This document shows, in pieces, positions 1-64,000 of a stretch of DNA of 64,000 nt; the stretch's first letter is position 1; each line of letters starts with the position of its first letter. The translations under genes and the position numbers were made by a program. Below the pieces are notes generated by a model that did no database searches, was not told where the DNA came from, and worked only from the letters and a program-made list of their open reading frames with translations. Source of the DNA: Ulota crispa (lineage: Eukaryota; Streptophyta; Bryopsida; Orthotrichales; Orthotrichaceae); NCBI GenBank assembly GCA_963920765.1, contig OY987251.1:12837219-12901218 (forward strand). The letters are read 5' to 3'.

Positions 1-26
1 TAACCATGTTGATCTTGACTTGAATT

Positions 27-222
27 GACAATTTCCATTAAAAGTAGAGTTTTCAGCTGAATTGACATAGAACTTTCTAATTTTAAGTTAGTTCTGAAAG
101 GTTTTATTGCAATTTAGCTCGACTCGAGCTAAATAGCAATAAAACCTTTTGTTGAATTTCCTTTCAAATACCTCTCAATTCAATGAAAATCTCCCATTTT
201 AATGAATATGGTGTTTTACTTT
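27..222. repeat. Fold-back repeat with a perfect-core hairpin
   Basis: The core (97-149) is an inverted repeat of about 26 bp per arm with almost no loop, running from AAAGGTTTTATTGC to GCAATAAAACCTTT. Weaker inverted similarity continues outward: 47-67 pairs with 173-193, centred on the same point. The outer right part resembles a family A end (see 538-795). It is probably a small fold-back transposon relic. No coding potential is seen. Confidence 0.6.
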
Positions 223-537
223 GTCAATTGTCACCTATAACCAATTTTTTTTGTATTTGTCAATCATGGAACCAAAAAACACAAATATGGGTACAAAATT
301 GCAAATGTACGCCATGTCCACGGGGACAGTCAAGGTGAAGGGTATTGCTACCTTACCCATTTCTCTAGAATGTTGATTTCAGTAATCCACTGCATGCATG
401 CGTGATCGATGAACTCTAGGGCAGGCCTGATCTCTGTTGTTTTTCACGTTTTTAATACAGTGCCATACAGTTTGCTTGCAAAAAATCTCAGGTTGAAGCA
501 CTTGGGAGTTGGGAATGAAGAAGCAGAATCTTGGTTT

Positions 538-795
538 AACGGGATATTCATTAATTTGGGAATAACATGGGTCCCATTTTGTACTCCACCTCAATCCAAA
601 ATAGTTTCCTCAAACTATATTCAAAAGTATCAAGTTCAGTTTGAGCCACTAAAAATTTTTCCCTCACAAATTCCTCCTCTCAAGTGAGGACAAGCATACC
701 AAAGGGGCTTGGTTTGGGGTGATCACCCCAATCTTCCCAAATTTTCAAAAGTCCCAAAATGAACGTTTTGTCCCAGATTAATGAATATCTCAATG
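538..795. repeat. Family A MITE copy
   Basis: About 255 bp bounded by inverted ends of the type AACGCCATATTYRTTAAWTT followed by GGGAA. This family is the commonest repeat in the first 19 kb. The interior has a conserved block around CCTCTCAAGTGAGGACA and a GGTGATCACC palindrome. No coding capacity. The name 'family A' is local to this window. Confidence 0.7.
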
Positions 796-2166
796 TTTTG
801 AATTTATATGTATTTATGTTTGAAGTGTTGTGCCAAATTGATAAGATGTGTTGCTGTAGACTCACAATTGTTACAAAGATTGGGGATACGAGTGTTAAAA
901 CTTGGATTTTTGGCCTATTTAGCAGTGGTGATAGCTATTTGAGCTAGTTATGAAATCATATTTGGGATAATTGGTGGGTGATAAACCCTAAAGGACCAAA
1001 GAGCCCAATATGGCCAAAGGAGGTGCTTGGAGGTGTGAAAGTATACAAAAGATGCATTTTTAGCTCAAATTTTGGTTTGCCACTCAAGTCCAAATGGAGT
1101 TGTTAATTCAATAAAAATTTCTGATCAGCTTGTTACTCCTTGAAGCGCCTCCTTTGCTCTAGATTCTACATGGAATATGGAAAATATTCTATTTTTCAAC
1201 AATTAGGAGAAGAATCTCTTTGGGCAAACAAAGGGAGTGGCTTAGAGAGCAGATGTGATGGGTGCTCTCATGTCTCATATTGTACAAGGGAGAAGTTTGG
1301 TAATGTGGCACTTTTTTTTTCTTGATTTGGACAAGGTTTTTATAGATCTAAAGTAAGGAGCTAGTGGAATCTAGCTACTTTGAGTGACCATATCTTTTGG
1401 AGTTTTTATCCATTTGTGGAGTTTTTTTTTTTTTTTTCCATCAAGTATAACAAGACACACTCTCATAGAATCAACCATTAGGTAAATCTTTTTTTTGAGA
1501 AAACATTACAAGAAAGTCCAAAATCCGTATTTTGAACTATTGCCCAAATTGGAAAACATGAGATTCTCAACGGTGGGGATTTTGCAAATTTACTTGGATT
1601 TGAAATCAAATTTGTTGGAAACATTTGATTTATAATTGGGTATAGAATGACCGGTTAGGATTATGTGATTACTTGTTCAACTTTCCAAAAACTTGAGAAA
1701 TGTGTTGAAGGTTTCATGTTGGAGGTATGCTAAATTTTCTTAGCAAGACGCTTAGGGGTTAATAAGATTGGTAGTGATTTTTGGATGCTTGTCTAAAACC
1801 TCAGAGCTACACTAGTTCTCAACTCTTACCTACACTAAATAGGGCATTTTGGTGGCCTTAACAATTATGCTGCCTTGCTTACCTCATAACTCATTGCTTG
1901 ACCACTTGGAGGTGCATGCAACTCTCTATATAACGTTATGTAACCATATTCATTAATTTGGGAATTTTGGTGCTTTTCTGTTGGGTGTGCACTTGACTGT
2001 GTTCCAATGAAATAAGATATGTATCTCCTAGAAATATGCTCTTTGTTACCCAAAAAGCCAAGATTGAGACCTATTTGATCCACAAAATAACAATACTTCT
2101 GAAATTTTTGACAAAAAGTTCATTAACTAGTTAGGTCTAAGGTGACCTCCATAAACCTTTCTAGGT
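796..2166. other. No gene seen; AT-rich spacer with repeat fragments
   Basis: No ORF here has recognisable protein character. Positions 1858-1940 resemble the right part of family N (5553-5860 and 63554-63977), and 1942-1970 carries a family A end. The remainder is AT-rich with homopolymer T runs. Confidence 0.5.
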
Positions 2167-3096
2167 TTAACTCCTAAATCCCTGAGTGTCCCTTCGGGGG
2201 ACAAATGGGATTTCGGGCAGGTACCTACAGCCTCAATTTTTGTCTTGATTTTTTGAAACTTTTTTTGAAGATAGGAAAACACATTAGCTTTTGGGGAATA
2301 TCATTTTTATTCCAATCAATGCCCAAAAGCAAAAGTTATGCCTAGATAAGCAAAAATTTATGCAAATTGGGCAGCAAAAAAAATTTACAAAAACTTGAAT
2401 TTTTTTAATTTTTAATTTTTTTTCTCATAGGTTATATTTTTCCTACATCTGAAGCTTTGATCCATTCCATTTGGACTAATTATGAGAAAGTTATGGACAA
2501 TCTTGTTTTTTGGGCAATTCAAGCATCTTTTTGTAAAAATAACTTATAAACTCCATTTTTGAATGCAAATTTAACATTTTTTCAAAGAAAATTGTTGGAG
2601 GGGGTGAAGTTTGCTTGCTAGAACAATCTCACCATCAAGATTATTGAGTTTCAATTCCATTGCAAGGTTATTAACAACTTAAGTTTTTGTTCAATCTCAT
2701 ACCTTCTTCTACCTAATGTTTTTTTTAAGAATGGAAATTAAGTATTTTTTATTTTGATTTTTTTCCAAAGATTCTCAACTTAATTTCCCACCATATAAAA
2801 ATAAACCTCTAAACTCTATGGTGCAAAAATTTTAAGTTAAAATAGTTCAAATCAAATAGTCTAGTCATGCAAGGTGCAAAAAAGTTTGTTTTTTACACTT
2901 TGAATGCAAATATCTTGCTATCTGTGCTGTCAAAGTTTTTGAATTTTTGTCTCCACATTTTTATACTAGTCTAGTACAAGATCCTAAAATTAGATATGCA
3001 AAAAGACCCATTAAAAAAAAAAAAACTCTTTGCAATAGAAATGGCAATTTTGAGTGTCTTTTGACAAAATAAAGGCCCCAAGGATTTAGGGGTTAA
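2167..3096. mobile_element. Long TTAA-flanked non-autonomous element
   Basis: It starts TTAACTCCTAAATCCCTGAG and ends GGATTTAGGGGTTAA, so the ends are inverted and flanked by TTAA. The interior has the block 'tcggggGACAAATGGGATTTCGGGCA' (split here for length: GACAAATGGGATTT, then CGGGCA) shared with 6880, 8508, 22570, 36659 and 46439. Its length (930 bp) nearly equals the intact copy at 36659-37599 (941 bp). No ORF of note; probably mobilised by a transposase encoded elsewhere. Confidence 0.7.
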
Positions 3097-3458
3097 GTGA
3101 AGTACAGCTTGGGAATCTAGTTTTCCCAATTTAATGAATATGGCATTATAAACTAGTACAATTTCATATGGTTTACAACTTGGAAGACTCTCATTTGTTT
3201 TTGCAACATTGTTGTCGTTACCAATCCTTATTGGTGTTTGAAATTGTTTGTAATAATAATTACTGATAAAAATTAGGATATTGCTAAAGCCACACCCAAA
3301 ATTGCTAAAGTCACACCCTAAGGGCAAGGTGTACTTTGAGCACATGTACGACTTTAATGCTAATTTTTTTGATTTAAATCAAAAGATTTGTTACACCTCT
3401 ATCATTCTATGGCTATATTCAAAGAAATTTGGAAGTATTTGGATTTGAAATTGAAAAC

Positions 3459-3822
3459 AACGCCATATTCAATAATTTGGGAACTGTATTTGAATTTGGG
3501 ACATTTGAAGGTTTAAGGTGATCACTTTAAACTCAGCTCTAGGTTTAAGTAATGTTAACGCCATATTTGTTAAATTGGGAAAACGCGGTTCCCAAATTGA
3601 ACTTCACCTTAAACTCAAAAAGTTAGCTTAAACCAAATTTGAAGGTATCAGATTTGGTCCGAGCCACTAAGATTTTTTCCCTCGCAAATACCTCCTCTCA
3701 GGTGAAGACACGTGTACCAAAAAAAATGTTGCTTAAACCTAGAGCTTGGTTTAAGGTGATCACCTTAAACTTGCAGAAGTCCCAAATTTGAACAAATTTC
3801 CCAAATTAATGAATATGATGTT
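3459..3822. repeat. Family A: half copy followed by full copy
   Basis: A truncated family A copy (3459-3556) abuts a full-length one (3557-3822), which starts AACGCCATATTTGTTAAATT and ends CCCAAATTAATGAATATGAT. An isolated family A end also lies at 3097-3150. Confidence 0.7.
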
Positions 3823-3996
3823 TGTTTCATTTGGTACACATGCCCTCACCTGAGAGGATGAAATTTGCGAGGGCAAAAATCTTAGTGGCTCCGATTGAAT
3901 CTGATACTTTTGAATCTGATTTAAGATAGTTTTTTTGGGGTTAAGGTGAAATTCAATTTGGGAACTGCGTTTTTCCAATTTACTGAATATGGCGTT
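3823..3996. repeat. Family A partial copy, opposite orientation
   Basis: It has the interior and right end of family A (ends CCAATTTACTGAATATGGCGTT at 3975-3996) directly after the previous copy and inverted relative to it. Confidence 0.6.
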
Positions 3997-4045
3997 AAAC
4001 ATAAGATTTTTGAATTACTCAAAGCAAAAACACATCAAAAAAACA

Positions 4046-4296
4046 AATGCCATATTTGTTAGATTGGAAAAAACGGAGGTACTATTTTGTACTCCTCCTT
4101 AAACCCAAAAAGTTACATTAAACCAGATGCAAAGGTATTAAGTTCAATTTGAGCCACTAAGTTCTTTTCCCTCGCAAATTCATCCTCTCAGGTGAGGCCA
4201 CGTGTACCAAAAAAATGCTAGAGCTCATATTAAGGTGACCACTTTAATCCTTCAAAAGTCCCACTTTGTAAGCTTTTTCCCAATTTAACGAATGGG
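4046..4296. repeat. Family A MITE copy
   Basis: It starts AATGCCATATTTGTTAGATT and ends TTTTTCCCAATTTAACGAAT, with the family's conserved interior. This is the fourth family A copy within 0.9 kb, so the family inserts preferentially next to or into itself. Confidence 0.65.
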
Positions 4297-5552
4297 CAAT
4301 GGCACAATTAGGGTACCCAAAATGGATTGCTTAACTTTGATTTGGCCATACCCATGATACTTTTGCTATTTATTACATCTTCCTAGATAGTGCTTTGCTA
4401 TTTATATTTTGGCAAGAAGTTGCTTATACTTGTAGATTAGTAGAAAAAAAATACATTTTTTCAAATGATGAATGTTATCATGTCTAAATGAGCGATTATG
4501 TGAGAAGTTCTGGAATTGTCTCATTTCATAAAAATGAAGTAAAGGACTCATCCGAACTACAAGTTTGGTTAGTAGGAATTAGGTCAATGCATTTATAGTT
4601 GTGCAAGCTTCTACAGTCCATGAATTTGAAGTGTATTAGTCCATACATTATTAAAACTAGTTGTTATGAATTCTTTTAGGGACACTTTCATGCAAGTTTT
4701 TCCACGTTCAATAAAGAACATTAAAATTTGTAATTTTTTTTAAAGTGGCAAAAGCATACACATATACTTGTTTCTAGGTGCACATATGGTCAAAATTATT
4801 AAAATGTTAATAATTCATTTTAGGGAGCCAGTACAAATTACAAGTCAAAAAAAGTTTAGATTAGGACATTTAGGTTCTAATCACTTTTATGGTGAGAAAA
4901 AAAATCAAGAAATTCCTTTTGATGGAAGGAATACTTTCTAAATGAATGTCTTAACATAAGGAAAACTTAAGAAAAATGTTTCATCACCTGCAAGTTCAAA
5001 CTTTTACCTAAACAAAAATAATTCAAACTCCTCAGGAAAGAGTCATTTTTGGAGGTCCAACAGGCCCTTTCAGGGGTACCCTGATCGTGCCATCACCCAA
5101 ATATGGCATTAACATAAAAATATAGCAAGGATGCAATAAAAATAAAATAAATAAATTATATTTGTTCTTCTATCTTTCAAGGAGATGGTAAATGGTAACA
5201 CCATGATTGAATGAACAATGAACCACTTGAATAAATAAAAATAACATTAAATTCTCAAATTGCACACTCACATGGTGTGATTTTAGCAATTTTGGGTGTG
5301 ACTTTAGCAGTTCCTTAAAAATTATTGCAGTATCAGTGAGTATTTATATATAGTGTAGAATGCAACACAAATGCGCTATTTAGGTTCTTTGAGTAACTAA
5401 TACTTTTGTGGATTTGAAATACCATAATAGAGCGACAGAAAGTCAGACGCTTGGGCCAACAAAAACGGGACTACAGGCCGGTAACTGTCTCCACCGCCGC
5501 TACACCCGCACGGGAGGATGGCTACAGTCAGCAACACAAAGTTGGGTTTACA
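4297..5552. other. No gene seen; spacer with one end of a distant inverted repeat
   Basis: Mostly AT-rich sequence. Positions 5274-5310 (GGTGTGATTTTAGCAATTTT and following) are the inverted counterpart of 3288-3322, so the 2 kb between may be the inside of an older composite element. A GC-richer patch at 5430-5540 (gccggtaactgtctccaccg) is unlike its surroundings; I cannot identify it. Confidence 0.4.
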
Positions 5553-5860
5553 TTAAAATAGTGCATTTAGGTTGCCTCACTCTAATTTTTTGACATTTTA
5601 TACTGTACAGATACGTAATAATAATACAGTAATTGTCATCTATAATTACTGCAATAAACAATTGTGTTAACAACGATAAGGACTTGGCAACAACAAATAT
5701 GTTACAAAAAAAATAGATAAACATTGTTGAGATTGTAGAGTGTAAACCATGTGAAAATCTTAGTATTTAAAGAGTTGCATGCACCTGTAAGTGTCAAACA
5801 ATGAGTCAAGTAACTTTCCACACAAGGGCAACCTAATTGTCAAGGCAACCTAAAGGCTAA
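5553..5860. mobile_element. Family N inverted-repeat element
   Basis: The left end is AATAGTGCATTTAGGTTGCC and the right end GGCAACCTAAAGGC is its inverted counterpart. The same element lies at 63554-63977, and fragments lie at 1858-1940 and 44690-44830. Non-coding. Confidence 0.6.
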
Positions 5861-5870
5861 AACACCATAT

Positions 5871-6116
5871 TTGTTAAATTGGGAAAAAGTGCACATTTTG
5901 GGATTTTTGCAAGTTGTACATGATCATGTATAACTGAGCTCAGCATTTTTTTTTGTACACGTGCTCTCACTTGAGAGGAGGAATTTGCGAGGAAAAAAAT
6001 CCTAGTGGTTCAGATTGAATCTGATACCTTCAAATTTGGTTTGTAGTGACTATTCAAGATCAAGGTGAAGTACAAAATGGGACCACGTTTTTTCCCAATT
6101 TAACAAATATGGTGTT
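5871..6116. repeat. Family A MITE copy
   Basis: It runs from AACACCATATTTGTTAAATT to CCAATTTAACAAATATGGTGTT, about 246 bp, with the standard interior inverted relative to 4046-4296. Confidence 0.7.
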
Positions 6117-6879
6117 CTAAATGCAGTATTTAGTGTAAAGTAGGTAGCTCAAATTGCATTCCCTCTCAGATAAAGCATCCCATAGGTAGCTCAAGAATGG
6201 ATATGAGGTGGTTCTTGAATAGACCCTCCTTATCCATAAAAGTAAACTAAGGTGTTTTCTAGTGCAAGAGCCAATCACACTCCTTGATTTCACCTCATCT
6301 CTTTATAAGTTGCAAGGGAACGGTTAAGGGAGACCTAGAGTCACAAATAGGTGCCTACTATAGAAAACTTTGAAAATTCATCAACAATTTAGTAATGCTT
6401 CTAAAAATATGAAAAAAATTGTGTTAAATTTGACATCCATTTCTCTTTATCCGAAATTTAGACAAAAAATCTTCATGTCTTTGAAAGGCCATGAAAAGGT
6501 AGATAATCTCTTAATTCCTAAACGCCCATGAGGACGTTTTCCATCCTTTGGCTCTAAAAAAACATTTTGTACAATAGAAAAAGTTGTTTTTCATTTGTTT
6601 TTTTTCTAGAGTGACCGTAAACACATGATCCATCAATCCATCACAGAAGGCAAATAATAATCTTATCAAATATGCTCATATTTTTAGGTAACCCAAATTG
6701 TGAGAAAATTCAAAATTATGGTGTTAGGTCCTAAGCTGCCTTTATTGCAATTTTCATGAGGTTGGCATACACTATTGACTTTTGAAACTTTTAAAAGCAA
6801 TACTATTGGTGCCCATCTATCAAAACACTATTGAAGCTACAGTACAAACACTGCTGAAGCTATAGTGTGGGCAAGCCAT
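6117..6879. other. No gene seen; contains degraded element
   Basis: Positions 6500-6790 (from CCTAAACGCCCATGAGGACG) resemble, in inverted orientation, the element at 36047-36354 in VPS36 intron 4. The rest is AT-rich with no coding signal. Confidence 0.4.
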
Positions 6880-7553
6880 GGCTACCTAGCAGACGGCCTA
6901 GCTGTCCCCTTGGGGGACAAATGGATTTCGGGCATGTACATATAGCTAATCTGGTTTTTGTGATTTTTTAAACTTTTATGGAAGGTGGGGAATTCCAAGA
7001 CCTACACAAGCATCTAATTTTTTGTCATTATGACATTTGCCAAAGAAGTTATGCAAGAATTTCTGCTGCCCAGGAGAGGGAGGGCAATCCGAGCAATCCA
7101 AGCAATCCAAGCAACCCAAAAACTTATTGAAATTTGTATTTTCTAAAAATAGAAATCTGAAATTGGTTCTTTAGATTTTTTTATATGTAGGAAGCTTTGA
7201 ATCATTCAAATGAGATGAAAGTTATGAGATGTTTTAGTTTGTGGGCAGTTATGGATTCTCTACTCTAAAATAAACTTTGAAGTCCTTTATTTTCCACAAT
7301 TTTCAATATTTTGGAAAAACTAAACTAAACCTAAGGAAGTAGATGTTTTATTACAGCATTATAACTATTGGGGTTTTCATTTTTCATTTTAATAATTAAA
7401 TTCTAAACAATTTAGTGATTTGACTCATTCTCGACTTCTTTTTACTTACTATTTTTTCCCAGGTGTTGTATAGTTCCAATTCATTTGAAAATTCTCCCAC
7501 ATATACCATATTTGGTCTTCTGCATGGAAAAATAAACCTCAACTTTGTGCAAA

Positions 7554-7961
7554 AACACAATATTCATTAATTTGGGAATTCCAGCACATTTTGGGACTTC
7601 TGGCCACATTTTCATTTCATGCCACACCCATTTTATTTCCACTCCTTCATGACTAATGCAGATATAGACATTTGTCCACTGTAAGGGAAACTATCCAAAA
7701 TGACAAAAATATGTTCAAATCAACATGACTGAATCTACAGAAATTGTCCAATTTAGTAGTTTTTTTGTCATTTTGGACACATTTAGTCAATTCAGACATG
7801 TCAATTAGGACACAATTTCTTGTAGTGGTCATCTGTAAAGAATCTATAAAGTATCAGTTGTTTTCTCACTGGTGTGCCAAACAAGATTAAGATGAGAGTT
7901 TCAGATTAAGGAGACATACAAATTGGGAATTGCCGTTTCCCAAATTAATGAATATCGTGTT
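7554..7961. repeat. Family A MITE, split by a nested insertion
   Basis: The ends are AACACAATATTCATTAATTT and CCCAAATTAATGAATATCGT. Its total is 408 bp; subtracting the nested 151-bp element plus 3-bp duplication leaves 254 bp, the family's normal size. Confidence 0.75.
7677..7827. mobile_element. Miniature CACTA-like element
   Basis: It starts CACTGTAAGGGAAACTATCC and ends TTTCTTGTAGTG, the inverted form of the plant CACTA terminus CACTACAAGAAA. It is flanked by a perfect 3-bp duplication GTC (7674-7676 and 7828-7830); a 3-bp duplication is the hallmark of CACTA/EnSpm. At 151 bp it is non-autonomous. Confidence 0.75.
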
Positions 7962-8233
7962 AGAGTGATTTTTCATGTAAAAGTGGTCAAAAGCTTTTGA
8001 AATTTACTAGCAATAAGGAAAAAAACCTTTTCCCTTCACCTCAGACGTAAATATCTCCCTCCTCTCCATCCAGAATGACGTGATTTTTTCCCACATGTAC
8101 CTCTTCTAGTCTAAGGCAAGATCCTATGGTTGGATTTGCAAAACAAACTTTATTTCCTACTTTTCTACTCATTCCCCTCAAAGTGGCAATTAACAGTGAA
8201 GTCACTAGAAAAAAGGGCTTGGGCCTTTAGAGG

Positions 8234-8488
8234 TTAACCCTTGAGCGCCCAGCACAAGTTCACTCAAATTCAAACCCTTTGGAACTCATTCCAATCAAAC
8301 TATCATCTAAAAGAGATCCACAAAAATTGACCGTACCAATTGGTAGTGAACATAGGTCCGGAGCTCTAAGGAAAAAGACATGTCCTTTCACCGTACCATT
8401 GAAAATTGAAAAGATTATAACCGTTAGACAAGGAAATTTTTCCAAACCGAGAGGCCATATATTGACCCCTTGGGCGCTGAGGGGTTAA
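8234..8488. mobile_element. Short TTAA-flanked element
   Basis: It starts TTAACCCTTGAGCGCCCAGC and ends GGGCGCTGAGGGGTTAA. Its left TTAA is also the right TTAA of the element ending at 8237. Relatives with the same ends lie at 21925-22173 and 49148-49385. Confidence 0.75.
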
Positions 8489-8507
8489 CCCCTTGGGCGC
8501 TGAGGGG

Positions 8508-9160
8508 TTAACCCCTAAAAGCCCACTTGTCCCTTTGGGGGACAAAATGGATTTTGGGCAGCTCCCTACAAGTAGACATTTCATCATTTTTTTTTGAAAA
8601 TTTCACACACAATGCATCCAAGGAGTAGCTTTAAGGTCCAACAATTTTTGTAACTTTTGACTACATGGTTCAAAAGTTATTGCATGAAATGCTGTTTTTT
8701 TTAAAACTCCGGGTAGCCTAGACAACTCAAAAAACTTCTTAAAATTTTTTTTTAAAGTTTTTATTTGAAATTGGTTTTTTTAGACTTATGTGTACTTGGG
8801 AAGCCATACCTACTCACAAACTAAAATGTCCCATAACTTTCATATCATCAATCAAAATTGAATAGTTCAAAGCTTCCCAAGTACACATAAGTCTAAAAAA
8901 ACCAATTTCAAATAAAAATTTTAAGAAGTTTTTTGAGTTGCCTAGGCTGCCCGGAGTTTTAAAAAAAGCAGCATTTCATGCAATAACTTTTGAACCATGT
9001 AGTCAAAAGTTACAAAAATTGTTGGACCTTAAAGCTACTCCTTGAATGCGATTTGTGTGAAATTTTCAAAAAACAACGATGAAATGTCCACTTGTAGGTA
9101 GGGAGCTGCCCAAAATCACTATTTTGCCAAAAAAACAGTGTTTGGGCCTTTAGGGGTTAA
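8508..9160. mobile_element. TTAA-flanked long hairpin element
   Basis: It starts TTAACCCCTAAAAGCCCACT and ends GGGCCTTTAGGGGTTAA. Almost the whole element is a hairpin: roughly 8515-8810 is inverted at 8870-9155, with about 60 nt of loop. Each arm is the left half of the 36659-type element, so it arose by inverted duplication of one end. Between 8488 and 8508 lies a repeated 19-bp end piece (CCCCTTGGGCGCTGAGGGG) between two TTAA sites. Confidence 0.75.
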
Positions 9161-9784
9161 GCTGTCGCTTTCCGAGCTACCTACCTTAGTTGCGGTTCAA
9201 TTTTCCTACAGCTCGGCAGCTCGGTGTCCAAGTGCGTGTGGAGCTTGGACTTCATGAAGCCCAATATAGAGAAAGTCCTTACAATGGGGCACTAGGCAAT
9301 CATTCACCGCGACAACCGGCAAAACTTCTGCTGCCCATTTTCTGCTACAATTTCGTAACTGGATTCCTGTGCACGCAGCTTTTCAGTTGCAAGCATGCAT
9401 GCATGCATGCAAAGAGAGACTCCTCGTGACCTTATAAACAATTCTGTTTACAAGCTCAGAATTCGAGCAAGCGCCGAGAGGCTTTGGAATCTGGATTCTG
9501 GAAGTGCAGTGCAGTGCACTGAGTGAAGGGGAGTGAAGGCGTGGTCACACTGGTACCATTGCCTTGGGATCTACAATACAATGCTGTATTCCACCAACAG
9601 TGGAGATTTGGCCTGTAGCGATCCAGTAATACTGGAGATTTGGCTTGTAGCTGTGTGGTGGTGGGTCTTACACCTGAATCAGATAATGCTGGGGTGAATA
9701 GTGTGAACAGTAATTCTGTATTTTGGCACAAATTTCTATTATAAATATGGTAACAAATTGCAATCATACATAACAGATGCGTTA
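9161..9784. other. GC-richer single-copy island, function unknown
   Basis: It has a GCAT microsatellite at about 9391-9411 and a TATA-like CTTATAAACA near 9431. Base composition differs from the flanking transposons and no copy is seen elsewhere in the window. It could be part of an unrecognised gene or promoter. The reading frames show no domain I know. Confidence 0.3.
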
Positions 9785-10205
9785 GGGCATCTCCACCAGG
9801 TGGTGCGAGACCCTCAAACAACATGTCTAGAGGGAAGGGATTGTTCATTGTTGCAATCTCCACTGGTGACACTAAGAGAGTCAAATTTTGAGCGGCCTCG
9901 CCAGACATGGCTGCGGGGAAGGAGAGCTGCCGAGGTTCGGAGAATTCTCAGCGCGCTTAAGATCCAGACCTCAAACAAATCGTGAATGTTGCCCTCCACT
10001 ACAAACCTGCTAGCAAGCTATTGTGTCTCACTACCCACACGCTTACATCAATCTTCGTGGCACTAGACAACCACATTTAACCCCAACGATTTTTTGACGA
10101 GTCAAAAGTGCGGGGATGGGTGGAGATCCCAGGCACTCATGTTTTGCAGGGGCCTCTCGACCACATCTGGCGCGTCTTTGAAAGTGCCAACCGGTGGGGA
10201 TGCCC
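9785..10205. mobile_element. PIF/Harbinger-like MITE
   Basis: The ends are GGGCATCTCCACCAGGTGG and, inverted, GGGCATCCCCACCGGTTGG. It is flanked by TTA on both sides (9782-9784 and 10206-10208), the 3-bp duplication of PIF/Harbinger. GGGCATCTCCA ends are common in plant MITEs. Length 421 bp. ORFs inside it are not convincing genes. Confidence 0.75.
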
Positions 10206-10861
10206 TTAACCCCTAAATGCCCAAGCGACCAGATTTAAGTCTTTGCAAAACTTTGAAGATGAATAAAACCTTATCAAATCATTAGTTTCAAGATTTTTTT
10301 TCTTTAATACAAGTTTGTTTTGAAGTCTACTTTCAACACCAAAAATCTGATTTTGAAAATGAATATTGATGATTTTTCTACTCAAGATATTGTACAAGGG
10401 TGTCCACTACAATCTTGAGTTTTCTAGTGTTGGAAGATCTTGAAAATGAGCCTCAAATACACTAGAGCTTGGAGAGAAATCCACATTAGAAATCCATTTA
10501 AAAAAAAATGTAGGGGTAGATTTTTAAAACTGTAAATTGATTAGAGTTAGGCATGTAATGACTTTAAACCTCATATTTTTATGCTGACAAACTTTTTGGA
10601 TTTGACATGTGAAATGAGGATTAGAAGATTTTAAGTCATTTTTGCAGTTTTAACACCCTTGTGTTCAAATGTTATAATCTTTCAAACTATAAGTGGTATT
10701 GTTAACTTTTCTTTTTTCATATAATCTATAATATGTTTATGTTGAATTTGTATGGTTACAGTTGAAATGAACTTGATGAAATTTTTGAAAAGGTTGATTG
10801 ATTGTTTAGTTTCATGGGAAGTCCAAGAAGCTCAGATAGGGCTTGGGCATTTAGGGGTTAA
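10206..10861. mobile_element. TTAA-flanked element
   Basis: It runs from TTAACCCCTAAATGCCCAAG to CTTGGGCATTTAGGGGTTAA, with perfectly matching ends. The 656-bp interior is AT-rich without a usable ORF. A partial relative lies inverted at about 44396-44626. Its left TTA is shared with the Harbinger MITE's duplication. Confidence 0.8.
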
Positions 10862-11081
10862 TGCAGTATTTGAGACAAGGTTTGCTCAATTGCAATTGGA
10901 AAACACAAATGTCAAGGGTTTGAGAACTTTGAGTAGTTTGCTAGCGCATCCAAATTCAAGAGGTATTTGGTTTATTTCTTCATTGTTGGTTGGATAAAGC
11001 TTGCAATGATAGGACATGGTTAAGTTTGATAGGTGGTCAACAACAACAACCTCTAGCTACAATAGCTGAATTGTAGGTGGA

Positions 11082-11338
11082 AACATGATATTTGTTAATT
11101 TGGGAAAAATCCCTCATTTTAGGACTTCTGAATTTTTCATTTTAAAATTTTTTTAGGTGATTTAAAGTGAATTTTATGATGATTTCTTGAAGGCCTCACG
11201 TCAATGATGAAATATCTTGAAAGAATTATCAAAATGTTCCCTTTAAATCACCAAAATATTCTCTCAAATACAAAAAATTCAATATCCCCAAAATCTATTT
11301 TGGGAAAGTGTTTTTCCCAAATTAACAAATATCATGTT
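11082..11338. repeat. Family A-type MITE with divergent interior
   Basis: The ends AACATGATATTTGTTAATTT and CCCAAATTAACAAATATCAT match family A, but the middle differs from the other copies. 257 bp. Confidence 0.65.
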
Positions 11339-12059
11339 TGGAGGTTTGAGATAGAATGTCTAGACTCTCCTCTAGGGCAACTATTGGGCCTCTTGGAATT
11401 GAGCAAGCTCTTGATTGCAAATAGGCCCTTAGCATTTGGTTTCTAGACCTTGTATTTGTGCAATTAGGTGCTTATACTCTTAATCCTTGAATGCTAAGCT
11501 GGTCACTATGGCCATGGTTGGCACATTGGATTGTCTATTTGTATGCTTGTTTGTACGCCCAAAGTGCTCAATTGAGCTCATAGTTAGTATGATGTAGTCA
11601 ACTCTTAGTTGACTTCAAAAAATGATAAAAAATGACAAAAAAACCTTACTTTGTACATTATAGAGACACTCATTGTTGCCAATATGAAGGCAAAACATGG
11701 ATTTGAAACCATATCAAGCACTAAAAATGAAAAATAATGATATAAATTTTCCTATCTTGGGTGAAGAACCTAAAAATGCCTTAAAAACACAAAACAACAG
11801 ACATGTCTGCTTGTGCCGTCCATTTTGTGCATTTGTTTGTGTTGTATAACAACTCAATCTTGCCCAAAGTAACAATTATGGATGCAAAGGAGTTTTGTCC
11901 AACATGACGTAAATCAAGTTGGGCATGTTCTCACAAACTTTCATGTCTAATATCTAGTGGAGCCATGGAACATACCTTAGATGGCCTTGCATTGAAACTC
12001 ACACTCCAATGGGGTTTTTTCTCAAGTTTTTTGCAAATCAGTATCTAAAGGCTAATCTA
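11339..12059. other. No gene seen
   Basis: AT-rich spacer with no repeat relationship detected inside this window and no convincing ORF. Confidence 0.4.
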
Positions 12060-12492
12060 GAAATATGGAAAGGGAACTCATATGTGTACCACACCCTTTC
12101 AATTATTGTACCACATCCTAGAGTAAATTTTAGATTTTTACCATCGTACATTTGAATTTGAGAATTTGGAATTCAGATTTGGACTTAGAGACCATAATTT
12201 AGTCTAGAACCATAAAAAAGGTTGCAATTCAACAACACCCAATAAGAAAGTTTAGATCGGGAGGAAAGTGTTACTTTTACTTTTGTTTGTAAAAATGATA
12301 AGCTTTTTCATTGGGTGTTGTTGAATTGCAACTATTTTTGTGGTTCTAAACTAAATAATGGTCTCTAAGTCCAAATCTGAATTTCAAATTCTCAAATTCA
12401 GCTTTTTGATGGTAGAAATCTAAAATTTAGTCTAGGGTGTGGTACAATGATTGAAAGGGTGTGGTACACATATCAATTCCCATATGGAAATC
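12060..12492. repeat. Long fold-back element
   Basis: The two arms, about 180-190 bp each, are near-perfect inverted copies (left TATGTGTACCACACCCTTTC; right GAAAGGGTGTGGTACACATA) around a loop of about 50 nt near 12270. It would form a strong RNA hairpin if transcribed. Non-coding. Confidence 0.75.
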
Positions 12493-12923
12493 CCAATAGT
12501 GGATTGGCCGAGGGTGTATCTGTATTGACAATTACAAAACAAAAATTTGAAAAAAAAACCACATCTCTTATAGCAATTACATTTCACAAGCTATTGTACT
12601 TATTCAATATGATAATATATTTAACTAGTACACTATCGCTTTGGGTATATTCCAATGAAGGGTCATGCCTTCATTGATTGCCCTTGAGAGAAGTTAACAA
12701 AAAATGGCATGGTTGGCCTACCCTTTGAACAAAAAAAACTTGTAAAATACTAATAACTTTTGAATTGTAAATCTAAATTTGAAGAAAGTTGTATCCTTGG
12801 ATTGTATCCACATAGCTCTTGCAAACTCTATGAAATTCAAAAAAATTGATGAAAACCCTCAATAGAACAAACCCGCCCAAAATCCATCTTATTTCCTATA
12901 GCAACAATGAGCTTTTAGAGGTT

Positions 12924-13181
12924 CACGCATTATTTGTTAAATTGGAGAAAATGGAGGTACCATTTTGTACTCTACCTTAAACCCAAAAAGTCACCTTAAA
13001 CCAGATTCAAATGTATCAAATTCAATATGAGCCACTAAGATTTTTTCCCTCTCAAATTCCTCCTCTCAAGTGAGGGCATGTGTACCAAAAAAAGCGTTGT
13101 GAGCTTGGTTTTAGGTGGTCACCTGAAACCTTTGAAAGTCCCAAAATGTATTATTTTTCCCAATTTAACGAATAACGTGTT
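12924..13181. repeat. Family A MITE copy
   Basis: It runs from a degenerate CACGCATTATTTGTTAAATT end to TTTCCCAATTTAACGAATAA. The interior matches 4046-4296 closely. Confidence 0.65.
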
Positions 13182-13194
13182 GGTCACAAACTAC

Positions 13195-14469
13195 CTAACC
13201 CCTAGATGCATAAAGCACCATATTTGGGTGTTGAGAAAACTTTCAGAAACCTTGCTAAAGGTGGAGATTTGATTATATATTTATTTACTTTCTTTTTGGA
13301 GAAGATGCAGTCTGAAGCTCGGTTTGAAGTTACCTTCAATGTTGAATATGAATGTCTTCCATACTACATTCCAATCATTTTTGGTGGAAGCTAAAATACA
13401 AGCATGCCTCCTACGCATCAAAAGTACAATGAGTAGTATTCTTAAAGAGCCTATGATAATTTGCCACATTGGAAAGATGAGTAGCAAGTTGAGAAATCAC
13501 TAAAATCAAGATTGACACTCCTTTTGGTAGCAAGGTCTCTTTTACCAAAATTCCATTGTATACAAAGATATAAATGCATTTTGTATTAATTTCACTTGGA
13601 ATGTTTTTGTTATGCAAATCAAAACTCATTCAATGTTGAATTTTATTTCATTCATATTGATTTTTTGTTAATAATTGGAGTCCAACATTATTTTTGTATT
13701 AGGTGGTTGTTATTTGACAGTTACATTGCAAGTTTATTTGTGAAATTATGATCATGGATTTGAAAGGGGAGTCATTAGTTTTGAAGTAACAATAACAAAC
13801 ATTAAATCGTCATAAGTGGTTGTTTCCCAATTTTGTACACAAATTACGTTAGAAGTTTTGGGGTGCTCCAAAAAAATCAAAATATTCCATACTTATCTAC
13901 ATTCAATCACAAGTATCTTAACATATACGTCGATTTTTTGGAGGTTTTTTTTTGGCAACACCATCTATAAGCCTTGGAGTTCAAGATCCTACAATTACAA
14001 TTTTCTCTCAATGTTTAATGTTGATCTTAAAAGGACAATTCCAAAACCTCAAAAATGCCATCATGAGTTGAAAATGGAAAATATGATGGATACCCTTGAA
14101 GTTTGCAATATGCCCTTGATTTTTTAGAAATGCGCAAATACCCTTAAATCACAAATTTCAGGCATTTACATGTCACCTTTTTCATGATAAATGTTGAAGC
14201 AAGGAGTACTATGGAAGAGGAAAGAAGTAGCATGCGTACAAAGGGAGAAGGTAGTGACATGCACAACAGAACAAATGCTTCAAAATTATGGTCCAAGGGT
14301 ATTTATCCAATTTTTGAAAATCCAAGGGTTTTTATGCAGTTTTTGGAAAATCTACAAGTGTTTATGCAATTTCTAAAAATCCAAGGATATATTTACAAAT
14401 ATTGTAAACTTCAGGTATATCTATCAGATTTTCCCTTGAGAAAAGTACTCTCAGGAATTTAGGGGTTAA
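13195..14469. mobile_element. TTAA-family element with nested hairpin MITE
   Basis: It starts CTAACCCCTAGATGC, a one-base variant of the TTAA end, and ends GAATTTAGGGGTTAA. It contains the family D hairpin element at 14075-14435. The pairing of these two ends is inferred from family ends, as I have no second copy for comparison. Confidence 0.45.
14075..14435. repeat. Family D hairpin MITE
   Basis: The arms start GGAAAATATGATGGATACCC and end with the inverted counterpart ATTTTCCC. The subterminal block AATTGCACAAATACCCTTGG and its inverse characterise the family, also at 35295-35623, 38673-38994 and 41396-41525. Confidence 0.7.
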
Positions 14470-14872
14470 GAAATACTGCTTTGCATTCTGCACTGCCTAT
14501 ATAAAAAAAGGAACAATCACCTTGCCTACAAGCAATTTGAACTCTGTTAAATCATAACTCAACTACAAGATCATATTTCTTCACTACAAACTACAATTGC
14601 AGTACAGGCATCACCACGCATCCTCCAAAATAGATGAGTTGTTGCCAACGGCTTACAAAATTGCCCCACCCGTCTTGCATAATGGATGAACATGTTAAAA
14701 GGCCAAAAAAAGCCTTTGGAGGCTTGTTGAACCGGGCTCTTTTGCAAGCTGGCAAAGGGCAGCTTGCAAACCAGCTTGCACATTGCATGCAACAAGCACC
14801 TTTTGTACTTTTCCAACAAAGAAGGACTTGATTTGTGAATGTGGACATAGCCAATTGGGTGGAGATGGCCTC
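14470..14872. other. Single-copy island with a TATA-like motif, function unknown
   Basis: A TATA-like CTATATAAAAAAAGG lies near 14500, followed by GC-richer sequence with overlapping ORFs on both strands. A 65-residue plus-strand frame (14634-14831) contains MDEHVKRPKKAFGGLL, but I recognise no family and codon evidence is lacking. Confidence 0.3.
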
Positions 14873-14953
14873 TTAACCCCTGAATGCCCTGGGTATCAAA
14901 GAAAACACGGAAAATGCATCAAAGTTTTTGTTGATGGGGCGTTGAGGGGTTAA
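14873..14953. mobile_element. Tiny TTAA-flanked element (81 bp)
   Basis: It runs from TTAACCCCTGAATGCCCTGG to GGGGCGTTGAGGGGTTAA. Its right TTAA (14950-14953) is also the left TTAA of the next element. It is comparable in size to the demonstrated insertion at 33707-33784. Confidence 0.75.
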
Positions 14954-16742
14954 CCCCTGAGCACCCATGCTATTTTCACCAAAATCAAGGTTTTTGGAGA
15001 CCAACAACTTCAATGCATTGTATCTCAAGCAATCAAATGATCCACATATACTAACCATTGAAAATAGTGGAACACCTACTTAGAAAATGACTTGCAAATT
15101 TTGGGAATCATTGACTATGGTAGATGAGAGATTATAACATTTGATTAAACAACATGTGATGACAAAAAACGCCATATTTGTTAATTTGGGACTAAACGCC
15201 CATTTTGGGACTAAACTAGGTTTAAGGTAATCACCTTAAACCAAACTCTAGGTTTAAGCATCATTTTTTTTGGTACACATGCCCTCACTTTAGAGGAGGA
15301 ATTTGCAAGGGACAAAATCTTAGTGGCTTAGACTGAATATAATACCTTCAAATCAAGCATTTAAACAGTTTAATGTAACTTTTTGGGTTTAAATTGAAGT
15401 GCAATTTAGGAATTGCGTTTTCCCAATTTAACAAATATGGCGTTAGAATCTCAAATTTTGGTAGGTAGTTGCTATTTGATGATTTTTACAAAATTCTATA
15501 AGCCCCCGATTCATCTTAAATTTTATGAGCAGCAAGATTACATGTGATTGCGGGTAATTGCAAGAAACAATTGTACTATTTCTTGTCTCCTTCACCTCTT
15601 GCGGGTACTTTTTGGCTTGTAACTTTTGCACGGCAAGTTCTTTTGAGCTGAAATTTCAAAGGAAGGTACATGTCATAGTTATAAACCTTCAATAATTTTT
15701 GCAGGTTTTTCAAAATTATTTTACTATTTTTGAACAACCCCTGAATAGGTGTCTACCTTAGCCATTTTGGGGGTTTTGAGTATTATTTTGGGTCCAAAAC
15801 AGCAAATCTCATGCCACAAATTAGGGAAGTTGTTCATCATAGAGCATTACATGGATTTGTAGAAGGGTTTCATAAAATTCTAAATTCCGTGTCGTGCACA
15901 CATCCTCAAAGTGGGCATCCTTTCTCAAATGATTGGTGAAACAAAAAAACTTCCTACAAAAACCACTTGCATCAGGTGAAGTTACTCAAAAATATCAAAA
16001 ACGGATATTTTTTATTTTATTTTTTTGAATTTTTTACTATTTTCTAAAAAGCAAAAAGAAAATTATCTTTTTGTTGGTAATTTATGTCCCTCTTTTTTTG
16101 TGCATAATTTTTAAAATAAATTTTTTCTACGTCTGGATTTTCACAAATATGCTATTTTCAGTGCTTTACAAGTTTTTCATATTTTATTTTATTTAAAAAA
16201 ATATATTTCAAATGCTCATAGTACTACCTAGTATTACTAGTTTTCAGGATGTTTGAGACAAAACAGTGAAGTGTTTCTTGCAACTACCCTTGCACACACT
16301 TGTAAATTATTGGAGATTGCACTTCTTTTTATGTCAAGTTTTAGGGCTTCAAATGGCTATTGCACTAGAAAACAATGATTGGCACAATTGGTGACGATTG
16401 CTATAATAAGGGTTTAGAACATGCTTGAACCCTTGCCAACAACTTTCCTCCTACCACAAAGCTTACACAAGGAAGCTTGCAAGGGATATTGACCGGTTGC
16501 AGCCTGTAAAATGTTGCTTGCCACCATGCTCCGTAGAGTGTTTCACCCAATCAAATCTCTTGCAGCAATTGTACAACATTTGACGTTTCTTGCCATGACT
16601 CCATTGGCATGAACAACTTGAATGCCTTCATAATTGTAGTTTATAGCAAGATCAAAAAGTTAGATCCATCATCCAATGCCTCAAACAAGGCTTTTAAATC
16701 ATAGGAGGCAATATTTGAGGCGCTAGGATGCTTAGGGGTTAA
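14950..16742. mobile_element. Large TTAA-flanked element, 1.8 kb
   Basis: It starts TTAACCCCTGAGCACCCATG and ends GGATGCTTAGGGGTTAA. Both ends and much of the interior match, in inverted orientation, the shorter copy at 48395-49151. A family A MITE is nested at 15168-15444. The section 16270-16700 is less AT-rich and shared with the other copy, but no intact ORF is visible. Confidence 0.75.
15168..15444. repeat. Family A MITE nested in the TTAA element
   Basis: It runs from AACGCCATATTTGTTAATTT to CCCAATTTAACAAATATGGCGTT (end at 15444). It is absent at the corresponding place in the copy at 48395-49151, so it inserted later. Confidence 0.75.
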
Positions 16743-17093
16743 GAGGATGTGGGTAGCAAGGCTTTTTTTTCATTTTTTTAGGAAGTGTGAAAGTGGCAAT
16801 TTAAAATGCTATAGTGGTGCTCCAAATTTCAATATTCATCCACGTACTGGATATAAAATATCATAATAGTACATATTACATATCTGTAAATTGGTTTTCA
16901 TCTGCAATTAGGCAATTTAAATAAAAGTTTCAATTTGAAGCCTTTTCACAATTTCATCCAAAAAATTTGGCATCTTGTTTGACATTTTTTAGCCAAATTA
17001 TTTTTTGGATGCATTGGCACCAGAAAGCCAAAAGAAGAAAAAAAGTCCTACTAAGTAGGGTGACCCTTCTTCCTTGGCTTGCAAACTGGATTA

Positions 17094-17411
17094 TGGTAGG
17101 AACACCCATAAGCGTTAATGTCCCCATAACCGTCACCTCTAAAATTTTGGAAAATTTGTGGAAATGAATAGATGTAGTTACAAGGATGTACAACATGTGA
17201 ACATGAAACCTTAATGTTGGTTATGAGTGCAATGACAGTTGGCTCTTTAAAAATTCACAACTTATTCTCATAATATCCAAATAATACATTCAAAAGTGCA
17301 AACTCAATATTTTTTTGTTCCTAATAGGATCCTATAATTTGTTAGTTGTTTATTGATACTCATCATATTGAAAACCCTTAGTTTTGACGCTTATGGGTGC
17401 TCCTACCTTAA
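17094..17411. mobile_element. AAGGTAGG-ended element
   Basis: The left end GGTAGGAACACCCATAAGCG and right end CGCTTATGGGTGCTCCTACC are inverted. Relatives lie at 25789, 40180, 42035 and 42743. A TA flanks the AGGTAG...CTACCT core, suggesting Tc1/mariner-like duplication. Confidence 0.65.
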
Positions 17412-18939
17412 CAAGTTTGCAAATTGGCTTGCATTTTGTAGGGCGGGTGGTGATGCTCTAATCAATGTCGTCATGTATATCTACTTTTCTTGCGGAAACA
17501 CGTTTTTTAATGTGTATCCCAGGCCCCATGTACTCCAGTACTCCACCAACCCCAAAGTCAAAGCATTCATTGACGAGGCAAATTCTCCAGTTGCCGAAAC
17601 GAGATACACACCAGGACACGTGTTAACTTTTCTGCACCCCGCACACAAACTGCACACAAACTGGGCTAAAATCATGGAAAACGGCCGCTTTACAAGAATA
17701 TCCACACACTCCTCCCATTTATCCAGGGGCTCGGTTTGACATTGATGTGGGGCCAAGGTAGAAATCAAAGCTTTAGCTTTCACCTGCCAGAGCTAGAAAA
17801 TGTAAGATTTAAGATATTTTACACCAAAAATTTGAATCAGGGAATTTTAAATTCACATTCGATTCCAGATACCCTGGTTCAACCTAGCACCATAGCAAGA
17901 GGATACAATCATACAATTGACCAACTCCAAAATATGAGGAAAATTATTACTCTTACCCCTGTTGTAAAAAAGCTGAGAATTTCCACCGGCCCCACATTGA
18001 AGTATATGCAGTAAACCGTTGATGTTGGGCAGGTGGAAAAGCTTAATTTTTTCCATGCACGGGTAATAGTAATAATTTGTCCCCTATTTTTGTTTTGTTT
18101 CATTAGAGGAAAAATTAGCTCAAGAAAAGGGCAGAAGGCTCCTATGGGAAGTGATTGGAGGGGGCAAAAGCATTTAAATGTAATGTCTTTTTCAAATAAA
18201 TAGAGACTAATCCCCTATACCTGCTTATAAGTACTTCATGAGAATAATTTCTTCCTACAACATCATATGTTTTTTTTATTTTATTTTATGAGTATCCTTG
18301 TTTGATTGGAAAATCTAGTCCTAGTTTATACTTGTGTCCCACTCAAGGTCCTTGCATTTGTCATTGTCATGTTATAATATTGCTTTCCCTCATTAATCCT
18401 TTTGTTATGTACCATGGTACATTCAAGTACTTCACACAAGGTAGAGACCCTTGTGTAGGTACCTTATCTATGCTTCTCCTACCTCAATAAATAGGGTGGT
18501 TTGTCAAGGTGTACGTGGGCCTTCTCTTGAGCTCATTTTTCCTCTAACAAATTGTATCCTTCTTGGGAATCCTAGACTAAAGTAGGGTCTTTGAATCCAA
18601 ATATGAAGTCAAAATTTGCAAATTCAATCTCTCAATGGTAAATATCTACATTCTCTTATTTGGAGGGGGGGGAATGTGCTTTTCTACCCTAATACCACAT
18701 CAACGATGTGTAGTAAACTGGCTAGAGACTTGGGATTAGGGTAGGTTTCCATGGGTGGCTAGAGGGATCTAGCCTGGACGTGCAGCCTCCGATTTTGCAA
18801 AAGTCAAACTACACCGTTGGAGGGTCTGGACCCAAAATTGGAGGTTGCTTTCTAAACTCTATGTGTTGTGAAGATTTCAAATTCTTTTCTTCATTTGCCC
18901 ATGGTCACCCTAGATGGGCCTCCGGTTCCAATCATCCAT
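17412..18939. other. No supported gene; GC-richer at 17420-17760
   Basis: The first 350 bp has higher GC and opposed ORFs (17353-17739 plus, 17481-17783 minus) that merely mirror each other; neither resembles a family I know. The rest is AT-rich, and 18590-18700 is loosely similar to 19210-19360. Confidence 0.3.
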
Positions 18940-19067
18940 AATGCCATATTCATTCATTTGAGAATTATGTAACATTTTGTGGTTTTGGGATTAAGGTGAC
19001 CACCTTAAACCAAGCATTAGGGTACAACTTGGGAATTTGGTTTTCCCAATTTAATGGATATGGCATT
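18940..19067. repeat. Miniature derivative of family A (128 bp)
   Basis: Both family A ends are present (AATGCCATATTCATTCATTT and CCCAATTTAATGGATATGGC), but about half the interior is missing, leaving the GGTGACCACC palindrome near the middle. Confidence 0.7.
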
Positions 19068-19339
19068 CCATGGAAACTAGCACGTAGCTGACATGCCGTA
19101 TAGTGGGACCATAGAGGCAAAATCCCATTGTTTTTACAAACCATGGTAAGATCTTCAAGGTATGAGTAATAGTTTACCCTTTATTTTAGAATTGTTCAGT
19201 GATATCCTCCTACAAGGTTCTAAACTTCTAACCTAAATTAAGATCTCTGCATTTGAATTTGAATTCAAAATTTACAATTCAATCTATTTATTTATATATA
19301 TATATATATATAAACTCTCACATTTTCAAGCTACAATTT

Positions 19340-21180
19340 TCTACCCTGACCCTACATAACGGCATGCCATCTAACTTCAGCCCAGTAAACAGAGCCCCAT
19401 CCGAGCCATTCCTGCCTTTTGGACAGTTTTTTCTGTGCCAACACGAAAACTCCGGCGCTTCCAAACGTGCAGATTTCGAGACTGGAAGTGGTGTGCGCTA
19501 ACTAACTACCTGATAGCGCCGAACTAGTGTATTTATAGAGTATATATATAATATATAACACCAAGCCCAGCTCAGCCCAGCCCAACTCAGATCTCAGCAC
19601 CATTGCATTACTACATAAACCCCACAGATTTCACCACTTCAATGCCACTCTGTCGTCTTGCAGTTTCGAAACCTCTTTCTCTTTGCATCTGCACAAGTTG
19701 GACTGAGAAGACTCGATCACTGGAATGAAATCCTTGACTAGATTAGCGCTGTCTGACTTGACTCTGACCTTGTTTGCTTGCAAGAGATTGTTTTGCAGGT
19801 TTAGTACCACACTAGTCTGTCTGTCTGTCTTTATCAAACTGCTAGATAGAGCCGTTTTGTAATGTAGAGTGCACTTCCGAATGCAAACTTCTGTAATAAC
19901 ACGCTGGTTCTAAACTTGCTAATATTCAAAGTCCTAGAATAGGATCCCTTACTGTGATTTTCGGTTTCATCATATACGCATATTCACTACATTTATTTAG
20001 CACTTTGTGAATTTCGGGTATGATTTCATGCATATTCAGTACATTTGGCATTTTGAAGTGTGGGTTCTTTGGAACTGGAATCTATGACTGTCGTGGTTTT
20101 TACAGTTTTTTGTAGTTGAGTGTCGCTATTTTCAGCTCATTCAGAACTTTCAGTTATGCTTGAGTAACAGAATTTCTGTTTTTATCTTGGGACTGTAAAA
20201 ACATTTCGGGTCTTTTTCAGAGGTTCCTGTGCCCATTGTCGTACTGGGGACTGGGGTGTATTATATTTGGCTTTTTGTGATTTGATATCAACAAATTTTC
20301 TGGTCTAGTTTTGGAGTTGGTACTTGGTAGTGGATAATATAACTAGCACTCCAGCCCCGGCCCTCTTTTGTATAGAAACTTGGCAGTTACAGTCTGACAG
20401 TCAAGGGTTTACAAAGACATTAGTAAGTACTACACAGTTGACGTTCGAGTACAAGGACCGAATTCCTGGAAGTGCTGTTTAGGTGTAAATAGGTTGAGCT
20501 ATTTTCTGGCAACTTTCAAATTCTAGCAAATTTTAATGACTGCTCGACGTCAGCTCTGTGATTTTACGCGAGGTTTATTTTTTTGTTATTTTTTTGTTTC
20601 TTGAATTTTTATTTATATTATTTTAGCACCTAAAGTCCTAAACCCTAAGGTACGTTGATAATTTGTTGAGCAGTTTTTTTGACAGATATAGCTATGAGAT
20701 GGTTGTGTTATTGCTCTTAGATTTAATAGTCAAACGTAATATATTTCTTTTATATTCAGGTGAAGTGACTGAAGACCAATTTTTTTACTGGTTGTCTGGT
20801 TTTGTGTGCAAAAGTGATAAGCGTTCAAACTCAATTGGTCGATTTTCTAAATCCGTGCCTTCATCTCAATATTTTAGTTTGAGCTTTTTGTCAACATGCA
20901 TTTTAGATTTATTGTAACTCTTTGTAACATTTGCTCGCTTTGGAGTAACTCTATCTGATACAAAATTGCATCTGAGAGCAGGTGACGTCAATTTTGTGAA
21001 AAGGGCGAGTTCCAGAGTGCTGGAAGTGGTCAGTGGTGGCATTTCAAGTGTCTAGAACTCTGAACAAAATTATCATGGATCTCCTAACGGTTGCTGTTTT
21101 TTTTAATGTTGGACATTTGAACTTTTGAAGGTTAGTTCTACAAATCCTTTGCCATTTGTTGATGTGTGGGGGTGCTTATG
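19340..21180 (+). other. Possible transcription unit without a recognisable protein
   Basis: This is the longest stretch of the first 26 kb with no copies elsewhere in the window. It has a TATA-like box (19530-19538), then two short ORFs in plus orientation, MPLCRL... (28 residues from 19641) and MKSLTRL... (45 residues), overlapping as ATGA near 19724. Candidate splice donors such as CCCTAAGGTACG near 20645 occur. It ends just before the miRNA-like hairpin at 21211. It could be a non-coding RNA, a miRNA primary transcript or the 5' part of an unrecognised gene. Confidence 0.3.
19530..19538 (+). promoter_or_regulatory. TATA-like box
   Basis: TATTTATAG lies in a GC-mixed single-copy region followed by an AT-repeat and then CAGCCCAGCCCAAC. 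Placement suggests plus-strand transcription toward 19560 onward. Motif evidence only. Confidence 0.3.
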
Positions 21181-21210
21181 ATATCGTGCAATGCTTCAAA
21201 GAAACTGCCC

Positions 21211-21301
21211 ATCATAGCTGAAATATCACAATGAGCTCTGATAGAAAATTAACAGAAACAATTTTCTACCAAAGCTTTCGTTGTGATATTTCAGCTATGA
21301 T
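21211..21301. ncRNA. miRNA-precursor-like hairpin
   Basis: Two perfectly complementary 21-nt arms, ATCATAGCTGAAATATCACA(A) at 21211-21231 and TTGTGATATTTCAGCTATGA(T) at 21281-21301, enclose a 49-nt loop. The loop contains two further short paired blocks (GAGCT/AGCT and AGAAAATT/AATTTTCT). Size, arm length and internal bulges fit a plant pre-miRNA. A very small fold-back transposon is the alternative. The 21-mer is not a conserved miRNA I recognise. It lies downstream of a possible promoter at 19530. Confidence 0.4.
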
Positions 21302-21924
21302 TGCAATTCTCGAGCTGCACCTGCAAATTGCTTGTTATTTATAAAGGTACACTCAGACCTTTTGAACTCCCTCATACCCTTTCAACTCCCTTACATGACC
21401 CTTTCAATTCCCTTACATTTGAAAAAAGATGTCTTCTAAACAACTGGTTCACAAAAATTGCAAATGTCCACAACAACTATATAATGACTATTATATGATT
21501 TAATTGTAGTAATTATGAACATTTACAATTGTTGTGGACTTGTTGAGTTGTTGTGTAGGACATGTTTTCTTTCTTAATTAAGAGAACCAACTAGCCTTTA
21601 GGTTTTGAACAATAAATGAAAGCAAGCGGATTTAGCACTTTTGGAAACCATGATTATTTAATTGTCCACCATATTAGGTATATTGGGAAAAATAAAGGAC
21701 CATTTTGTACTTCACCTTAATCTTACATATAGACGTTGATGTATAGATCATGAATCGCAAACAAAGACAAAAGTCTTTGACTCCACTAAACTATTTCTCT
21801 TATTTTCACTTAATAATACATCTTATATTCTATGTATAGAATTCGCATATCTTAGGGTCAAAAAAAGTACAGGTGTAATGCCATTATATTTTTGAACTGT
21901 TTAGTAATCAAATAGTAGATTCTA
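21302..21924. other. No gene seen; repeat fragments
   Basis: Positions 21464-21550 contain an imperfect hairpin around GTCCACAACA/TGTTGTGGAC. A truncated family A end lies at 21668-21722. Confidence 0.4.
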
Positions 21925-22173
21925 TTAACCCTCGAGCGCTCAGCCCAAATTCATTGCGTGGTGGACCGTATTGCAAATAATTTGACACCACAAATTCAAC
22001 AAAAAAATCTAGAAGAATTAGCCATTGATATTGCACAAGGTTTAGGGTACGCAAATGTATGAAAAAATTGGTAAGTTTTCATCACATGAATCAAAAAAGT
22101 ATAACGGTCAAAGGCAACAAATTTTTGAATATGGAGAGGTTAGATTTGGGACGCTAGGGTGCTTAGGGGTTAA
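21925..22173. mobile_element. Short TTAA-flanked element
   Basis: It runs from TTAACCCTCGAGCGCTCAGC to GGGTGCTTAGGGGTTAA. Same family and size class as 49148-49385, with shared interior (GCAAATGTATGAAAAA, TTTTCATCACATGAATCAAA). Confidence 0.75.
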
Positions 22174-22457
22174 CAAATTACTTGGAGGGAGCAAAGATGT
22201 AGCTATACTAGAAAATAATCTCAATTAGAAACTAAACAGAGTCAATATTATAATGAACAATAATAAACAAAGAAATTGCATAGTTTACAAACAACATTTT
22301 AACCCCCAAAGCATTAGGAAGAATTTGAACCCTTTAGAAGGCCCTTAAGAGATGTGCTTATAGAGAAAATTTCTGACCATTTTAGAGGTCAAATCTGACT
22401 TTTGTCTCGCAGTCAGATCATATGACATACTGTACTAACCACTAAAAAAAAAGTAGG

Positions 22458-22463
22458 TATATA

Positions 22464-22524
<61 letters not shown>
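22458..22524. repeat. (AT)n microsatellite
   Basis: Uninterrupted apart from one G near the start; about 65 bp of alternating T and A. Confidence 0.9.
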
Positions 22525-22532
<8 letters not shown>

Positions 22533-22569
22533 TTTTACCTTCGTTATGTAGCGGGCACGCATTCATAAG

Positions 22570-23532
22570 GGCCTTCTAGAGGGCTCAAAATTTTGCTAAT
22601 GGCCCAAGTGGTCCTTCAAGAGCCAAGTGGGGTTTTGGGCATGTATTTATAGCTAAACCACTTTGTGTGATTTTTTGAAACTTCTATGGAAGATGGGGAA
22701 TTCAAAAGATCTCTAAGGGCAATTAATTTATCTTCATTTTGACATTTATTGAAGAAGTTATGCATGGACAACTGAAAAATGGGGGAGAATCAAGCAATGC
22801 AAAAAAATTGCATTTTTTTAAAATAAAAAAATGAAATTGGTTCTTTAGACTTACATATATGTGGGAAGCTTTGAATCATTCAATTTTGATAGATGAGATG
22901 AAAGTTATGAGAAGTTTGAGTTTGCGGGTAGGTATGGGACTCCCAAATCTCCATTCCTTTTGCCCTTTGTAAAATCTGGTGCTTTACTTATTTAAGCTCT
23001 TTATGTATTTGTTTTTTGACTTTTTTTTCCAAGTTGTAGTAGACTAAGGTTCCTTGGTTTTCATCATTTGGATCACAATGATTCAAATTTCTGAAAATTA
23101 AATACATCCTTCAATTTTGCCTAGTGTATATGCAAATTTCATGACCCTATGGCATTGCAAGATTTTACAAAGTATGATTCACACCTCAAATTCATTTGAA
23201 AATTCTCCTTACCTAATCTAGTCTTCTACATGGGAAAAAAACCTCAACTTTACATAGAGCAATTTTTTTGATATAGTAGTGGTCAAAGGCTTCTAAAATT
23301 TTTGGGCAGTAGGGGAAAAAGGTATTTTTTTCACTTTAGATGTCAATATCTCACTCCTCTATATCTAGAATGAGCTAAAAAAAAAAATTCACAAGTACCC
23401 GCATAGTCTAGGGCAAGATCTTATGGTTGGATTTCCAAAAAAAGAAAATTCATACCATTCTACTCATTCCCCCAAAAGTGACAGTTTTAAGTGGCTTTCA
23501 CATAAAAAAGGGCTTGGGCTTTTAGAGGTTAA
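22570..23532. mobile_element. Long TTAA-family element, diverged
   Basis: The interior matches 36659-37599 (TTTTGGGCATGTATTTATAG; the TTGGTTCTTTAGACTTAC block; ATGAAAGTTATGAGAAG). The right end is GGGCTTTTAGAGGTTAA. The left end is degenerate and approximate. About 960 bp. Confidence 0.6.
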
Positions 23533-25304
23533 AGGTTTAAATTATTTAATAAGAATTTGCCAAATTAGTTCTCTCATTTCAAATTTCAAAATTTATATGA
23601 ATTTTACAACGGATGTTTTGATTAAGTTGCCTTGAAGAACTTTAATTTGTTTATGACATGAGTACGACTCGATCTTTTTGCTCCAAAAAATTTCCTTAAT
23701 TTTAGGTCAAACTTTAAGCCATGCACACTTATGTGGAAACTAACTCAACCTCACAATTCTTTGGCCTTATGAGGTCTTAAATAATTCCTAAACTACCCTC
23801 TCCTTAACAATTGTTTTCAAACAAGTGTGTAACAATCCTTGTGCATTTCAATTATCCACTTTAAGTCATGAGTTATTAAAACGGAGCCTTTAAGGGCTGA
23901 AACTGAATTTTGGGGAGGTGAAATAATTTTCAGTAAATTTTCCTTGAAAGACAAGAGGAATTGACATCTAACCCAAGATGTTTCATATTTTTTGGAACTT
24001 TATGGACTTAATTATGAAATTTTGAAGTGAAAAGACCATAGGTGCTCTAAAGTGGTACACCTCCTCAAATGTACATCACCTGTACATTATTGAAGGGCTA
24101 TGAAAAATAACATGTACAAATCAAGTACATTTAAGGAAGTGCATCGTTTTAGAGAATGCCCTTTTTTTAGAACCTCCTACCTTACCTTCTAATCAGTCAA
24201 ACTTAAAGTGCATAAGTTTAGAGAAACAAAAAATTGTTCAGGTGAAGCTAGCGCCATTCATCCTTTTTTTTAAAATTAACTTTGAAAAGGCATTTTTGTT
24301 CAAATCTACGAAAACTCTAAACTCCTCTCCATAAATGTGAAGTCAGAGGTGGTAGACAAACATATGTAGCTTTGAATTGTACGGTTTTTTTATTATTAAA
24401 AAATCCTTCAACAATAAAAGAAACAAATATATACACCAACTATCCAGCCCTTCAAAAAAAATTCCAAAAAAATATCTTTATGACAGTCAACTATATTCTT
24501 ATTATGTGAAGCTAATGTACAAAACCTAAATTCCAATTCTCAACTTCCATGGAATTTGTTGCTGTCAAACTGGCGTCAAAGCTTGTTGTGACTATGGTAT
24601 CCACGGCCCCAAACATTGTTTCTGGCTCCCACCTTGAAATTGAGCTTGCCTTCTAGGGACAATGTGAAGAGTCAAAAAGTTACACCCTAGCTCTGGAAGA
24701 GCAAACTCCAAATGTTTAGGGTAATTTGAAGTATTGAACAAATTACACCCAAACTTTGGAAAAAGAAAATCTGGGTGTTTAGGACAATGAGAAGTGTTGC
24801 ACAAATTGTACCCTGGCTTTGGAAAAAGAAACCTCGGAACTTGGGTTGGAACTTGGGTTGGAGCTGGCCTAGTTTTTTCACTAATGTATATGGCCTAGTT
24901 TTTCTCTAATAGCTATCTTCAAAACTTCAAAAAAATCAAAAAGAATTATACAATTTTTTTGTACCAACCCATTACTCTCAAATTAAAGTTTATCTCAATT
25001 TAAATCCTTTGCAATTAGTAAATGATCGGTTTAGGAACCAAAAACTCTCATTTTCATTGCATCCTTGAGACATAGCTTTTCATTTTCTGAAGACCTCAAA
25101 TCCTCAAAAATCATCGAAGCTTGAAGTGAGAGTGATTGAAGAATGCCACAATACAGAAACTCCATCATCAAGTTGCTACTTGAAGGGCAGCACAACGCTA
25201 AACTATGGCCAAATAATTAGGCACGATTCACCCAAGTTATTGCAAAAGGATCTCACACTAATTACAATAACTTGTGTAGTATTCCTTTTATAACTTTTTT
25301 GCTA
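23533..25304. other. No gene seen; diverged repeat
   Basis: Positions 23650-24150 share blocks, inverted, with 58278-58903 (CTGAAACTGAATTTTGGGGA and the fatty AT tract after it). The rest is AT-rich. Positions 24600-24870 hold three degenerate direct repeats of about 60 bp around CACCCNNNCTNTGGAANA. Confidence 0.35.
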
Positions 25305-25712
25305 TTAACTCCTAAATGACAAAGCGTGCCGCTGCGACCAAAATAGGGTGAGTTTCCCGTATTCAGAGGTGTTGTTTTGGGTTTTGCTTGGATTTTTGAG
25401 GGTTGTGTATTGCTATTCTTCTCCACCTTTTGCAATGTTCAACATGTTTCTGCAATCGTTTTTAAGACTTTGCAAAGCGTTTGTACTATAGGTGGGCTAC
25501 AAATATGTAACTGGAGCGTATCTGCAACTTACGGAACCCTACGGTGGATCCCTAAAATGAACACGCTGTTGGAGCACCAAGAGCAAGTGCTTTCGTCTAG
25601 CTGCTCGGATTCACAATCCAGGCCAAGAAAATAACAAAAACTAGATTTGAGTCACCATAGAATTACAATACGGTTAGGAATCTACAATTCCATGTGGTTG
25701 TTTAGGGATTAA
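25305..25712. mobile_element. TTAA-flanked element with GC-richer cargo
   Basis: It runs from TTAACTCCTAAATGACAAAG to GTTGTTTAGGGATTAA. Unlike its AT-rich relatives the middle (25370-25635) has balanced composition and an 85-codon plus-strand frame. The frame resembles no family I recognise; captured host sequence is possible. Confidence 0.6.
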
Positions 25713-25788
25713 CAACATTAGTTATTTCTTGTTTTGTATAGAACATTCTAGCGCTCAAGAGTGCATAGAATTCAAGTATAAAAAGCTT

Positions 25789-26147
25789 TAAGGTAGGAGC
25801 ACCCTAGTTAGTGTCCCCACCTTCAATACCTACTTCTGTTAGTGATGACAATGATTGACATTTAAAAAAAATTGGTTATGTGTGACAAAGTGATGGTTAT
25901 GGATGACAAAGTGATGATTTTGGGTGACTAGCATGACAGTTTTGAGTGCCCCATCTCACAATTTAAGAAATCCTCAAATTAGTATTATGAGTGTATGAGC
26001 ACACTAAAGACCTCTTCTACACAGAACTAATGCTTGCGATTGGACCAATATTTCTGATTTCCTCTTTAACTTAACACAATTTTTTTCAAAGTTCATCAGC
26101 TGATTTTCCTACCCTTAGTTTCACGCTTATGAGTGCTCCTCCCTTAA
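25789..26147. mobile_element. AAGGTAGG-ended element
   Basis: It starts AAGGTAGGAGCACCC and ends CACGCTTATGAGTGCTCCTC. The interior shares GTGACAAAGTGATGGTT and ATGAGCACACTAAAGAC with 40180-40594 and 42743-43178. Confidence 0.7.
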
Positions 26148-26706
26148 TACCTCGGTTGGTCCAGATCTGAGGTCCCAGAAGGGTGTGTGAGAAAGAGCTA
26201 TTTTCTTAATCTCTAAGTTATCAAATCAGTGAAGACGACAACTGGTATTTTCATTATCGCAGATTCAAGGCATGGTTAGTAGTTTTCGTTGTAACATTTC
26301 ATCTACGCTTGCAATTTCAGAGCACAAAATTGCACAACATCAGAGATGCCCAATGTTACACAACAACAAAGGAGTAGATAACTCTTCAATTGAATCACCG
26401 AAGTAAGCACAAGTTAAAAAATTTACCACATGTAGACTTGCTCACAAGACTCCACTCACAAAACGATACCAAACAGAATCCAACGTTCATAAAAGCAAAA
26501 CAACACACAATTCTTTCACAAGAAACTAGCATTCAGTGTACTGGAACTGAGAAAAATGTTCCAAAGGAGTGCGACAAGTTAAATTCTTCCATGTGTAAAA
26601 AGGATAATAATTACCCCTCACTTTTCTTTCCACAACCTGATTCAGAACAGAATGGAAATTCTACGAACCAAATCAAATTACTGTCCAAATCTATGCGTGG
26701 AAATAC

Positions 26707-29700
26707 TCAAAACCTAAGCTTCGAGAAGAACCACCTGTTCTTGCCGGTCTTGAACCTCTCTTCCAAAACTCCTTTTGCTGCCTGTTGACATCAACAAACC
26801 ACGCGCTTAAAACCGCATTACGCTACAATTCCACTTCATCAGAGAATCAACATTCTTTATTTTCTTCAGAATAAGTTAGTGCTCGCAGTTTATTCAACTG
26901 ATCATTTCGAATAATACTAGGTACTAGGTTTATGTAATTATAATTTTAATCTAGTGCTTACTACTGTAGTTAGACCAAGCACAGAACCTGAAGAAAATGT
27001 TGAATTATTATAATTCCAATCAAATAATTCCTCAAAAATAACATTACAAAAACACAGTGTCATGAGGGTTGATTTGTTATTACAGAAAATAGGTGCTAAA
27101 GTTCATTTTCACAGGACAAAAATATTGACATCGATCTAAGATCAAAATAACAGGAACATGAAGGCCTGTTGGTTCAACATGAAATTCGTTTTGTAACTTT
27201 TAAACTTCTTTTATTTTTGGCCGGAGGGTAACAATGAGATGACAGTTGCTAGAAACGAGAAAGGGTGCTGAATAATACCTTTCTAGCTTCTACACGGCTA
27301 GCGGTAGATTCCAACTTCTCGGCTGTCACAGTGTTCTTCAAATCCACGTCCAAAGTATACCTGGCATGCATGATATATGCCGATTTCAGTAAACATCGAA
27401 AAATTCCAGTCAATTACTACACACTTGTCAGGTCGGAAAAACATCTCGAACTAAAACAAGCGACTTACGACACCTTTTATACTGAGAAAACCCAGACCAG
27501 ACACCAAGTTTGCTCTTAACCCTCAAGGGACCGACAAATTATGGTTCAGGAACGACCAATGCCATTGAGAAAATATACAACATGACCCTTACTAGAGTTT
27601 TCTTTTCAAAATCAAAAAAAAAAAAAACTGAATATGTCGGTAGGATTAGACACAAGAAGCCCTCGCATGACGTTTCAAAACTGCAAAAGAACACACGAGG
27701 CTTTTTGGTTCTCGATTGGATTTAATGGTACTTTAGGGGGTTAATTCTACTGTCAGGAGTACTGCAACACTCTTCAAGTAAGCCTAACGAAAATTGGTTT
27801 TGGTGCAAATTATCCAGGGCTTCAAAATTGCCAGTCTTCACAAAAATCCTTCAAAGTAATAACAATCAGAAACTGTCTGAGAAGCTACTATCAGATTGCA
27901 CCCAGTTACAGGGGGTGTTGTCAGCGAAACTTTCAAGTCACTCTAGGCCTCCCATGAATCAGACAAACATGCTCGTCAGGCTGGGATTAAAAAGAGGCAC
28001 AGTCCAAAAAACCAATGTGATTCATGACACTCAGGGCCGCTTCACACTATGGCCAAAAGTCAAGAGGACGTCAATTTCCACTAATCAGATTGCAAGAAAT
28101 CAAGAGTTTAGCCTCAACCTTCACACTAGAGGCCAAACTCCAAAGTCCCTCACCCCATGACATCATCATTTCATCCAAAACAATAGCCTCTCAAGAAAAG
28201 TTTGGGTCAAGCCAAAATGGAGACCCAAACTAAGGTTGAGAGGTCTTCAAATTTTCTCATAAAATAATCAAAAGCTGACGAGATTTTGGTTGTTAAATGT
28301 GGAAGGTCTAATTAATGTTATGACTTTGGACTTTGGGCTTGGCCTTTGGAAGCTCCACATTATGACTATTTAAGTTGATAGGCTGTGGAGTTTATGACTT
28401 TGGACTTTGGGCTTGGCCTTTGGAGGTTTCACACAATGACTATGGTCATTCAAGTTGAGAGGCAGTGGAAGGTCATTGTCAATAGTTTGGTCTTTGAACT
28501 TGGTTTTTGGAGGCTTCACACTAAGGGCACACTAAGGGCAGCCAAAGGTGTCAAAAATAATATTTTATGACCTATTTTCAGCACATTTCTTTGGACTCTC
28601 AACAAAGTTTGGTCACTCAATCCCACGGCCTCTCGACTTGGTTGGCCATAGTGTGAACCGGCCCTCAAAGTATGACATGACATACTACATTAAAAATGAT
28701 GTACAGTCTGAACACAAAACGAGTTGCTTCGATTTAAGAAAGAGGTAGATATAAGATTAACTCAGTACCTGGTGGGCATAATGTGGTTGTAGTTGACGAC
28801 TTTTGTGAACGCTTTCAGTCTAGAGCGCTTGGCAATGGTCTTCTGTGACGCCTTCTTGATTACCTGTACCCAAAGATAGAATTTCATTAGCAGCTATAGT
28901 CAACATTCTAGAAGCACATATCGATTTTCACAGAAGATCCAATTTAATTGATGATCGAGATCACTATATAAAGAATGTACGAGGATGATTCTTCGAAAGC
29001 GTACAATGACTTGTCTGAGTTTCGGTACCTGAGTGAGAAAATCAAAATGCTCAAACCGGAAAAAATGATTACTATATCATCGGTTTCCGTTTCGAAAACA
29101 GAATTAAGATACATCAATTTAAAACCAAAAAAGCTAAATAAAAGAACCTGCCGATGCAAGCTCTCATTGGAAAACATTTAATTTACCAATATGCAGTTCG
29201 GTTACCAGCAACACATGATAAGAAAGACCCAGACTTCGCCAGGTATCCAAAAGAGTGAGCTGATGTACATAACTCCTTAATAACCATGTACTCAAATAAT
29301 TAAGCTACATCTATCAAATCATTTTTTGATATTTCACGGATTTCGAACAAATACTAGATTCTTTGATGTATTGGAATTCTCATTCAGCGAAGGACGCCCA
29401 AAATTTTACAACAGTCTAATATTAAGCACCATGCTAAACAGATATTTTGAGTGTCCCGACCTTAAACCCTATATGAACCAAAAAAGCCCTAATAAACATA
29501 CCCTAAAAGCCACGAAAATTCTTAAAAAATCTACCAGATCCGATGAAGCGAAATCAAAACATACCAAGCGGGTAACTTAACAGCCACACGGACAGCTCTA
29601 CAGCGTTTACCATTGCAACTTTGACACTTCATACCTTTTGCACTAGATATCCTAATAAAGCATTATTTGGTGCGCTGGAATCGCCTTTCGCAATATCCAT

Positions 29701-30929
29701 GGAAAATCGGCATTTAGTGTATTGTTAGCCGGTTCAAATTGCAAAAAAGTCGGTTGAAATTGAAACAGCTGGCTAAAAATCGGTCAAAAAAACTATCAAA
29801 CAGCTAAATATGATATAATACAGTGGAAATTCAGTAAACATCCGGTGTAATCCAGCAGAAAAACCGTCTGAATGTGGAAAAATGCCGGATTTTAGCCCGT
29901 GAAGTCAAAATTTCTCCCCGAACGCTGGTTTAGGGTTTAGCAGCAAAAACTTCCAAACCGTATCAGTCTAATAATGGGAACTACAGTATACTCAAAAGTG
30001 AGTGAGCTTGAGTGTTGCTCTCTTAAGCACCGTCTAACAGCATGTACTCAAGGTCGTAGAAGAACCGGCAGCTAGTTCAAAGCTAATGAGAAAAACCCGT
30101 TTGTAAATTATAAACACCGGCTGAAAAGCCAGTTTATAATATTAAAATAAGGGGAAATTGCAAATAGGGCATGAAAACATAAAATATTACAAATAGAGGC
30201 ACAATTTCAAAAGAACTGTAATTTTTTGTAATTGTTTTTTGTTTGGACATTGGTTGATTTAGACACACCACATTAAATGTTAGCTATTTTCCAAAAAATT
30301 TAAAGGACTCTCCAAATCAAGCCTAAATAAAGAAATTTTAGTAAACGGGATGGCAAGTTTTGGAGATTATTAGGTTTTTAGGAAGTTAACTAACGTGTCT
30401 AAATCAACCAATGTCCAAATCAAAAAAAATTACAAAAACTTACACTTTTTTTTGAAAACGTGCCCCTATTAGTAATTATTTTGAAACTGTGCCCCTATTT
30501 GTAATATTTTACGCCCCTATTGCCCCTATTTGTAATATTTTACACCCCTATTGCCCCTATTTGTAATTTCCCCTTAAAATAATATATCTACTTACAGGAT
30601 GAAATAGAGAAGATAACCAAAATAGTTCCTTAATAGATAAACCGGTTCAATACGGGAATCGAAAGAAATCAACAAAAAAAGACTCAAATATTTCCTCCAG
30701 ATCATGGCATGTAGAATCAGGGAAAGAATGAAAATCCGATGAAAATGAATTGTCGGCGACACGGGAGGCATACCTTGCGGGGATAGTTGGCAATCCCACA
30801 GACGATGGCGTGACCATACGGGCGCTCCTTGGTGCCATCGTCGAAGTTCTTCACGATGACCGCCTTGCGCCCGGCGTAGCGGCCCTGCAAGAGCACCACC
30901 ACCTTGTTGGCCTTCAGAAACTTCACCAT
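26707..30929 (-). CDS. RPL27: 60S ribosomal protein eL27
   Basis: Structural protein of the large cytosolic ribosomal subunit. Four coding exons join by GT-AG introns with every phase matching: 30929-30774, 28863-28769, 27360-27279 and 26781-26707, giving 135 residues plus stop, the usual length for plant eL27. The N-terminal KOW region (about residues 9-32, [20 protein letters not shown]) and the diagnostic [12 protein letters not shown] (about 72-83) and [10 protein letters not shown] (about 120-129) are intact. The start is MVKFLKANK; an in-frame Met further upstream (31043) is not conserved in the family. Residues 53-70 and 92-118 are, compared from memory, nearer green-algal than angiosperm eL27. 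Introns are large (about 1.9, 1.4 and 0.5 kb) and hold three mobile elements. It is divergent from VPS36. The upstream CTCTTCCTCTTTC tract and telo-box fit ribosomal-protein gene regulation. Confidence 0.96.
27516..27744. mobile_element. TTAA-flanked element in eL27 intron 2
   Basis: It runs from TTAACCCTCAAGGGACCGAC to GTACTTTAGGGGGTTAA, 229 bp. It must be spliced out with the intron. Confidence 0.65.
28034..28664. mobile_element. PIF/Harbinger-like MITE in eL27 intron 2
   Basis: The ends are GGGCCGCTTCACACTATGGC and, inverted, GGGCCGGTTCACACTATGGC, flanked by TCA on both sides (28031-28033, 28665-28667). Same family as 43514-43855 but expanded by two to three tandem units of about 75-110 bp (28315-28530, TTTGGGCTTGGCCTTTGGA). 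Confidence 0.75.
30142..30582. mobile_element. MITE with 9-bp duplication in eL27 intron 1
   Basis: The element at 30151-30573 has inverted ends GGGGAAATTGCAAATAGGG / GGGGAAATTACAAATAGGGG. It is flanked by a perfect 9-bp direct repeat TTAAAATAA (30142-30150, 30574-30582). A 9-bp duplication is typical of Mutator-like elements. The arms are long and extend inward, with extra tandem copies of GCCCCTATTTGTAAT on the right. Confidence 0.8.
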
Positions 30930-31045
30930 CGTGGAAGTGAGAGTGAGTGCCGCGACTGAAAGGCACCGAGCGACGCGCGGGCGAGTTTGGCGAAAGAGGA
31001 AGAGTTGACTCCTGCTTCGATTATCTACAAAGCCTCGACGCAAAA

Positions 31046-31122
31046 CCCCTAACCCTAAAATCTAATGTTGATATCCTGGCTCACTGTTGATATCCTGGAT
31101 CGTTGTTGATATCCTAACCTGC
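31046..31122. promoter_or_regulatory. Telo-box and 19-bp repeats upstream of eL27
   Basis: CCCCTAACCCTAAAA (31046-31060) contains the telo-box AACCCTAA found in many plant ribosomal-protein promoters. It is followed by three tandem 19-bp units beginning TGTTGATATCC (31066-31122). Similar GATATCC motifs recur on the VPS36 side (32263-32375). Function inferred from position. Confidence 0.5.
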
Positions 31123-31203
31123 TGTTATATCTGACCACTCCGCTTGACAGCCTGAAAGCGATGGTGCATAGTGAATTATGTATCGGTTCGGACATACACA
31201 TTA

Positions 31204-31527
31204 GGGGGCTTCAAACATGAAATCTGGCCTTTGAACTTCTCACCTCACAGATCTCCGCTCATTAGTGAATTGTTTTTGTTCTCTTGCACACATAAAGTTT
31301 GAGACATCCGTGAGTTTGCAGAAATTTTTGCTAAAAAAGTTTTAGGGTTTGAGGACGCACATGAATGAGCCCCGCAAAGCTATGAAAGTGCATTTTTGAA
31401 GTTCACTCCTCACGTGCATCACGTTAGGAGTGAAATCCAGAGGTGAGTCACCTTGCTGATCACTAGTGAATTCACAGAGGTGAATTGCAACATGAGGCAC
31501 CTAAAAAAGTTGATGTTTGAAGCCCCC
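31204..31527. mobile_element. Inverted-repeat MITE in the eL27-VPS36 spacer
   Basis: Perfect 15-bp ends, GGGGGCTTCAAACAT and its inverse, flanked by TA dinucleotides. The internal GAGGTGA/TCACCTC blocks are also inverted. 324 bp. Confidence 0.75.
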
Positions 31528-31533
31528 TATTGA

Positions 31534-32642
31534 TAAAGTCTTGCAGTTTGTAAGGTAACCTTCTCCATACCTAAGTAATCCCCAAAGCCAATCCCTACTT
31601 TTGAGGTGTTCTTCACACACTCTTGAACCCAAAGTGGAGTAGTGAATGATGCTTGCACAAGTAAATTTTGCAACATGTCATCTTAGGAGTTAGTTTGGGA
31701 GGGTTGGGATTGGGACCATCAAGTACATGTATAAGAATACATGCAAGTAGTTTCAAGGTTAATTTAGAGTTGCTTCTAGGGACCCTATGAGTTGTAACTT
31801 TGCCCTTTAATACAAATTACTTTATAATAATTTTTTTCACGAAAACAATGTTCCATGATAGCTTGCTGAAAGGCTAAACCCTACAAAAAAAATTCTTGAA
31901 TTTTCCAAAACCTTAAAGTACCCTAAACCCTTAAACGCTTGGGTATGGGAAAGGTTACATTAGTCCAAGGCAATGTCATTTGAAGAATCAACCAAAAGAG
32001 AGTACTACAGTCAAGCCTCTCTCATTGCATATTCCCTATTTGCATACCTATTTTGAATTCTTACATTGCATACTCTCTATGTGCATAAAGTATCATGCAA
32101 TAATCATGAATGGAGTTATTTTTGTCAAAATGAAACATCCAAAATACAATGTCACCAATAAAAAATGTGCTTAAACCTCTTTGTGTGCATACTACTAAAA
32201 TAAACTCCCCACCGTTCCCATACAATAAGAGAGGTTTGACTTTATATGTCCCGACAAGTTATTGATATCTTGTATGAGCACTAAACTGGCAATAATGATA
32301 TCCTTCACGAACACTAGTGATATCCCGACTGTATTTGATTCATATCCTACCTAGGTGCTGTTGATACCTCAAACATCAGATTGCTACCCGCCTATCGTCT
32401 CGCACCTCGGCTTTTTCTTCTGTCACTTCTCAACGCCATGGACTATACACCAAACTCCAAAGCCTTCGATCTGACACGAAATTTGCGTAGGATTTTAGTG
32501 AAGCGTGCATTTCCCGGTTCCAAAATTTCTGTCAAAGTCTCCACATTCAAATTGCGCCACAAATTTTGTACTCTTCCAAAGGGAATCATTTGACAACCGA
32601 TCAATTCTCGTCAGACCTCTCTCTCATCACAATCTTCCTCCC
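31534..32642. other. Intergenic spacer upstream of VPS36
   Basis: No ORF of note until VPS36. Positions 32263-32375 hold spaced GATATC(C/T) motifs like those near eL27. No clear TATA box for VPS36 was found. Confidence 0.4.
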
Positions 32643-35600
32643 ATGGAACCTCTCCCAAACCCCTGCGCACATGTCTTACAACTCGTGCAGCTAACACCAA
32701 GCGGACGACCACAGCTCATCCCCGGGGAAGTGGAGTGCCAGCTGCTGGATGCGATCGACTGGGAGGACGATTCCGGGCTGTGGAGCTTGAAGTCAGGACT
32801 GTTGAGCTTGACCACGCACCGACTGCTGTGGCTGGACGAGAGAACGAAGCAAGCATGGGCAGTGCCGTTGGGAGCAATTGGTCAAGTGTTCGCGTCCAAG
32901 AAAGGGCTGAAAAGTATGTTCTCTGCGCCTCGGATGAGGATTCAAGTCTGGACTCTTCCGGACGGGCGATTGTCGTCGGTGCACGGAGCTGCAAGAGCTG
33001 TGAGTTCGTTTGTGCTGTCGATTGTGTTTAAAGGAAGATCGGGACCGGAGTCGTTTGTTCAGCGGTTTGGCGAAGTGGTGAAAGCCCAGGCCTGGAAGGT
33101 TTGATCAACACTCCCTCTTTTTCTTAAATTAGGGTTAGGGTTTCTGGCAATGGCCGATCCTTCATTTATTTGTGTCTCTCATTGCTGTTTACGTTGTGTA
33201 AAATCCTTTGCTGTTTGGACCTGAATCGTTTGTTCAGCGGTTTGGTGAAGTCGTCAAAGCTCAGGCCTGGAAGGTTTGATCAACACTCTTTTTTTTTTTT
33301 CTTAAATTAGGGTTAGGGTTCCTGGCAATGGCCGATCCTTCATTTATTTGGGTCTTTCATTGCTGTGTACGTTGTGTAAAATCCTTTGCTGTTTCACACA
33401 TCGTCGCTAGTGGATGTCGAATTCTGTACTTGACGTTACAATCAAGGTGGATTTTAGTTTAAAGACCAATCCTTATCGTTTGTTCAGCGGTTTTGGCGAA
33501 GTTGTGAGAGCCCAGGCCTGGAATGTTCAACACTATCTTTGTTTCCCAAATTAGGATTAGGGTTTCTGGCAATGGCCGATCCTTCATTGTCTTGTAATCT
33601 CTCATTGCTGTTTACGTTGTGTAATATCCTTTGCTGTTTTGCACATCGTCGCTAGTAGATGTCGAATTCTGTGTACTTGGCGTTACAATCAAGGTGGATT
33701 TTCAGTTTAACCCTTAAATGCCTAAGGCACCAAATTCTGGTGGTTTTTACTCTAGAATTTGATACCTTGGGCATATAGGGTTAAAGACCCTTTGCTGTTT
33801 TACACATCGTCGCTAGTGGATGTCGAGTTCTGTGTACTTGGCGTTACAGTCAAGGTGGATTTTTCAGTTTAAAGACCCTTAGCTGTTGTACATATCGTCG
33901 CCAGTGGATTTCGAGTTCTGTGTGCTTGGCGTTACCATCAAGGTTGATTTTTCAGTTTAAAAACCAATTTGAATGTGCAGACAAACCTGGAATCCTCCCA
34001 AAGTCTTCCAATTCTGAGTGAATTGAGAGCACCTGGAGAAGCAGGCACAAGCGGTGTTACAACCGCCACGACTTCATTAAGGCCAGCTCCGAGCAAAATG
34101 AATCCGGCCATGGCAGGCGTTTCTGGCATTCTTCGAAAGGAGCAGGAGCAACAAGAAGAAGTTGACAAGAACATGAAAGAGGCTTTTCTAGACTTGAATG
34201 GTCTCATGGTGCGTTCAAAATTCTGCCATCTTGGTTTCGTCCCTGAGTGTTATTTGGTGTCATGTTACCAATGGTCTGAGAACAACCATTTGGGAAGTTG
34301 GGAGTTGAAATCAAGGCTTTAGGTTTCCAAAAGAAACCCTGTTTTTAAGAACAACCACCCACGGTTGCCAAAAGTCATGAGCTTTGGGGTTTTCTCAAAA
34401 TGAGTTGAATTCTGAGAATTTCAAGCATTTTGAGAACAATTTTTTGAGAGAGGCTTTGCTTGCGGTTGCTTTGTTACCTTCCGTGACATAACTTCTAATT
34501 TGCCAAACTTCAAGAGTAGGGGACGTCAAAGTGACATTTCAAGTTTGCTCTCTTAGGATGCCACGTGTGATAACCAACAATGTTATCTTCCTTTTTAACT
34601 TCCAACTGTGACGAACTACATTGTCAAAGACATACTTCAGATGCTGCTAGAAATAAGGAAAAATGATGAAATATGTTGCATGGCAAGGCCAAATTGGTTT
34701 TTTCTTTGGGAGCGAAGAGCTCATTGTGGCATTGATATCAGGGCAAAGCCAAGGAGATGGTGCAACTGGCGGAGAGAATGAGGGCGAGGTTGCTGCAAGG
34801 GCAAGCAGCGGGGGCAGAGGAGGAGGGGATGGGAACTAAGCAAGAGATGCAAGACTGGATGCTTAGCGTGGGAATTGCTTCTCCTGTAACAAAAGAATCC
34901 GCAGGAGCACTTTATCATCAGCAATTGTCTCGTCAGGTACGTTTTTTTCCTAATCATTGACAAAAAAAATCCACTTCTGCCAACATTGGTTCATTGACTT
35001 GCACTTTGAGAGCAAAATGTAGGTTTGTGTCTTGAGTTTTTTCATGTGGAAAATATTCTATATTGCGACAAGTCACTATTTGTTAGTACGAAGTGTTGTT
35101 TATAGATTGTTGTTTCTGTACCAAACGGAGAGTGTAAGCCACAGCACACTACTAGAAACAGCGTGTCAACAATGACTCATTTACCGTGGACAAAGTTCAC
35201 AATCATTGTGGACATGGTTTTTAATTAGTGTAATCTGACAATGCAGAAAATAATGGTACCCAGTGACTGTGCAACATGTATCAAAAACTATGAAGGGAAA
35301 ATTTTATGGATACCCCTGAAGTTTGCCATATTTGTATAGATACCCCTAGTTTTTCAGAAATTGCACAAATACCCTTGGATCATGATTTTCAAGCGTTTGT
35401 TTTATTGTGCATGCCACTTCTTTCTCCCTTGTGCACACGTTGCTTCTTTTCTGTTCTATTGTTCTATTGCACTCCTTGCTTTAACATTGGTCATGAAGGA
35501 AGTAGTGTGCACAACAAAACAAACGCTTGCAAATTATGGTCCAAGGGTATTTGTGCAATTTCTGAAAACCAGGGGTATCTATACAAATATGGCAAACTTC

Positions 35601-38600
35601 AGGGGTATCCATAAAATTTTCCCAACTATTAAAAGCATTCATTGCATGTTGGTGCCCATTATTTCAATCATTGAAGATTGTACTGAGGAATACAGTAGGA
35701 AATGACATAAGGAGTTTTTGGAAAGAGAGACATGAAAACATGGGGTAGAGACACTTGCAGTTAGCCGCTTATGTTGAATTTTTTGCAGTTGTATTCAGAT
35801 GTTTATAACAACAATGTTAGCACAGTGCTATGAAAATGCTGAATGTTTTTTCACAAGTTCTGACTATATGTAGCAGATTGGATTGTTGGTGCGTGTCAGC
35901 TAGCTGATTTTGTCAAAGATCCCGTACAAAGGGCTGGAGGCATGCTTGCCTTGATTGATGCCTATTGTCTATTCAATCGAGCTCGTGGCACAGGTCCTTA
36001 CCCCTTTCTACCCATTTTCTTTCATTACAATAGATCTTGCATATAGTCAAGCCCTAAACGCCGGGCTATAATACTGTTTTCAAAAGTTGCAGAAGTCAAC
36101 AGTGCATGTTGCCCCCATGAAAATTGCAAGAAGGATAGTATGGGACCTAACACCATGTCTATGAATCTTCTCACAATTTTTGGGTTACCTACATATATGA
36201 GTGCATTTGGTGAGGTTATTTGATTGACCATATGTTTATGATCACTTCTGAAAAAAAATCAGATGAAAAACAACTTTTTCCATCCGACAGAGGATTTTTT
36301 GTTGTGCAGGGGACAAAAAATGTCCTCTTTGGCTCTTTGGCGTTTAATGGTTAAGCACCGGGGTAGGATATGTACTTAGACAGGTTATTAATAGATGTTG
36401 ATCTTGATACAATATTACATGATCTTGATACAATATTACATTATTTGTTTACTGGTTAGGATCAAGAGATTGCATTTTCATTTACAGATGTTTATTCGCT
36501 TGGGTAGTAGGATTTTAGTCTTTACTGTATTTGTAGCAGATTTGCAATTTTTCCTTCTCACCTGTTTCTGTAGAGAGGTTACATGGACTTTGGAAATTTG
36601 AATTTCTCACTGCTACATAGAAATGGCTTATGGTCTCGGAACTTCTCAATTGTTTTATTTAACCCCTCAAGGCCCAACTGTCCCCCGGGGGGGCAGTTGA
36701 GATTTCGGACATGTACCTATAGCTAGTCTAGTTTTTGTGATTTTTTTAAATTTTTATTGAAGGTGGGGAATTCCAAGACCTACCCGGGAATCTAATTTTT
36801 TTGTCATTATGACATTTGACAAAGAAGTTATGCAAGAATTTCTGCTGCCTAGGGAAGGGAGGGCAATCTGGGCAACCCAAAAACTTCTAAAAATTTGTAT
36901 TTTCTAAAAATAGAAATCTGAAATTGGTTCTTTAGATTTTTTTCATATTTGGGAAGCTTTTAATCATTCAACTTCAATCGATGAGATGAAAGTTATGAGA
37001 TGTTTTAGTTTGTGGGCAGTTATGGATCCTCTACTCTAAAATAAACTTTGAAGTCCTTTATTTTCCACAATTTTTCATATTTTGGAAAAAAAACTAAACC
37101 TAAGGAAGTAGATTGTATATTACAACATTACAATCGTTGGGATTTGCATTTTTCATTTTAATAATTAAATTTTGAACAATTTAGTGATTTGACTCATTCT
37201 CGACTTCTTTTTACTTACTATTTCCCCCCATGTGTTGTATAGTTCCAATTGATTTGAAAAATTTCCCACACATACCTAACTTGGTCTGCTACATGGAGAA
37301 AATAAACCTCAACTTTGTGTAGAGGAATTTTTTTCATGTAAGTGTGGACAAAAGCTTCTGAAATTTTTTGGACAGCACAAACAAAAACCTTTTTTTTCAT
37401 TTTAGATGTAAGTATCTCCCTCCTCTCCATCTAGAATGACCTGATTTTTTCCCACAATGACCTCTTCTAGTCTAAGGCAAGATTGTATGGTTGGATTTGC
37501 AGAACAAACTTTATTTCCCACTTTTCTACTCATTCCCTCCAAAATGGCAGTTAACAGTGACTTTTAGTGGAGAAAACTGCTTGAGCCTTTAGGGGTTAAT
37601 TACTGACATGAACTTGTGGAGGGTGGGTACAGAACTTATATCACCAGAGGATCTGCTAACAGCTTGCACAGTGTGGGCTGCTATTGATGTGTAAGTAAAG
37701 CTTTTTTGTGCTACATGCAAATTTTGTGTCCAACTGGAGGTAGATGATTGTTGCTTTTGTCAGTCTTTTTACTTTTATTTTTTTACATTAGACCCTGTTT
37801 AATTGGGGAAATCGAAGAAGACTGCTAGGAGGGTAGATGTGCACTTAGGCAGGTTAAGCAGGTTATATAATGGGGAATGTTATACCGTGAGCAGGGATCC
37901 ATAAGCCGTCAACTGTGAGCCTAGATTTTTTTGTTAGAACACTAAACTTTACTTATAATTGTGTACATAGGGCCCTATAATTGTGTATTTTAAATTTTTG
38001 ATCTCTTGAGAAACTTGCTGTTTTTTTAATTATTCCATTGATTTTGAGCTCACAATTGGTTCCCACTCACAAAATTTTGGCTCACCCTTTTACACTCTCA
38101 AAATAGCGTTGTCCTATTTACTTAGGCATCTTTTAAGACCAGTTCTTGATATTTCCTAATAGATGTTTCACAGTATAATTCATCATAGTGAAAGCTAGCT
38201 TATAGTCAACTAACCTTAACCTGAAGTGAATTTTTAGGGTTTAGGGTTGCTTGGGGTTTTGTGAGACTGATTTGCAAAGATAATTGTGAATGTGCAGACC
38301 TTTCAGGTTACGGAAGTTTGATAGTGGAGTGATGGTCATTCAGTCAGTGAGTCAGAGTGACGATGAGGTAAGTTTATTTCAACAAGTAGGTGATGGAGTT
38401 ATTGGAAAACTGTTCTTCAAAAACAAATACATTTCCCTCAGAGGAAAAGTAGGGATTTCAAGGAAAACCGAAAGCGTGGAACTCAGAAATGTGAATACAG
38501 TAGTTATTTGTCTTGGATGTGGTGAAGTTGCTATTGACCTACGGGTAGTTTCTATGTTTTTTTCTGTTAATTGATGGGTATGTACTAATAATCACGTTAT

Positions 38601-40826
38601 TACCAAAATAACAACAAAATTAATAAGCGTAGTTGTATTACTGTGGTATACATTTTATTCATATGTTTTTTAGGGAAAATTTCATGGATACCCCTGAAGT
38701 TTGTGATATTTACATAGATACCCCTGCTTTTTCAGAAATTGCACAAATACCCTTGGACCATAATTTTTAGGCATTTATTTGTTGTGCTCCTACTTTCTTC
38801 ATGACCAATGTTGAAGAAAGGAATGTAATGAAACAAAAAAAGAAGCAACGTGCGCACAAAGGAAGAAGGGAAGTGGCATGCACAACAAAACAAATGCCTG
38901 AAAATTTTGGTTCAAGGGTCTTTGTGTAATTTTTGAAAAAGCAGGGGAATCTATGTAAATATTGCAAACTTCAGGGGTATCCATGAAACTTTCCTTACAC
39001 TTTATTCATATGTTTTCTTAGTACTGAATCAATGTTAAAATGTCATTTTTTGTATTGCTTAAACTTTTGAAGTGTTGAAGTGTACAAAAAGTAGGGTTGA
39101 CAATTTGTCCTCATGTATGCCGTTGCAGATTTTCATGAGGCTCCGTGCATTGGTCAAAAATGGAGAAGCTGTGAAAGTTGGCGTAGGCGCAAGTGAGGCC
39201 GCTCGTGCCTTGGGAATGGCTCCTGCTCTTGCCAAAGAGCAACTTCTAGCAGCGGAGACCCAAGGTTTGTTTCTGCACCCCCAAAAACATTTGAATTCGA
39301 GTAGGACCATTAAAATTCAGTTTATCATTCATTGTCATTAATAAAGTCTTTAATTTTGAAAAGGCAAAATACGCTAGTGAAAATCTTCACAGTTTCTATG
39401 TTATTAAATGCCACTTCAGATTGCATGGGTTGTAGGAACGAGTTTTTGGATTCAAGAAAAAAAGAAGCGTACAATTTAACAAACATCATGTGCAACTAAG
39501 TGTCCCAAATCTCAAGTCCCAGTTTTGTTGGCTTGAGTTGTAGTGAGCTATTTGAGATCCCAAGTTAAAACTTCTTGATGATAGTAAATGTTAATTATAC
39601 GACAATGTATCTATTATACTCTGGGATGTTTAAGGATTAATCAAAACTTTACAAAAATACCCTTCCACCAATACCCTTCCACCCTCAGGCTTAGGGACAC
39701 CTTATTTTGTGATAGACCTTACTCCATAGCCTAAAATCCAGATGAAACAAAAGGATGTAAACAGATAAAAAATAGATTTTTTTCCACCAGGATCCCTTTT
39801 TTTCTGGAGCTTGTAACTTCGATCTGTGCAGTGTAAGGTGGTTCTTTCATTTAAACTGTACTTCAAACTGTAAAGAATTGAAACATCTTTTGTGTGAATC
39901 TCTATAAAATACTCCAAGGAAGTCGTATATTCTCACACCTGTAATAGAAAAACTCTCATTATTGTATAGTGCAAGACACCAAATACCAACAAATTTTTGG
40001 TCAAAAATGTCAAATAGTTGTAGATTTTGAATGCTGATAACTTTTTTTTGGCAAACAATAATTTCAATCTGTTTTTGCAGCTTTTATCCTAAGACCTTTG
40101 CTGCTTATAGTTACAAAGAATTTGAACTTATTGAAGGGTGTTATAGTTACCAAGAGTTTCAACTTATTGAGGGGTGTTAAAAGGTAGGAGCACCCCTCAA
40201 TGTCAGTGTCCCCATCCCCAATACCTACTTGTGTCAGTGATGTCAATGACTGACAATTTTTTTTAAAATTGGTTATGGGTGACAAAGTGATGGTTTTAGG
40301 TGATTGACATTACAGTTTTGAGTGCCCCATCTCACTATTAAAGTACTCCCCAAGTTAGTATTTTGAGCGTATGAGCACACTAAAGACATCTCCTACACAC
40401 AACTAGACATTTTTAGTGATTTAGGACTTTGAAAAATCTTTGTGAACAAATGCTTGCAATTGAAACTTTCAAATTGATGCCAATATTTTTGATTTCCTCT
40501 TCCTAACTTAACACTATTTTTTTCACAAAGTTCATTGACTAACTTTTCTACCCCAAAACCCTTAGTTTCACGCTTATGGATGCTTGTACCTTAGTTACAA
40601 AGAGTTATAACTTAGCTACAAAGAGTTATAACTTATTGAGGAGTGTTATGAACAGCTTTTTAGGTCTTTGTTGATTTATGCTATCTTGCACCGTAGTTGG
40701 TTCTAATCCTTTGCTTTCGTGGGTCTTGCAGGGCTTCTGTGCCGGGACGATGGTGCTGATGGCTTACGTTTCTTTCACAATTTTTTTGTGGATATCTCTG
40801 TTGCTACTGCTTTTGAAACCATCTGA
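32643..40826 (+). CDS. VPS36: VPS36, ESCRT-II subunit (GLUE domain)
   Basis: ESCRT-II subunit that binds ubiquitinated cargo and phosphoinositide on endosomes and helps sort membrane proteins into multivesicular bodies with VPS22 and VPS25. Eight exons with matching phases: 32643-33098, 33981-34208, 34742-34936, 35900-35993, 37633-37690, 38298-38367, 39129-39264 and 40732-40826, giving 443 residues; Arabidopsis VPS36 is about 440. The GLUE/PH-like domain is exon 1 (about residues 1-150; [22 protein letters not shown]). A helical linker with [20 protein letters not shown] follows (about 200-219). The winged-helix EAP30 region holds [20 protein letters not shown] (about 269-288), [30 protein letters not shown] and GLRFFHNFF. 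The start is MEPLPNP: the longer in-frame N-terminus from 32505 is unlike the family. Introns 1, 3, 4, 5, 6 and 7 contain mobile elements or duplications; none touches an exon. Confidence 0.95.
33042..33960 (+). repeat. Tandem duplications of the exon 1 end in VPS36 intron 1
   Basis: The last 57 bases of exon 1, its splice donor and about 120 bases of intron recur at 33217-33470 and again, decayed, at 33475-33705. Shorter units of the intronic part follow to 33960 (ATCGTCGCTAGTGGATGTCG; AAGGTGGATTTTCAGTTTAA). The second copy of the exon tail keeps the reading frame and the donor GTTTGATC. Confidence 0.85.
33707..33784. mobile_element. 78-bp TTAA insertion with preserved empty sites
   Basis: TTAACCCTTAAATGCCTAAG to GGGCATATAGGGTTAA, inserted in one unit of the intron 1 tandem repeat. 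Sister units show the uninterrupted sequence AGTTTAAAGACC at 33459, 33869 and (as AGTTTAAAAACC) 33957. Comparison shows that TTAA is single in the empty site and doubled in the filled one. Confidence 0.92.
35147..35230. repeat. Possible CACTA-ended mini-element in VPS36 intron 3
   Basis: It starts CACTACTAGAAACAGCGTGT and ends GGTTTTTAATTAGTG, roughly inverted. There is no matching 3-bp duplication, so it may be a decayed copy or chance. Confidence 0.35.
35295..35623. repeat. Family D hairpin MITE in VPS36 intron 3
   Basis: It runs from GGGAAAATTTTATGGATACC to its inverted end ATAAAATTTTCCC. Arms of about 110 bp or more can pair across a short centre, so the intron transcript would form a long hairpin. 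Confidence 0.8.
36047..36354. mobile_element. Degenerate TTAA-family element in VPS36 intron 4
   Basis: TCAAGCCCTAAACGCC at the left and GGCGTTTAATGGTTAA at the right are inverted. A related, more decayed copy lies inverted at about 6500-6790. Confidence 0.55.
36659..37599. mobile_element. Long TTAA-flanked element in VPS36 intron 4
   Basis: It runs from TTAACCCCTCAAGGCCCAAC to TTGAGCCTTTAGGGGTTAA, 941 bp; the best-preserved copy of the long subfamily here (others: 2167, 6880, 22570; half-derived hairpins at 8508 and 46439). It encodes nothing substantial. Confidence 0.8.
37876..38112. mobile_element. GTGAGC-rich element in VPS36 intron 5
   Basis: The subterminal repeats of GTGAGC/GCTCAC at both ends (CCGTGAGCAGGGATCC; CTCACAAAATTTTGGCTCAC) define this family, shared with 45455-45708 and 46047-46289. 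The exact ends are uncertain. Confidence 0.6.
38673..38994. repeat. Family D hairpin MITE in VPS36 intron 6
   Basis: It runs from GGGAAAATTTCATGGATACC to the inverted CCATGAAACTTTCC, a close relative of the intron 3 copy, 322 bp. Confidence 0.8.
40180..40594. mobile_element. AAGGTAGG-ended element in VPS36 intron 7
   Basis: AAGGTAGGAGCACCCCTCAA at the left and CACGCTTATGGATGCTTGTA at the right, 415 bp. The interior is closely similar to 25789-26147 and 42743-43178. Confidence 0.7.
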
Positions 40827-41395
40827 ATTTATTCAATTCTCTCTCTCTTTTGTTTGTAATATTTTATTTCCCTTTCTACTGATTTTTCACGATCTTCACA
40901 AGGATTAAGGTAGGTACACCCATACCCGAGCGTTTAAGGGTTTTGGGTACCGCAAGGTGTCAGAAAATTCAGGAATTTGTAGGGTTAGCCTTTCAACAAG
41001 TTATCATGGATTGTTATTTTTGTGGAAAAAAATATTGTAGATTATTTTATATTAAAGGGCAAAGTTACAGCTCATGGGACCCTAAAAGCAATTGTAGGCT
41101 AACCTTAAAACTACTTGGGTGTGTTCCTATAATGGCATTTGACGGTTTGAATCCCAACTCTCCCAAATCAGCTTAGCAATTGACATGTGGGAGGATTTGC
41201 TTGTGCAAGTAGTGTTCATTGCTCCACTTTGGGTTTAAAAGTGTATGGTGAACATTTCAAATGTGAAGTGCGCCATTGGGAGCCACTTGGATTTGGGTGT
41301 ACCTATCTTAGGTTGCAAAACTTGTTGGTAGAAACTCCACCTATACAACATGTTTCTCTCAAAGGAGAGAAATATTAAAAATTAAAGGAAAATTT
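40827..41395. other. VPS36 3' region; no further gene
   Basis: A T-rich stretch follows the VPS36 stop (TTTGTAATATTTTATTTCCC near 40854), consistent with a 3' UTR. The rest has no coding signal. Confidence 0.4.
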
Positions 41396-41525
41396 TTGTG
41401 GATATTCCTAAAGTTTGTCATATTTGTATAGATACCCTTGAGTTTTCAGAAATTGCACAAATACTCTTGGACCATAATTATCAAGCATTTGTTCTATTGT
41501 GCATGTCACTTCTTCCCTCAATCAA
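41396..41525. repeat. Partial family D MITE (one arm)
   Basis: Only the left arm is present (GGAAAATTTTTGTGGATATT; AATTGCACAAATACTCTTGG); the other arm is missing. Confidence 0.65.
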
Positions 41526-41758
41526 AACCAACACAAAATTTGTTTAGCTTGTGAAGGTACATATTATGAATAGAAAAGTAAAAGGAAAATGTTTTACTCC
41601 TCTAAGGATTTTTGAATGTCGAAATCTCAAAATATTGAAGATGTGTAGAAAGGAAGAAATGATTGACTTTCACAAAAGTAAATTATAAATTTTTCATTGT
41701 AAATTTCCTTCAAAGATTGGAAATTTTACAATCTTGAGTTGAGCCCTATATTTTACTC

Positions 41759-41979
41759 TCAACCCCTAAAGGACAAAGTAGCCCTTTACGACTAGTATAT
41801 TTAGAGTGTACCCACACCTTTATTACATTTGAGATCAACAAAGAAGTTAGAATATAGATCAATGTTGTTCTAGTGAGGTAGTCAAGATCCCAAATTAAAA
41901 CTTTTTATTGGTAGCAAATGCCAGTTATACAACAGCATACATACTATGTATTATAGTAGCCTTGTCCTTTAAGGGTTAA
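41759..41979. mobile_element. TTAA-family element
   Basis: CAACCCCTAAAGGACAAAGT to CCTTTAAGGGTTAA. The same element lies inverted at 43921-44160 (shared TATTACATTTGAGATCAACAA and flanks). The left flank reads CAA instead of TTAA, a point difference. Confidence 0.65.
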
Positions 41980-42034
41980 GGTCATGTAATTATAATGATG
42001 AGTTTGTATACTATACTTTTGTGATTGGTCAATC

Positions 42035-42335
42035 TAGGTAGCAACACCCATAAGCATGAAACTAAGGGTTGTGGAGTAGGAAAATCAATTGACTAACTTT
42101 GAAAAAATATTGCAAGTTAGCAAGAAGAAACTAAAATACTAGCATCAATTTCAAAGTTCCCATTTCAAACATTTGATCACAAGGATCTTTCGAAGTCCAA
42201 AATCATTGAAATTGCATAGTAGTGTGTAGGAGATGCTAAAAACAATGCAATGGGGCACTCAAAATTGTCATGCAAGTCACCTACAACCATCACTTTGTCA
42301 CGCATAATCATCACTTAAGTACCCATAACTTATGG
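42035..42335. mobile_element. AAGGTAGG-ended element, inverted and truncated
   Basis: It begins AGGTAGCAACACCCATAAGC, the right end of the family in reverse, and matches the family interior until about 42335, where the other end is missing. Confidence 0.6.
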
Positions 42336-42742
42336 AAAATATGAGGCCTCCATAAGGCCTTTATAAACAAATCCAACCCTCCATATGTTTTGTTCCTGAT
42401 ATGGGGAACTGGCCCTTGCAGAAGGCTAGAAAAAGTTAATTAAAAAAATAAAAAAAATAAAAAAAAAAGTCTTAGAAAAAAATGTGAAACTATTTTGATA
42501 TTTTTCAATTAAAAAAATCAAAAAAGCTGACATGGCACCAATAGTGCCACGTCAGCCTGCGCATGATTTTATTGGAAATTGGGTTCCCATGGCTAGGGAC
42601 CCCCCCCCCTCCCAAACTCAAGGCCTTATTGAGACCCCATATTTTTCCTAAGGCTAATTTTTTAACATACCGTATGTTAGTCACTAACACTGACACAATA
42701 AGTTTCAAAAATGGGGCACCTATGGAGAGGCATGCTCTTATC

Positions 42743-43178
42743 TGGTAGGAGCACCTCTCACTATTAATGTCCCCATCCCTAACACCTACTTTTGTCAACA
42801 ATGTCAATGACTAACAATTAAAAGAAATTGGTTATGGGTGACAAAGTGATGGTTTTGGGTGACAAACGGTGATGGTTTTGGGTGACAATGTGACGATTTT
42901 GAGTGTCTCATCTCACTATTTAAGAACTCCTCAAATTAGTATTATCAACGTATGAGCACACTAAAGACATCTCCTACCCACAATTAGACATTTTCAATGA
43001 TTTAGGACTTTGAAAACAAATTGTGAACAAATGCTTGCAATTGGAACTTTCAAGTTGATGCCAATATTTTTTATTTCCTCTTCTGAACTCAACACTATTT
43101 TTTTTCAATGTTCATCAACGAATCTTCCTATTGTACCCCAAAACCCTTAGTTTCACGCTTATGGGTGCCCCTACCTTA
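42743..43178. mobile_element. AAGGTAGG-ended element
   Basis: GGTAGGAGCACCTCTCACTA to CGCTTATGGGTGCCCCTACCTTA (end at 43178). Full-length member; a short internal duplication of GGTGATGGTTTTGGGTGAC lies near 42845-42890. Confidence 0.7.
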
Positions 43179-43513
43179 TATAGATTTATAAGATTAAAAA
43201 GAGAATTTAGAACTTTAGAGAGGTGACACTGGGATTTCCAATAAGTGGTTCACTTCTACCTTGGAATGGGGCTCTTCACACTATATTCCAACTCCTACTT
43301 CTCCAAGTCATGATTCAAGACAAAATTTCTAATTTAGTTGGATTAGAAAGGGCAATTAACATACCCCATGAATCAACTAGTGTTTCATGAATTTATTTAT
43401 TTTGTTTCAACTTGACTCTTAAATATAAAAAATTATTTTTTTATTTTGCTGAAATTAGCATTTGGAACAAAATCCCATTTTGTGGCACCAAAACTTCCAA
43501 ATACACAATCTTA

Positions 43514-43855
43514 GGGCAGCTTCACACTACGGCCAAGGTTGGGAGGCCGTCGGTCTGTACCAATCAGATTGCACGAATCCGAGACTCCGGCCACTCAACC
43601 CTTCACACTAGAGGTCAAACTCCAAAGGTTGTCATCCCCCATTTGCCTACATGGCAGCACATTATCATCCAAGGTTGATGGCCTCTCAAAGGGAATTTTG
43701 GGTTCAACAAAAATGGAGACCCAAACTATGGGCAAGAGGCCATCAATTTCAACATTTATTGCCTATTTTCAGCAGATTTTCTTGGCCTCTCGGCAAAGTT
43801 TGGCCACTCAATTTGATGGCCTCTCAACTTGGCCGGTCATAGTGTGAAGCGGCCC
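43514..43855. mobile_element. PIF/Harbinger-like MITE
   Basis: Inverted ends GGGCAGCTTCACACTACGGC / GGGCCGCTTCACACTATGAC, flanked by TTA on both sides (43511-43513, 43856-43858). 342 bp; the compact form of the element in eL27 intron 2. Confidence 0.8.
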
Positions 43856-43920
43856 TTATAGTTATTTCAAATTAGGTCAAGACAGAGGACTTGGGACAAA
43901 ATGTGAAGCTATTAGGCAAT

Positions 43921-44160
43921 TTAACCCTTATAGGACCAAGCTACTATAATACATAGTATGTACGTTGTTGTGTAACTGGCATTTGCTACCAACAAAAATT
44001 TTAATTTGGAATCTTGACTACCTTACTAGAACAGCATTGATCAATACTCTAACTTCTTTGTTAATCTCAAATGTAATAAAGGTGTGAATGCACTCCAAAT
44101 ACAAGAGAAACACCCCGTATTGTACTGTTGCAAAGGGTTGCTTGATCCATTTGGGGTTAA
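43921..44160. mobile_element. TTAA-flanked element
   Basis: TTAACCCTTATAGGACCAAG to CCATTTGGGGTTAA; inverted copy of 41759-41979. Confidence 0.7.
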
Positions 44161-44395
44161 TACTAAAACGAAACAACCAATTTAGCAAATGGTCATTAAA
44201 ACATTCTAAAATTTTAACACATCATTTGTGAACTATGCAATTTTTTTTTTTGTTTCTTATACCTTTGACGCTTTGTAGTTTCTAATTGAGATTATTTTCC
44301 ATTACGGTTACATCTTTGCTCTCTTTGAGTCATTTGCTAAGAAAATCTACAATTTGATTACCAAGAAATTAATAAAGTGGGAAACTGATTTCCAA

Positions 44396-44626
44396 GAGCT
44401 CTTGACACTAGAAAGCAAAGATTTGCAATGGACACCCCTGTACAAAATCTAAAATAGACAAATCATAATCATTCATTTTCAAAAGTGGATTTTTGATACT
44501 AAAACAAGAACACAACAAGAATAATTTAAAATAATAACTTCTAAAATTAATCTTGAAGGAAAGTCAAGCATCTCAAAATATAATGTAAAGGGGCGTTGTT
44601 TGAGCTCCTTGGGCCTTGAGGGGTTA
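44396..44626. mobile_element. Partial TTAA-family element
   Basis: The right end CTTGGGCCTTGAGGGGTTAA and the GGACACCCCTGTACAA block are inverted parts of the 10206-10861 element. The left half is missing. Confidence 0.5.
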
Positions 44627-44689
44627 AGGGACTCATAGGGACCCATTGAAACACAAAGCTTAGATTGAAATGTCCTACACATGATATTG

Positions 44690-45454
44690 CATTTACGTTG
44701 CCTTAACAATTAAGTTGTCTTACTTTGGTAACTAACCTCATGACTCATCACTTGGCTACTTAGAGGCGCATGCAACTCTCTAGATGCTTGGATTTTACAT
44801 GGTTTACAACATGGACTTGGTTAGTTTGTTTTTTTGCATCTTCATTGTTGTTACCAAGACCTTTAAGAATTGTTTATTACAATATTTTTTAATGAAAATT
44901 ATTGTAGCAGCCGTAAGCATTTAAATAGTGTAAAACGTCAAGAAATTAGTGTTGGGCAATCTAAATGCAATATTCAAAGTAGATTTTGTTTTATAAACAC
45001 GAGTGTATCTCAATCACAGGTGGAAGATATTACAGCTACAAAACAATGCACCCATAATTTCTTAAAAAATGTGTTGCTTTGGGACTCACAGAAGTATCCT
45101 AACAAACCTGTGACAATGAGCTCCAGTTGGGAATATACCAGGCCAACAACTCAACCCCCAGACCCCCACCCCCTTTTCTTTTGTTTCTTTCATATGTCAG
45201 AGGGTGACAAAACACAAATTTGGATATTTGTCACATGCAATCTTGCCTTGAAATTGTTTTGCATAAAGAATTGTGATTTTTTGGAGATTTTGGGAGATCT
45301 TTGGAGATCTTTGGAGATTTTTGAAACTTTTGGCACTTTAATTATTTCTACCCTTCATACCATTTTTTAATCCGTGTAGCTCATTACACCTAATGATAAA
45401 TCTTTGTACGCTTTTTTTGGACCTTTCAATTGTACCATGCCGAGAAATGCTAAA
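44690..45454. other. No supported gene; family N fragment
   Basis: Positions 44690-44830 resemble the family N right half (GTTGCCTTAACAATTAAGTT). A 166-codon open frame to 45370 has repetitive composition (tandem TTTGGAGATCT at 45280-45320) and no recognisable domain. Confidence 0.35.
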
Positions 45455-45708
45455 TTGTGACCAGAGATTCATGAGCCGTGAGCTGTGAGCATAATTATTT
45501 TGTCAAAATATTAAATTTCACTTACAAATGTGTACATAAGACCTTATAATTGCGCATTATAAACATTCATCTCTTGAAAAATTGTTAATTTTTAAGTTTT
45601 TCCGTTAACTTTAAGTTCATAATTGATTCCTGCTCACAAAATCTTGGCTCACAGCTCATAAGCTCACCGTTCTACGCTCACGAAATAGCTTACCTCTAAC
45701 ATGCACAT
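45455..45708. mobile_element. GTGAGC-rich element
   Basis: TGCTAAATTGTGACCAGAGA at the left, CTCACGAAATAGCTTACCT at the right, with clustered GTGAGC/GCTCAC motifs near both ends. Confidence 0.65.
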
Positions 45709-46046
45709 ACTTTCTTCTATTAAAATTATAATGTTGAATTTTGATGTTACTTACAATGCCAAAACAAATTAGGCCCGTCCTTTAAGAGTTAAGCAATATA
45801 GTGTCACACTATACCAATTAAATAATTTAGTTATTCACAAGCCAAAAAAAAAGTATTGCTAGATGAACTCCTGTTCTTTTTGTAAATGGGATGAAATCAC
45901 CAAAATTAGATGAAACTAGTAGTAACATATTTAGGAGCAAATGATTTCTGTCCAAATGTACAAATATGTGGCTTCACTTGTAAACATCAATTTTGCTGTT
46001 TTATACCCTTTGGACTCAATAATCATGCACTTGGGCATGGTACAAG

Positions 46047-46289
46047 GTAAGCTATTTTGTGAGCATAGAACGGTGAGCCTATGAGCTGTGAGCCAAGATT
46101 TTGTGAGCAGGAATCAATTTTGAGCTTAAAATTAATGGAGAAATTTAAAAAACAACAATTTTTCAAGAGATGAATGTTTATAATGTGTAATTATAAGGTC
46201 CTATGTACAAACTTGTAGGTGAAATTTAATATTTTAACAAAATAATTACGCTCACGGCTCATGAATCCCTGCTCACAATTTAGCCTTCC
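46047..46289. mobile_element. GTGAGC-rich element, inverted copy
   Basis: AAGGTAAGCTATTTTGTGAG to CTGCTCACAATTTAGCCTT. Closely similar to 45455-45708 in opposite orientation, 340 bp away, so the pair forms a large inverted repeat. Confidence 0.7.
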
Positions 46290-46438
46290 CCGTGCATGCT
46301 ACATGTCAAGTAAATATTCATAGTTTTTGGAAAAAATTTGAAATTATTATCATATATTGAAATGAATGCTAAAAAAATTCATATCAATTACAAAATATAT
46401 TCAATTATGTCATGTCTTTTACCATGGATGCAAAAAAA

Positions 46439-47172
46439 TTAATGCCTAAAGGACTGACTGTCTATTCAAGGGACAAATGGGATTTTGGGCATGTACCTAT
46501 GGCTAAAGTACTTTGCGTGATTTTTGAAACTTTTATGGAAGATGGGGAATTTGAAGATCTGTGTGCACATCTAATTTTTTTTTTCAATCTGACATTTTTT
46601 GAAGAAATAAAAAATCAATTTCTGAATTTTTTTGGAGATGGGGCAGTCTGGGCAGCCCAAAAACATTTTTAAAATTTACGTTTTTTAAAAATAAAAATCT
46701 GAAATTGATTCTTTCAGTTTACATGTACATGGAAAGCTTTGAATCACTCATTTCCAATAAATGAGATGAAAGTTATGAAGACTTTTAGTTAATTGGTAGA
46801 TATGGCTCCATATCTACCAATTAACTAAAAGTCTTCATAACTTTCATCTCATTTATTGGAAATGAGTGATTCAAAGCTTTCCATGTACATGTAAACTGAA
46901 AGAATCAATTTCAGATTTTTATTTTTAAAAAACGTAAATTTTAAAAATGTTTTTGGGCTGCCCGGATTGGCCCATCTCCTAAAATTTCAGAAATTGATTT
47001 TTTACTTCTTCAAAAAATTTCAGAATGAAAAAAAAAAATTAGATGTGCACACAAATCTTCAAAAACCCCATCTTCCATTAAAGTTTTAAAAAATCACACA
47101 AAGTAGTTTAGCCATAGGTATGTGCCCAAAATCCCATTTGTCCCCCAAATAGACAGTCAGTCCTTTCACAAT
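46439..47172. mobile_element. Long hairpin element of the TTAA family
   Basis: Two arms of about 365 bp, almost perfectly inverted, meet at a tight centre (GGTAGATATGGCTCCATATC) near 46805. Each arm is the left half of the long subfamily. TTAA is recognisable at the left end (46439-46442); the right end is degenerate. Confidence 0.75.
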
Positions 47173-47780
47173 GAAATTTCTCTTTCTCTGTTAATAAATT
47201 TAGAAAAAGTAACCATCCCATCGTAGTAGATATTCAACTTTTGACAAAAACAAAAAACTCATAACTGAATTTTTTCAAAAACTCAAAGCATAGTACAAAG
47301 TAGATTTGGTAAACTTTCTATTGGTAGTTGTGCTCAAATTCAAAAATACTTCATCTTAAGAAGCTCACTGAGTTTTGGTAGAAGATCCTCAAAGCTTAAA
47401 ATACACTACAAAGTGTTGCATCTTTACTACTCAATTGACAAATGAGACTCTTTTGTGATAATTATGCATGCAAAAGCTATCCATATGGGTACACTCAATT
47501 ACATTATATATGTCTTTACAGAATCTTGAATGAAAAAATGTGTTATTCCATTATTCACAAAAAAATTAGTCATCCAAAACCCACAAAATGGCCTCAGCAC
47601 CATTTAAGGGTAAAAAAAAAAAGCTTTGCATGACCCAAAAGTATCTTCATGTTAAAAGAAAGACATATTCTAGCCTCCTTTGTATTTGTATTGATTGATT
47701 TGATCGCTTTGTGCCACTTCTAATCCATACACTTTGTTTTGCAAGGGTGGGACATTTCAAAGACTCACACGAGCCTCAAT
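47173..47780. other. No gene seen
   Basis: AT-rich spacer without repeats shared in this window. Confidence 0.4.
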
Positions 47781-48033
47781 GTTACTCCACCCCTAAAGGA
47801 TGTTGCCTACCAAAAGTGTTGTATGTATTTGTAGGAGAATCATTTAGTACTTGAAAAAAAAAATTTACAACAACGGTCAAAAATTCCCCAAAAAAATCCT
47901 AGTTAACCAGGATTATGTTTTTGACTTGGTTTGAAATTTACAACTCCAATGGGATTCAAGTGCTATTCAAATACCTCATATGTAAACAACACAGGAGTCC
48001 GTATACAAAACAGCAACATCCTTTAGGGGTTAA
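47781..48033. mobile_element. TTAA-family element
   Basis: The left end CCACCCCTAAAGGATGTTGC and right end GCAACATCCTTTAGGGGTTAA are inverted over about 18 bp; the left TTAA is altered. Confidence 0.65.
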
Positions 48034-48084
48034 TAAGTGCCACTAAATCATCCAAGTATGATTGTAAATTCAAAGTATTGACCT

Positions 48085-48323
48085 ATTAACCTGTGAAGGG
48101 CCCTTGGGCTCTGGAGCTACGGTACCATATACGGTCGCAACCAATATTCAGAAGTTTGATTCAGCTGGAAATTAATTAAGTGTTTCTACCATACATATTA
48201 AAGGGTTGTATGATGATGGGTGCATATTTTTTTTTGAAAAGCCCTCAGAGCAGCTCTCAAATACGTTTGTACATACAATCATACATACAGCCGCAAAGGG
48301 CATTTGGGCCCTTCAAAGATTAA
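48085..48323. mobile_element. TTAA-flanked element
   Basis: TTAACCTGTGAAGGGCCCTT to GGGCCCTTCAAAGATTAA. The inverted copy is at 57130-57361 (shared ATACGGTCGCAACCAATATT and GAGCAGCTC). Confidence 0.75.
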
Positions 48324-48394
48324 CTCATTAACATCTTGTTTTTGGTTCATACTTAGGCTATGCATGGTCACATTTGCATACTTGCCAGGGTTGG

Positions 48395-49151
48395 TTAATC
48401 CTTGAACACCCTAGAGAACCAAAAGTGTCCTCACAAAGATTTTTGAGGTTTGTTTGAGGCACTGGATCTAATTTTTTGATCTTCTTATAAACTATAATTA
48501 TGAAGGCATTCAAGTGGTCCATGCAAGTAGAGTAATGGCAAGGCAAGCCAAATGTTTTACGAGTGCCTCAAGAGCCTCAATTGGATGATATGTTGTACAA
48601 GGCGTGGTAGCAAGCAATGTCTTACAAGCTCCAACCGGTCAATATCTTTTGCAAGCTTCCTTGAGTGCTTGGTGGTAGTGGAGAATTTGCCGGCAAGGGT
48701 TCAAGCATGTTTTAGACCCTTGTCATGGCAACCCTCCCTAGCTGTACCGGTCATCCTTTTCCATGCAATAGTAGTTTGAAGCCCTAAAACTTCACATAAA
48801 AAGAAGTGCAATCTTCAATAGTTTGCAAGGGTGTGCATTCACATATAATCTTGCTACTCACCAAAATTGAGATGAATTAGGGGCTTATAGAATTTTTTTA
48901 AAATTGATTAGTAATAACTACTTGCCAAAACATAAGATTTTGCCATCACATGTTTTATCAAATGATATAATCTTCCATCTACCATGGTCAATTGTTTCCA
49001 AAATTTGCTATTTGTTTTCTGATTAGATGCTCGACTATTTCCAAGGTCACTTTTTGTGGATCATCCCATTGATTGAGATACAATGCATCAAAGTTGTAGG
49101 TCTCCCAAAATCTTGATTTTGGTGAAAATGGCTTGGGCGCTTAGGGGTTAA
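48395..49151. mobile_element. TTAA-flanked element
   Basis: TTAATCCTTGAACACCC to CTTGGGCGCTTAGGGGTTAA. An inverted, shorter relative of 14950-16742; the less AT-rich section 48400-48790 is shared by both and may be remnant coding or captured DNA. Confidence 0.75.
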
Positions 49152-49385
49152 TCCATGAGCGCCCAGCCCAAATTCAGGCTGGGTTAGACCTTGTTGCAAA
49201 CAATCTGGCACTATAAGTTCAAAAACAACATCTAAAAGAGTTAGCCTTTGATCTTGCACAATGCTTAGGATTTGCAAATGTATGAAAAATTTGGTTTTCA
49301 TCACATGAATCAAAAGATTATACTGGTCAAAGTCTGCTAAAAATGGAGAGGCTAGATTTGGGGTGTTGGGGCGCTCAGGGGTTAA
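49148..49385. mobile_element. Short TTAA-flanked element sharing a TTAA with its neighbour
   Basis: It starts at the TTAA that ends the preceding element, then TCCATGAGCGCCCAGCCC, and ends GGGCGCTCAGGGGTTAA. Same family as 21925-22173. Confidence 0.8.
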
Positions 49386-51793
49386 AGGCCCAACATAACT
49401 CTATTGTTTGCATGTTTAAAAAAAATTAATAAACAAACCAACAAATAATTGAGCATCAATCACATTGCCTTTTATTCTAATTTAACTACATATATACAAA
49501 TATACAAATTAACAATCCTAAGCATTCCACCTTAATTTGTTTATTTTTTCAAAACACATGGATACATTGCTTCAAAGGTAATAAAAAATGAAACATAGAT
49601 TCTAGCAGTATGATGTCAAGAGGATCCCAACGACACTACCGGGGGAGCGGTGAGCGGTGAGCTTGTGAGCCGAGAGCGGGAAAGTCATGAGCGTGGACCC
49701 TAAATCCTAAACATTTGAAGTATAAATGAAAATCTACATTGACGAGCTTAAACATTTGTAGTAATCAAATGAAAATAGTACTCAAATTAAGAATGGGATC
49801 CTATTACCATGGATATTGGTTTGCACCCATGACTATGTACTTGAAACAGTTTAAGCCAAATATTTTAAAGGTTTTCTAAATCATTGTAGCACATGACATG
49901 GAATTAATAAAACAAAGTAGGTGGTATTCAGTAAAATAAAGAGAAGGTCCCATAATTAAGGGAATTTGATTTGCCATGACTTGGTGGTGTAATACAGGGG
50001 TTGTCAAAGCAATAGTTTAGATCTGTTGAGCAGTAGTAAGGGCATAGTTATGGGTATTATTATTTGGTCATAAACAGAGAATAACAAAACAGAAGTGCAA
50101 ATTGGAAAGATTTGTGTGTCTCAATCAACTTACATGTTTGGAATTTAGGCAAAAGAAGAAAATGAACAACCACAGAAGGGTCATTGGGTTTAGATGATGC
50201 AATTTACATCCATCATACTAATACTAAGAGTTTCAAAAGGTTAACCATCCACCCTCAAAGGAATGTATTAAAGGAAACTTGTGCACATACCACATTAAGT
50301 ACCATGGTAGTAGGGATATACCAATATATATTTAAAAGAAAAGCAATGACAACATCATTCTCATTGGATATACATGCATGGGAATGATTATAGAACATTG
50401 GTTTATAATATATGAAAAGAACATTGATGTCATTACTGAGGAACAAAATAGTTATAAGCAAAGGCACAGGTTCATCTACTCTTGCATTTTTATGGTCCCT
50501 GCTTGAATGAGGAGGGTTTTAACCTTAGAATAGCTAAAGCTAGGTGCATGAATAAAAGCGTCTTTCACGGGGTCCATCTTGCAATGGTAACAAAAAAGGT
50601 AATACAAATGTTTGCAGTTCACATATTGCCGACAACTTTTGATGGCAGCAACAACCATGTTGGTAAAGTTAGGACAATTGCAAGCAGTAAAATTTCCTAC
50701 TGTAATTTGGTAGACATTCAAATGGCCCTTAGATCCCATTTGAAGGGAAAAAATTTCCTATAAGGCAGGCAGAGGAAGCATTGTAGCTCCCAAAATTGAA
50801 CCGTGTACATTACCTGCACTTTTCCATTTATTCCTCAGCTTAAGAGTTGGCAAATTGGTGGAATGTCAAATGGTGGAGTTCTGCCTCTTCTATGGGTATG
50901 CGTCTAGATTGGGCGGGTCCACTTCATTATAATTGGATCATCAACAAGTCTACTTTCTAAATATGAGTCATAAATTCTCTCCTAAAGACTTCCTTTTTCA
51001 ATGAAACTAGGTCCATTTGCTAAAAAAATCCTACATTTTTACCCTTGTGACTTACATAGTAGTCACCCTTAGCTAGCATCCTCATAAATGACATTGTACG
51101 ATGTCTGAAAGGCTCTATGCAACAATTTGTAATTGATTGGCCCAAGGTTCCTGAAGTTTGGTCAATACTCTCTGATACAAAATCTACTTGTGAGGAGTCT
51201 ATTCTACTACGTACAACATGCAGGTTTTTGCTGCAGGAGCAACCTTAATTGTCCCCATGTCAACTATTTGGCATGGTTGCTCGCTTTGAGTGCACCCTAT
51301 ATCCACCAAAATAAAGTATATATCTCTAATGTGATAAGGGAAAAGGACTTTTGAACATAGCTCCTAAAATTGTCACAGTGCATTTTTCTTGCTAAATAGG
51401 ACTCTTGAATTGATATGTAGACTTATAATATGGGCACAATCTTTTGGCATCATTATTGGAGGATTGGGATGATTACATTTTGGAATAAATTTTTAATGAA
51501 TGTAATTTACATTTTGGAGAAATGGACTTTTATGTGCTCCTGAACAACTACAATTTTTGGTCCTATTTGAGGGTGATTTCTCTAAGTTAAATAAAAAAAA
51601 CAGTTTTTTTTTTTTTTTTTTACTTAAATGTCTTAAAATGGCATGAATTAGGGTGGTCAACCTTTGGAATTTGGAACTTTCGTTGAGAAGAGGGTGAATT
51701 CTCATCGGGAACACAATGTGCTCTTGAATGACTACAATTTTTGGTCCTTTTTTGGGGATTGATTTCTCTAAATTAAATCAATTCTTAGTGTTT

Positions 51794-52698
51794 TTATTTT
51801 CTTAAGTGTCTTAGAATGGTATAAACTAGGGTGGCCAACCTTTGGAATTTGGAACTCTCATTGAGAAGTGGGAGAATTCTCATTGGAAACACAAAAACAA
51901 TTCGTTTTGTACAAAAAAAGGGACTTTTTTTTTGCCACAAATGGGAACCCTTAGCTTGCATCTGCTTATTAGCACAAAACCAAAAATATGTTGTGACCTC
52001 TTGACGTCCATAATCCACTTTCCTTCCATGGTATATAGGAGCAGGAGTACCTTTCGAGCCTTTGCCAACTTTAGCAGTATATTTCAGACTGGTATTCCGC
52101 TGTTGAGCATGACACTTAATATTGGACTTAGATTTCATACTAGCAATGTGCCATTTTAATGTGTCACAGTCACTTTCAAAAGGTTTAGCTACATAGGTGG
52201 AATTAGTGACCTCCAATACAATACTAGGTCCACCTTAGGTGTCTTCAAAATTGCTTGAGGGCCTCTTTTTCACACGTGGTTCTAAAAAATTTAATTTACC
52301 AGGTTGGTGAGATTCTCCCTCATCACCAATTGGAGTGGTCGCTTTCCTCTTAGTACTACCAAAAACCTCTTTGCCTTCCAAATTAAGAATGCGTGTTCCA
52401 AGATCCTTCGCCCCTGGCAATGTATTTAGTACGGCAGCAATTTTTTTTGGGACTGCCGCTCCTCATTGCAACTCTTAGTTTCAACTTGTTTTTTAAAGAA
52501 CCAGAACCAGAGCATTGCCTTGGTGTAGGTATGCCCTAAAGTTTGTGAGTCATTGTCATGCTCGTACGCCATTATCACATGTAGCTTCAAATATATTACC
52601 TCAATAATTTCTAGATATTTGGAGCCACTTGTTGTGGACAATCTCTGACAAAAGCATATCCGCCAACTCCTCCAGTAAAAGTTATGCATACAATACAC
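51794..52698 (-). pseudogene. Decayed protein-like segment inside the 7.5-kb element
   Basis: Minus-strand frames of protein-like composition succeed each other (for example VMAYEHDNDSQTLGHTYTKA; RKATTPIGDEGESHQPGKLN; SMKSKSNIKCHAQQRNTSLK; TTYFWFCANKQMQAKG), separated by stops or frame changes. The CxxH-type spacing in the third piece may be a relic of a zinc-binding module, but I cannot name the family. It may be transposon-encoded or captured. Confidence 0.35.
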
Positions 52699-52829
52699 AT
52701 AATAGAAATTCTATTAATCTATGAGACACATGCCAAAATTTCTGACGAATACGGACAACTACAGAACATAATTCTTGGCAGAATGTTCACTTGCAATAAA
52801 CTTCAATGGACTGAGGTTCATCTCTTCGA

Positions 52830-53700
52830 GAATAGTTGCCACCCTATGACATCATTCTTGGAAGAATGTTCAAGTTCATTTCACTACGCACTGTGGCAAC
52901 TCCATGACATCATTCCTAGAAGAATGTTCAAGTTCATTTTCTTGCAGACAGTGCCCACTCTAAGACATCATTCTTGGAAGAATATTCAAGTGAAAGAAGC
53001 ATTGGAAAATGAACTTTAAGTGGAAGTTGGTAATTTCTTTTGACAGACACTAGAAGGTCTTGGACGTCACTCTTGGAAGAATGTTTAAATTCATTTTATT
53101 GCAAACAGTCTTCACCTAGAGACGTCATTCTTAGAAGAATATTCAAGTGAAAGAAGCATTGGAAAATGAACTTTTAATGGAAGGTAATAATTTTTTCACG
53201 GTCACTAGACGGTCTTGAATGTCATTCTTGGAAGAATATTTAAATTCATTTTATTGCGGACAGTGCTTACCCTAAGACATCACTCTTGGAAGAATATTCA
53301 AGTGAAAGAAGCATTGGAAAATGAACTTTTAATGGAAGGTAATAATTTTTTCACGGTCACTAGACGGTCTTGAATGTCATTCTTGGAAGAATATTTAAAT
53401 TCATTTTATTGCGGACAGTGCTTACCCTAAGACATCACTCTTGGAAGAATATTCAAGTGAAAGAAGCATTGGAAAATGAACTTTTAATGGAAGGTAATAA
53501 TTTTTTCACGGTCACTAGACGGTCTTGAATGTCATTCTTGGAAGAATATTTAAATTCATTTTATTGCGGACAGTGCTTACCCTAAGACATCACTCTTGGA
53601 AGAATATTCAAGTGAAAGAAGCATTGGAAAATGGACTTTTAATGGAAGTTGGTGATTTCTTTTCACGGACACTAGACAGACTTAGACGTCATTCTTGGAC
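52830..53700. repeat. 155-bp satellite array
   Basis: Near-identical units of exactly 155 bp: the marker GGAAAATGAACTTTTAATGG starts at 53161, 53316 and 53471, and a one-base variant at 53626. More diverged units precede it from 52830. Each unit contains two copies of a sub-motif CATTCTTGGAAGAATATT, so the array grew from a shorter repeat. Confidence 0.92.
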
Positions 53701-53859
53701 AAATGTTTAGATAAACAAGCAAGACCCAGGAATGGGTTTAATGAAGACCTAACCATACATTTGAAGAGATGTCTTGAAACTTGCACCACAATGAATGACA
53801 TGTACACCTCAAGTAGTATGAAGAGAAGCAATGATCTCCATTCATGTTGGATTTGATTT

Positions 53860-54470
53860 GGCATTGTAGTAATTGGACTAGGGGTGGTGCACGCTTCCGC
53901 GCCACACCAAAACCAAATACTACAAGGAATCTCCATTCATATTGGACTTGATCTTGCCTTGTAATATTTGGGCTTGGGATGACGCGGATGCGTGCGCCAC
54001 TCAGACCAATGCCGGCAATGATGCTGGTCAAGGTGGCGTGCACATCCGTGCCACCCCAAGCCCAAATACAACAAGGGGTCTCCATTCATGTTGAACTTGA
54101 TCTTGCCATGTAGTATTTGGGCTTGGAGTGGCACGGATGCGCGTGCCATTTGGACCAACTTCAGCAACGATGCTAGGTCCAGTGGCGCGCGCATCCGCGC
54201 CATCCCAAGCTCAAATACTACTAAGGATTTTCCATCATGTTGGACTTGATCTCGCTTTGTTGTATATGGGCTTGGGGTGGCGCAGATGTGCGTGCCACCG
54301 GGACCAACGTCGGCACTCCATTCTTGTTAGAATGTCGCCTTGTAGTATTTGGATCATGGGTGGCGCGAATGCACGCGCCACCCAAAATAGCGTTGTTGCC
54401 GATGTTGGTCCGGGTGGTGCGTGCAGCCGCGCCACCTAGGATCAACGCCTTTGCCTAGGCTCCCCTTGCA
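53860..54470. repeat. GC-rich palindromic array
   Basis: Repeated inverted pairs of GGTGGCGCGGATGCGCGCGC-type sequence, flanked by CTTGTAGTATTTGGGCTTGG and its inverse, at about 120-150-bp spacing. It is strikingly CpG-rich in an AT-rich setting. The ORFs across it on both strands are by-products of the repeat. Confidence 0.75.
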
Positions 54471-54589
54471 AGTCTTGTTTGATCATGCCTTTATGTCATT
54501 GGGCTTGGGGTGGCTTCAATGATTGTTTTTGTTCCATTGAATTATGTGAATCTAATCCACTTCTATTGAATGCTCGTAATTAGAATTCC

Positions 54590-56660
54590 AACAAGAGATA
54601 TTTGCAGCTTTGGGTAATGCTCTTTGGATATGTAATGATGCAATAGCTTCGGAAGACCAAACAGATACAAGCGTTGCCGATGCTATCCAGGCAGGTGCTA
54701 AGGCAAAGATCAAAAAGCTTTATGGCACGATGATAAAGCTTGTGGCCGTTGCACACTCGGCCAACGGCAAAAAGTTCATGGAGTAGGTATTTGTACATGT
54801 TATTTTAGTGTTGTATGTCATGAGGCTTTTTCTATTAGGTCAAGAACCACTATATTCAAGCAAAACTCCAGAAATGACCTTGGACAAGCTACAGATTATA
54901 GCTACCTGTTACACAACTGCTTTCCACAAAACTAAATTTCTGAAGTGGTGGAACTCATCTTTGCCCTTGCAAGAGTCAAGGCGGTTCCTCCAAAGCTAGT
55001 CCAGATGATCTTTTGAAAGTTTATTTGATTAAGTGCGTTTGGTTCGCCGAGGTAATTTGAACATGTCCCTGTTGCTCTTCTTGTGCTCCTATAGACTTGT
55101 TTTATTATGAATATATTATGTGGTATTTTTGAATTCAGTCAATCATGGATATAATTTGCATTTGTCAATGTTCATTTTCAGATTGAGGATGGTGCAACCG
55201 TTCACTTCAACAGCGTCCTCAAGAAGGATAATTTGCATGTGAACATGCTTGTGCCACTAGAGCCTGAGACTCTTTTGGAGTATACTAAAGGCTGGTGTCA
55301 AAAAATCTAGGATCAGGGGTTCAATGGGTACCTCAAAGGCGGCGGTAACTTTAAGCAGGGTGATAATTTTTCCAAATTTAATGGATCCAAACAAGCTGTT
55401 CAATGAGTCCTCCACCGGTATAATATTCACTTGGAGGCTCTCTATTTCTTTTTGTGATCTTTGCTTCATTGAGCTTTAGTACTAGTGCTACAGAGCTAGG
55501 GATCTTACAAAATGAGTTTGACAATTTTCTTATTCCTATTTTGAATCATTGCACTAGATAGGCATAATGTTTTCTCCTTTTGTGTTTGCTTGGTATGCTG
55601 TTTTTTATGTGAATCATGAGTATTATGTCACTTTGTAGTTGCTATCTAGATACTCTAAATGGAGATATTCTATCTCTATTGTTTATTTTGTTGAATGTAT
55701 TTCAAGCATGAGCTTAATAAACAGAGTATTTCATGTCATGACCTTCCCCCTTTCCTATCTTTCTGGCAAGATAGCAACTCTGCAAAGTACATGTTTACAC
55801 CTGCTCAGCAAAGAACCTATACCATGGCGCATTTGGCTAGTAATGGCTGGTATCTAGATTGTAGTATTGAGTTTACACACCCTTCAGAAGTGCAGTTGCA
55901 CAAATCTCTAGAAGGGGTTGGGGTGATTGACCTAGATGTTGATGAGTTTAGGGGGTCTGATGATGTGGCAAGAGCCAAGGAAATTGAGAAGAGGACCATA
56001 GTAGACAAGAAGCTAGGAGTTGAAGGAAGCTAGTGTTGTTGCTCAAAAGGTTGTCAAAGAGGCTGAGAAGATAAGGAAGGCCAAGGAGAATGTCGCTACG
56101 AAAGAGAAGGGACCTAAACCAAGAGGCAAAATTGTAAGGGTTTCAGTCGCAAATGTTTCTGACCAAGCTCCAATTTTGGTGGCTAGAACCTCCAACATAG
56201 AGACCCGGTCTCAAAGCACTTTGAAGAAGAAGAAGAGTGTGGCAATTGACTTGATTGACAAGGAGGAGATCCTTCTAAAAGGTATGGACGTCATGATCCT
56301 TGATGACCATTTGGATATTGTCATGGAAGACATGATCATCAATGTCTCCATTTCTAATGTTGTGGAGGACATGGACGACAAGGGTCCTAACAAATACACT
56401 AACATTATGCACTTCTTACAAAAGGTATTCACTTTATCTCTTATTTTTTCACTTTGAATTTTCACTGGCAATACCCATAGCTATCAAACATTTCATCTTA
56501 TTGTTTAAGTTCACATGAGTCTAGTTTTTATTTTGAATTTTGGACTGTGCTACTGCAAGTTGCCAAAGGCAAGGATCGGCTCTTTGAAGGGAAGGCGCAT
56601 GTGGGTGCTGTCGTTGATCTTGTACTTGTGATTGCCCAGTGATGGCAGCGGTAGGATAGG
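54590..56660 (+). pseudogene. Gene-like fragments inside the 7.5-kb element
   Basis: Separate plus-strand segments of protein-like character with splice-like borders: 54594-54783 (AIQAGAKAKIKKLYGTMIKL; LVAVAHSANGKKFM), 54836-54997, 55184-55307 (IEDGATVHFNSVLKKDNLHV after a TTTTCAG acceptor), 55790-56440 (DLDVDEFRGSDDVARAKEIE; a lysine-rich stretch KVVKEAEKIRKAKE) and 56555-56625 (VAKGKDRLFEGKAHVGAVVD). No continuous frame links them. I recognise no family; captured, decayed host exons or a worn element gene are both possible. Confidence 0.4.
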
Positions 56661-57129
56661 GACCATGTGTGGACCCTGTTAGCAGTGACTTTGCTGATGA
56701 GTCTAGTAAGGCTTAGCATTTTGGCGCTCTTTCACTTGGGTGGAATATTTTTTTGTATCAGCTTAAATATTCTATAGATTTTTGCTTTGCCTTGTTTGAT
56801 TTCATCTTCTTGCAACAATCATGTACGTTCTTATCTTTGCTTGTTCCCTTTTTATTTCTATTGATTCTTTATGTGACTGTGTCCCTGCATTCTGACCATA
56901 CTACTAGAGACCCTATTTTTAAATGGTTCATGCAAATGAAACCCTAAACTAACTTAATCCTGGTTTCTATGCTCCCACAGTCATAGGATTTTGGCTAATC
57001 TTGGCCACCCTAAACCCATGGTAATAGGTCCTTTCCGTAAATTCCTAGGTCACAAACTTCTCGCTCATAGGCTCATAGGCTCACGGGCTCTTGCTCACAA
57101 GCTCGCCTCCTAGCAACCCTAAGAGGATC

Positions 57130-57361
57130 TTAACCCTTGAACATCCCATTGGCCATCTTTGGCTGTATGTAAGGCCACATATGCAGCCGTATTTGAGCTG
57201 CTCTGTGGGCTTTCCAAAAAAAATTATGCACTCATCATCGTACAACCCTTCAATATGTATGGATGTAACACTTAATTTTTAGCTAATTCAAACTTCTGAA
57301 TATTGATTGCGACCGTATTTGATATCGTATCTCTAGAGCCCAAGAGCCCTTCAAGGGTTAA
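57130..57361. mobile_element. TTAA-flanked element
   Basis: TTAACCCTTGAACATCCCAT to CCCTTCAAGGGTTAA; inverted copy of 48085-48323. It abuts the right duplication of the 7.5-kb element. Confidence 0.75.
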
Positions 57362-57532
57362 CACAAAAAATAGCTTTAACTATCTGTCCTCACAAAGCAA
57401 GAAAATACAATGAACACAATTTTTAGAATAATAAAAGTAAAAACCAAACTAAATTTGCAAAGTTTTATTCTCATTTTTTAATTTAACCAATTACAAAAAC
57501 TAGATATTTTGAAAATTCACGTTCTAGCCATT

Positions 57533-57825
57533 AAGGTCAGTGTACCCAAATCTAATTGTGTACCTAATGGCGTCAGTATGATGATTTTACATCTCAAATC
57601 TAGATAAGCCATCAACCGTGTACCTAATGACGTATGTATGAATGTAGGGTGATGATTTTACAACTCAAACCTAGATAAGCCATAACTAGCTTATATCTTG
57701 TATCCCAAAAATAGGCTATCTATAACGTACTTAGATTTGAGTTGTATAATCACCACCCTGCGTATGTCTCCTGCGTACATATGGACGCCATTAGATACAC
57801 GGTCAAATTTGAGTACACTTACCTT
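57533..57825. mobile_element. Fold-back element with AAGGT ends
   Basis: AAGGTCAGTGTACCCAAATC at the left; GAGTACACTTACCTT at the right. Internal copies of CTAATGGCGT and AACTCAAACCTAGATAAGCC alternate in both orientations, giving a multi-stem fold. Confidence 0.65.
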
Positions 57826-57847
57826 ACCAAGAGATGTGCAACTCAAC

Positions 57848-58263
57848 TAAGGTAGAAGCACCTAAATAAGACAGCATTTGTTTACGGACACCTATAAATG
57901 AACTTGTGTATCTAATGGATTAGATACCCAAATTAGACATGCAAGTAAGCTAAAGTTATCACCATAATTGAGTATTCGAACACAAGTTGTGTAGGTGGCA
58001 ACATGTGGCATGGTCTTTTTGATGTTGCATTTGCATTTCATTACAAGCAATTCAATGAGGGTCTAGTGTCCACAATAGGTGTGTCTAGGGGGTTACCTTC
58101 AACAATTTGTAGTTTACTTATATGGTCTCAAAAAATTCCAAAAACAAATTTTCAACACTCTTTGTTGGTTTCCTAACCCTTCCTTCTACAATCTTAGAAT
58201 TTTGATACGCACTCATAGTGAATTGATTTAACAAAAGTGTCACATTTAGGTGCTTCTACCTTA
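57848..58263. mobile_element. AAGGTAG-ended element
   Basis: AAGGTAGAAGCACCTAAAT and its exact inverse ATTTAGGTGCTTCTACCTT bound 416 bp; TA flanks both sides. Confidence 0.75.
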
Positions 58264-58277
58264 CTTTCAAACTAATC

Positions 58278-58903
58278 TAAGGTAAGAGGCTCGAACTCCG
58301 TTAGGGCAGTAATACCGCTCACCTACCCAAATGAACTCCAATGGTACATGCCCTTATTCATAGCCTTTCAAAAATGTACAGTGGGCATACATTTGAGGAA
58401 GTGATCCATTTTTGAGCCCTATGACCTTTCCACTTCAAAATTTCATAACCCAACTGTTTCTAAAGGTGTTGGCCTTTACATTTACCTTCCCCTTTCAAAT
58501 AAGCCATATTTGAAGGGGGCCTCTAAACCCTCTACAAGCTATATTTTATGGTCATCATAGCTTACTTTATTGCTTTTGGAAGTTTTTTTGACTTGTAATT
58601 GGTTGACACTATACTTAGCAAGTTGCACTATTGAGGATACAAGTGACCATTCCCTCTAAAATGGATAGAGAGGAATTGGAGGGACCTTGACATTTAGAGG
58701 GTTGCATAAGATACTCTTAGAGCCCTATAACCTTTCCACTTCAAAATTTCATAACTAACTCCACTATGTTCTAAAAAATACAAAATAATTTGAGATACAT
58801 GCCAATTCCTAGAAAAATTTACTAAAGAATATATCAAGAAGTTTCACCTCCCCAAAATTCAGTTTCAGCTCTTAGATGGTCGGTTTATGAGCTTCTTACC
58901 TTA
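58278..58903. mobile_element. AAGGTAAGAG-ended element
   Basis: AAGGTAAGAGGCTC at the left; GAGCTTCTTACCTTA at the right. The interior repeats CCTATGACCTTTCCACTTCAA twice and resembles 23650-24150 inverted. Confidence 0.55.
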
Positions 58904-59003
58904 CCTTACCTTTCGGGGTATCGGGGTATAAGACAAAAGGTAATGCAGTACCGCGAATATCATCCCCTAGTCCAAGTAGATTGTAGACTCCATGCCCCTG
59001 CAG

Positions 59004-59274
59004 TGTAGTTATCCAGGCCCCTACTCGACATGACAAAGTCCTTTACAGCAGTCTACGAACAGTTGAAAGTTCACAAGCAAAAGAATATGTGGAGGGTCGG
59101 TTTATAGTGTCTACAAGTAAGGAGATAGAAGTGATTATTTTTAACACCGAGATAAGCGTCAGGGACGGCACCGCAATGGCTCTTTTCGCTCCGGATGGTA
59201 TGTGTAAAATCCAATCCAAAATGTCGGAAAGCAGTTTCTTATCAGTGTCCTCAGAGACAAGAATATCACCCACG
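59004..59274 (+). CDS. Possible internal exon of an unrecognised gene
   Basis: An open segment between an acceptor (CCATGCCCCTGCAG, or the TTGTAG at 58986) and a strong donor (CACGGTAAGT, GT at 59275). The frame reads VVIQAPTRHDKVLYSSLRTV then EGRFIVSTSKEIEVIIFNTE and ISVRDGTAMALFAPDG. The strand-rich pattern with DGTA is reminiscent of OB-fold domains such as those in CST/RPA-type proteins, but this is only a resemblance. The opposite strand is also fairly open. If real, the gene runs toward the 3' end of AdoMetDC and its upstream exons lie outside what I could recognise. Confidence 0.35.
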
Positions 59275-59469
59275 GTAAGTAGAATCCACAGTGTCCACAT
59301 TTGAAAATTACCATGGAGAATAGCATATAATTGTGCACAAATTTCACTAGACAGCTAGGACAGTACTCATAGATGTGCCAAAAGTATCAGACATTACTTA
59401 GTAAATATTCAAAACAATGCAAGAAGTTGATAAATGTATGCAAAATAAAGGAGCAACATTTGGCGACAG

Positions 59470-59709
59470 CCCACAAGGGAAAGGGGTAGGCTGAAGCAGG
59501 TGGAGGAACTAGGAACTCATATTTACCAGACAGTTCATACACAAATACATAGCCTACTTGAGAAAGATCAAGATCATATCAACATATCTTTTCAAAAAGC
59601 TATCTGTTTAATGCAAATGAGAATACTACAAATTCTCAGCATTAAAAATGAATGCCTATGCCCGAATATAGACTCACTATGGTCTCATCTGCGCTCTTGC
59701 AGCGTCTAA
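59470..59709 (+). CDS. Possible following exon of the same unrecognised gene
   Basis: It is phase-compatible with the exon ending at 59274: after TTGGCGACAG the frame reads PTRERGRLKQVEELGTHIYQ and continues TVHTQIHSLLEKDQDHINIS to a stop at 59709. Amphipathic helical composition, no known domain. An alternative acceptor (GCGCTCTTGCAG at 59701) could continue the gene. Confidence 0.25.
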   Translation, partial: PTRERGRLKQVEELGTHIYQTVHTQIHSLLEKDQDHINISFQKAICLMQMRILQILSIKNECLCPNIDSLWSHLRSCSV

Positions 59710-59949
59710 ATTTTAACAAATCCTCCAGTATACGTTTCGAATCCTCCAGGACGTGTTCCAAAATGCCAGCAAATACATCTCTGCGAAAGGTACAGGCAAT
59801 ATTGAAGTAAGCAACAAAGTAATAAAGTTCAGCATGTTAACAAAACATCTCATTTCAAGTGATTGTTCAATTGTAGTAAAAAAGATTAGAGATAACAAAG
59901 AACCAACCATTACAATTATCATATGTCACAGGGATTGCTGACCTATTCA

Positions 59950-61125
59950 TCATCCCTTCTGCACTTTAGACTTCTTGATCACCACCTTCTTCGACCCTCT
60001 ACTTGCACCTCTGTTCGCACCCGCTCCGCCTCGAACAAGTGGCAAAGAAGCAGCAGAAGAACCGAAGCCACTGTTCAGCTTGAACGTATGGAACACCACG
60101 ATGCTGCCACAAGGCAACTCCTGACGGCTGCTACCATCACAAACGTAACCTGCCGGACATACTGAGGCCCCCCACGAACTTGAGGTGTGTAGAGCCTTGC
60201 TCCCCGAAGTAACGTGCACGGACATGGCAAAAACGGCTGGTTTGAATGAAGCAACAACCTTGTCCAGTAGGGTTGGCAGGTCCACTTGCCAGGGGTTGTA
60301 GCCCATGGCTTCGAAACTGGCATAGCTCAGTCCATCTTCTGGAGTAACGTGAATGGTGGAGTGTGCTCCTCCTTCAATACCATTCATGGAGTAACCACAA
60401 GGATCGAAGGCGAAGTCACAAATACGCGACTCCGGCAGCATCTTGTCAATGTTAGCAGCATGCGTCATGTCAGGACCTGTTTCCAGGCCCGAAGCCTTCA
60501 CAAAGTTTGCTGCAGCCTGCCTGTCGAGCTTGGTCATGCACATCTCCAACGTGTACACAGGTTCAGCAGCGCCAAGTCCGTAATCCGCTGCCGTGTAAAT
60601 GTGCCAGTTAGGGAATACACCCTTGCTGCCCATTACAAAGGCCTTGCCTCCACCTCCCAGATTCCCAAAATAGTCCTCCAAATAACGTACCTCCTCGGTG
60701 AAACTCCCATGGGGGTAAGGCTGTACGGCCGGAAACATAAATGTTCCTCTGGTATACTTCACACTACTGACTTTCAGAGACAATTTGCCGCTTGCCTCCA
60801 GGAGGAGCGGCACTGCTCGCAAAAGCTGCGTAGTGCCACAGGTCTTAATCACCATCCGCTGGGGGTAGATAAACAGGCTAGACTCGGAGAGCACATACGA
60901 ATCAAGCTCTTCGTTGCACAAGTGTGCAACGATTGTACACTCCGCAGCACGTAGCATGTTGTCCAGCTCGACCCGAGGTATAGCCCGCAAGCCTTGCCCT
61001 TCAGGGTCACGGAAAACCGGAGCAGTATGAAACTCTATGTCTAGCCGCTTCTCAAATCCTTCAAAACCTGGGCTGGCCACAGAGCCAGCCGCAGAGCCCG
61101 TATCGGTTGGAAATGAGACACCCAT
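59950..61125 (-). CDS. SAMDC: S-adenosylmethionine decarboxylase proenzyme
   Basis: Pyruvoyl enzyme that decarboxylates S-adenosylmethionine to give the aminopropyl donor for spermidine and spermine; cytosolic. A single uninterrupted ORF of 391 residues (plant enzymes are around 360-390). Self-cleavage occurs in YVLSESSLF between Glu81 and Ser82, Ser82 becoming the pyruvoyl group. Other family residues are present: Glu22 and Glu25 in FEGFEKR, Cys96 in KTCGTT, Ser246 in CGYSMNG and His259 in TIHVTPE. TIHVTPEDGLSYASFE (257-272) is the conserved plant segment. The glycine/serine- and lysine-rich tail (355-391) is not conserved. The start ATG has a good context (ACCATGG). No ATG lies between the small upstream ORF and this start. 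Intronless main ORF with introns in the leader is the usual plant arrangement. Translation is expected to be repressed by polyamines through the upstream ORFs. Confidence 0.98.
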   Translation of the reverse strand: MGVSFPTDTGSAAGSVASPGFEGFEKRLDIEFHTAPVFRDPEGQGLRAIPRVELDNMLRAAECTIVAHLCNEELDSYVLSESSLFIYPQRMVIKTCGTTQLLRAVPLLLEASGKLSLKVSSVKYTRGTFMFPAVQPYPHGSFTEEVRYLEDYFGNLGGGGKAFVMGSKGVFPNWHIYTAADYGLGAAEPVYTLEMCMTKLDRQAAANFVKASGLETGPDMTHAANIDKMLPESRICDFAFDPCGYSMNGIEGGAHSTIHVTPEDGLSYASFEAMGYNPWQVDLPTLLDKVVASFKPAVFAMSVHVTSGSKALHTSSSWGASVCPAGYVCDGSSRQELPCGSIVVFHTFKLNSGFGSSAASLPLVRGGAGANRGASRGSKKVVIKKSKVQKG

Positions 61126-61359
61126 GGTTATGTACGTTTACCAAAAATGGTCTTACTGACACAGTAGCGTATCTACAAGAGGTGAAGAGTCACAAGATGG
61201 AAAAAGACGGGAGGTTGAACCGCTCTCCCGAGCGGGGAGCTGATCTGCAGATGCGCAAAATGTTTTCTCGTTTGAAACAACAGATCAGCCCCAAACAAAA
61301 GAGGAATAAAATTTAAAAAAATCTACACTACGTGTATGCTGTTGTTCGATGAGCAAATA

Positions 61360-61688
61360 TCAGGATGGCTTGCGCACGCACTGCACCATACAAAACCAAC
61401 CAAAACGACACAAACTTAATAACATGCTCATCAAATAATTCCAACAAAACCTTCCCCAAATCATTTCCAATAAAATTCAAATCACACAACAAACCTCCGA
61501 AAATGAAACAAAATTTTCCATATCCTTATCTCTTTACATTCAACTAAACAAACACTCACGTTCGAGTATGCAGCAGTGCGAAACTTCTCGCTCCCCCCGT
61601 GTGGCCGTACGTCCTCAATCACATAACCGAGCGGGCTTTCGTACTGTATTGAACTCTTCTTACTCTTCTTACCACCTTTGGTCTCCAT
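61360..61688 (-). CDS. AdoMetDC small upstream ORF (spliced, 49 residues)
   Basis: Exon 61688-61560 encodes 43 residues starting METKGGKK and including SPLGYVIEDVRPHGG and KFRTAAYSN. A 179-bp GT-AG intron (61559-61381, donor GTGAGT) leads to 61380-61360, encoding CVRKPS and a stop. This matches the conserved plant AdoMetDC small upstream peptide through its C-terminus, the part that stalls ribosomes when polyamine is high. The longer in-frame Met at 61724 is not used, since the leader exon probably begins at 61705. Confidence 0.95.
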
Positions 61689-61696
61689 TATAACAT
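61688..61696 (-). CDS. AdoMetDC tiny upstream ORF (Met-Leu-stop)
   Basis: ATG TTA TAA; the last A of the stop codon is the first base of the small upstream ORF (ATGTTATAATGG). The one-base overlap is the known plant arrangement, in which translating the tiny ORF bypasses the small one when polyamine is low. Confidence 0.92.
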   Translation of the reverse strand: ML

Positions 61697-61705
61697 GCAG
61701 ATACC

Positions 61706-62999
61706 CTGTCACACCACACCACAAAACAACCTCAACAACACTTCTTTCAAAACCAAAAATCCGTCGCTAACTACAAACTTTTCTCGGCGAGGCGGAAGAA
61801 ACGCCATCATTCCAAATCTAAAAAGCCACAATTATCACGAGAACGCTTCCTAAATCATCAAAACGTCACCTCTTCTTCCCTCAATAAAAGCACGAGAACA
61901 AGAAAATGACAAAATACACCGTCGCTACAAATATTAACAAACAAACAAAAATTCGAACCGCTACCTCATCAATTCTTAAGAAGTAAACATAAACACAAGC
62001 AAGAAAGCAAAACGCCGCCACGGCTTGAAACGTACAATGACTTCGTCGTCTTGACTGACGGAGAAAACCTTAACCGCAAATTGTGCCAACGCCTAAAACA
62101 TCATCAAAACGTCACCACTTCTTCCCTCAACAAAAGCACGAGCGCAAGAAAATGACAAAATACACAAAAAAAACACCGTCGTTACAAACATTAACAAAAC
62201 AAAACCAAAATTCGAACCGCTATCTCATCAATTCTTAAAAACAATAACACAAGCAAAGCAAGCAAGCACCGCCACGGCAGCAAACATCACCAAAACGTCA
62301 CCTCTTCTTCCCTCAACAAAAGCACGAGCGCAAGAAAAAGACAAAATACACCAAAAAAAAAACACCGTTGTTACAAACATTAACAAACAAAACCAAAATC
62401 CGAACCGCTATCTCATCAATCAATTCTTAAACAGTAAACACAAACACAAGCAAGCAAAACACCGCCACGGCTTGAAACGTACAATGACTTCGTCGTCTTG
62501 ACTGACGGAGAAAATCTTAACCGCAAATTGTGTGCCAACGCCTAACACATCATCAAAACGTCACCTCTTCCTTCCCTCAACAAAAGCACGACCGCAAGAA
62601 AATGAACCAAAATACAGAAAAAAACACCGTCGTTACAAATATTAACAAAATTCGAACCGCTATCTCATCAATCAATTCTATACCAGCAAACATTAACACA
62701 AGCAAACAAAGCACCGCAACGGCATAAGAAAACTTACAATGACTTCGTCGTCTTGACTGACGGAGAAAACCTTAACCGCAAATTATGCCAACGCTTAAAA
62801 CCGCTGGCGTTTTTCACAGGCCAATTCACCAAAGCAAGAGGCAGCCTTCCGTAATCTCCACAAAAAACACCGAGCACGAGGCGAAGCGAGCGCGGCAACA
62901 AAGCTTGAGAAACAAGGCGCGACGAGAGGTGTGGGCTAATGAACGACGAGGGCGTAGATAAGCAGTCGAGAGAAACGGCCGCGACGGCGCAGGACTTAC
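61706..62999 (-). other. Probable first leader intron of AdoMetDC
   Basis: Donor ACTAGTAAGTCC (GT at 62999-62998) and acceptor GTGTGACAG (AG at 61707-61706) would join a short non-coding first exon to the exon with the tiny upstream ORF. No ATG lies in the proposed first exon. Inferred from motifs and from the two-intron leaders of plant AdoMetDC genes. Confidence 0.55.
61852..62800. repeat. Four tandem units of 190-265 bp in the AdoMetDC leader
   Basis: Units begin near 61858, 62102, 62291 and 62553 with AAAACGTCACC then TCTTCTTCCCTCAA. They share AAAATACAC, ATTCGAACCGCTA, CTCATCAAT and, in three units, TTGACTGACGGAGAAAA (62053, 62498 and 62754). They differ by small indels and lie within the proposed leader intron. 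Confidence 0.9.
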
Positions 63000-63085
63000 T
63001 AGTAAGTTCAGTGAGGGGCGCGCCACTAACGGCGGAGCAGGGGTGTGGGGTTTTCGTAGCTTCGGCCGTCGCCGTCGCTTTATAG
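63000..63085 (-). promoter_or_regulatory. AdoMetDC core promoter and first exon
   Basis: CTATAAAG (63085-63078, minus strand) is a good TATA box in GC-rich surroundings. Initiation would be expected about 25-32 bp further on, near 63050, giving a leader exon of about 50 nt ending at 63000. The upstream minus-strand ORFs (62734-63345 and 62826-63482) overlap this promoter and are not supported as genes. Confidence 0.55.
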
Positions 63086-63553
63086 TGGGGCTCTGTGGAC
63101 GGGGATAGGGGCATGCGGTGCGCACTGAATGCGAGGCTGATTGTGTGGTAGGTCGGAAGTGGGGTTCCAGTAGGTAGGTAGGCAGGAGTGGGGGCGGAAA
63201 AGTAGACGGAGGAGGTCGGGTCTTGGTAGGTTGTTGCAGGGGTGGGGTGGGCCGGTGGGGGCACTGGATGGGCATATGAGTAGGAGATGGTGGCAGGCAA
63301 ATTCTGAGCACGCGCCAGAGGACCTGGCCTACCACGTAGCGACATCTGGAGCGTTCCTTGTGTGTGAGGCTGTCCGCAGACGTACCCAATGGAGTGTTTT
63401 CTTTTTTAATATGTTTTTTTCCCAGCACAACATAGGGAATTTTTTTATTAGACCAAACAAGGGCCGACTTCCATAGTTCCATGTTGCATCAGAATTGGAC
63501 ACCGGGATCCGTTTCAACTCAGGTCCTCTTTACGCTGCACCAAATAACTTACA

Positions 63554-63977
63554 CTACACCAAATAGTGCATTTAGGTTGCCCCACCCTAATACTCANNNN
63601 NNNNNNNNNNNNNNNNNNNNNNNNNNNNNNNNNNNNNNNNNNNNNNNNNNNNNNNNNNNNNNNNNNNNNNNNNNNNNNNNNNNNNNNNNNNNNNNNNNNN
63701 NNNNNNNNNNNNNNNNNNNNNNNNNNNNNNNNNNNNNNNNNNNNNNNNNNNNNNNNNNNNNNNNNNNNNNNNNNNNNNNNNNNNNNNNNNNNNNNNGGCA
63801 ATGACAACCTAGGTGGAGAAAGACAAACTAGCAGTGTGCATGTCGTAACCATGTGAAATCCTAATATCTAAAGAGGTACATGCACTTCCAAAGAGCCAAG
63901 CTACGAGTCATGAGGTACCTTTGCATGGTAAGGCAACCTAATTGTTAAGGCAACCTAAATGCACTATTTGGTGTGTA
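63554..63977. mobile_element. Family N inverted-repeat element, with assembly gap
   Basis: ACACCAAATAGTGCATTTAG at the left and CTAAATGCACTATTTGGTGT at the right are inverted. A further left end of the same family begins at about 63982 and is cut by the window end, so copies may be in tandem or nested. Confidence 0.75.
63597..63796. other. Assembly gap (200 N)
   Basis: Run of N inside a family N element; a round 200 suggests a placeholder length, so the true size is unknown. Open frames called across it are artefacts. Confidence 0.98.
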
Positions 63978-64000
63978 CATTCAATAGTGCATTTAGGTTG

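Follow-up and report, generated by a model that had tools for sequence, protein, structure and literature searches.

The locus raises the question of which transposition system, if any, placed a short foldback sequence between two copies of TTAA in what reads as the first intron of a VPS36 gene, and whether the TTAA was duplicated in the process. The window, by which the whole analysed stretch of DNA is meant, spans 64 kb and has a GC content of 37%. With a probability of about 0.7, the 78-bp unit at 33707-33784 is an old, non-autonomous MITE of the piggyBac type that reached VPS36 intron 1 by a TTAA-duplicating insertion.

The intronic element and its empty sites

The TTAA copies that flank the element, at 33707-33710 and 33781-33784, enclose 70 bp, the halves of which are imperfect inverted copies of each other and compose a near-palindrome with a TIR of 28/27 bp. 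The hairpin has a predicted energy of -38.0 kcal/mol, compared with -12.3 +/- 3.0 kcal/mol in 500 base shuffles. The termini are CCCTTAAATGCC and GGCATATAGGG, with CCCT at both ends, bearing out the initial annotation, which had described an insert with these ends bounded by two TTAA copies.

The host site is read as VPS36 intron 1 from the open reading frames 32502-33104 and 33948-34319, splice-like bases, and Pfam families. A Pfam profile scan of the six frames, for which the translations were cut into 30 overlapping segments and stop codons written as X, gave, at E values up to 0.01, matches to EAP30/Vps36, Vps36_ESCRT-II, Ribosomal_L27e, SAM_decarbox, AdoMetDC_leader, and, weakly, KOW in the whole window. 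The pairing of AdoMetDC with its leader peptide points to a plant nuclear genome, and together with ribosomal L27e and EAP30/Vps36 it supports the plant-type host that had been proposed. The intron is built from tandem units: those of 178 bp and about 245 bp include copies of the tail of exon 1 and are followed by 88-bp units. Two extra copies of the exon-1 tail are observed within the intron, one at 33215-33280 with an intact-looking donor (AAG/GTTTGATC) and one at 33470-33530 with an altered donor (AATGTTCAACAC); the exon-1 tail copies within 33042-33545 may offer 5' splice sites that act as decoys or alternatives.

The filled site was compared with sister junctions by joining the flanks of the element and counting identical alignment columns (Table 1). 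At 33869, both flanks align (left 81/89, right 75/84), for a joined total of 156/177 identical columns. At 33459 and 33957, the right flanks diverge beyond the first 5 bases, with 20/35 and 18/33 gapped columns identical, respectively, over 30 bp. Of the three empty sites reported previously, the one at 33869 is thus full, whereas the other two are half sites that match on the left flank only. The site at 33869 could be either a site that was never filled or one from which an element was seamlessly excised, and the insertion at 33707-33784 would most likely have followed the multiplication of the 88-bp units.

Table 1. Coordinates of the intronic element, its empty sites, and the TTAA elements of the window
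Coordinates	Strand	Feature	Remarks
33707-33784		TTAA + 70-bp foldback MITE (CCC..GGG) + TTAA = 78-bp unit	in VPS36 intron 1, as read here
33042-33965	+	tandem units of 178, about 245, and 88 bp	from the tail of exon 1 almost to the 3' limit of intron 1
33869-33872		empty site with one TTAA, matching on both sides; lies between sister units of 88 bp	156/177 columns; E 2e-68
33459-33462		half empty site	left flank 80/89; right 5/5 bases only
33957-33960		half empty site	left flank 74/89; right 4/5 bases only
44337-44340	-	single TTAG at related empty site of 21925-22173	joined-flank search
21925-22173		TTAA element, same-type ends; related empty site 44337-44340 (-)	alignment, joined-flank search
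49148-49385		sister of 21925-22173; alignment bounded by TTAA at start and stop
48086-48323		TTAA element, ends mutated (CCTG, TCTT)	TTAA-bounded alignment to sister 57130-57361
57130-57361		TTAA element, inverted sister of 48086-48323
2167-3096		TTAA element, 930 bp	candidate empty site, ambiguous
8234-8488		TTAA element	single TTAA common with neighbour on each side
8508-9160		TTAA element, 653 bp	82% self-complementary along whole length
10206-10861		TTAA element, 656 bp	perfect TIR of 17 bp
14873-14953		81-bp TTAA element	adjoins 14950-16742 via one shared TTAA
14950-16742		TTAA element enclosing two other MITEs	sister 48395-49151
36659-37599		TTAA element, 941 bp	partial diverged copies 6895-8237, 22615-23532
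48395-49151		TTAA element	sister of 14950-16742

Empty sites at other loci, which the initial annotation had proposed as a check, were sought within the window by searching the joined flanks of 18 intervals against the 64 kb; these represent 17 elements, for one of which two alternative right ends were considered; the interval 981-1762 was left out. Two intervals gave a clean result (33707 and 21925), one was ambiguous (2167-3096), and 15 gave none. The second site was found with the joined flanks of 21925-22173, which match 44364-44243 on the minus strand with 79.5% identity over 122 columns. This site, at 44337-44340, is about 20% diverged and reads TTAG rather than TTAA, whereas the filled copy reads TTAA..TTAA. 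For 2167-3096, the right flank of the candidate site matches a foldback family, and the left aligns poorly with an offset of 1-2 bases. All other spanning matches consist of an element's own flank plus its end, of end similarity between elements, or of chance matches (E 0.43). A duplication lying outside the TTAA was considered as well and rejected, no exact direct repeat of at least 3 bp being present there in the 18 searched intervals.

The empty-site reading can return answers other than TTAA, as is seen from two MITEs nested in 14950-16742. Against the empty sister 48395-49151, the nested MITE 15168-15446 (AACGCCATATT ends) gives an overlap of about 2 bp, and the nested insert 15552-16290 (GGGTARTTGCAAG ends) gives one of about 3 bp against its empty sister. 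TTAA is palindromic, and empty sites therefore cannot tell a TTAA duplication from a TA duplication within a fixed outer T and A. The claim of direct proof of TTAA duplication was accordingly too strong, both for this palindromy, which suits a TA duplication equally well, and for the single two-sided site among the three reported.

TTAA elements across the window

In addition to the intronic element, the window contains a population of elements with similar boundaries, with lengths from 78 to 1793 bp. Their ends are CCCCTNARNGCCCAAG-like. The sequence TTAACCCCTNA occurs 20 times in the 64 kb, compared with a mean of 0.3 and a maximum of 2 in 50 order-1 simulations, and 12 of the 14 left ends reading TTAACCC have a GGGTTAA partner 60-1000 bp away, compared with a mean of 0.3 and a maximum of 2 in 40 order-2 simulations. 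These figures bear on the view that the intronic unit arose by no transposition at all, as a by-product of recombination between tandem units or by chance. Its position at a unit junction of the tandem array is in keeping with such an origin, which is nonetheless barely credible given that same-type ends stand far above chance across the window and that the second empty site, 44337-44340, lies outside the tandem arrays detected in the window.

The specificity for TTAA is best judged from ends that were found independently of it. The pattern CCCCTNARNGYY, which does not contain TTAA, has 15 matches, of which 14 lie directly after TTAA, with a variable base before the TTAA; two of the 14 fall within one 23-bp tandem repeat, and sister copies among them are not independent. 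The lone exception, at 40193, is preceded by AGCA. Looser end patterns give a weaker signal, being preceded by TTAA in 18/31, 24/52, 20/34, 5/36, and 2/33 cases. Ends scored with a matrix, again without TTAA, number 58, of which 32 are preceded by TTAA, with 12 expected by chance at that score; the matrix was trained on TTAA-bearing ends, and weight is therefore placed on the TTAA-free pattern (14/15) instead.

Counts from selected elements are of a different nature. Of the 18 intervals listed, 15 are bounded by TTAA on either side, and the left end is altered in the other three (TCAA, TCCA, and ATAA); this proportion is not evidence, since the intervals were chosen mostly for TTAA. Similarly, the 13 elements whose 26 ends were counted had been selected for a TTAA on each side, and TTAA at 26/26 of these ends is therefore no evidence either. 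Omitted from these counts were 27516-27744, 43921-44160, 41759-41979, 47786-48033, and 981-1762, in which the TIRs or one TTAA are poor. All 26 ends start with two pyrimidines, and 21 start with CCC; the opening four bases are CCCC in 15, CCCT in 6, and other in 5 of these ends, which were mostly sought by CCC.

Two full-length sister pairs, 21925-22173/49148-49385 and 48086-48323/57130-57361, align from TTAA to TTAA and have unlike flanks. Two ends share a single TTAA at each of five junctions (8234/8237, 8485/8488, 8508/8511, 14950/14953, and 49148/49151), two of which, within 8465-8516, may reflect slippage of a 23-bp unit. That stretch, which closes off one of the TTAA elements, contains 2.3 copies of the unit TTAACCCCTTGGGCGCTGAGGGG and looks like either a 19-bp mini-element between TTAAs or a product of slippage.

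The TTAA elements are short, have TIRs, lack coding capacity, and occur in several copies, as MITEs do; the interval 14950-16742 exceeds the usual MITE length because of its nested inserts. Altogether, 16 intervals cover 7,802 bases, or about 12% of the gene-bearing 64 kb, a figure that includes about 1.0 kb of other MITEs nested in 14950-16742.

Assignment to a superfamily

No transposase, the DDD type of piggyBac included, was matched in any of the six frames of the 64-kb window (Pfam, E up to 0.01), and membership in piggyBac is therefore judged from the ends and the target, from which it appears most likely, if unproven. The hallmarks of piggyBac are described as TTAA and CC[C/T]T ends (PMC2872659), and the first three bases of its TIR as CCC (PMC10813416). 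Duplicated TTAA, the piggyBac target, is indicated in the window by the empty sites 33869 and 44337-44340 and by 14/15 ends, a result with which TA in a fixed context is formally compatible. With CCCC the commonest opening (15/26) and CCCT present at 6/26 ends, a minority of ends conform to CC[C/T]T in its strict form; one coral piggyBac MITE family is likewise described as beginning with CCCC (PMC2872659). The differences from piggyBac are that no transposase was seen in the window, that the ends are mostly CCCCTNARNGCCCAAG-like, that some interiors are long palindromes, and that the host is a land plant. Viral contigs scanned for TTAACCCCTNARNGCCCAAG gave 0 matches.

Other superfamilies could account for insertion at TTAA. 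An origin of the elements from Kolobok or Sola3, each TTAA-specific, is unlikely. Sola3 uses a TTAA target. Kolobok, known from chlorophytes and from red algae, shares the TTAA duplication with the window elements, and its termini are given as 5'-RR..YY-3' (PMC9587614), whereas the window ends are YY..RR, with pyrimidine starts at 26/26 ends and RR at 0/26, in a comparison that is confined to the CCC-sought family and silent on other TTAA elements in the window. TTAA-specific insertion and CCC..GGG ends, as proposed in the initial annotation, are supported, and the form of the ends makes piggyBac a better fit than Kolobok, an assignment based on ends and target.

A Tc1/mariner-type system would have duplicated TA and left ends of the form ACCCC.. 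with a strong preference for T-TA-A. A strict TTAA context is not usual for mariner. The palindromic target makes both empty sites fit the TA parse equally, and Tc1/Mariner MITEs are listed as one main plant class (PMC12550479). A TA MITE would leave its outer bases free; instead, the outer T is kept in 14/15 of the ends found without TTAA, and TTAACCCCT occurs 21 times in the window versus once for CTAACCCCT and 0 times each for ATAACCCCT and GTAACCCCT. This imbalance, like the presence of TTAA throughout the family, makes TA duplication with an invariant outer T and A unlikely, and on these grounds the mariner parse was rejected as quite improbable.

PIF/Harbinger duplications are 3 bp long. 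Both TTA and TAA are contained within TTAA, and PIF/Harbinger MITEs also form one main plant class (PMC12550479), such that a TTA or TAA duplication can be envisaged. A 3-bp duplication would free one outer base per element, whereas the whole TTAA is found at 14/15 of the TTAA-independent ends, on both strands; this parse was therefore rejected as well, and it is very improbable.

For the preferred piggyBac-type assignment, a transposase encoded elsewhere would bind the common ends of the TTAA elements, which, by analogy with piggyBac, would be excised with TTAA overhangs and pasted into a new TTAA with duplication of the target. Structural work on piggyBac describes hairpins formed by TTAA at excision, target sites in which the TTAA is unpaired, and duplication of the 4-bp TTAA (PMC7351741). 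Divergent TIRs and mutated ends suggest that the copies in the window are old, and they are probably inactive. Whether this land-plant lineage has, or for a long time had, a piggyBac system of its own that excises seamlessly at TTAA and the MITEs of which filled gene-bearing DNA is a more tentative matter; we consider this possible, at rather less than even odds.

Related systems and other repeats in the window

The piggyBac of Trichoplusia ni and its superfamily are described with the same TTAA target and TSD and the same CCC/GGG termini as the elements in the window (PMC7351741, PMC10813416). The coral CMITEs of Acropora, as described in PMC2872659, resemble the window elements in being about 100 bp in length, with TTAA on both sides, C-rich ends, and an arrangement in tandem arrays, and an empty allele with a single TTAA is described for them too. 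The differences are that the CMITE host is an animal and that CMITEs combine conserved interiors with varied TIRs, whereas the window elements have shared TIRs and varied interiors. In addition, the TIRs of coral family I were found on an isolated piggyBac-like element, AmiPB1 (PMC2872659), for which there is no counterpart in the window. Coral family III starts with CCCCTCAG (PMC2872659); the likeness of this family (CCCCTCAGTGTCCG, PMC2872659) to window ends such as CCCCTCAGCGCCCA was set aside as too short to weigh.

Similar to the elements in the window, the five main plant MITE superfamilies are described as short, non-coding, TIR-bounded, and present in several copies. To our knowledge, TTAA duplication is not a defining feature of any of these superfamilies. 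A survey of 207 plant genomes places MITEs primarily in these five superfamilies plus a special group, probably Micron, and its main text contains neither the word piggyBac nor any word beginning with TTA (PMC12550479). Plant piggyBac elements are mentioned in passing in PMC10794571, PMC10813416, PMC10140906, and PMC8086355, and plant piggyBac as such is thus not unheard of. The view of the initial annotation that plant MITE populations do not usually include such elements accordingly agrees with the main text of the survey and is qualified by these passing mentions. Among the matches listed for the open-licence literature, none dealt, at the level of the listing, with TTAA MITEs of land plants. 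From these sequences, a TTAA-specific MITE population in a land plant appears real, with the piggyBac type, known from animals, as its most likely assignment.

If this is true, plant MITE pipelines built mainly on five superfamilies could overlook a TTAA class or assign it wrongly, and the window would offer a concrete place from which to seek an endogenous plant piggyBac transposase and natural footprint-free excision. According to one review, every plant DNA transposon found leaves a footprint (PMC10905368); a native plant piggyBac with seamless excision, if true, would be an exception to that statement.

Several other repeats are observed in the window. The foldback at 15168-15446, nested in 14950-16742, belongs to another foldback MITE family, which is unrelated to the TTAA elements and has AACGCCATATT..AATATGGCGTT ends; its relatives lie at 544-703, 3555-3998, 4046-4293, 5860-6116, and 12921-13174. 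The insert at 15552-16290 is 739 bp long, has GGGTARTTGCAAGAAAC ends and an overlap of about 3 bp (TGC), and corresponds to an empty sister site near 48836. A 719-bp foldback at 46448-47166 is 93% self-complementary and shares interior sequence with 36659-37599; no clear TTAACCC end was found for it in 70 bases at each side. A further foldback repeat family is represented at 35295-35623, 38671-38997, 14073-14437, and 41385-41514, with GGATACCCCTGAAG near both ends of the first two copies. Two tandem arrays are also present, one at 52846-53712 composed of 155-bp units that are about 91% alike and the other at 53883-54436 composed of units of about 149 bp with internal inverted repeats.
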